This document shows, piece after piece, positions 1 to 34,628 of a stretch of DNA of 34,628 nucleotides. Numbering within the stretch: the first letter of the stretch is position 1; the number at the start of each line of letters is the position of its first letter. Under the pieces are notes generated by a model. The model searched no databases. It had not been told where the DNA came from and worked only from the letters and a program-made list of their open reading frames with translations. Where the stretch lies: contig JAJPHW010000037.1 in the NCBI GenBank assembly GCA_021325035.1, forward strand, positions 1-34,628, given 5' to 3'. The position numbers were made by a program, and so were the translations under genes. The DNA is from Terriglobia bacterium (GTDB lineage Bacteria > Acidobacteriota > Terriglobia > Terriglobales > Acidobacteriaceae).

Positions 1-2388
1 CAGCGAGTGATGGCATTGACGCCGGAAGACCGGGTGATGGTTCTGGCGCCGATTGTCCGCGGGCGCAAAGGCGAATTCAAGAAAGAGATGGAAAAGCTGC
101 TCGAGCACGGATTTACGAGGGCTCGCGTGGATGGCGAGTTGGTCAATTTGGAAGACGAGATCAATCTCGACAAGCGCAAAAATCACACGATTGAAGTGGT
201 GGTAGATCGTTTGCTGGTCAAGCCGGGAATCGAGCATCGGCTGGAATTGTCGGTAGCGCTGGCGATGAAGCTGGCAGGAGGATTGGTCATAGTCGCCGTC
301 GTCGATGGCGAAGAACAGCTTTATTCCGAGAAGCTGGCCTGTCCGGATTGCGGAATCAGCGTGCCGCAGCTCGAGCCGCGGTCATTTTCGTTCAACAGCA
401 CTTATGGGGCTTGTCCCGAATGTCACGGGCTGGGCAGCAAGTATGATTTCGACCCGGCCAAAATTATCAATGACTGGTCAAAGCCCTTGCTCGACGGCGG
501 ATTGGGGCCGGGATCGGCGTCACAAAATTTGATTAACCAGGTGCAAATCGCCGGGGCGGCACACGACATTGATCTGAATATACCTTTTGAGAAACTTCCG
601 GAGAAGTCGCAGAACTTATTGCTTTACGGCGAGGCGTCTGAAGGTAAAGCAAAAGCAAAGACTGGATTTCGCGGAATTCTGGCGTATTTGAAGCGCAACC
701 TGGAAGATTCGAGTTCGGACGGTTATCGCGAATACTTGATGGACTTCATGTCAGCGACGGAGTGCCCGATTTGCGATGGCAAGAGATTGAGGGCTGAAAG
801 TTTAGCTGTCAAAGTGAATGGACTCTCTATTTCTGATTTCACGGCCATGTCGGTGACGCGATCGCTCGAAGCGGCGCGGAAGATCAAGCTTGCCGGACGT
901 GAAGCGACGATTGCCGGACGCGTGGTGCATGAGATCGTCGAACGATTGCAATTTCTCGATCGCGTGGGCCTCGGCTATATTTCGCTCGGCCGTTCTGCGG
1001 CGACGCTCTCGGGCGGAGAAGGACAGCGTATTCGCCTGGCCACGCAAATTGGATCGAAGCTGCGCGGTGTTTTATATGTGCTGGATGAGCCATCGATAGG
1101 ATTGCATCATCGCGACAACGAGCGCTTACTCCAGGCGCTCGAAGAGCTACGGGACTTGGGCAATACGGTTCTCGTGGTTGAGCATGATGAAGAGACCATC
1201 CGGCGCGCCGATTATGTGATTGACCTCGGCCCCGGCGCGGGACGCAATGGCGGCGGATTGGTCGCGCAGGGAACTCCGCAACAAATCGAGAAAGCTCCGG
1301 ATTCTTTGACGGGTGCGTATATCTCCGGCCGCTCGAAGATTGAAATGCGCGATGAACGCCGTTCCGCGGGCGGCGATGGCATTACGATTCTGGGCGCGAA
1401 AGAAAATAATCTCAAGAACCTCGACGTGACTTTTCCGATGGGTGTGATGACGGTCGTGACTGGAGTCTCCGGCTCGGGCAAATCCACTTTGGTGAACGAC
1501 ATTCTTTACCGCGCGCTGGCGAAGAAGCTGTACCGTTCCCGCGAAGAAGCGGGTGAGCATAAGACAATCTCGGGAGCCGAGGCGATAGACAAAGTCATCC
1601 GCATTGACCAATCGCCCATTGGCCGCACGCCGCGATCGAATCCTGCGACTTATACCGGAGTCTTCTCACAGATTCGCGATCTTTATGCCATGCTGCCGGA
1701 ATCGCGTGAACGTGGCTACAAGCCCGGACGGTTCTCTTTCAACGTCTCCGGCGGGCGCTGCGAGGCTTGCCAGGGCGAAGGACAGCGTCGCATTGAAATG
1801 AATTTTCTTCCCGATGTTTATGTGGTGTGCGAGGTCTGCGGCGGGCGACGCTACAATCACGAAACGCTGACTGTGAAATATAAGGGCTATTCCATCGCGG
1901 ACCTGCTCGAGACACCGATCAGCGATGCAGTGCCGATTCTTGAAAATATTCCGCAGGTGAAGCAGAAGCTGCAAACGCTGGTGGATGTCGGGCTCGGTTA
2001 TGTGCATCTTGGACAATCGGCGGTGACTTTGTCGGGTGGCGAAGCCCAGCGCATCAAGCTAGCCCGGGAGTTGAGTAAACGGCAGACAGGCAAGACTTTA
2101 TATCTACTCGACGAGCCGACGACTGGATTGCACTTTGACGACGTGCGCAAATTGCTGGACGTACTGCACCGACTGACTGATCTTGGCAACACAATCGTGA
2201 TTATTGAGCATAATCTGGATGTAATCCGCAACGCCGACTGGATTATCGATCTTGGCCCGGAAGGCGGAGAAGACGGCGGAAAACTGGTTGCACAGGGAAC
2301 GCCGGAGCAAGTAGCGAAGAACAAGAAGTCTTACACCGGGCAGGCACTGGCGGGATACTTCGTGCAGAATGGGAAAGTCAGCGCGTAA
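1..2388 (+). CDS. uvrA: Excinuclease ABC subunit A (UvrA), 5' end missing
   Basis: DNA damage sensor of nucleotide excision repair; it forms the UvrA2B2 complex that scans DNA and loads UvrB. The frame is already open at base 1, so the first methionine at position 7 is internal. About 795 residues are present against roughly 940 in the family, so the N-terminal Walker A region lies upstream of the window. Visible are the first zinc module (CPDC...CPEC), the first ABC signature ([12 protein letters not shown]) with LDEPSIGLH, the second Walker A (GVSGSGKST), the second zinc module (CEAC...CEVC) and the second signature [12 protein letters not shown] with LDEPTTGLH. No frameshift is seen. The next gene starts 20 bp downstream on the same strand. 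Confidence 0.97.
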
Positions 2389-2407
2389 GGTTCCATGCTG
2401 CTAGCGA

Positions 2408-3235
2408 ATGAGCGAAACTGAATCCATGTCCTCTACTGAAAATTCGTGGCCGCCGCCAGTCGCTCCGATGCCGCCGGAGATTCCTGCGCCGGTCATTCCC
2501 GTGCCCAGGTTTCCTCTCTGGAGCGGTTGGGATGTCGTCCAGATTGCGCTGATGATGTTCCTCAGCCCGTTTCTTCTGTTCTTTCTGGTTGGGGGAGTGG
2601 CGAAGCATTACTTCTATCCCAGCGAAAATTGGACGCAGCTTGCGCAAGAGCCCATCGTGGCTCTGGCCGCAGAATTTTTCGCCTACATCATCGTTTTCTT
2701 CCTCATGGTGATGCTGATTGAGGGCAAATATCACACGCGCTTCAGCGAAGCCATCGAGTGGCGTTGGCCGCGAAGTCCGTATGCTTTGATTGCGCTGGGA
2801 GTATTGCTGCTCTTTGGGTTGCAGGGGATTGCGCACTTTCTTCCGATTCCTAAAGAAGTTCCGTTTGATCAATTCTTCAAACGCCCGATCGACGCGTGGC
2901 TGACTTCAATTTTTGCCGTTAGCTTCGGTCCACTGATGGAAGAGTTGTTCTTTCGCGGATTTCTCTATCCCGTGCTCGCCCGCCGCACTGGCGTCTCCAT
3001 TGCGGTTTTCCTCACCGCAGTTTTGTTTGGCCTGCTGCACGCCACACAACTGGGTTTCGCCTGGGGACCGATTCTTATCATTTTTCTGGTAGGCGTGACT
3101 CTTACGGTTGTCCGGGTCGTGACGCGTTCAGTTGCTTCGAGTTTTCTTGTCCACGTTGCTTACAACGGAACTTTGACGGTGCTGACGTTGCTTGCGACTG
3201 GCGGCTTCCGCCATTTGGAGCGGCTGAGCCAATAA
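2408..3235 (+). CDS. CPBP family intramembrane metalloprotease (Rce1/CAAX-protease-like)
   Basis: A 275-residue multi-pass membrane protein of the CPBP/Abi family. Members are membrane-embedded glutamate/metal-dependent proteases; bacterial substrates are mostly unknown. The N-terminal 35 residues are rich in Pro and Ser and are followed by hydrophobic segments near residues 43-62, 85-104, 124-144, 163-175, 197-210 and 220-240. The motifs are present: EELFFR (Glu178, Glu179, Arg183), a His in FGLLH (211) and HVAYN (His249, Asn253). The start at 2408 is the first ATG after uvrA; a second in-frame ATG lies at 2426. The gene is co-directional with uvrA, but no functional link is implied. Confidence 0.88.
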   Translation: MSETESMSSTENSWPPPVAPMPPEIPAPVIPVPRFPLWSGWDVVQIALMMFLSPFLLFFLVGGVAKHYFYPSENWTQLAQEPIVALAAEFFAYIIVFFLMVMLIEGKYHTRFSEAIEWRWPRSPYALIALGVLLLFGLQGIAHFLPIPKEVPFDQFFKRPIDAWLTSIFAVSFGPLMEELFFRGFLYPVLARRTGVSIAVFLTAVLFGLLHATQLGFAWGPILIIFLVGVTLTVVRVVTRSVASSFLVHVAYNGTLTVLTLLATGGFRHLERLSQ

Positions 3236-3320
3236 TCGTTCCATGAGAATTTTCCAAGAATTGTTTTGAACGATTCGGGCTGTGACCCGGCATGGTATCT
3301 TCAAATTTGCTGAAAGTTTC

Positions 3321-4001
3321 ATGACCACATCCAACGCAACTGCCGCTAAACAAGAACTTCTCCGACTGCTTGCGGCAAAATCTTTCCGCCTCGGTGAATT
3401 CAAATTGTCGTCGGGTGGTACGAGCGACTACTACATTGATTGCCGCTTGACCACGCTCGACGCGCGTGGGGCGCAGCTGACCGGGCAAGTCTTTCTCGAT
3501 GAAATTGTTCAACGAGGATGGAAGCCCTCGGCCATCGGCGGCCTCACCATGGGCGCCGACCCGATCGTTGTGGCGGTTTCGGTCATCAGCGGTGAAATTA
3601 ATGGCTTCCTCGTCCGCAAAGCCGAGAAACAGCACGGCATGGGGCAGCGCGTCGAAGGCTTTCGTGAAAAAGGGGCGCGGGTGGTGATTGTGGATGACGT
3701 CTGCACCACCGGCGCGTCCACGATTCAGGCCATTGAAACGGCGCGCGAATTTGGCTTCGAAGTCGTGGGTGTGATGTGCCTGGTCGAAAGGGAGGAGGCA
3801 CGTGGGCGCCCTAATGTCGAAAAAGCTGCGCTGCCTGCGCCTTTTATTTCGATTTTTACCGCAAATGATGTTCGCCGCGAACATATCGCGCTTAATCCAA
3901 GCGATGTGCCGGCCTATAAAGCTGCTCCCGGTTGCGAAATCTGCGGAAAGCCAGCTGTGGTCAGCCATCCGCGGACCCGTTGCGCTGAGCATAAGGCGTA
4001 G
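3321..4001 (+). CDS. pyrE: Orotate phosphoribosyltransferase with Cys/His C-terminal tail
   Basis: Converts orotate and PRPP to orotidine 5'-phosphate in de novo pyrimidine synthesis. The PRPP-binding loop VVIVDDVCTTGAST lies near residues 121-134, and the N-terminal SSGGTSDYYIDCR matches PyrE. The ATG at 3321 is chosen because the family begins about there; the frame extends to a GTG at 3282, which would add 13 unlikely residues. At 226 residues the protein is slightly longer than E. coli PyrE. The last 23 residues form a C-x2-C...H...C-x2-H cluster (GCEICGKP...HPRTRCAEH) that looks like a small metal-binding tail. A short AT-rich ORF begins 5 bp after the stop. Confidence 0.95.
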   Translation: MTTSNATAAKQELLRLLAAKSFRLGEFKLSSGGTSDYYIDCRLTTLDARGAQLTGQVFLDEIVQRGWKPSAIGGLTMGADPIVVAVSVISGEINGFLVRKAEKQHGMGQRVEGFREKGARVVIVDDVCTTGASTIQAIETAREFGFEVVGVMCLVEREEARGRPNVEKAALPAPFISIFTANDVRREHIALNPSDVPAYKAAPGCEICGKPAVVSHPRTRCAEHKA

Positions 4002-4006
4002 CTACG

Positions 4007-4183
4007 ATGAAAGTCTCTAACTTATTTCTTGCCATCGCGCTAGTCGCGATTTATGTGCAATATGGTGTTAGTAACGCTATGAGGCGCTTAATTTACAATC
4101 GTTCTGGAAGTCAATATCGACTGTCATCAATGAAATTAGTTCGCGAATATCGGAGTCAGTTCGGTAAGGACAGAAATTATTGA
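4007..4183 (+). CDS. Putative small secreted or membrane peptide (58 aa)
   Basis: An uninterrupted 58-codon frame opens 5 bp after the pyrE stop and closes with TGA at 4181-4183. The translation begins MKVSNLFLAIALVAIYVQYG and then becomes basic and polar, ending FGKDRNY. A Lys followed by a hydrophobic stretch of about 16 residues looks like a signal peptide or single membrane anchor. An AAGG lies about 12 nt upstream, a weak and distant ribosome site. The stretch is clearly more AT-rich than its neighbours, and so is the following intergenic DNA, which could mean acquired or non-coding sequence. I do not recognise the family. The case rests on the N-terminal pattern and position only. Confidence 0.35.
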   Translation: MKVSNLFLAIALVAIYVQYGVSNAMRRLIYNRSGSQYRLSSMKLVREYRSQFGKDRNY

Positions 4184-4282
4184 GCATATTGTTTTTCTAT
4201 GTTAGCTCTTGGTTTGGGTGCTGCTGGTTTCGCTTTGCTCCCGAAATAGCTGTTGAATAATAATTCGGATTACTTTCCTCAT

Positions 4283-5338
4283 ATGATTGAAACCCTCGAA
4301 TGGACTGACGCAGGTGTCCGCTTCATTGATCAGACGAAGCTGCCCACGGAAGAAACTTACGTTGTCTGCACGACGCATGGGCAGGTTGCGGATGTGATTC
4401 GCACCATGGTCGTGCGCGGGGCGCCAGCGATTGGCGTTTCAGCGGCTATGGGCATTGCGCTCGGCGTAAAGAACTCCGTTGCGGCCTCGGAAAGTGAACT
4501 TCGCCGCGAATTTGACGAGATCGCCCGCATCATCGGCGAGACCCGCCCCACGGCCGTAAATCTTTTTTGGGCGATCCAACGGATGAAAGCGAAGTTGGAT
4601 TCGCTACGCGGAAAGTCTATCGTTGAAATTAAATCTGCACTCATCGAAGAATCCAAGCGGATGCACGCCGAAGATATCGCGGCGAATCAAGCGATGGGAC
4701 GCCACGGTGCGACGCTGATGCCGTCGTCCGGCGGTGTTCTCACGCACTGCAACGCCGGCGCGTTGGCAACGGCTGGTTATGGCACTGCGCTGGGCGTGAT
4801 TCGCGCGGCGGTTGAAGCAGGCAAGAAAATTCACGTCTATGCCGATGAGACCCGGCCATTCTTGCAAGGGTCGCGGTTGACCGCGTGGGAGTTGATGAAA
4901 GATGGCATCTCAACGACGGTCATCTCCGACAATATGGCCGGGGCGATGATGCGGCGGGGAAAGATTCAAGCGATTGTCGTTGGAGCCGACCGCATCGCCG
5001 CGAATGGGGACGTGGCCAATAAGATTGGAACCTACTCGGTGGCGGTTCTAGCGAAAGAGCACGGGATTCCGTTCTATGTGGCTGCGCCGATTTCGACGGT
5101 GGATCTGGCGACTCCTGACGGCAGCAAGATTCCCATCGAGCAGCGCAACGCCAAAGAAGTCACGCACATAGGCGGACGCCAGATGGTTCCAGACGGCGTA
5201 AGCGTGGAGAATCCGGCGTTTGATGTGACTCCAGCAAAGTATGTCGAGGCGATCATCACGGAGCGAGGAATCGCGAGGGCCCCGTATGGAGAATCGCTGC
5301 TGGCACTGGCGAACGAGGAAGTCGCCGCCGTCCGGTAG
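4283..5338 (+). CDS. mtnA: S-methyl-5-thioribose-1-phosphate isomerase
   Basis: Isomerises 5-methylthioribose 1-phosphate to the ribulose form in the methionine salvage pathway. The 351-residue protein is full length for the eIF2B-like MtnA family. Visible signatures are [14 protein letters not shown] near residue 45, [18 protein letters not shown] carrying the catalytic Cys near residue 156, [19 protein letters not shown], and [12 protein letters not shown] with the catalytic Asp near residue 236. The ATG at 4283 (MIETLEWTD) matches the family start; the frame reaches a TTG at 4253 that would add ten non-family residues. No strong Shine-Dalgarno precedes either. No other methionine salvage gene is in the window. 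Related families are the eIF2B subunits and ribose-1,5-bisphosphate isomerase; the Cys/Asp motifs favour MtnA. Confidence 0.95.
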
Positions 5339-5363
5339 AGAACTTTTCCACTGTGGATTGCGT

Positions 5364-5382
5364 ACCTCCAAATAACGGAGGT
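5364..5382 (+). promoter_or_regulatory. Hairpin that buries the Shine-Dalgarno of the 66-aa gene
   Basis: ACCTCC at 5364-5369 is a perfect complement of GGAGGT at 5377-5382, with a 7-nt loop (AAATAAC). GGAGGT is itself the Shine-Dalgarno, five nt before the ATG at 5388. In RNA the 6-bp stem would hide the ribosome site, so translation could depend on unfolding or on readthrough from mtnA upstream. The pairing is read directly; the regulatory role is inferred. A 6-bp stem is only moderately stable. Confidence 0.45.
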
Positions 5383-5387
5383 CTCCC

Positions 5388-5588
5388 ATGATTGCATTGC
5401 TTTTGTGGTGCTTTCTTTTCGTGATGTGCTGGCCGATGGCGATTCTCGCGCTCGTGCTCTATCCGATCGTTTGGCTATTTCTGTTGCCCTTTCGCATTGT
5501 GGGAATTGCCGTCGAAGGCGTGCTCCAACTGATTTGGGCCGTAATTACATTCCCAGCGAGATTGCTGGCAGCGCCATTTCGAGTATGA
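5388..5588 (+). CDS. Small hydrophobic membrane protein (66 aa)
   Basis: A 66-residue, almost wholly hydrophobic protein with two or three potential membrane segments (about residues 2-20, 22-36 and 40-55), each ending at Pro, and a basic C-terminal end (FPARLLAAPFRV). A consensus GGAGGT sits 5 nt before the ATG, which makes the start convincing. That same GGAGGT is paired in a hairpin. It begins 49 bp after mtnA on the same strand, and its stop codon overlaps the left arm of a fold-back repeat. It has no recognisable catalytic motif. Holin-like, toxin-like or structural roles are all possible, and none is supported beyond hydrophobicity. Confidence 0.7.
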   Translation: MIALLLWCFLFVMCWPMAILALVLYPIVWLFLLPFRIVGIAVEGVLQLIWAVITFPARLLAAPFRV

Positions 5589-5679
5589 GTGCCGCCCGGC
5601 GGGGCGTGATGGGCAGCTCCTTCCGGACCCACGGCTTGCACCGTGGGCTGCATTCTTCCGCCGCTTCGCGGCTCATACT
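5582..5679. repeat. Nested fold-back (REP/MITE-like) element
   Basis: An imperfect palindrome of about 98 bp. Outer arms AGTATGAG (5582-5589) and CTCATACT (5672-5679) are exact inverse complements, continued by CCGC/GCGG after a 2-nt bulge. Inside are GCAGC (5613-5617) against GCTGC (5647-5651) and CCCACGG (5628-5634) against CCGTGGG (5641-5647) with a 6-nt loop. An alternative small hairpin, GCCGC-ttc-GCGGC, lies at 5660-5672. The element starts on the stop codon of the 66-aa gene. No T-run follows, so it is a poor intrinsic terminator. The form fits a REP-like or miniature mobile repeat; copy number cannot be judged from one window. Confidence 0.6.
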
Positions 5680-5769
5680 GTTTAGCGCCTAGTGATTGCG
5701 AACAGCCTAACGCTCGCGCCTACATGCTCACTAGCGGTGTCCGGGGCATCCTGCTAACATTTTTGTCAG

Positions 5770-6720
5770 ATGGCCTCTCGCAAGCGCACAGCCAAGTCCG
5801 CGCGGAAATCTGCGAATTCCTCCGCCAAATCCAAAGAGCATAGTAAAGAGAAATCCGCACCCCGCACGGGCGGCGAGCTGGTCATCATTACGGGCATGAG
5901 CGGATCGGGAAAAGCCTCGGTGCTCAAGGCGTTCGAAGATCTTGGCTACTACTGTGTGGACAATCTTCCGGTCGGCCTGATTCCACACTTTGCCGAATTG
6001 GTTGGAACATCTTCAGAAATCGAACGCAGCGCGTTGGTTGTGGATGTTCGCGAAGGCGCGCAGCTTGACTCACTTCCTTCAATTCTAAAGTCGGTCAAAC
6101 AGTTGCTTCCCACGCAAGTGGTTTTTCTCGAAGCCGACGATGCGGTACTGCTTCGTCGCTACAGCGAAACACGAAGGCCGCACCCGTTGGGCACCGATTC
6201 GCCGGTGAAATCTTCTCTTGCCGCTGAACGCAAGCACTTGCGCAAAATTCGAGAGATGGCTGATCTGGTCATCGATACCTCGAAGTTTAATGTTCACGAA
6301 CTGCGCGCGCACATCCTCGAACGTTTTGAGAAAAAGGAATCCGAAAAGAATATTCTGGTTTCCTGCGTCAGCTTCGGCTTCAAACACGGAGTTCCGGAAG
6401 ACGCCGATCTCATGTTCGACGTGCGCTTTTTGCCCAATCCTCATTTCATTCCCGAATTTCGCCCGCTCACGGGGCGGGATCCGAAAGTCGCGCGTTACAT
6501 TCGTTCATTTCCACAGACCAAGGAATTCATAAGCAAGATTTCCAAGCTGCTGATTTATCTATTGCCGCATTACATTCGTGAAGGAAAGAGCTATCTCACC
6601 ATCGCTTTCGGATGCACCGGCGGACAGCATCGCTCGGTGATGATCTCGGAAGACGTCAGCAAGCTCTTGCGCAAAGCCGGATACCGCACAAAAGTCGTCC
6701 ATCGCGACAGCCCGAAATAG
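5770..6720 (+). CDS. rapZ: RNase adapter protein RapZ / YvcJ-family nucleotide-binding protein
   Basis: In E. coli RapZ directs RNase E to GlmZ small RNA and so tunes glucosamine-6-phosphate synthesis; the role in other phyla is less clear. The 316 residues comprise a Lys/Ser/Arg-rich extension (1-35), an N-terminal P-loop domain with GMSGSGKA at 42-49 followed by FEDLGYYCVDNLPV, and the C-terminal domain with FGCTGGQHRSV and VVHRD near the end. The usual Ser/Thr after the P-loop Lys is Ala49, with Ser50 next. The ATG at 5770 has no clear Shine-Dalgarno, but no other start lies before the P-loop. The next gene starts 4 bp downstream, so it probably heads an operon. Confidence 0.93.
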   Translation: MASRKRTAKSARKSANSSAKSKEHSKEKSAPRTGGELVIITGMSGSGKASVLKAFEDLGYYCVDNLPVGLIPHFAELVGTSSEIERSALVVDVREGAQLDSLPSILKSVKQLLPTQVVFLEADDAVLLRRYSETRRPHPLGTDSPVKSSLAAERKHLRKIREMADLVIDTSKFNVHELRAHILERFEKKESEKNILVSCVSFGFKHGVPEDADLMFDVRFLPNPHFIPEFRPLTGRDPKVARYIRSFPQTKEFISKISKLLIYLLPHYIREGKSYLTIAFGCTGGQHRSVMISEDVSKLLRKAGYRTKVVHRDSPK

Positions 6721-6724
6721 GCGC

Positions 6725-7186
6725 ATGGCCAAAGCTCCTTATCCCATCATTCCCGTAGCCGGAGAAAGAGACTGGCTCGACGAGCACCCGCACCGGCGCA
6801 TTTTGATTGGCGCGATAATCGTCGTTGCCTTCGGGGTAATTTTTGTTCTCGGTATTCTGAGCTTGGTGGAATATTCCTTCCACCATCACACCGTTGCAGT
6901 GCAGGCCATCGAACGCGCCCAGTCGAACCCTCAGGTGATTCAGGCTTTGGGGCAGCCAATCAAGGTTGGCCTGGTTATTACAGGCAACATCCACATGAAG
7001 GACTCAAATGGATACGCCGATCTTAGAATCCCGATTGCGGGCCCAAATGGAAAAGGAATCATCGTCCTCTATGCCAAAGAGATTTCTCGCGCTTGGCAGT
7101 TCACGTTTCTAAGGGTTGAGATAGAGGGCGGCGCGGAACCCGTTGACCTCTTGTCGCCCCAAATCAAACAGCCGGAACTAAAGTAG
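6725..7186 (+). CDS. Single-pass membrane protein with Coa1-like domain
   Basis: A 153-residue protein with a cytoplasmic-looking N-terminus (about 25 residues), one membrane helix near residues 26-48, and a soluble domain. The soluble part has the pattern of the cytochrome oxidase assembly factor 1 (Coa1) family: AIERAQSNPQVIQALGQPI, then VTGNIHM, then a short beta-rich stretch with GPNGKGII and W near the end. In mitochondria Coa1 helps Cox1 maturation; bacterial members are mostly uncharacterised and often have this anchor-plus-domain form. It lies 4 bp after rapZ and 59 bp before the ABC exporter. No cytochrome oxidase gene is nearby, so an oxidase role here is only family-level inference. 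Confidence 0.65.
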   Translation: MAKAPYPIIPVAGERDWLDEHPHRRILIGAIIVVAFGVIFVLGILSLVEYSFHHHTVAVQAIERAQSNPQVIQALGQPIKVGLVITGNIHMKDSNGYADLRIPIAGPNGKGIIVLYAKEISRAWQFTFLRVEIEGGAEPVDLLSPQIKQPELK

Positions 7187-7245
7187 AATGGCAGCGTGCA
7201 GCGCATTTTGATCCCATATGCGGCCAATCCCGCGGCGAGCCCTCA

Positions 7246-9105
7246 ATGCGGCAACTGACCCGTTTGGTGCGGTATGTATTCCCCTACAGCATTCAACTCT
7301 TTGCTTCGGTCACGCTCATGGCGGGTGTGGGATTTCTGGAAGCGTTCCGCTTGATTTTGCTCCGTCCGATTCTCGACCGCGTGCTCAATCCCGCAAGCGG
7401 CTCCGATCACATTCAGCTCTTCACCATTCCCGGCACGAATCACATCATTTATTTGCAGAGTTTTGTTCCAGCACACTTTCATAATGCCTGGACCATCGTG
7501 GCCTACGCCTTGGTGGCGTCCACAGTTCTTAAAGGAATTTTCGATTACATCGGGACGTATCTGGTGAACTATGCGGGCTTTGGCATGATCACCGATCTGC
7601 GCAATGATCTCTATGATTCCATCTTGCGCCGCTCCGCCGCTTTCTTTCAAAAGCACACAACCGGAACGCTGGTCTCGACCATCGTAAATGACATCGAGCG
7701 TGTGCAATATGCCATGTCCAATGTGCTGGCGGAGTTTTTACAGCAATTTTTTACTTTTATTTTTACTGCAATCGCCGTAGTGGTACTCGGCCGCAAGCTC
7801 GCGTGGGTGCTTCTGCTCTTTGTTCCATTCATCGTGTATTCCGCGACCAAGATCGGGCGCCGCGTTCGCCACACCACACGCAAAGGGCAGGACCAACTCG
7901 CCGACATCCAAAATATTTTGCAGGAGACTATCACCGGCAACCGCATCGTGAAAGCCTTCAGCATGGAGAATTGGGAGGGCGACCGGTTTCACTCCGCCGC
8001 GAAAAAATTATTTCGCGCCAACATGCGTTCGGTGGCTGCTGCCGCCATCAGTTCGCCGTTGATGGATATCTTCGGCGCCATCGGCATCGCTTTGCTTCTT
8101 CTTCTTGGCCGCGGTCAGGTCATTCATGGTGACATGACGCTGGGAATTTTTGCCGCTTTTATCGCGTCGGTTTTCAGTCTCTACAATCCAGTGCGCAAAT
8201 TCGCGCTTTTTAACAACAACTTCCAGCAGGCCATCGGCGCGTCTTCCGAATTGTTCAAATTTATGGACGTTCAGGATGAAATCCGCGAAAAACCGGACGC
8301 GAAACCGCTCAAGGTTTTTTTGCAAGATATCCGCTTTGAAAATGCGGGGTTCTCCTATGAGTCCGAAGACGTGGTGGCCCGCGAAATTCTCCGCGATATC
8401 AATCTTGAAGTCCGCGCCGGAGAAATTCTGGCCATTGTAGGCTCAAGCGGCGCGGGCAAGAGCACGCTGGTCAATCTAATCCCTCGTTTCTTTGATGTAA
8501 CGCAGGGGCGCATTTCCATTGATGGCATGGACGTCCGTGACGCCACGCTGAACTCATTACGTTCGCTTATCGGGGTGGTTACTCAAGAGACCGTGCTCTT
8601 CAACGACACCTTGCGCAACAATATAGCGTACGGTCAGCCCCGCGTTTCCCAGCACCAGGTCGAAGCTGCGGCGAAAGCTGCGCTGGCCCATGACTTTATT
8701 ATGGAGTTGCCCGCAGGCTACGATACGGTCATTGGAGAACGCGGTGTGCGACTCTCCGGCGGCGAGCGTCAGCGCATCGCGATTGCCCGCGCGCTCCTGA
8801 AAAACGCACCCATCCTGATTCTCGATGAGGCCACCTCCGCGCTCGATAGTGAATCGGAATCATTGGTTCAATCGGCATTGCAGAATCTCATGAGCGGACG
8901 TACGGTGTTTGTGATTGCGCACCGCCTGTCCACTGTTCGCCGAGCCGATCGCATCGTTGTAATTGACGGAGGCCGCATCGCTGAAATAGGAACACACGAT
9001 GAACTGATGGCCTCCTTTGGCACGTATCGTCGTTTGCATGATTTGCAATTTTCTACCAACGCAGGAGATGACGCTCGAGTGAGCGCAGCTACGGTGAGAC
9101 AATAA
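7246..9105 (+). CDS. MsbA-like ABC exporter, fused permease and ATPase
   Basis: A half-transporter of 619 residues that would work as a homodimer in the inner membrane. The type 1 ABC exporter membrane domain spans about residues 15-330, with hydrophobic segments near 15-38, 82-105, 165-200 and 270-312. The nucleotide-binding domain follows: Walker A GSSGAGKST at about 399-407, signature LSGGERQRIAIARAL, Walker B with ILDEATSALD, and the switch His in VIAHRLSTV. Architecture and order match lipid A/glycolipid flippases of the MsbA kind, but substrate cannot be read from sequence, so I give no symbol. The ATG at 7246 fits the family. yicC starts 4 bp after the stop. Confidence 0.9.
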   Translation: MRQLTRLVRYVFPYSIQLFASVTLMAGVGFLEAFRLILLRPILDRVLNPASGSDHIQLFTIPGTNHIIYLQSFVPAHFHNAWTIVAYALVASTVLKGIFDYIGTYLVNYAGFGMITDLRNDLYDSILRRSAAFFQKHTTGTLVSTIVNDIERVQYAMSNVLAEFLQQFFTFIFTAIAVVVLGRKLAWVLLLFVPFIVYSATKIGRRVRHTTRKGQDQLADIQNILQETITGNRIVKAFSMENWEGDRFHSAAKKLFRANMRSVAAAAISSPLMDIFGAIGIALLLLLGRGQVIHGDMTLGIFAAFIASVFSLYNPVRKFALFNNNFQQAIGASSELFKFMDVQDEIREKPDAKPLKVFLQDIRFENAGFSYESEDVVAREILRDINLEVRAGEILAIVGSSGAGKSTLVNLIPRFFDVTQGRISIDGMDVRDATLNSLRSLIGVVTQETVLFNDTLRNNIAYGQPRVSQHQVEAAAKAALAHDFIMELPAGYDTVIGERGVRLSGGERQRIAIARALLKNAPILILDEATSALDSESESLVQSALQNLMSGRTVFVIAHRLSTVRRADRIVVIDGGRIAEIGTHDELMASFGTYRRLHDLQFSTNAGDDARVSAATVRQ

Positions 9106-9109
9106 AATT

Positions 9110-10018
9110 ATGCCCATCCGCTCCATGACGGGATTTGCCCAAGTCAAAGGACAGTTCGGCGCAGAAAACGGCGCTTCTTCTGCTGAATCCGGCTTCACAC
9201 TTTCGCTGAAATCGGTCAATCATCGTTTTCTCGATTTGCACTTCCGGTTGCCCTCCAACGCCGATGGTCTTGAGATGAAGCTGCGCCGTCTGTTTAAAGA
9301 AAAATTAGCGCGCGGCCATGTGGAACTAGCCCTAAGCCACAATCGCGGGAGCAATACGAACTTTGCTTTGAACCGCGAACTAACGGGCGGATACGTAAAG
9401 GCCTTTCGCGCAGCTGCTGCGGAATTCGGATTGGCCTCCGAACCGGACTTGAATGCAATCCTGCGCCTTCCGGGAGCGTTGGATGGATCTGCCGAACCAG
9501 CCGATGATGCTTTGGAGGGGGCGATTTTAACCGGCGCTGAAGAAGCTCTGTCCCGGTTGAATCAGATGCGCGAGGAAGAAGGCGGCGGCATCGAGCGCGA
9601 ATTGCGGGCCTTGATGAAGCACATCGCCGAATCCCGTGAAAGCGTCAGCAAGCTGCGCCAAAGCGTGCAGAAAGCCTATGCTGAGAAATTAAAAACACGT
9701 ATGCAGGAATTGGTTGGCACGCAGGCCGACCCGGAGCGTGTTTTGCAGGAAGTTGCTCTTCTCGTGGACCGCAGCGACATTCAGGAAGAACTGGTTCGTC
9801 TGGAAAATCACGTGCAACATTTTTCAGGATTGCTCGACCAGGGCGGCGAAGTCGGTAAGAAGCTTGATTTTCTCTTGCAGGAAATGAATCGTGAGGCCAA
9901 CACGCTGCTCTCAAAAACTTCCGGGCTTGCCGGCGACGCCCTCAAAATTACTGAAATGGGGCTGGCCATGAAATCTGACATTGAAAAAGCGCGCGAACAG
10001 GTGCAAAACGTCGAATGA
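9110..10018 (+). CDS. yicC: YicC/YloC family endoribonuclease
   Basis: A 302-residue member of the YicC/YloC family, reported as an endoribonuclease involved in RNA turnover in E. coli and B. subtilis. The N-terminus IRSMTGFA followed by LSLKSVNHRFLDLHFRLP is the family hallmark. The C-terminal part has the conserved DRSDIQEELVRLENHV and GKKLDFLLQEMNREANTLLSK, ending in a predicted helix. It starts 4 bp after the ABC exporter. Its TGA stop overlaps the ATG of gmk (ATGA at 10015-10018), so translation of the two is probably coupled. The yicC-gmk-rpoZ order is conserved in many bacteria. Confidence 0.95.
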   Translation: MPIRSMTGFAQVKGQFGAENGASSAESGFTLSLKSVNHRFLDLHFRLPSNADGLEMKLRRLFKEKLARGHVELALSHNRGSNTNFALNRELTGGYVKAFRAAAAEFGLASEPDLNAILRLPGALDGSAEPADDALEGAILTGAEEALSRLNQMREEEGGGIERELRALMKHIAESRESVSKLRQSVQKAYAEKLKTRMQELVGTQADPERVLQEVALLVDRSDIQEELVRLENHVQHFSGLLDQGGEVGKKLDFLLQEMNREANTLLSKTSGLAGDALKITEMGLAMKSDIEKAREQVQNVE

Positions 10019-10698
10019 CGACTGTCTATATCATTTCGGCGCCGTCGGGTTCGGGCAAATCCACGCTGGTCAATGAGGTCCGCCAAATTGTTCCCGGCCT
10101 CGATTTCTCCGTTTCCTACACCACGCGCGAACATCGCGGCAGCGAGCAAAATGGCCGCGAATATTATTTCGTCTCGCGCCCGGAGTTCGAAGCGATGATC
10201 GCTGAAGATGAGTTTCTGGAATATGCCAGCGTCTTCGGAAACTACTACGGCACCGCGCGGCGCTTTCTGCGCGAGGCCGAACAGAATGGCCGCGATCTTT
10301 TGCTCGATATTGATGTGCAAGGCGCGGCGCAGATCAAAAGCAAACTTCCCGGCGCTGTCAGCATCTTCATTTTGCCGCCGGATCGCAAGACGTTGGAGAA
10401 AAGATTGCGAGGGCGAAGTTCGGATAGCGACCGTGTCATCGAAACCCGTTTGGCTACGGCCACCCGCGAGATTGAGAATTATGAGAAGTACGACTATATT
10501 TTAGTGAACGACCGCCTGGAGGAATCCGTGGAAACGTTGAAGGCGATTCTGCTCGTGGAACGCCAGCAGCGGACGGGAAGTTCCGAGGATGCCGCGATGT
10601 CGGCCAGAGTCGAGAGTTGCCGTTTACGCAATGTGCGGCAGCAGCTACAACCGATTCTAGCCTCGTTTCAGCCTGCGACGGCGCCAGGGGGGCGTTAG
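10015..10698 (+). CDS. gmk: Guanylate kinase
   Basis: Phosphorylates GMP to GDP with ATP. The P-loop SAPSGSGKST is at about residues 8-17, followed by the GMP-binding SYTTREHRGSEQNGREYYFV and, later, LLDIDVQGAAQIK and ILPPDRKTLEKRL. The 227 residues include about 35 extra C-terminal residues (from roughly 192) compared with a minimal enzyme; this tail is polar and probably flexible. The ATG at 10015 overlaps the yicC stop. rpoZ starts 17 bp after its stop. Gmk and omega subunit are often co-transcribed, linking guanine nucleotide supply with RNA polymerase and (p)ppGpp response; that link is known from other bacteria, not shown here. Confidence 0.97.
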   Translation: MTTVYIISAPSGSGKSTLVNEVRQIVPGLDFSVSYTTREHRGSEQNGREYYFVSRPEFEAMIAEDEFLEYASVFGNYYGTARRFLREAEQNGRDLLLDIDVQGAAQIKSKLPGAVSIFILPPDRKTLEKRLRGRSSDSDRVIETRLATATREIENYEKYDYILVNDRLEESVETLKAILLVERQQRTGSSEDAAMSARVESCRLRNVRQQLQPILASFQPATAPGGR

Positions 10699-10715
10699 CC
10701 AGAGGGAGAATCGCC

Positions 10716-10952
10716 ATGAAGCTGGTGGAAGGGTTCGACAGCAATTATCGTTACATCCTCGTAGCCGCAAGACGCGCCCGGCAGTTGCAGGGCGGGGCGC
10801 CTCCTGTGATTGAAACTCATTCCCGCAAACCCTGCCGCATCGCGCAGGATGAAATTCAGGCGGGCAAAGTGAAGTGGATCATTCCCGAAAACGGCGGCGC
10901 GCCGGTGGAAGTCGCCGGCGATGCGCTCGACCACGCGGTGGGTGAAGCTTAG
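10716..10952 (+). CDS. rpoZ: RNA polymerase omega subunit
   Basis: The small subunit of RNA polymerase that helps beta' assembly. The 78-residue product starts MKLVEGFDSNYRYILVAARR, matching the conserved omega N-terminus with Arg-Ala-Arg-Gln following. The ATG at 10716 is preceded by AGAGGGAG at good spacing. The frame runs further upstream, but that part overlaps gmk in another frame and is not family-like. The C-terminal half (KVKWIIPENGGAPVEV) is less conserved and would fit the acidobacterial omega. The position between gmk and coaBC is the usual one. Confidence 0.9.
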   Translation: MKLVEGFDSNYRYILVAARRARQLQGGAPPVIETHSRKPCRIAQDEIQAGKVKWIIPENGGAPVEVAGDALDHAVGEA

Positions 10953-11021
10953 AGCTTTGCCATCGTTTGAGTGCTGTTTTTCGCTTGCGTCCCCCGCGCT
11001 CGTGGAATCATCCAAACTACT

Positions 11022-12230
11022 ATGAAGATCGCCCTCGGCGTCAGCGGCGGAATCGCAGCTTACAAAGCAGCCGAAGTCGTCCGTTTGCTGCGAGATCGCG
11101 GTATTCGCGTGCAGGTCGTCATGACTCGCGCGGCGCAGGAGTTTGTGAAGCCGCTTACTTTTGCCGCACTCTCCGGCGAAAAAGTCATCACCGATTTATT
11201 TGGGACCGAGGCCGAGCAGCCCAACATTGACGCTGCCGTCGAGCATATTGCTGTGGCCCAGGCGATTGACGCCCTTGTTGTCGTTCCCGCCACTGCTGAC
11301 GTCATCGCGAAATTCGCCCAGGGCATCGCCAACGATTTCTTGAGCACGCTCTTTCTCGCAACCACTGCTCCGGTTGTGATTGCTCCGGCCATGAACGTTA
11401 ATATGTGGAACAACGCAGCTACGCAGGCCAACCTAGCAATTCTGCGCAAACGTGGCGTGCACATCGTCGAACCGGGCACCGGATACCTCGCCTGCGGCAT
11501 GACGGGCGCAGGCCGCCTTGCCGAAAATGAATCCATCGTTGCTGCCGTGATGGAAGCGCTGGGCGCGTCGCAAGAGCTTGCCGGAGAAACCGTTCTCATC
11601 ACCGCCGGCCCCACGCGCGAAAAGATTGATCCCGTTCGTTATCTCACGAATCGCTCTAGCGGGAAAATGGGCTACGCTCTCGCCGAAGCTGCACTACGTC
11701 GCGGTGCGCGTGTGTTGCTCGTGAGCGGGCCAACTTCGATTACTGCTCCCGGCGCGGCTGAACTCACACGTGTTGAAACCGCCGAAGAAATGCGCAATGC
11801 CGTGATGAAGCTTCTGCCTGAAGCCACTATCGTCATCAAAACTGCTGCTGTTTCGGATTACCGGCCAAAATCCCAGGCATCCCAGAAAATCAAACGCGGC
11901 GGGGCGCTGGCCCTCGAACTCGAACCCACTTCCGACATCGTTGCTGAAATCGCCAAGCGCAAAAAATCACAGCTCGTCATCGGTTTCGCTGCCGAAACTG
12001 AAAACGTCCTCGAAAATGCCCGCAAGAAGCTGACCGCGAAATCGCTCGATGCCATCGTCGTCAACGATGTCTCGCGCGACGGCATCGGCTTCGACTCTGA
12101 CCGCAACGCCGTTACCATCATTTCTCACGACAATATCGTGGACGTCCCCGAAACCAGCAAATGGGAAGTCGCCCAGCGCGTGCTGGATGAAGTCATACGA
12201 CTGCGTAAACGTATTACCGTCAAGCACTAA
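11022..12230 (+). CDS. coaBC: Bifunctional phosphopantothenoylcysteine decarboxylase / phosphopantothenate-cysteine ligase
   Basis: Two consecutive steps of coenzyme A synthesis: CoaB joins 4'-phosphopantothenate to cysteine using CTP, and CoaC decarboxylates the product using FMN. The 402-residue protein is full length. The CoaC half has GVSGGIAAYKA at the start, the PAMNVNMW motif and the catalytic-Cys loop ACGMTGAGRLAE. The CoaB half begins near residue 190 with ITAGPTREKIDPVRYLTN and NRSSGKMGYALAEA, followed by KTAAVSDYRP. The ATG at 11022 matches the family N-terminus; the frame extends to 10971, adding residues that do not. It follows rpoZ by 69 bp and is probably the last gene of this run. 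Confidence 0.96.
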   Translation: MKIALGVSGGIAAYKAAEVVRLLRDRGIRVQVVMTRAAQEFVKPLTFAALSGEKVITDLFGTEAEQPNIDAAVEHIAVAQAIDALVVVPATADVIAKFAQGIANDFLSTLFLATTAPVVIAPAMNVNMWNNAATQANLAILRKRGVHIVEPGTGYLACGMTGAGRLAENESIVAAVMEALGASQELAGETVLITAGPTREKIDPVRYLTNRSSGKMGYALAEAALRRGARVLLVSGPTSITAPGAAELTRVETAEEMRNAVMKLLPEATIVIKTAAVSDYRPKSQASQKIKRGGALALELEPTSDIVAEIAKRKKSQLVIGFAAETENVLENARKKLTAKSLDAIVVNDVSRDGIGFDSDRNAVTIISHDNIVDVPETSKWEVAQRVLDEVIRLRKRITVKH

Positions 12231-12724
12231 CCCCCACCCCTTGTCATTCCGAACATTTGGAGCCGCAACGCGCGAAGCGCAAAGGACGAAGATGCGCGAG
12301 GAATCTGCATTTCCTGAAAACTTTGTCATTTGGAGTGACGCGGGAGCGCTAATGACCGCGGATCGAGAAACCTCGTGTTTGTACCCGGCAAGAATAATTC
12401 CAAATTCACCTGCGATGCCCTTATGTGCATACCACAATGTACATCTATTTCCCAAAATGAGAAACGCTAATACGGGCGTTTAGAGGCTTGTCAGGCGCAT
12501 GGAAGCGCCACGAAGCCCTCATGGCCATCTCAGCTCAAGATCGTTCGTCCACGGCCCTCCTAATCGCAAAAACGGCCTACTCGTAACGCCACTCGACCCC
12601 GCTTTTCCGACATTAAAAACCGCTAATACGAATAATCAATCACTTGCACCACAATTCAATAACTTAGGTGGAAACAGGCATGCCGTGTAAAATCTTCCCT
12701 GCTGTAAATCGAAACTTTCCGGAA
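12231..12724. other. Repeat-bearing intergenic region before the first kinase
   Basis: A stretch of 494 bp with no convincing gene; the open frames across it are short, have weak starts and resemble nothing. It holds a degenerate dispersed repeat (12241-12365) and two copies of the 10-mer CGCTAATACG (12465-12474 and 12621-12630), each preceded by an A-rich run. The right part is more AT-rich and must contain the kinase promoter, but no -35/-10 pair stands out. In the kinase frame GTG at 12668 and ATG at 12680 are alternative upstream starts. Confidence 0.5.
12241..12365 (+). repeat. Degenerate dispersed repeat of the TTGTCATTCCG...GAGGAATCTGC kind
   Basis: TTGTCATTCCGAAC at 12241 leads into an AAGCGCAAAGGACGAAGATG stretch and GCGCGAGGAATCTGC near 12295-12309. 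A second, weaker unit starts TTTGTCATTTGGAG near 12332. Sequences of this layout recur between genes of many environmental bacteria, Acidobacteriota among them. Assignment is from remembered pattern and from the related copy near 18556-18600; no open frame of note runs through it. Confidence 0.5.
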
Positions 12725-14866
12725 ATGATGATCGGCCAAACCCTCGCGCATTACCAGATCACTGCCTCCATCGGAGCCGGCGGCATGGGCGAGGTGTACC
12801 GCGCCACTGACACGAAGCTGGGGCGCAACGTCGCGCTGAAAGTTCTGCCGGCAGAAATGGCTGGCGACTCCGACAGGCTCGCGCGTTTTCAGCGTGAGGC
12901 GCGCGCCGTGGCCGCGCTTAATCATCCCAATGTGGTCACGGTCTATTCGGTTGAAGAATCGGGCAATGTTCATTTCATAACGATGGAATTGATCGAGGGG
13001 CAGCCGCTTGATCGTCTGATTTCAGCGAACGGCTTGCAAACCGACCGGATCATCGAAATCGCCAGTGCGATTGCCGAGGCGCTCGCCGCCGCCCACGAGA
13101 AGGGTATTGTTCATCGCGACCTGAAACCCGCAAATGTGATGGTTACGAACGATGGCCGGGTCAAAGTGCTGGATTTTGGATTGGCGAAAGATATCGGCGG
13201 AGAGAAAGCCAGCGACGCCACCATGACCTCGGCTGGCCATACGCAGGTAGGCGTCGTTATGGGAACTCCGGCGTACATGTCGCCGGAGCAGGTCTCGGGT
13301 CGCCCACTCGACCACCGCTCCGACATTTTCTCGTTGGGAGTGGTTCTGCATGAAATGGCCATCGGGCATCGTCCCTTCGAAGGCAGCTCGTCAGCGGAAT
13401 TGATTTCGGCCATCTTGCGCGATACGCCGCCACCGGTTAGTGACACGCGCCCGGAATTGCCTTCCGATCTTTGTCGCGTAATCCGCCGGTGCCTCGAAAA
13501 AGATCCACGCCACCGGATGCAGACAGCGCGCGATGTCAGTAACGAGTTCCGTGATTTGGCGCGCTCGGTCACGCGTTCAACGACTGTCTCGGCCACAACA
13601 TCAAGGACCAATACCGCGCCCGATTCCGGCAGCGCTCGTGCTGACGAAGGTTTCTGGGTGGCCGTATTGCCCTTCAAATCGACGAGCGCTGATTCTGACC
13701 TCGTGGCCATCGCCGATGGATTGACCGACGACATCATCACCAACATGTCTAAGTTTTCTTACTTGCGCGTCATCGCACGCAGCTCCACAGCGCGTTATGC
13801 GCAACAGGCCGTGGATGTGCGCACCGCGGCAAAAGAACTTGGCGCGCGTTACGTGATGGAAGGCGGCGTCCGCCGGGCCGGCTCAAAAGTCCGCATTGCC
13901 GTGCAGCTGATAGACGCCAGCTCAGGCACGGGCCTCTGGGCAGAAACGTATGACCGCAATTTCACCCCGGAATCCGCGCTCGATCTCCTTGATGATGTCG
14001 TTCCGCGCATTGTTGCCACTGTCGGCGACACGCAAGGCATTCTCGCGCACAGTATGTCGGAGATTCTCCGCAACCGCGAGCCGGAATCGCTAACTCCATA
14101 CGAAGCGCTGCTACGCAGCTTCGGCTTCCATCAACATGTCAGCGCAGAGGAGCATCTCGCCGGGGTTGCTGCTCTGGAGCGCGCGGTGAAGCTGGCTCCG
14201 GAGCGTGCCGACTGCTGGGCATCCCTTTCCTGGCTTTACCGCGCCGAATACTCGCACGGATACAACCAGCGCCCCAATGCCATGGAACGTGCCCTTTCAG
14301 CCGCCCGTCGAGCCGTGAATCTTGCTCCGTCCAACCAATTAGCACATGCTGCATTGGCTTCGGCGCATTTCTTCCGTGGAGAACTCGGGGCGTTTCGCGC
14401 CGCCGCCGCTCGCTCGCTCGAACTGAACTCCATGGAAGGCTATACCACAGCCTTTTTAGCCATGGAGTTCGCTTTCTCCGGGGAGTGGGACCGTGGGTGC
14501 GCGTTGGCGGAGCGGGTGACGCAGTTGAATCCCAACCACCCGGGATGGTACTGGGTCCCCATGGTTCTGAACGCCTACCGCAAGGGAGATGGCAAGCGAG
14601 TATTAGAGTATGCGCTCAAAATCAATATGCCCGGCCTGTGGACGGTGCAAGTCGCGTTGGCAGTCGTCCATTGTCAGTTGGGGCAGATGGAAGAAGCGCG
14701 CACCGCCGTGCGCCATCTTCTCGCCCTACGGCCTGAATTCGCGATAAGGGCGCGAGAGGAACTAGGTACGTGGTGGCAACCCGACATGGTCGAGCGGATG
14801 CTCGGCGACCTCCGCAAGGCGGGGTTGGAAATTGCGGACAAGCCGGAAGCGAGGCAAGCCGGATAG
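12725..14866 (+). CDS. Soluble Ser/Thr protein kinase with TolB-like and TPR domains
   Basis: A 713-residue Hanks-type kinase counted from ATG 12725. Kinase domain about 10-280: Gly loop GAGGMGEVY (17-25), Lys39 in VALK, HRDLKPAN (130-137), DFG (150-152) and the GTPAYMSPEQ activation-loop end. A Ser/Thr-rich linker follows. Next comes a TolB/FlgO-like segment (VAVLPFKS ... DGLTDDIITNMSK ... ARYVMEGGVRR ... LWAETYDR), then several TPR-like helical repeats to the end. No membrane segment lies between kinase and sensor, unlike the second kinase of this window. Family members usually begin MIGQTLAHY, supporting 12725; starts at 12680 or 12668 are possible. It separates coaBC from the glycosylase gene. 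Target proteins are unknown. Confidence 0.9.
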   Translation: MMIGQTLAHYQITASIGAGGMGEVYRATDTKLGRNVALKVLPAEMAGDSDRLARFQREARAVAALNHPNVVTVYSVEESGNVHFITMELIEGQPLDRLISANGLQTDRIIEIASAIAEALAAAHEKGIVHRDLKPANVMVTNDGRVKVLDFGLAKDIGGEKASDATMTSAGHTQVGVVMGTPAYMSPEQVSGRPLDHRSDIFSLGVVLHEMAIGHRPFEGSSSAELISAILRDTPPPVSDTRPELPSDLCRVIRRCLEKDPRHRMQTARDVSNEFRDLARSVTRSTTVSATTSRTNTAPDSGSARADEGFWVAVLPFKSTSADSDLVAIADGLTDDIITNMSKFSYLRVIARSSTARYAQQAVDVRTAAKELGARYVMEGGVRRAGSKVRIAVQLIDASSGTGLWAETYDRNFTPESALDLLDDVVPRIVATVGDTQGILAHSMSEILRNREPESLTPYEALLRSFGFHQHVSAEEHLAGVAALERAVKLAPERADCWASLSWLYRAEYSHGYNQRPNAMERALSAARRAVNLAPSNQLAHAALASAHFFRGELGAFRAAAARSLELNSMEGYTTAFLAMEFAFSGEWDRGCALAERVTQLNPNHPGWYWVPMVLNAYRKGDGKRVLEYALKINMPGLWTVQVALAVVHCQLGQMEEARTAVRHLLALRPEFAIRAREELGTWWQPDMVERMLGDLRKAGLEIADKPEARQAG

Positions 14867-14981
14867 TCCCGTTGTTTTGTTACTCTCGCTGTCAGGGAGT
14901 TCCCCCGTGTCTGCGGATTCGTGCAGGGGTGCTTTGCTTGAATAATTTTTCCACACGCCATTCCTGATAACCTGTCTCTTC

Positions 14982-15797
14982 ATGCCGCGCGTACTCGATG
15001 AGAAAACCAAACAAGCCCTGAAAGAACGAATTCGCTACTACAACGAACTCGGCATTTACGATTTTTACAGGCAAGAAATTACCGAATTACTTCAACCTGA
15101 AAGCGCCGAAACTTCAATCTCTGAGCCCATGACCCCACGCGCGAAAGCCACACTCACCATCGCTCCCGAAGAAAGCGACATGTTCTCCAACCCCAAACCC
15201 GAAGCCAACATCGCCGATCCTGCCGCCGCGTTGCGCGTCATCCGCGAAGACATCGGCGACTGCACCCGTTGCCGGCTGAGCAAACAAGGCCGCAAGCAGA
15301 TTGTGTTTGGTGTGGGCAATCCGAAGGCGGACTTGATGTTCATCGGCGAAGCGCCGGGCGCGGACGAAGACGAGCAGGGCGAACCGTTCGTGGGCCGTTC
15401 CGGGCAGTTGCTCACGAATATGATCAAAGCGATGGGCATCACCCGCGAGGATGTCTATATCGCCAACATCATCAAGTGCCGACCGCCGGGAAATCGTCAG
15501 CCCGAGCGCGACGAGTGTGAGACGTGTTCGCCCTTTCTCATGCGGCAAATCGCTGTCATCAAGCCGAAAGCGATTGTGGCGCTGGGTGCGGTTGCAGCCA
15601 AGACACTGCTCGCCATCAACGCTCCCATGTCAGAGCTGCGCGGACGCTGGTTCGACTTCCGCGGCACCAAACTCGCCGTCACCTACCATCCGGCGTTTTT
15701 GCTGCGCGATCCCCGACAGAAGGGCGAGGCCTGGAAAGACTTGCAGATGGTAATGAAAGAGCTGGGCATGAAGCCGCCAGCGAAGAGTGGTGAGTGA
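14982..15797 (+). CDS. Uracil-DNA glycosylase, family 4 (iron-sulfur)
   Basis: Removes uracil from DNA at the start of base excision repair. The core spans about residues 85-265 of 271. Four cysteines expected to hold a 4Fe-4S cluster are visible: Cys94 and Cys97 (CTRC), Cys166 (IIKCRPPGN) and Cys182. The uracil pocket motif [12 protein letters not shown] lies at 122-133 and [12 protein letters not shown] near 228-239. An N-terminal extension of about 80 residues has a helical opening ([18 protein letters not shown]) and then a Pro/Ser/Glu-rich linker. The ATG at 14982 is the only sensible start. The gene ends 6 bp before a strong terminator. SPO1-phage-polymerase-like and family 5 enzymes are related alternatives. 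Confidence 0.93.
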
Positions 15798-15803
15798 CTA
15801 TTA

Positions 15804-15834
15804 AAAAGGGCACAGCATATCCCTGTGCCCTTTT
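15804..15834. terminator. Bidirectional Rho-independent terminator
   Basis: GGGCACAG (15808-15815) and CTGTGCCC (15823-15830) form a perfect 8-bp stem with loop CATATCC. It is flanked by AAAA on the left and TTTT on the right, which extend the stem and supply a T-run on both strands. It lies between the + strand glycosylase gene (stop at 15797) and the - strand small protein gene (stop at 15836), so it can end both convergent transcripts. Confidence 0.88.
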
Positions 15835-15835
15835 G

Positions 15836-16120
15836 TTATTCAGCCGGAGCAATCTCTCGCACGAAACCGATTGCTCGCGTGCGCATCGGCTGATCTCGCG
15901 ACTGGAAGGCGGTGCAGTAGAGCACATCGAGTTCTACTGGCCGCACGGCACCACCGAACAGGCAGAAGATCGCGCGCCGTGCATTCGCGCCATGCTGCAC
16001 TTGCGCATAAGTACAACGCACGCACATCGGTTCTGCTTTGACCTCTCGCGCTTTCTGGCGAACTGCACGTGTTGCAGAAAGCACCAATCGGAACAGCACC
16101 AAAATGAAGAAAAACGGCAT
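15836..16120 (-). CDS. Small Cys-containing membrane-anchored protein, unknown function
   Basis: A 94-residue protein. An excellent Shine-Dalgarno, GGAGGT, ends 3 nt before the ATG at 16120, and the stop abuts a bidirectional terminator, so I take this as a real gene. Residues 2-15 (PFFFILVLFRLVLS) are hydrophobic and could anchor it; a basic stretch follows. The rest has CVRC at about 33-36, then FCLFGG, VLYCTAFQSRD and RAIGFVREI. The four cysteines could bind a metal, and the layout looks like a conserved domain, but I cannot name it. It starts 31 bp after the stop of the BCS1-like ATPase on the same strand, so the two are probably co-transcribed. Confidence 0.65.
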   Translation of the reverse strand: MPFFFILVLFRLVLSATRAVRQKAREVKAEPMCVRCTYAQVQHGANARRAIFCLFGGAVRPVELDVLYCTAFQSRDQPMRTRAIGFVREIAPAE

Positions 16121-16151
16121 GCGACCTCCTTTCTTTGATTCATTACGCCGT

Positions 16152-17399
16152 TCAAGCCAGGACCTCTTCGGTCACTTCCGGGAGATCCCGGCTTGAGCCA
16201 CTATCCAAAGCCAACAACAAGCCCTGGAACTCTGCCATCGTCGCGATGCCTTGCGACGATTCCACGAACTCTTGAGCTTCCGCCTCAGAGGCGTCGGGGA
16301 AAAACTTTCGATAGAGCTCAGTCTTCTGGCGGCTACTTGCCTCGCCGAGATAGAGCTTGTAATCGATTCGCCCTGGCCGTAAGAGTGCTGCGTCCAGCTT
16401 CTCGACGTGATTCGTCGTCATCACAAAGAGAACGCCGGTGGGGGCATGGAAGCCGTCCAGAACATTCAATAATCCGGAAAGCGTGACCCCGCTCTTGCCG
16501 GAGCTATTCTCTTCAGATTTAGTTACAAGATTGGAACTGCTTGACGCGGAGCGTGACTGGCTACCCCTCATCGCGTCAATATCTTCAAACAACAAAACCG
16601 AACCAGCAGGAACCCGATTGACTGCGCTCAGCAGACTGCGATCCGTGAAATTCGTGAGGTTGATCACGTATATCGACAGACTGAAGTGCGCCGCCAACGC
16701 TGACGCTAGCGAAGTCTTGCCAGTACCCGGTGGACCATAGAACAGATAGCCTCTGTGATACGGCACGCCCAGGTTTTCGTAACGTTCCTTCGACCCGCGG
16801 AACTGCGATACGTCTCGTAGCAGGTGTTCCTTCTCTCCTGGTTCAAGAACGACCGAGTTGAGAGAACGAGGCGAATATCCCGCCACGTAATCCCACCCGT
16901 CGTCGTAGGTGTACAGGTATGACTGAACGCCTTGCCTGCGAGCGTGACATTGCGCTACCTCATCCACGAAGGTCTGGAGCACTCTACGCTCTCGCCCCAT
17001 AGTGCGGAATGAGAACATTTCGACTCGCCTGCCAGCGCGCTCCCGTGTACTCTGCGTACGCGAGAACCAGACCTCGAAAGGCCGTCCGCGATACCAAAAC
17101 CAGTGTTTCCCCGGTGCTGGAATCATTGCGACGCGTTCGTTACGAAGCGTCGTGTCCAAGTCCACACGGCGGATTTTTCGTAGGAACTTTTGTTCCAGGA
17201 ACCACTCTTTTACCCACACGAATGCCGCATCATCGTCCTTGACGGTGATCATCATCGTGGCTTGATCCAGGATCAAATACCATAACTTCTCCGGTATGGC
17301 GCGGAGATACACGCTCAAGCCTCCGATGATCATGAGCAGCAATCCGCCCGAAGCGAATTCGCTCCGGCCAGCCAGCATTTTTTTCAAGATTTCGAACAT
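16152..17399 (-). CDS. BCS1-type AAA+ ATPase with N-terminal membrane helix
   Basis: A 415-residue protein with the full layout of mitochondrial BCS1. It has an N-terminal membrane helix (about 18-33), a BCS1-specific domain (about 35-185) and an AAA+ module. The linker SLNSVVLEPGEKEHLLRDV leads into Walker A GPPGTGKT (222-229), Walker B VLLFEDID (268-275), the VTLSGLLNVLDG segment (305-316), sensor MTTN (327-330) and the arginine-finger stretch LLRPGRID. In mitochondria BCS1 moves the folded Rieske protein across the inner membrane; bacterial homologues exist with largely unknown jobs. No Rieske or bc1 gene is nearby. A Ser/Asn-rich insert (281-301) sits after Walker B. The start at 17399 is an ATG. 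Confidence 0.88.
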   Translation of the reverse strand: MFEILKKMLAGRSEFASGGLLLMIIGGLSVYLRAIPEKLWYLILDQATMMITVKDDDAAFVWVKEWFLEQKFLRKIRRVDLDTTLRNERVAMIPAPGKHWFWYRGRPFEVWFSRTQSTRERAGRRVEMFSFRTMGRERRVLQTFVDEVAQCHARRQGVQSYLYTYDDGWDYVAGYSPRSLNSVVLEPGEKEHLLRDVSQFRGSKERYENLGVPYHRGYLFYGPPGTGKTSLASALAAHFSLSIYVINLTNFTDRSLLSAVNRVPAGSVLLFEDIDAMRGSQSRSASSSSNLVTKSEENSSGKSGVTLSGLLNVLDGFHAPTGVLFVMTTNHVEKLDAALLRPGRIDYKLYLGEASSRQKTELYRKFFPDASEAEAQEFVESSQGIATMAEFQGLLLALDSGSSRDLPEVTEEVLA

Positions 17400-17727
17400 A
17401 GTCGTTTTCTAAACGGCAACAAGCCGGGATGGTTGAGCAAGCCCAAGCGCGGAATGCGAACTACGCAATTCACAAGCTTTACGGCGCACAGGCCTAAGTT
17501 TTAGTTTTTGCGGAGAATCGAGGGCGAGAGCCGGTTAATTCGACCGGAGCGATGCCCTAAAGCAACTCAGTCGCGTTATCGGCTGACGTTGCCCGCTAAA
17601 CGTATAATTTGCGCGTTTTGCCAAGTTGGGCATCCTTTCGTTAGAAGAGTGTAGAGAATGCCATGCTTCCCAAATTTTTGCAACAGAAAAAATCTGAAAT
17701 CCAATTTCGATTAGAGTCTCGCGGACG
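17400..17727. other. Intergenic region upstream of the BCS1-like gene
   Basis: A stretch of 328 bp between the 3' end of the SDR gene and the 5' end of the BCS1-like gene, both on the - strand. It should contain the promoter of the ATPase gene, but I see no convincing -35/-10 pair in that direction. There is a TATAAT at 17603-17608 on the + strand without a -35 and without a + strand gene behind it. CCGGT-taattcg-ACCGG (17531-17547) is a small hairpin without a T-run. Open frames here are short and overlap the SDR gene. Confidence 0.4.
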
Positions 17728-18471
17728 CTAGATACTCCATCCCCCATCAATCACAAACGTCTGGCCGGTGATGAAGGCGGATTCATCCGAAGCGAGATAG
17801 AGGGCCATGGCAGCGATTTCATTTGGCTGGCCGAGCCTTCCCATGGGTTGGCGCGCAACGAACCCAGCACGAACTTTATCGGGATCTCCCTGTGCCGCGA
17901 TCCGGTCAGCGAGTGATGGAGTATCCACGGTGCCGGGGCAAATCGCGTTGCAGCGGATGTTGCTGCTGACGTAATCGGCGGCGATGGCTTTGGTCAGGCC
18001 GATGACCGCGCCTTTCGTGGCCCCGTAAGCCGCGCGGTTGGGCGTGCCCTTGATGCTCGACACGACGGATGCCATGTTGATGATGCAGCCTTTTTTCGCT
18101 TTCAGCATTGCGGGCAGGAAGGCGTGGCAGGTGCGGTACATCGAGCCAATATTCAGGTCAAAAGAAAAATCCCAATCTTTTTGCGAGCAGGAGAGAAGAT
18201 CGCCTTGATGCACATATCCCGCGCAGTTGAAGAGAATGTCGAGCGCTCCGATTTCGTTGGCGAGCTTCTGAATGGTGACCGCGTTGCGCACATCAAGTGT
18301 GCGAGTTTTGATTTCTGGATGCGCGGATGCTAGTTCATCTAATGCGGATTGATTAATGTCCGTTGCCCAAACAGTTGCGCCAGATTGCGCAAATAAAATC
18401 GCCGAGGCACGGCCAATGCCTTGTCCAGCGGCGGTGATGAGTGCAGTTTTGCCTTTTAAACTGAAAGTCAT
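17728..18471 (-). CDS. SDR-family NAD(P)-dependent oxidoreductase, possibly 2-keto-3-deoxy-L-fuconate dehydrogenase
   Basis: A 247-residue classical short-chain dehydrogenase. Visible are the cofactor loop ITAAGQGIGRA near residues 12-22, Asp at the end of beta-2 (ATDIN) favouring NAD, NCAG in place of NNAG, the catalytic MASVVSS...YGATKGA set, and the C-terminal TGQTFVIDGG. Overall it resembles the group that includes 3-hydroxybutyrate dehydrogenase type 2 and 2-keto-3-deoxy-L-fuconate dehydrogenase. The co-directional gene upstream encodes an FAH-family hydrolase of the kind that cleaves 2,4-diketo-3-deoxy sugar acids, which favours the sugar-acid role. The two genes are 132 bp apart with a hairpin between. 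Substrate is inferred, not seen. Confidence 0.85.
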   Translation of the reverse strand: MTFSLKGKTALITAAGQGIGRASAILFAQSGATVWATDINQSALDELASAHPEIKTRTLDVRNAVTIQKLANEIGALDILFNCAGYVHQGDLLSCSQKDWDFSFDLNIGSMYRTCHAFLPAMLKAKKGCIINMASVVSSIKGTPNRAAYGATKGAVIGLTKAIAADYVSSNIRCNAICPGTVDTPSLADRIAAQGDPDKVRAGFVARQPMGRLGQPNEIAAMALYLASDESAFITGQTFVIDGGWSI

Positions 18472-18520
18472 TCTTAATCCTTGACAACGATTGCGAGCAA
18501 CGGCGCAGTTTAATACGGAT

Positions 18521-18600
18521 GCGGGCCATGCGCGCGGATTTTACCGCGCGGCCCGCCCCTATCCTTCGCTTTAAAAAACATTCGCTCAGGATGACAAGAC
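18521..18600 (-). repeat. GC-rich hairpin joined to a TGTCATCCTGAGCG-type repeat
   Basis: GCGGGC (18521-18526), a CATG bulge and CGCGCGG (18531-18537) pair with CCGCGCG (18544-18550) and GCCCGC (18551-18556) around loop ATTTTA, a 13-bp stem with one bulge. To its right, read on the - strand, comes CTTGTCATCCTGAGCGAATG, a short A/T run and AAGCGAAGGATAGG. This is the same general repeat class as at 12241. It lies between the FAH-family gene and the SDR gene and might cause partial termination or mark an insertion. Confidence 0.6.
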
Positions 18601-18603
18601 TGC

Positions 18604-19449
18604 TTACGTCGAGGGAACGATAGTTTGCTTCTGTTTTCCCAAGCCTTCTACGCCCAGCCGAACTACATTTCCCGCCCGCAAATAAACCGGGGGATTTTGT
18701 CCCATCCCCACGCCCGGAGGCGTTCCCGTAGAAATAATATCGCCGGGCTGAAGGCTCATGAAGCAGCTAACATAGCTCACCAATTGCCGAACGCTGAAGA
18801 CCATCGTCTTCGTGGATCCATTCTGATAGCGATGGCCATCCACTTCCAGCCAAAGTTTTAAATTTTGTGGATTCGGAATTTCGTCCGTAGTTACAAGCCA
18901 CGGGCCGATGGGGCCAAAGGTGTCTGCGCTTTTTCCCTTTACCCATTGTCCCGTGCTTTCGAGCTGAAATGCGCGCTCAGAAACGTCGTGGACGACGCAA
19001 TATCCCGCAACATATTCGAGCGCACTCTCTTCCGAAACATACTTTGCTTCTTTCCCGATGATGACGCCCAACTCTACTTCCCAATCGAGTTTGGTTGAGC
19101 CGCGTGGGATGATGACGTTGTCATTGGGCCCACAGATCGCCGAAGTCGCCTTCATAAAAACAATAGGCTCGCTTGGGAGCGTCATGCCAGTTTCGCTGGC
19201 GTGGTCGGAGTAATTCAAGCCAATGCAGACGAACTTACCGGCATCGCCAACACACGGCCCGATGCGGACATCCGAGGAAATGAGAGGGAGGTTTTCGGGA
19301 TTCAACTTACGGAGCTTTTCTAATGATGAAGCGGAAAGCGCATCGCCAGCGAGGTCTGGAATGACTCCCGATAGATCGCGGATCTTTCCATTTGTATCCA
19401 ACAGCCCCGGTTTTTCCTTGCCCGGATCTCCATAGCGCAGAAGCTTCAT
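18604..19449 (-). CDS. Fumarylacetoacetate hydrolase family protein, possibly 2,4-diketo-3-deoxy-L-fuconate hydrolase
   Basis: A 281-residue FAH-family enzyme. Members use a divalent metal to cleave C-C bonds of diketo acids or act as isomerases/decarboxylases. The N-terminal MKLLRYGDPGKEKPGLLD and the core FVCIGLNYSDHASETG, IVFMKATSAICGPND, LDWEVELGVIIGK (metal-binding Glu pair) and VVHDVSERAFQ (metal-binding Asp) are all present, then STGTPPGVGMGQ. These match the subgroup often labelled ureidoglycolate lyase or 2,4-diketo-3-deoxy-L-fuconate/rhamnonate hydrolase. With the SDR gene downstream, the non-phosphorylated deoxy-sugar acid route is a good guess. The start at 19449 is an ATG; about 290 bp separate it from the next gene upstream. 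Confidence 0.87.
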   Translation of the reverse strand: MKLLRYGDPGKEKPGLLDTNGKIRDLSGVIPDLAGDALSASSLEKLRKLNPENLPLISSDVRIGPCVGDAGKFVCIGLNYSDHASETGMTLPSEPIVFMKATSAICGPNDNVIIPRGSTKLDWEVELGVIIGKEAKYVSEESALEYVAGYCVVHDVSERAFQLESTGQWVKGKSADTFGPIGPWLVTTDEIPNPQNLKLWLEVDGHRYQNGSTKTMVFSVRQLVSYVSCFMSLQPGDIISTGTPPGVGMGQNPPVYLRAGNVVRLGVEGLGKQKQTIVPST

Positions 19450-19699
19450 GCTTATTGTTTATCACGTATTGCGAAGCTTGAACTTTGCGCACGTATTTTT
19501 TAGGAAAATACCATCCTGTCGCAACAAGCACGACAAGAACGGGGCACCCGGTAACCTGTTCTGATGTTATTTGTGGCCGCCCCTGCATTGGCTTCATGCT
19601 CCGCTATTCGCGGATGAACAAAAAGGAAATTCGGGAAAGAATCCGGTTGCTGAGCGGAGTGTTTTGAGTCGGATTTATACCGAGAGTCCTTTTCGAATG

Positions 19700-20161
19700 C
19701 TAATGCGCCTTTGGCTCCCATAGTTCGATCTTTGTGCCGTCCGGATCCACGATCCACGCGAAGCGGCCGCTTGGGTCCTTGTCATCGCGCTTAAGAATGT
19801 CCACGCCCTTCGCTCGAAGCCGGGCTACGAATGCATCCATATCGTCCACTGCGAAATTGAACATGAAGTCCCTGGTCGAGGGCTCGAAATAGTCGGTTTT
19901 TGCGGAGAATGCATTCCAGACCACATGAGGCGGATGCTTGTCGGCGTCGTAGCGCAAGAGCGCACCACCCCACGGTTCAAGCTTGATTCCAAGAACGTCC
20001 TGATACCAGGCGCGAAGCGCTTTCGGGTTGGGACTCTTTATGAACACACCGCCCAGGCCGGTGATCTTACCTGGCTGTCCGGTCTGCGCGCTCACTAATG
20101 CGCTGGTCATCACCAAAGCTGAAAATAAAAGCGTGTTCGCAACTCGTACAAGACTTCTCAT
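19700..20161 (-). CDS. Secreted VOC (glyoxalase/dioxygenase-fold) protein
   Basis: A 153-residue protein with a signal peptide (MRSLVRVANTLLFSALVMTS, probable cleavage after LVSA) and one VOC domain of two beta-alpha-beta-beta-beta modules: LGGVFIKSPNPKALRAWYQDVLGI at the front and FAVDDMDAFVARLRAKGV, FAWIVDPDGTKIELWEP at the back. The C-terminal Glu in IELWEP is a typical VOC metal ligand; the substrate is unknown. There is no lipobox Cys. The frame opens at 20188, but ATG 20161 sits 8 nt after GAGG and gives a clean signal peptide; ATG 20167 is another choice. It is divergent from the second kinase. Most VOC proteins are cytoplasmic, so the export signal is notable. Confidence 0.82.
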   Translation of the reverse strand: MRSLVRVANTLLFSALVMTSALVSAQTGQPGKITGLGGVFIKSPNPKALRAWYQDVLGIKLEPWGGALLRYDADKHPPHVVWNAFSAKTDYFEPSTRDFMFNFAVDDMDAFVARLRAKGVDILKRDDKDPSGRFAWIVDPDGTKIELWEPKAH

Positions 20162-20261
20162 GCTCATCACCTCTTCTGTTGTGCACACACATGGCGCGTG
20201 CTCTGGACTCTAGTTGCTCATCTTACACGATAGCTCCATCATTCCTGCTGCGCTCTCTTCA

Positions 20262-20290
20262 TTGACTTAGCTACTTTCACCACGTAACAT
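20262..20290 (+). promoter_or_regulatory. Sigma70-like promoter of the second kinase, apparently leaderless
   Basis: TTGACT at 20262-20267 (5 of 6 to TTGACA), exactly 17 bp of spacer, then TAACAT at 20285-20290 (4 of 6 to TATAAT). Transcription would start about 7-8 nt after the -10, at or next to the ATG at 20299. There is no Shine-Dalgarno in the 8 nt between, which fits a leaderless mRNA. Confidence 0.5.
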
Positions 20291-20298
20291 TTTCGCCA

Positions 20299-22668
20299 AT
20301 GATAGGCGAGACCATATCTCACTACCGCATCGTCGAAAAGCTGGGCGGCGGCGGGATGGGCGTCGTCTATAAGGCTGAAGACATTGAACTTGGGCGGTTC
20401 GTCGCCTTAAAATTTCTTCCTCCTGAATTGTCGCGCGATCCACAGGCGCTGGAGCGGTTTCGCCGCGAGGCGCGTGCGGCCTCTGCTTTGAACCATCCCA
20501 ATATCTGCACCATCCACGAAATTGGCAAGCATGGCGAACAAACTTTCATCGCCATGGAGTTTCTGGATGGCGTGACGTTAAAGCATTTGATCAACGGCAA
20601 GCCGTTGGACAACGAAACTCTATTGTCTTTGGCGACGGAGATTGCGGATGGGCTCGACGGGGCGCACTCGCAGGGAATTGTTCACCGTGACATTAAACCA
20701 GCGAATATTTTTGTCACCAAGCGCGGCCACGCCAAGATTCTTGACTTTGGATTGGCGAAAGCCTCGCCCGCTTCGGCTTCTTCCTCGCATTTAGATGCAA
20801 CGGTGGAGGAACAGCATCTCACCAGCCCCGGTTCGACGCTGGGAACGGTGGCTTATATGTCTCCGGAGCAAGCGCGGGCGAAAGAAATGGATGCGCGCAG
20901 TGACTTGTTTTCGTTCGGAGTGGTTTTGTACGAAATGGCGACGGGAGTTTTACCATTTCGTGGCAATAGCACGGCTGAAATCTTCAAAGCGATCCTCGAT
21001 GGACATCCAGCGCCCGCACAGAGAATGAATCCGGATTTGCCGGTAGATTTGGATCGCATTATTGGCAAGGCATTGGAGAAAGACCGCAATCTTCGCTACC
21101 AAAGTGCAGCGGACATGCGGACCGATCTCGCGCGCTGCAAGCGCGACATCGATTCGGGGCGGTCGGGGAGTGTGGCCGCCTTCTCGAGTGAAATGTCGCA
21201 CGCAAGTTCGGCATCGTCTAGTGGAATTAAGCCCGCTGGGTCGAGAGCGCCGTGGATTGCGGGAATCGCTGCACTGGTTCTAATGGCCGCGGCCGCGGGC
21301 TATTACTTGGTGCGAGGAAAGACACAAACGGGCAAAGTAAGTTCGATGGCAGTACTACCCTTTGTGAACTCGACGGGCGATGCGTCCAACGATTATTTGA
21401 GCGATGGCCTGACAGAGAGCCTTATCAGCAGCCTCTCCCAGTTACCTAATCTCAAAGTCATGGCGAGGAGCACGGTCTTTAAATACAAGGGCAAAGAGGA
21501 CGATCCCGAAAGCATTGGCAAAGCGTTAAATGTAGGCGCGCTTTTGATAGGAAGTTTGACGCAACATGGCGACCAAGTCGGAGTGCAAGCGGATTTGGTG
21601 AACGCAGCCGACGGCAGTGAGCTTTGGGGATCGCACTATGACCGCAAACTGGCCGACATCACGCAAGTGCAGGGAGACATCACGCGCGATATTTCGGAGA
21701 AGTTGAAAATACAACTAAGCGGAGCACAAGAGCAGCGCGTAAGTAATGCGGGAACGGCCAATCCGGATGCCTATCGCCTTTATCTTGAAGGGCGGCAACT
21801 CTGGTATGGGCGGACTCCAGAGGGCTTGCAAAAAAGTGTTGACCTGTTTCAGCTGGCGATCCGCGCCGACCCGAATTATTCGCTGGCGTACGCGGGGCTG
21901 GCCGACACGTACAACGTGATTGCCGGCTATTCGAATACCATCAGTTCGAAACAGGCGACGGCGCTGGCGGATGAGGCATCGGCCAAGGCAGTCGCCCTGG
22001 ATGGAAACAGCTCGGAGGCCCATGCCGCGAGAGGGTTCGCATTGTCACAAGAGCTCCGGTTCCAGGAGGCTGAATCTGACTTGAGGAGTGCGATCTCGCT
22101 CAATCCAAACAATGCGCAGGCACGATACTTTTATGCGATGGGAGTTCTGATGCCCCTCAATCGACTCGAGGAAGCGGCGCGAGAATTTCGTACCGCAGTT
22201 TCGCTCGACCCGCTTTCCTCGATTGTAAACACAAACTACGCGCTGATTCTGATGGATCAGCGGCATTACGCCGAGTCCGAGAGCCAGTTCAAGAAAGTCC
22301 TGGAGCGCGAGCCTAACTTTACCCCCGCGCACTTCAAACTCTCGTTACTGTATGCCACGCTCGGACGCTTCCCTGAGGCGGTCGAGGAGATGGAGAAATC
22401 GCACCTGCCAACGGGAACCGCGCCGAGCAGAGATGCAAGAGGTTACTTTGAGCTCTGCAAGACCATCGAGGGTGAGGGAGGAAGCGCGATCTTTGCCGTT
22501 GCGGCGGCGCTTTTAGGGGAAAAAGACGAAGCCTTCCGCGCCCTCGAAAAGTCTCGCGCTGCGGGCGATAGCGAGTTGTTGTTTGCCATCCGTTATCCGG
22601 CGCTCGATTCGCTCCGGTCGGACCCGCGTTATGCGGAATTGATGAAGAAGCTGGGGCTGCCGTTGTAG
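20299..22668 (+). CDS. Membrane-anchored Ser/Thr protein kinase with TolB-like and TPR domains
   Basis: A 789-residue Hanks-type kinase. Kinase domain about 8-280: Gly loop GGGGMGVVY (16-24), Lys38 in [12 protein letters not shown] (129-136), DFG (149-151) and [10 protein letters not shown] (182-191). A Ser/Ala-rich linker leads to one membrane helix at about 318-338 ([20 protein letters not shown]). The outer part has a TolB-like domain ([12 protein letters not shown] ... [13 protein letters not shown] ... [10 protein letters not shown] ... LWGSHYDRK, about 349-475), then TPR-like repeats from about 490 to the end with N-P-N motifs. The layout suggests a receptor kinase whose periplasmic part binds a partner; this is inference. 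It is related to the kinase at 12725. priA follows 52 bp later. Confidence 0.92.
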
Positions 22669-22675
22669 TTTCTCT

Positions 22676-22708
22676 TCTGATTTATCCGCAGGCTATTCTC
22701 TGATTTAT
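22676..22708 (+). repeat. Short direct repeat in the priA leader
   Basis: TCTGATTTAT occurs at 22676-22685 and again at 22699-22708, 23 bp apart start to start, roughly two helical turns, directly upstream of the priA ATG at 22721. It could be a protein site or chance; the stretch is AT-rich and a near-repeat TATTCTC is also present twice. Confidence 0.3.
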
Positions 22709-22720
22709 TCTCGATAAGAC

Positions 22721-25231
22721 ATGCCTGAATTTTGTGACGTGGCGCTGGCGGTGCCGCTCGATATGGTATTCACTTACCGCGTTCCGGAAGGAATGGAGCC
22801 TGTGGTAGGCGTGCGTGTGCTGGTGCCGTTCCGCGCACAGCGTATGTCGGGCATTGTGACGGAATTGCATGATCGCAAGCCGTCTGTTGCGACGAAAAAT
22901 GTAATTCAGGTTTTGGATGCGGCTCCGGTTATGGATGAGCAGTTGATTCGCCTGGGTAAATGGATCGCAGATTACTACCTCGCGCCGATTGGCGAAGTTT
23001 TTCGCACAATGCTGCCACTGAATGCGGAATTCAAACGGACGATTGCGTACCGCATTGCGGATGCGGGACAGGAAGCATTGCATAACGCCGGAACGACGGG
23101 ATCGTCAGGCCGATCGAAGAAAAGCCACGAAGATCAGGTCACAGAGATTCGAGTGCTCGAGCATTTGCTGGATCGGGAGGGTGTGCGCGAAGGCAGTTTG
23201 CGGTCGGCGACGGGGGCGTCGCGAGCGTTGGTGGCGGGGATGGTGCGGAAGAAGTGGATTTTCCGAGAAGATTTGTCGGAAGCGAGAGATGCGGCAAGGG
23301 TGGTGAAGATTGCCGTGCTGAGAACATTTGCCGCAGAAAGCGCGGAGGAACGCCGAGAAAACGCAAAGCAAACCACGAAGGACACGAGGGAACACGAAGG
23401 AAAAACCAATAAGCTTAATGCGAACCAGAAAATGTTGATGGATGCGCTGGCTGCGGCAGGCGGCAGGGTTGCGGTTGAAACGTTGCATGAGATTGATGTA
23501 CCCCGGACAACACTGAGCACACTGGTGAAGCGTGGGCTGGTGGAAATCATCGAAGAACCAGCCGAGCTATCGCGATCAAAAATCAAAGCGCGGCCGTCGC
23601 CGCTTAATTTTCAGTTTTATCCTGCACAGGAAGAAGCGCTCGCGAAGATTAAAAGTGGAATAGCGGAGCACAAATATTCGGGCATACTTCTTCACGGAGT
23701 AACCGGGTCAGGAAAAACGGCCGTGTACCTAGCGGCCATGCGTTCGGTGCTTGATGCCGGACGATCGGCGATTTTGCTGGTTCCTGAAATTGGGCTTACT
23801 CCCGCGGTTGCAGCGGATTTGCATCAAGTTTTTGGGGACGAAGTTGCAATCCTGCATTCGGCTTTGTCTGACGACGAGCGCGCTGGACAGTGGCATGGCA
23901 TCAAACGCGGCGAGGCGAGAATGGTGGTTGGCACACGCTCGGCGGTGTTCGCTCCGGTGAGCGATTTGGCGCTGATCATCGTGGATGAAGAGCAGGATTC
24001 TTCTTACAAACAGGAAGAAACGCCACGGTATCACGCGCGCGACGTGGCGGTGATGCGGGCAAACATGGCGAAGGCGGTCGTGGTACTCGGTTCGGCGACG
24101 CCGTCGCTCGAGTCATATTTCAATGCGAAGAAACATAAATATGCGCTCGTGGAGTTGCGCGACCGGGTGGAGCAGCGTCCGCTGCCGGAAGTCGAGATCG
24201 TTGACATGCGGCAGGAATTTCAGGAAACGGGCGCGGAGCAAGTGATTTCGCGCAAGCTAGCCGGTGAAATCAAGGACCGCCTGGAGAGAAAAGAGCAAGT
24301 CATGGTGCTGCTTAACCGCCGCGGCTATTCTCCGGTGGCGCTATGCCGGGCGTGCGGCAAGAAACTGGAATGCAACAACTGCGCCATTGCGTTGACCCAC
24401 CACAAGCGCGAGCACCGCATGGAATGCCATTACTGCGGATTTACTGCGAAAGTTCCGAAAGTGTGCGCGCACTGTGGGAGCGAATACGTCTATTTCATCG
24501 GCACCGGCTCAGAAAAATTAGAAGAGTTGTTGCACGGTATGTTTCCTCAAGCGCGCATCGGGCGGCTTGACCGGGATACAGTCCGCGGGCATGAAGATTT
24601 TGAACGCGCTTTGAATGCTCTGAACGAAGGCGAACTCGATATCCTCACTGGCACACAGATGATCGCCAAAGGACATGACATTCATGGCGTGACGCTGGTG
24701 GGTGTTGTCGGCGCCGACGCTGCGCTGGGCATGCCTGACTTTCGTGCCGCCGAGCGCACGTTTCAACTGCTCACGCAGGTCGCGGGCCGCGCCGGGCGCG
24801 GGCAGACTCCGGGCAAGGTTGTGCTGCAAACTTATTTTCAGGACCACTATGCGGTTCAGTATGCGGCGCAACATGATTTTGTTGGTTTCTATGAAAAAGA
24901 GCTGCGCTTTCGCAGCTGGATGCACTATCCGCCCTATAGTGCTCTGGCCAACGTGTTGATTCGCAGCGACAAATTAGACGAAGCTTTACGCTGGTCGGGC
25001 ATTTTGGGCAAGTGGTTTGAGAAGACGCGGCATGAAGGCATTCGGGTGCTCGGCCCAGCCGCCGCGCCCATCATGCGACTAAAACGCGACTATCGCTACC
25101 ACTTTGTGCTGAAGTCCGCCAGCCGCGAGAAGCTGAACGCAACTTTGCGGGCGATGTTGGCATATGCGGCACAACAGAAGATTCCGCGCACGCAAGCGAT
25201 TGTGGATGTGGATGCGGTGTGGCTGATGTAA
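22721..25231 (+). CDS. priA: Primosomal protein N' (PriA helicase)
   Basis: Restarts stalled replication forks by binding branched DNA, unwinding the lagging arm and loading the primosome. The 836-residue protein has the N-terminal 3'-end-binding domain (VALAVPLDMVFTYRVPEG), a winged-helix region, Walker A HGVTGSGKT near residue 326, the DEEQ box in IIVDEEQDSSYKQEE, and paired zinc modules (CRACGKKLECNNC and CHYCG...CAHCG). The second helicase half follows with GTQMIAKGHD and QVAGRAGRG. A charged insert at about residues 204-229 (Ala-Glu-Arg-Lys-Thr rich) is encoded by a dispersed-repeat-like sequence. It converges on npdG with only 7 bp between stops. It is larger than E. coli PriA (732) partly because of such inserts. 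Confidence 0.96.
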   Translation: MPEFCDVALAVPLDMVFTYRVPEGMEPVVGVRVLVPFRAQRMSGIVTELHDRKPSVATKNVIQVLDAAPVMDEQLIRLGKWIADYYLAPIGEVFRTMLPLNAEFKRTIAYRIADAGQEALHNAGTTGSSGRSKKSHEDQVTEIRVLEHLLDREGVREGSLRSATGASRALVAGMVRKKWIFREDLSEARDAARVVKIAVLRTFAAESAEERRENAKQTTKDTREHEGKTNKLNANQKMLMDALAAAGGRVAVETLHEIDVPRTTLSTLVKRGLVEIIEEPAELSRSKIKARPSPLNFQFYPAQEEALAKIKSGIAEHKYSGILLHGVTGSGKTAVYLAAMRSVLDAGRSAILLVPEIGLTPAVAADLHQVFGDEVAILHSALSDDERAGQWHGIKRGEARMVVGTRSAVFAPVSDLALIIVDEEQDSSYKQEETPRYHARDVAVMRANMAKAVVVLGSATPSLESYFNAKKHKYALVELRDRVEQRPLPEVEIVDMRQEFQETGAEQVISRKLAGEIKDRLERKEQVMVLLNRRGYSPVALCRACGKKLECNNCAIALTHHKREHRMECHYCGFTAKVPKVCAHCGSEYVYFIGTGSEKLEELLHGMFPQARIGRLDRDTVRGHEDFERALNALNEGELDILTGTQMIAKGHDIHGVTLVGVVGADAALGMPDFRAAERTFQLLTQVAGRAGRGQTPGKVVLQTYFQDHYAVQYAAQHDFVGFYEKELRFRSWMHYPPYSALANVLIRSDKLDEALRWSGILGKWFEKTRHEGIRVLGPAAAPIMRLKRDYRYHFVLKSASREKLNATLRAMLAYAAQQKIPRTQAIVDVDAVWLM
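23333..23406 (+). repeat. Dispersed CACGAAGG-type repeat embedded in frame in priA
   Basis: Three near-identical octamers, CACGAAGG (23374-23381), CACGAGGG (23383-23390) and CACGAAGG (23393-23400), follow a purine-rich run containing CGCGGAGGAACGCCGAG. Sequences built of this unit are widespread between genes in environmental bacteria. Here the element is read through without a stop, giving a charged linker in PriA. The repeat structure is visible; the dispersed nature is from general knowledge. Confidence 0.55.
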
Positions 25232-25238
25232 AGAAACT

Positions 25239-25925
25239 CTAGCTTTTGTATGCCGAGTCTGGCAATCCCGTGATACGGATTCCAGCGTGACCCTTGTCGC
25301 GGAGGGAAAATCCGATGAGCAAGGCGGTGATTTGTTCCAGGATGCGGGCGTTTTCCAGTTTGCCGCCGTCGAGCCCACGGACGCCTGGAATTTTGGCCGC
25401 GAGTTGACGGACAGTCTTCGTCGCGGCAGGATCGTCGCTGCAAACGATGACGTCGCAATCGACTTTCTCGCCATCGGCAATAAGCAACTCCGAGCCAACA
25501 TGATGAAAAGCTGCCGCGACGTGAATTTCTTTGCCAAGGATTTCTGCGGCTTGTTGTGCAGCTGAACCTTGCCACACGCCGAGGGTGCGGGTGGCCCGTC
25601 CACCGACGCTGGCGGCGAGAGGAACGGTCGTGTCAACGACGATGCTGCCGGGGCGAATGGCCGGTTTGAGTTGCTTCAGCGTTGCGGCGTGTACTTCGAA
25701 AGGAATTGTCAGCACGATCAAGTCTGAAGCAGCCACGGCCGCGGAGTTTTCCATGGCTGAAACATTTGCATCAGGCACGCGTTGCTTGATTTTGTCGGCA
25801 GCTTGCTGGGCGCGAGCGGCATCGCGCGAGCCGATGATGACAGTCTCTCCCGCCTGGGCCCAGCGAAGGGCGAGGCCGAAGCCTTCATTGCCTGCGCCGC
25901 CAATAATCGCAACAGGGCGCCCCAC
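25239..25925 (-). CDS. npdG: NADPH-dependent F420 reductase
   Basis: Transfers hydride between NADPH and coenzyme F420, so it links the F420 pool to central redox. The 228-residue protein starts with a Rossmann loop (VAIIGGAGNEGFGLALRWAQ) and then IIGSRDAARA, whose Ser-Arg after beta-2 fits the NADP phosphate. Later motifs include LTIPFEVHAATL, VVDTTVPLA and HHVGSELL, as in archaeal Fno and bacterial NpdG. The start is a GTG at 25925, directly adjacent to the cofH stop (TGA then GTG, no gap), so translation is probably coupled. It is the last gene of the F420 operon and converges with priA. A general NADP-binding oxidoreductase is the alternative; context makes NpdG likely. Confidence 0.92.
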   Translation of the reverse strand: MGRPVAIIGGAGNEGFGLALRWAQAGETVIIGSRDAARAQQAADKIKQRVPDANVSAMENSAAVAASDLIVLTIPFEVHAATLKQLKPAIRPGSIVVDTTVPLAASVGGRATRTLGVWQGSAAQQAAEILGKEIHVAAAFHHVGSELLIADGEKVDCDVIVCSDDPAATKTVRQLAAKIPGVRGLDGGKLENARILEQITALLIGFSLRDKGHAGIRITGLPDSAYKS

Positions 25926-27158
25926 TCAGGCGAACTCCGGGATAAAACATTCTTCGCTGGTAAATTCCTGGGACGCAACTTTGATCTTGATGCGCGTGTA
26001 AGTCGTATTACGCTCGGCGGGGATGCGTCCGGCTTCGAGAATCAGCGATTGGAAATCTTCAGGGCTGGTGTATTGCCCGGCAGTGGCGCCGGCTTCGCGC
26101 GAAATATTTTCTTCCATCAGCGTGCCGCCGTAATCATTGGCCCCGGCGTGCAGGCAAAGCTGCGACAACTTACGATTCAACTTCACCCACGAAACTTGGA
26201 TGTTGTTGATGGCGCCGGCGAGAAGAATGCGCGCGAGCGCGTGAATTTTGAGATGCTCGGCCAGCGTGGGACCACTGCGTGCGAGTCCCTGATGGAAGAG
26301 CAAAGTGTTTTGATGGACGAAGCCGAGAGGAACAAACTCGGTGAAACCGCCGGTCTCGCGCTGGATTTCACGGAGCAGCAATATCTGATTTACCCAATGC
26401 GCAGGCGTTTCGATGTGCCCGTACATCAACGTTGAAGTCGTGCGAATGCCGCAGCGGTGCGCGGCGCGAATGACGCCAACCCATTGCGCGGTTGTCAGCT
26501 TATTGCGCGAGAGGACGTGGCGGACTTGATCGTCGAGAATTTCAGCGGCGGTGCCGGGTAGGGTGTCGAGTCCGTTGTCGCGCAGCATGGAAAGATAATC
26601 GGGCAGCGACATGCCGGTGAGTTCGATGCCGTACATGATCTCCATGGGCGAGAAGGCGTGAATGTGCATCGACGGGACTGCACGCTTCACAGCACGCAAA
26701 ATGTCGCGGTAATAAAATGGCGGCAGGCCGTGGGGAAGTCCACCCTGGATGCAGACTTCGTTTGCGCCGAGTGCAGCAGCTTCGACGGCTTTCTGTGCCA
26801 CTTGCTCTGCGCTCAGAAAATAAGTGTCAGCCTCGCGCGGGCCACGGCTGAAGGCGCAGAATTTACATCCGACAAAACAAATATTGGTGAAATTAATGTT
26901 GCGATTAACAACGTAAGTGACGAGGTTCCCGGCGAGTTCGCGGCGGAGATCGTTGGCGGCCACAAGTAATCCGAGCAAATCATCGCCCTCGGCGTTCGCC
27001 AAAAGCAGACATTCTTCGCGGGTGAGTGCGTTGCCGTCTTGCGACTCAAGCATTTTTTCCAGAGCGACTCGGGTGGCCGGCGCGAGCTTGGGCGCGATGA
27101 CATTCCATTCGAGCGATGGGAAGTTTTCCAGTTCGAATTGGGCCAGATTTCGACTCAC
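25926..27158 (-). CDS. cofH: FO synthase subunit 2, radical SAM CofH
   Basis: Joins a tyrosine-derived radical to 5-amino-6-ribitylaminouracil, the first step towards the F420 chromophore FO. The 410-residue radical SAM enzyme has its cluster motif CFVGCKFC at Cys94/Cys98/Cys101, preceded by NRNINFTNI, which is typical of CofH/MqnC/MqnE. Downstream are VCIQGGLPHGLPPFYY and the HAFSPMEI segment. The related menaquinone enzymes MqnE and MqnC look alike, but the setting among cofG, cofD, cofC and cofE settles the call. The start is a GTG at 27158, 12 nt after the cofE stop; an imperfect GGTGA overlaps that stop. The frame closes one base before the npdG GTG. Confidence 0.94.
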   Translation of the reverse strand: MSRNLAQFELENFPSLEWNVIAPKLAPATRVALEKMLESQDGNALTREECLLLANAEGDDLLGLLVAANDLRRELAGNLVTYVVNRNINFTNICFVGCKFCAFSRGPREADTYFLSAEQVAQKAVEAAALGANEVCIQGGLPHGLPPFYYRDILRAVKRAVPSMHIHAFSPMEIMYGIELTGMSLPDYLSMLRDNGLDTLPGTAAEILDDQVRHVLSRNKLTTAQWVGVIRAAHRCGIRTTSTLMYGHIETPAHWVNQILLLREIQRETGGFTEFVPLGFVHQNTLLFHQGLARSGPTLAEHLKIHALARILLAGAINNIQVSWVKLNRKLSQLCLHAGANDYGGTLMEENISREAGATAGQYTSPEDFQSLILEAGRIPAERNTTYTRIKIKVASQEFTSEECFIPEFA

Positions 27159-27170
27159 AAGAAAACGATA

Positions 27171-27941
27171 TCACCGAAATAGGTCTGTTGCAGCCGAACG
27201 AATTAAATCCTGCGCGGTGCCTTTTCCCGGTTGATAGCGAAATCCGCGAATGATGCAGGCGGGTGTGCGCGCGAGCTTGCCGCAGACCAGTCCGGCGGCA
27301 CAGGCGAGTTCGTCGGCGACCGCTTCGAGGCTTACACGCAGTGGATAACCGTGAGGATCGCGCTTGCCGCGAAAATCATGAATCGCTTTCATTCCGGCCA
27401 CACCGATGGCGACTTCGGTAAGTCCCTCGAGCCAGGGACGGCCGAAGGTGTCGGTGATGATAACTGGAATGTCTAACTTCAACTGCTTTTTGAGAGCACG
27501 TCGAATTTGTGCAGCAGAGCGGTCCGGGTCTTCAGGGAGCAAGAGAGCGCGCTCGCCGCCATCAACATTCGAAACATCCACCCCGCTGTTCGCGCAGACA
27601 AAGCCATGCTTGGTTTCAGTAATCAGCACGCCGTTTTTTCGGCGAACGATGCGCTTACTCTGCGCCAGCGCGAGTTCAACGATGCGGGCATCGAGTTTGT
27701 ATTTTTGTGCCCAATTTTTTGATTCGGTGGACGGGCGAATGCCGTCGAGCGCGACGAATTGGCCTTCTGCTTTAGAAATAATTTTGTGTTTGACGACAAC
27801 GATGTCCCCGGATTTTAGCTTCAGCCTATTCAGCTTCAGGGCGCCGATCAATTTCTCTGCAACCGAATCGCCGGGATGAATTTCATCGGTGAAACGAATG
27901 GGCATGATTCGCAATTCGCCGGTTTTCGGGGAAGAAGGCAT
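27171..27941 (-). CDS. cofE: Coenzyme F420-0:L-glutamate ligase
   Basis: Adds L-glutamate residues to F420-0 with GTP, building the gamma-linked tail. The 256-residue protein (from ATG 27941) opens with MPSSPKTGELRIMPI and then shows the CofE pattern IHPGDSVAEKLIGAL, LKSGDIVVVKHKIISKAEGQ, VVKHK and later VIITDTFGRPWLEG with VAIGVAGM. The Mycobacterium orthologue FbiB is fused to a nitroreductase-like domain; this protein is not. The ATG shares one base with the cofC stop (TAATG), indicating coupled translation; the frame extends to 27980 but that part lies within cofC. An in-frame ATG at about 27905 (MPIRFTDE) is an alternative start. Confidence 0.93.
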   Translation of the reverse strand: MPSSPKTGELRIMPIRFTDEIHPGDSVAEKLIGALKLNRLKLKSGDIVVVKHKIISKAEGQFVALDGIRPSTESKNWAQKYKLDARIVELALAQSKRIVRRKNGVLITETKHGFVCANSGVDVSNVDGGERALLLPEDPDRSAAQIRRALKKQLKLDIPVIITDTFGRPWLEGLTEVAIGVAGMKAIHDFRGKRDPHGYPLRVSLEAVADELACAAGLVCGKLARTPACIIRGFRYQPGKGTAQDLIRSAATDLFR

Positions 27942-28594
27942 TATTCGCTGGCGGCGTGCGGCAAATCTTCGAGGTGCCACTTCTGAATCAACTGCTGGGA
28001 GCGGGTTTCACCGGGTGCTGTCGCGAGATCGCGCAGATCGGAGAGATTGTCCACGTCGAGCGCGATGCCGGGGAGGTTTAGAGTCGCGACGGGAAAACCC
28101 GTGGCGCGGGCGGCTTCCAAATGGGGTTTGAAGCTGTCGTTGCCAAAACTCAGAGGGAATAAATCGGCAGGCCGGCGCAGGACGGCGTTGGTGCCTCGGC
28201 CGTCCGCAGCAGGAACCAGCACTGAACCCTCAGTGGGCGCCGCCGCGACAATTTGCTCGAGTTCGAAGACTGTCATGAGGGGAATGTCCGCGGGAATCAC
28301 GAGCGTGCTCTCCGCTCCGCGAGCGACACATACACGTGTGGCGCGGGCGATGGCCTCCGTTTCGCCGGGATTGTCGTGATCTGTCATAACTTCAAAACGA
28401 AATTGCCGCGCGAGATCCAATGCATACGGGTCGCTCGTCACCAGGCTCACCGGCATAAGATCGCGCACTTGCGCAACGGTTTCGCACACATCCAGCAGCA
28501 TGGTTTGCGCAAGCAGCGTGCGAGTTTCCTGGTCAAACCAGGCGGCGAGGCGTTGCTTGGCGCGGGCAAGATGCTTGACGGGAATGAGAATCAT
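27941..28594 (-). CDS. cofC: Phospholactate/phosphoglycerate/PEP guanylyltransferase CofC
   Basis: Activates a three-carbon phospho-acid with GTP, giving the donor used by CofD. The 217-residue protein has a nucleotidyltransferase fold: MILIPVKHLARAKQRLA with the Lys and Arg of the GTP loop, VTSDP, ESTLVIPADIPLM (Asp-containing metal site), VPAADGRGTNAVL, and FGNDSFKPHLEAA with ALDVDNLSDL at the C-terminus. Whether it uses 2-phospholactate, 3-phosphoglycerate or phosphoenolpyruvate cannot be read with certainty. Its ATG overlaps the cofD stop (ATGA at 28594-28591) and its stop overlaps the cofE start. The residues after about 205 are variable. Confidence 0.93.
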   Translation of the reverse strand: MILIPVKHLARAKQRLAAWFDQETRTLLAQTMLLDVCETVAQVRDLMPVSLVTSDPYALDLARQFRFEVMTDHDNPGETEAIARATRVCVARGAESTLVIPADIPLMTVFELEQIVAAAPTEGSVLVPAADGRGTNAVLRRPADLFPLSFGNDSFKPHLEAARATGFPVATLNLPGIALDVDNLSDLRDLATAPGETRSQQLIQKWHLEDLPHAASE

Positions 28595-29544
28595 CGTTGT
28601 TTGATGGTTGCAGCGTGTTTCGACTCGCAGGCCGCCAACACGGTGCGAGCGAGTTCGATTTTATCCTCGCGGGTTTTCATGATGGTGTTGGTGCAGTGAA
28701 CGCGGAGTCCAGAACTTTGCAGCTTTTGAGCGGCGGCAGCATCGCGGTCGTCCGCAATGAGTACATCGAGAATATCTTCGTAGGCTTTCGTAACTCCGGC
28801 GATGGAAACTGGCAAGCCTTGCGCGGCCATCATGATTCCTGCCGGACCAGAAACGGCCTTGCCGCCAATAATGGGACTGACGGCGGCGATGGTTGCATTG
28901 CTCTCTACCAGTGCCTCGCGGATGCCGGGCACGGCGAGAATTGGGCCGATGCTGCTGATGGGGTTGCTGGGAGCAAGAATGATCGTGCTTGCTTGTTGAA
29001 TCGCTTCGAGAACACCAGGCGCGGGCTCGGCCTCGGTTGCACCGGCGAAGCGAACAGACTTCACGGGATCTTGATACCAGCGTTGCACGAAATATTCCTG
29101 AAAGCTGAGTTCGCCGCTGGGCGTATCCACGCGAGTCTCGACACGCGAATTGCTCATCGGAAGAACGCGCGAACGAATGCCGAATTTTGCCGCGATTTCT
29201 GCGGCAACGGTGGTGACGGTCTTACCTTCGGCCAATAATTTTGAACGCAGCAGATGAACAGCGAGATCGCGGTCGCCGACATGAAACCAGATTGGCTCGT
29301 CGAGGGCCTTCATGGTTTCGAGGCAAAAAAATGTATCTCCCTTCACTCCCCAGCCACGCTCTTTGCTCAAGCGTCCAGCGAGCGCATAAATGATGGAGTC
29401 AACGTCGGGGGAAACGTAGAGCCCCCACCATTCAAGGTCGTCGCCGGTGTTGACGATGAAAGTGAGTTCTTCCGGTGCAACGACGTGACGCAGGCCTTCT
29501 ACAAATTTTGCACCGCCGGTGCCGCCGGTAAGGACGACGATCAT
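28591..29544 (-). CDS. cofD: 2-Phospho-L-lactate transferase CofD (FbiA type)
   Basis: Transfers the phospho-acid moiety from its guanosine-diphosphate donor to FO, giving F420-0 or its dehydro form. The 317-residue protein starts MIVVLTGGTGGAKFVEGL, the family glycine loop, with VNTGDDLEWWGLYVSPDVDS, then GWGVKGDTF and the strongly conserved NPISSIGPILAVPGIREAL near residue 200. The ATG at 29544 is taken because it overlaps the cofG stop (ATGA at 29544-29541) and gives the standard N-terminus; the frame reaches 29565 inside cofG. Its own stop overlaps the cofC ATG in the same way. Confidence 0.95.
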   Translation of the reverse strand: MIVVLTGGTGGAKFVEGLRHVVAPEELTFIVNTGDDLEWWGLYVSPDVDSIIYALAGRLSKERGWGVKGDTFFCLETMKALDEPIWFHVGDRDLAVHLLRSKLLAEGKTVTTVAAEIAAKFGIRSRVLPMSNSRVETRVDTPSGELSFQEYFVQRWYQDPVKSVRFAGATEAEPAPGVLEAIQQASTIILAPSNPISSIGPILAVPGIREALVESNATIAAVSPIIGGKAVSGPAGIMMAAQGLPVSIAGVTKAYEDILDVLIADDRDAAAAQKLQSSGLRVHCTNTIMKTREDKIELARTVLAACESKHAATIKQR

Positions 29545-30704
29545 GCGGCGCTCCGGGCCAGACAAGCGGCACCAATGGCTATGGCTAATTTTTCTGAGAG
29601 CAGTCCCTTACGCTCGGTGAGCGCAGGCACGAATTCAGGATAGACGGGCAATCGTTGTCGCAAAATATTTCCCTTGGCTTCGGTGCGTAATTGTAACTGA
29701 TTAAGGTGCGGCCAGGGCTTTTCAGGATTGATGAAGTCCGGCGTAAGGGGCGAAATGCCGCCCCAGTCGTTGATTCCAGCATCGAGAAAGTCGTCGTAGT
29801 TAGGCAGGGAGAGATTGGGCGGAGCTTGAATGTTCATCTCCGGCATGAGCAGGCGGGCGACGGCGATAGTGCGCAGCATGTCGCCATGTGAAGGCTCGGC
29901 ATGATCGCGCATAAGGATCTCTGGCTTGGCGCGGAAGTTCTGGATGATGATTTCCTGAATATGGCCGTAACGCTCGTGAAGATCGCGGATAGAAAGCAGT
30001 GTGTCCACGCGATCTTTCAGAGTCTCACCGATGCCAATCAATAGGCCGGTAGTAAAAGGAACTTTCTGTTTGCCGGCTTCCTCGATGGTTCGCAGACGTT
30101 TTGCTGGAATCTTGTCGGGAGCGTCGTCGTGGCACGCGAGGTGCTTCGTACTTTCAAGCATCAGGCCCATGCTCGGCGAAACGCGCGCGAGGCGTGCGAT
30201 CCATTCAGTGCTAAGCAATCCGGGATTTGGATGCGGCAAAAGTAAAGTCTCGCGCAGCACTAATTCGCACATCGCTTCGAGATAATGAAGCGTTGAGTTG
30301 TAGCCCACGTGGCGCAAAGCATCGCGCATTTCGGGAAAAATCAGTTCGGGTTTGTCACCAAGACTAAAAAGGGCTTCCGTGCAGCCGAGTTTTTCTCCGG
30401 CACGAGCGACGGCGAGAACTTCATCTGGAGTCATCGTGTGTGCGCCGGGTTGCCCGGGGTCGCGCCGGAAGGTGCAATATCCGCAATAGTCACGGCAGAG
30501 ATTCGTGAGGGGGATAAAGACTTTGCGCGAGTAAGTAATTAAATTCGATTTAAATTTGCGCTTGGTGGCGAGCGCCGCTGCGAGTAATTCAGGCAATTGT
30601 TGATCGTTAACGCGAATCAAACGATAGGCAACTTCTCTTGAGATTGGGTCGCCGATCTGTACATCGGGAAAAACCGTTTCTAGATTGAAAACGCTCGTAG
30701 CCAC
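29541..30704 (-). CDS. cofG: FO synthase subunit 1, radical SAM CofG
   Basis: Completes FO (7,8-didemethyl-8-hydroxy-5-deazariboflavin) from the CofH product. The 387-residue radical SAM enzyme shows NLCRDYCGYC with Cys70, Cys74 and Cys77, then FRRDPGQPGAHTM, the TEALFSLGDKPE segment and, late in the protein, NDWGGISPLTPDFINPEKPWP. The start is taken as GTG 30704 (MATSVFNLE): an AGGAG lies 9 nt upstream and family similarity begins here. The frame stays open to 30932, which adds 76 residues with no family pattern that overlap the radical SAM gene upstream. It is the first cof gene; 134 bp separate it from that gene. Confidence 0.93.
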   Translation of the reverse strand: MATSVFNLETVFPDVQIGDPISREVAYRLIRVNDQQLPELLAAALATKRKFKSNLITYSRKVFIPLTNLCRDYCGYCTFRRDPGQPGAHTMTPDEVLAVARAGEKLGCTEALFSLGDKPELIFPEMRDALRHVGYNSTLHYLEAMCELVLRETLLLPHPNPGLLSTEWIARLARVSPSMGLMLESTKHLACHDDAPDKIPAKRLRTIEEAGKQKVPFTTGLLIGIGETLKDRVDTLLSIRDLHERYGHIQEIIIQNFRAKPEILMRDHAEPSHGDMLRTIAVARLLMPEMNIQAPPNLSLPNYDDFLDAGINDWGGISPLTPDFINPEKPWPHLNQLQLRTEAKGNILRQRLPVYPEFVPALTERKGLLSEKLAIAIGAACLARSAA

Positions 30705-30838
30705 GACTCGATTCTCCTCAAAATTGGCCCAACTATCAAATCGAAAATGAATTCGAAAATTGCATAAGATCAACTTGAAGAGTCCTGTTACCAAGACTAG
30801 GCGTAAAGAATCGATCACTTTGGAAAAACACTCTGAGC

Positions 30839-32347
30839 TTAGGCCTGAGGTATGGCCAAGTCTGGCATGGGTCTGCCGGCAAAAAGATGACGGCAAGGGA
30901 CCGCCATCCAGCGGGTCCAACGTCCTGACCAAGTTACGCGGGCGCTATCAGTCGCGATGCCGGTATCGGCGTACATGTGTCGGTAAATGCGGGAGATGAG
31001 CAGGAACGCCAGGCGGCCTTTGCTGGACTTGATAAAACTGGAACGCTTCCAAATTGAGCCCCAACTGTAGAAGGCGTCCCACACGCCTTGCGTTCGCGAG
31101 CGAATTTCTTCTGACGACATCACCGGATGGTCCCAATATAACTTCGGGCGCAAAGCCTGCGGTATGAGCCAGCGGCGAGTGAGGGGGACACCAGCGATCA
31201 TGGGCGGCGTGGGTCCGAGCGACTTCTCCCAACGAGTGAAATCCACAGTTCCGGGATACGGGCTTAGCATTACGAATTGCGCGAAGGTTAGTTCCGCATC
31301 AATTGCCGCAAGCGCGGTTGCTGCGAAAGTATCCGCACGGTCGCTGGGCAATCCAAAGATAAAAGAGCCGAGCACATGCACGCCGTGCCGGCGAAACGTC
31401 TTAAGACGCTCAATCAGACTTGCGCCATCTTTGTTGAAATCTTTATAGACATCCTTAAGCCCGGCTGGAGTGATGGATTCGACACCGACCAGCGCGCCCT
31501 TGATGCGCGCCGCCTTCATCGCATCCAGGAAAACCGCATCTTCGGCTGCTTCCATGGTGATTTGTGTGAAAAAGACCATATCGTCGGGCAGCTTGGCAAG
31601 CCGCGACATCAGTTCGAAACGTTCGGCACGAATGCTCTTCAATTCTTCAACGCGATGTGTATTTTTCTGCGCTTCCGCGAGTTCAATATCGGTGAACGTG
31701 ACCGGATAGAAATTGTCGTCAGCTAATGCGATAAAGCGGAAGCCAAGACGCCGTAGCTGGACGATTTCTTCAATCACCACATCGGCGGCGCGTTGGCGCG
31801 GACGTTGGCCATCGGTCCGCCATACCGAACAGAACGAGCAATGCTTGGGACATCCACGAACGGTCTGCACCGACGCCCACATATAACGATTGCGGGGCAC
31901 TAAATCCCAGCGAGCTGGAGCGAAATCGCGAGCTTCAATCTGACCGCCAATGTAAAGCGGCAGCGGCTTACCGGTAACGCAATCGGCTAACGCTCGAGCC
32001 CAGGCGATATCGCCGTCTCCCTTGACCACTGCATGTGCCCCGCCGAGTTCCCGCGCTTCGTCGGGAAATAGCGTTGCATGAATACCACCGAAAATTACGT
32101 ATGCGCCACGTTCTCTGGCAATTCTTCCGATTTCGTATCCGCGCAGTGCATTTGCCGTGTGAATGCCGATACCGACAACGTCGCCTTTTTTGATCGTCTG
32201 GGGATCGATTTGCGAGAGAGTTTCGTCAACGAGAGTTGGGTCGCCGAAGCTCAACGGTGTTGCCGCTGCCAGCACATACTGCCAACGAGGCGTGATCACG
32301 GCGGTACCGAACGAGACACTACTGGGATTGACCAGATGAACCTTCAC
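30839..32347 (-). CDS. B12-binding-type radical SAM protein, unknown function
   Basis: A 502-residue protein with an N-terminal cobalamin-binding-like fold (about 1-135), then a radical SAM domain. The first part has VGIGIHTANALRGYEIGR and YVIFGGIHATLFPDEA; the classic DxHxxG of B12-dependent methyltransferases is absent, as in other BchE/HpnJ-like enzymes. The cluster motif is RGCPKHCSFC with Cys166, Cys170 and Cys173, followed by ALADDNFYP and GVESI. The last 100 residues are rich in Trp and Arg and end near FAGRPMPDL. The start is GTG 32347 with AAAGGAG 8 nt upstream. Substrate is unknown. It lies directly upstream of cofG on the same strand and could share its transcript. Confidence 0.88.
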   Translation of the reverse strand: MKVHLVNPSSVSFGTAVITPRWQYVLAAATPLSFGDPTLVDETLSQIDPQTIKKGDVVGIGIHTANALRGYEIGRIARERGAYVIFGGIHATLFPDEARELGGAHAVVKGDGDIAWARALADCVTGKPLPLYIGGQIEARDFAPARWDLVPRNRYMWASVQTVRGCPKHCSFCSVWRTDGQRPRQRAADVVIEEIVQLRRLGFRFIALADDNFYPVTFTDIELAEAQKNTHRVEELKSIRAERFELMSRLAKLPDDMVFFTQITMEAAEDAVFLDAMKAARIKGALVGVESITPAGLKDVYKDFNKDGASLIERLKTFRRHGVHVLGSFIFGLPSDRADTFAATALAAIDAELTFAQFVMLSPYPGTVDFTRWEKSLGPTPPMIAGVPLTRRWLIPQALRPKLYWDHPVMSSEEIRSRTQGVWDAFYSWGSIWKRSSFIKSSKGRLAFLLISRIYRHMYADTGIATDSARVTWSGRWTRWMAVPCRHLFAGRPMPDLAIPQA

Positions 32348-32555
32348 GGGGCAACTCCTTTCGGATTCTGCAACTGCCTTAGATCGTCGACCGATGTGAC
32401 CGCCGACACGTCCAGGACACAGAGTTCCACGTCTCGATTCACTCTGAAGCTGATGGTCTTGAGAACAGGGTGGAAGGATTACAAACGCTCTGTGAGGGTA
32501 GGCTTAAATAAAGCCACTGTCAAGCAGTCCTCGTGAAATGACACTTCAGAAGTCG

Positions 32556-33326
32556 CTATTCGAGGACGCTGTCGTCCGTCTTTTTGCGGCCCCAGTCGGC
32601 CACTGCTTGCGCGAAAGCGAGCACCAGAGGATGAGGATTTTTGGCAGTGGATGATAACTGAGGCTGAAACAGGGTTGCGATGTAAAAGCGGTGTGTCGGC
32701 GATTCAATGGCCCGAATTTCGTTTTGAGCGCCGCGCGCGACGACAGGGAAGCCAGCTTCCATCGCCGCCCATTCGTAGTCTGGGTTGACTTCGAAGTTGC
32801 AGAAAAACTCTTCTGTGACTACGTCTTTCCCGTAAAACGACTGCAAGTATGAGCCGGGCCTAATGCGGATTTCCGGGACCATGCCGGAAAGTTTAGGCGC
32901 ATTTTTATCTTTACTCGGAACCGCGCACGCCACGGGATAGATGATGATGTTCTTAGAGCCGGAGTTGTTTTCGGCGGAATCCGCGTCTTTGATACCGACG
33001 ACATTACGCGCGCACTCAATCAGCGCGTACTGAAAGCCGCCACACGTGCCGAGAAAAGGCCAGTCGCGGCGGCGGGCAAACTCGATGCCCCTCAACATTC
33101 CATCGAAGCTTTTGTAGGGGCTGCCGGCAGATGCCCAGATTCCATCGAAGCTTTCGAGCCGTTTTTCCATGCCAGGGTCGAGTAGAGACGGGGTGGGAAT
33201 CCACTCGGATTGAATGGGGATGCCTATTTTCGCTGCAGCGTGCTGAATGGCATCGTTGGTCGCTTGATGCGAGCGAAACTCGGGATTGAAGTCTCCCAGA
33301 ATGCCGATGCGGGTGGCGTCGCTCAC
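32556..33326 (-). CDS. CTP-synthase-like glutamine amidotransferase domain protein with altered catalytic site
   Basis: A 256-residue stand-alone class I glutaminase-like protein of the group called CTP synthase C-terminal region-related. Conserved landmarks are IGILGDFNPEFRSHQATN at the start, GIWASAGSPYKSFDGMLRGI, and the nucleophile elbow FLGTCGGFQYALIE with Cys95. The usual FHPE that completes the catalytic triad is FQPQ here (Gln221 and Gln223), so glutaminase activity in the standard way is doubtful. A separate synthase domain is lacking. Its true substrate is unknown. The start is a GTG at 33326 with no Shine-Dalgarno; a TAGAAT box lies 6 nt upstream. It precedes the radical SAM gene by about 208 bp. 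Confidence 0.82.
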   Translation of the reverse strand: MSDATRIGILGDFNPEFRSHQATNDAIQHAAAKIGIPIQSEWIPTPSLLDPGMEKRLESFDGIWASAGSPYKSFDGMLRGIEFARRRDWPFLGTCGGFQYALIECARNVVGIKDADSAENNSGSKNIIIYPVACAVPSKDKNAPKLSGMVPEIRIRPGSYLQSFYGKDVVTEEFFCNFEVNPDYEWAAMEAGFPVVARGAQNEIRAIESPTHRFYIATLFQPQLSSTAKNPHPLVLAFAQAVADWGRKKTDDSVLE

Positions 33327-33332
33327 GCTGTC

Positions 33333-33338
33333 ATTCTA
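33333..33338 (-). promoter_or_regulatory. Possible -10 box of a leaderless transcript
   Basis: On the - strand TAGAAT (5 of 6 to TATAAT) ends exactly 6 nt before the GTG at 33326, so transcription would begin at the start codon. No Shine-Dalgarno precedes that GTG. No good -35 is seen at 17 bp, so the call is weak. Confidence 0.3.
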
Positions 33339-33521
33339 ATTGAGCGGATTGGAAACTCCGAGTTACGGGTGTTGAGGTGGTAACAAGTGACTTGGGTGCA
33401 GGAACCTCACAATGGCCCATTAGGTCGCACACAAAGGATCCCTTCAGCTTCGCGCAGGGCAGGCTCTTGCCCCGCTGATGAAAGCACGGGGTTTAGTAAT
33501 GACAATTCGCCAGTTTTCGAG

Positions 33522-34094
33522 CTATTGTGCGCTTGCGCCAAACGCCATGGGCACGTCGGCTTTGTCGGCGTCTTCTACTTTAAACAGCGGGAATGCGGTC
33601 AATCCCATAAAGCTGGCCACAAATGTATCCGGGAATTGCTGGATGCGCGTGTTCAGCGTATTGACCGAATCGTTATAGAACTCGCGGCGGTCGGCGATCT
33701 GGCTTTCCAGTTCGGTGATACGCTTCTGCAATTGCATGAAATTGTTGTTGGCCTTGAGGTCGGGATAATTTTCTGCGACGGCAAACAGCCCGCGCAAGGC
33801 TGAAGTCATGCTCTGGTCGGCCTGAGCTTTTTGGTCCACAGTCGAAGCCTGCTGATACATGCTGCGAGCCTGTGTGATTTTCACGAGCGTATCACCCTCA
33901 AACCCCTTATAGCCTTTGCAAACTTCCAGCAACTTGGTCAGTTCGTCGTGGCGCTGCTTGAGCATGATGTCAATATTCGACCAGGCCTTGGCGATTTCAT
34001 TTTTCACCGCGACGAGGCCGTTGAAGATCGTGACGGCATAGGCAGCCGCGCCAACCATGGCGAAAATAAATCCGAGCAAAATGATGATGGTCAT
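33522..34094 (-). CDS. lemA: LemA family protein
   Basis: A 190-residue membrane-anchored protein with one N-terminal helix (about 2-24) and an all-helical body. LemA hallmarks are present: FNGLVAVKNEIAKAWSNIDIMLKQRHDELTKLLEV near the start, LRGLFAVAENYPDLKANNNFMQLQ in the middle and REFYNDSVNTLNTRIQQFPD, followed by F at the exit. The biochemical function of the family is not established. AGAGG lies 4 nt before the ATG at 34094. It follows the truncated membrane-protein gene by 46 bp on the same strand, a common LemA arrangement. The C-terminus ends in an Ala-rich, non-conserved tail. Confidence 0.93.
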   Translation of the reverse strand: MTIIILLGFIFAMVGAAAYAVTIFNGLVAVKNEIAKAWSNIDIMLKQRHDELTKLLEVCKGYKGFEGDTLVKITQARSMYQQASTVDQKAQADQSMTSALRGLFAVAENYPDLKANNNFMQLQKRITELESQIADRREFYNDSVNTLNTRIQQFPDTFVASFMGLTAFPLFKVEDADKADVPMAFGASAQ

Positions 34095-34140
34095 ATGTCC
34101 TCTTTTTCCAAATACTCGTAATCACAAGAATTCGTAATCA

Positions 34141-34628
34141 TTAGAGCCAGCCAAACTCCGCGGCCAGTAGGTAAATGCAAAACAGGGTGAGTGCCGGGCC
34201 ACCCCAAATCATTGCAGCCGATTTCCATCCCAGCGACTTGATAACTTCGCGCTGCGATTGCCATGAAATGAAGAACGCCGGATTATGCGTGCCCTTCTTC
34301 AGCACCGCTGACGGGTGTAGGTCGAATGTCTCTTGCGGTGCGGCGTTTTTTGCCGGTGCGACTGCCGCAGCCGCTCCGCCGGCGGTCATGATGGCTGCAG
34401 TCGTGCGAATGCCCGCAGCGGCCCAGGCCGCAGGATTGGTAATGCCGGCTTTCATCAAGGCAGCGGTGACTTTTTCCTGCTGCGCAGTGTCTAAAGGAGG
34501 TTTGGCGATTGTCGTGGCCGGAATAGTTTGACCGGATGTTCCAACCGAAAAAGAAGCGCTACTGGTATTTGACTTGGAAAATGAAAACCTCCACCCTGTG
34601 CTCGGCGTGCCCGTCGATTGCGTGATGG
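34141..34628 (-). CDS. Membrane protein, C-terminal part, possibly GIDE-domain-like (5' end beyond window)
   Basis: The frame is open to the last base of the window, so only about 162 C-terminal codons are seen; the TTG at 34458 is internal. Reading inwards there is a Ser/Thr-rich stretch, a helical segment (ALMKAGITNPAAWAAAGI), an Ala/Gly-rich patch, then HNPAFFISWQSQREVIKSLGW and a C-terminal hydrophobic helix ending LLAAEFGWL. The FFIS-x2-S-x2-E-V-x4-L pattern plus a following membrane helix recalls the end of GIDE/MUL1-like domains, which occur beside lemA in some bacteria. That is a weak, pattern-level suggestion. It is probably co-transcribed with the lemA gene downstream. Confidence 0.6.
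   Translation of the reverse strand, partial: ITQSTGTPSTGWRFSFSKSNTSSASFSVGTSGQTIPATTIAKPPLDTAQQEKVTAALMKAGITNPAAWAAAGIRTTAAIMTAGGAAAAVAPAKNAAPQETFDLHPSAVLKKGTHNPAFFISWQSQREVIKSLGWKSAAMIWGGPALTLFCIYLLAAEFGWL

Follow-up and report, generated by a model that had tools for sequence, protein, structure and literature searches.

The window, by which we mean the whole stretch of 34,628 nucleotides analyzed here from a Terriglobia bacterium, carries a gene for a BCS1-like AAA+ ATPase and, directly downstream, a gene for a small protein with four cysteines (Table 1). What does such a pair do in a bacterium, and does it act on its own? An earlier note had taken the two genes for a candidate self-contained two-gene system and had looked to the iron-sulfur (Rieske) substrate of mitochondrial BCS1 for a clue. 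We find that the window holds a BCS1-family gene and a gene of a Cys4 family that we could not assign to any known family; close relatives of both occur in Ro60/RtcB clusters. On balance, we favor the reading that the pair is what remains, under continued selection, of a Terriglobia Ro60-Y RNA-RtcB cluster for RNA repair and quality control, with the client mechanism proposed below. The BCS1 layout of the ATPase and the recurrence of a conserved small gene beside BCS1 were upheld from the earlier note; the self-contained system and the Fe-S clue were not.

The ATPase and the Cys4 protein

The window lies in contig 68 of a 3.86-Mb genome that is 98% complete, and the pair lies away from the contig edge. 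The ATPase has the layout ascribed to it before, with a membrane helix, a BCS1 domain and an AAA+ module. It scored 77.6 bits against Pfam BCS1_N (cut-off 28.1) and 80.8 bits against Pfam AAA (PF00004), with 23.1 bits, under the cut-off of 27, for the BCS1 lid domain PF25426; Walker A (GPPGTGKTS), Walker B (LLFEDID) and an LLRPGRIDY motif were read by eye. Hydropathy, scanned over the first 60 residues, peaked at 1.65 (Kyte-Doolittle, 19 residues from residue 17), and a FASGGLLLMI block is conserved at this predicted helix in the BCS1 alignment. A seven-sequence profile aligned with solved mitochondrial BCS1 over positions 7-401 (E about 1e-66), and the protein matched the BCS1 family PHROG 7485 (E 4e-91). 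Phage homologs are distant: of 143 phage records, the 15 that were listed reach at most about 34% identity, and many of these 15 have large genomes; plasmid matches cover the AAA part only, about half of the query or less. A BCS1_N match in genome G006 was rejected as a BCS1 gene, being under the cut-off, containing a stop and spanning yicC/gmk.

Table 1. Features of the pair, its surroundings and related loci (window positions unless a locus is named).
Feature	Position	Strand	Basis
BCS1-like membrane AAA+ ATPase, 415 aa	16152..17399	-	ORF list, Pfam, homolog searches, profile
Predicted N-terminal membrane helix of the ATPase, about residues 17-35	17295..17351	-	Hydropathy, conserved block
BCS1_N domain	16851..17324	-	PF08740, E 4.0e-22 (genome scan), 1.5e-21 (protein scan)
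AAA+ module, residues 218-351	16347..16748	-	PF00004, E 1.6e-22
Predicted membrane-anchored Cys4 protein, 94 aa, M-type of the Ro60-associated small family	15836..16120	-	ORF list, alignments, hydropathy
Predicted membrane helix of the small protein, residues 3-25	16046..16114	-	AlphaFold, hydropathy
Putative metal site, C33-x2-C36 ... C53 ... C69	15914..16024	-	Invariant in aligned rows
Shine-Dalgarno AGGAGG of the small gene, 4 nt before ATG	16125..16130	-	Sequence
Terminator-like hairpin between the small gene and a convergent UDG gene	15804..15834	-	12-bp stem, -19.6 kcal/mol
6.9-kb segment with the pair at one end, absent between UDG and a priA-like gene in G006	15798..22720	.	Flanking genes are neighbors in L105
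Y RNA genes	L018:7641-7748, 7852-7981, 9308-9436; L023:9605-9732; L111:7820-7947; others		

The small gene lies 31 bp downstream of the ATPase gene, and its position, its 94 residues, its four cysteines (33, 36, 53 and 69) and its predicted membrane anchor are as described earlier. The N-terminal hydrophobic stretch reaches a Kyte-Doolittle value of 2.34 over 15 residues, and AlphaFold places a helix there with pLDDT about 90 over residues 1-20, in a model of low overall confidence (the two runs made gave pLDDT 57 and 62). A fold search gave no usable match. The gene also ends at a terminator-like hairpin, as had been proposed; the hairpin starts 2 nt past the stop codon and has four of its five final T inside the stem. 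A simple terminator scan did not list it and returned four other, weaker sites, where 2.2 are expected, and the same simple scan of the window found no sigma-70 promoter.

We rejected the possibility that the small gene is a chance ORF, since it has homologs elsewhere (55%, 51% and 48% identity to L019, L025 and L109), its four cysteines are invariant across 34 aligned rows, and its codons are constrained. Compared with L019, its closest relative, dN is 0.32 and dS 1.44, giving a dN/dS of about 0.23 that, with dS near saturation, is to be taken only as a sign of constraint. Constraint was seen on the ATPase gene as well.

For the purposes of this work, the small family comprises proteins with a CxxC...C...C pattern plus a GF motif, which the window protein has. 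The four cysteines (C18, C21, C39 and C54 in the numbering of L114) and the later GF are invariant in the window protein and its 33 aligned relatives, and the cysteines are so in 23/23 rows of a smaller alignment; conservation of the small protein, a check set by the earlier note, was thus confirmed. Four relatives stand outside the 34-row alignment: L100:6215-6538, a near-copy of the L092 small protein with its first cysteine changed to tyrosine; the L138 ORF, without CxxC; L149, with an over-long start; and a second, M-type copy in L139 that has all four cysteines. A further match, in L027/G016, has two in-frame TAG codons and was left uncounted. Hydropathy splits the 34 rows into seven membrane-anchored proteins (M-type, 15-residue values of 2.0-2.9), including that of the window, and 27 soluble ones (S-type, 0.47 or less). 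Five of the seven M-type genes lie downstream of BCS1 (window, L019, L025, L109 and L116); the other two are beside Ro60 without BCS1 (L026 and L142), as is the L139 copy. Membership of a known family was rejected, with only stray weak matches in Pfam and NCBIfam (23 rows), PHROGs and PADLOC (window protein) and the PDB (six-row profile).

Around the pair, the segment at 15798-22720 holds the small gene, BCS1, SDR and FAA-hydrolase-like genes and further genes; the priA-like gene at its border was named by eye. Radical-SAM-like and GATase-like genes (also by eye) lie at 30839-33326, 13-16 kb from the pair, and a minus-strand gene run at 25239-32347 resembles F420 biosynthesis (names by eye). 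Homologs of the radical-SAM-like and GATase-like genes are found near BCS1 clusters elsewhere (L018:5560-7071, L110:10635-11408 and L114:14709-15473), so the clusters may share an old neighborhood.

Ro60, RtcB and Y RNAs beside relatives of the pair

We compiled 22 distinct BCS1 loci, window included, from 9 of the 120 genomes of the window's family and from 17 loci of a contig scan that reaches close relatives (all Acidobacteriota), less four duplicates. The small gene adjoins BCS1 in seven of them (window, L019, L023, L025, L109, L114 and L116), which answers the earlier suggestion to look for it beside BCS1-like genes in other genomes. In L109, the two are separated by 385 bp that include an N run; a 14-residue Ro60-like stretch beside an N run in this locus was seen by eye and left out of the Ro60 count. 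An S-type gene stands upstream of BCS1 in L023 and L114. An RtcB ORF is linked to BCS1 in 3/22 loci (L019, L023 and L025), and L114 has a 47-aa RtcB fragment.

In 8/22 loci (L018, L021, L023, L025, L111, L112, L114 and L116), BCS1 is followed on its own strand by a Ro60/TROVE gene no more than 2.3 kb away. Ro60 was called by similarity to the L021 protein, which matches solved TROVE proteins, and Pfam confirmed TROVE and vWA domains in the three Ro60 proteins checked, of which two belong to BCS1 loci. L025 and L023 bring together BCS1, the small gene, RtcB, Ro60 and Y RNA genes, and the loci can be laid out as a graded series, from BCS1-small-RtcB-Ro60 in L025 through BCS1-small-RtcB in L019 to BCS1-small in the window.

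Twelve of the 22 BCS1 genomes have a TROVE match anywhere, away from BCS1 in four of them, and the linkage of the remaining eight (8/12) has a binomial P of about 5e-19, taking a 12-kb span out of 5 Mb and treating genomes as independent. Bryocella elongata DSM 22489, a culturable strain, carries BCS1 and a Ro60 gene that is not linked to it. The other ten genomes have no TROVE match, which speaks against the cluster reading. In the BCS1 tree, the window falls into a 100/100 clade of nine rows, with L112 and L018 nearest, and seven of the nine are classed as linked (the window among them, by its small gene). Within the family, TROVE occurs in 5/9 BCS1 genomes vs 20/111 others (Fisher P 0.019, uncorrected for kinship; the BCS1 and TROVE searches are taken to cover the same 120 genomes from their equal settings and matching handles), a modest co-occurrence that also weighs against the cluster reading.

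In L111:9474-10067, L114:7840-8433 and L116:6918-7475, similar ORFs in opposite orientation lie between BCS1 and Ro60. The L114 ORF encodes an ORF6N-domain protein by Pfam, the other two being alike by eye only, which hints at mobile or phage-type insertions. BCS1-like genes are split by a frame break or stop in L025:7934-9252 (a frame break) and L024:4194-5528 (G115 and G119), through decay or assembly error.

The chief rival explanation is hitch-hiking: without any shared function, the BCS1-like gene and the small gene would be separate accessory genes that gather in the variable islands where Ro60 and RtcB also lie, and the window pair would be two such passengers. The pair's location in a 6.9-kb segment absent from G006 fits this, as do the oppositely oriented ORF6N-type genes inside three clusters (Pfam for L114 only) and the 10/22 BCS1 loci that have no partner nearby (a further locus, L024, ends at a contig edge), which also count against the cluster reading. 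Hitch-hiking does not predict, however, that BCS1 should be upstream of Ro60 on the same strand in 8/8 loci, that gaps should be as short as 13-24 bp (L019 and L025) or start and stop codons overlap by 4 nt (L023 and L114), or that partner linkage should recur in separate BCS1 clades. We consider it unlikely.

The small gene has a life of its own beside Ro60. TROVE is present in 25/120 genomes of the window's family, one locus being read per genome, and in 18 of these the small gene stands 5' of Ro60 on the same strand, mostly without BCS1 (the count includes L138, whose ORF lacks CxxC, L139 and L149). In 16/18, no other protein gene intervenes, save that L026 and L139 have another copy of the small gene there; BCS1 and RtcB lie between the two in L023, and RtcB in L025. 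Of the seven loci without the small gene, those of G061 and G117 are cut by contig ends, and in G105 the TROVE protein is of another type. Ro60 is therefore a commoner neighbor of the small gene than BCS1. In L139 (50-442 and 180-911) and L026 (7605-7901 and 7941-8270), an S-type gene is followed by an M-type gene before Ro60, with no BCS1, and L097 has two Acido-Lenti-1 RNAs (Rfam) downstream of Ro60, at 7892-7937 and 9887-9932.

Across a phylum sample of 297 genomes, taken as one set from the equal settings and matching handles of the searches, the small family occurs in 16, and BCS1_N passes its cut-off in the window's genome alone. The small protein is thus largely found without a BCS1-like neighbor across the phylum, the very outcome that the earlier note had named as telling against its proposal, and a free-standing two-gene system is further disfavored by the predominance of Ro60 as its neighbor and by the joint clusters with RtcB and Y RNAs. 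The small family also exists without Ro60, as 11 of the 16 carriers, including the window's genome, have no TROVE match; this, and the presence of both types beside Ro60 without BCS1, is evidence against the cluster reading.

These counts also bear on a second rival. Under it, the BCS1 protein would be a translocase for a folded metalloprotein and independent of RNA, and the Cys4 protein would be the client, or a partner, that binds Fe-S or another metal. The near full-length similarity to mitochondrial BCS1, the adjacency of the pair in 7/22 loci and the four conserved cysteines are what such a model would expect. However, a dedicated client or partner should not occur mostly without BCS1 (one of the 16 carriers has BCS1_N over the cut-off) nor beside Ro60 in 18/25 Ro60 genomes, and a protein that is anchored in some lineages and soluble in others is unlike a single translocated client. 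The analogy with the Rieske protein was likewise not supported as the clue, the context in relatives being Ro60, Y RNA and RtcB, and we find this model quite improbable.

Divergent Y RNAs of two types, one of them YrlA-like, stand beside Ro60 in Terriglobia, and a single locus often has several. In a low-threshold scan of three loci, Rfam YrlA stayed below its gathering cut-off of 69 bits (30.1, 47.3 and 43.3 bits), and a Deinococcus Y RNA match in L018 was weak (22.5 bits, E 0.13, cut-off 80). Fifteen copies of the YrlA type share a five-helix structure in which 17/29 pairs have changed on both sides; 500 shuffles gave 6.5 such pairs on average, and slid controls no more than 9. A model built from these copies, R1, matched 14/14 Ro60 loci (13 of which supplied training rows) vs 0/25 loci without Ro60 at E<=0.001, and it matched 18/19 TROVE loci outside training. 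Searched genome-wide with 150 candidates scored per genome, R1 reached at least 99 bits in 11/12 BCS1 genomes with TROVE, some of which supplied training rows, and in 0/10 without, two of these ten giving weak matches of about 29 bits. The second type (model R2), weakly Deinococcus-like, accompanies many YrlA-type copies. Y RNA genes stand directly before BCS1, or before the small-BCS1 pair, in L018, L111, L023 and L114, which places BCS1 inside the Ro60/Y RNA array at these loci. A tRNA-Ser called by ARAGORN in L023 was rejected as a true tRNA, being part of a YrlA-like RNA.

Some loci of relatives are Ro60 and Y RNA clusters, with or without RtcB; that of the window is not. Searches of the window genome gave no match to Ro60/TROVE, none to RtcB and none to YrlA-type RNA (R1, with 150 of 980 first-look candidates scored), and the window itself has no credible Y RNA by R1 or R2, the best R2 candidate (10.2 bits) lying inside the ATPase gene and being rejected.

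A possible membrane arm of RNA surveillance

How did a pair with such relatives come to stand without them? The simplest reading is that Ro60, RtcB and the Y RNAs were lost from an ancestral cluster and that the pair was retained under selection. We hold it highly probable that the pair originated in a shared Ro60-Y RNA-RtcB cluster.

Rings of BCS1 act at membranes, where they transport or reshape a client that is already folded. The clusters encode folded clients of their own, the Ro60/Y RNA particles and RtcB, and this led us to propose that the BCS1-like protein may be a membrane-anchored, ATP-driven ring handling a folded client. The client would most likely be the Ro60/Y RNA particle or the RtcB ligase, to be extracted, remodeled or placed at the membrane. 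The Cys4 protein, in turn, may be a metal-stabilized adaptor to RNA or RNPs, anchored (M-type) or soluble (S-type) according to lineage, and the window pair would act on whatever client remains. We put this mechanism forward tentatively: the ring activity, the client and the adaptor role are what we infer for the pair, the presumed clients are all absent from the window-genome matches, and the models of the small protein are of low confidence, both of which tell against it. In a more speculative and rather doubtful extension, the BCS1 ring and a Cys4 zinc-knuckle adaptor would form an undescribed membrane arm of Ro60/Y RNA surveillance, loading, unloading or relocating RNPs or RtcB, and some lineages would keep this arm after the loss of Ro60 and use it on other RNPs.

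Finally, a defense or stress module in which the AAA+ and Cys4 proteins sense damaged RNA or phage, Ro60 and RtcB are the repair arm and the window keeps the sensor/effector arm only would suit the patchy accessory distribution (BCS1 in 9/120 family genomes), the distant BCS1 homologs in phages, the induction of the Salmonella RtcB/Rsr operon by damaged tRNA reported in the available part of PMC7790460 and a weak, AAA-level similarity of the ATPase to the anti-phage ATPase IetA/IteA, but it is very improbable, as that similarity covers mainly the AAA core (43.6 bits against NCBIfam IteA, curated cut-off 510) and no nuclease or toxin domain is among the listed matches of either protein.

Altogether, we retain as the best explanation a pair derived from the Ro60-Y RNA-RtcB cluster. 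If a membrane arm of RNA surveillance exists, it would connect the BCS1 family with RNA repair for the first time, as far as the literature searched shows. We found no paper tying BCS1 to Ro60 or RtcB operons in that literature, and an earlier mention may exist outside it; the accessible text of the Ro60 review PMC11277228 contains no BCS1. The recurrence of BCS1 and the Cys4 gene beside Ro60 and RtcB points to an unstudied function in the care of RNA. The membrane AAA+ ATPase and its Cys4 companions offer concrete handles on it, and suggest RNP processing at the membrane.

Comparison with known systems

Mitochondrial BCS1/BCS1L, an AAA translocase (PDB 6sh3, 9gs2 and 6uko), has the same layout of membrane helix, BCS1-specific domain and AAA module as the window ATPase. 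The window protein differs in being bacterial, in having a lid under the Pfam cut-off and in the genes linked to its relatives, which are those of RNA repair; the heptamer and transport are known for the mitochondrial protein, whereas the window protein is described from its sequence.

Jumbo phages encode BCS1 orthologs of the same ATPase family as the window protein. For these, the part of PMC7824862 at hand proposes a role in virion assembly and treats BCS1 apart from RNA-repair genes. In the literature searched, this is the one role that we saw proposed outside eukaryotes; the Acidobacteriota clusters suggest a hypothesis on what the client of BCS1 proteins in bacteria may be.

The closest parallels to the clusters as a whole are the rsr-yrlBA-rtcBA operon of Salmonella, a known RNA repair operon that is induced by damaged tRNA, and the Rsr/Y RNA system of Deinococcus, both as given in the portion of PMC7790460 that was available. 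According to the same portion, Deinococcus was the sole bacterium in which Ro60 and Y RNA function had been investigated, and what they do within repair operons was an open question. Ro60/TROVE, Y RNAs and RtcB likewise occur together in some relatives of the window locus. Compared with the Salmonella and Deinococcus systems as that source presents them, the window genome gave no Ro60, RtcB or Y RNA match, and the clusters of its relatives add a BCS1-like ATPase and a Cys4 protein.
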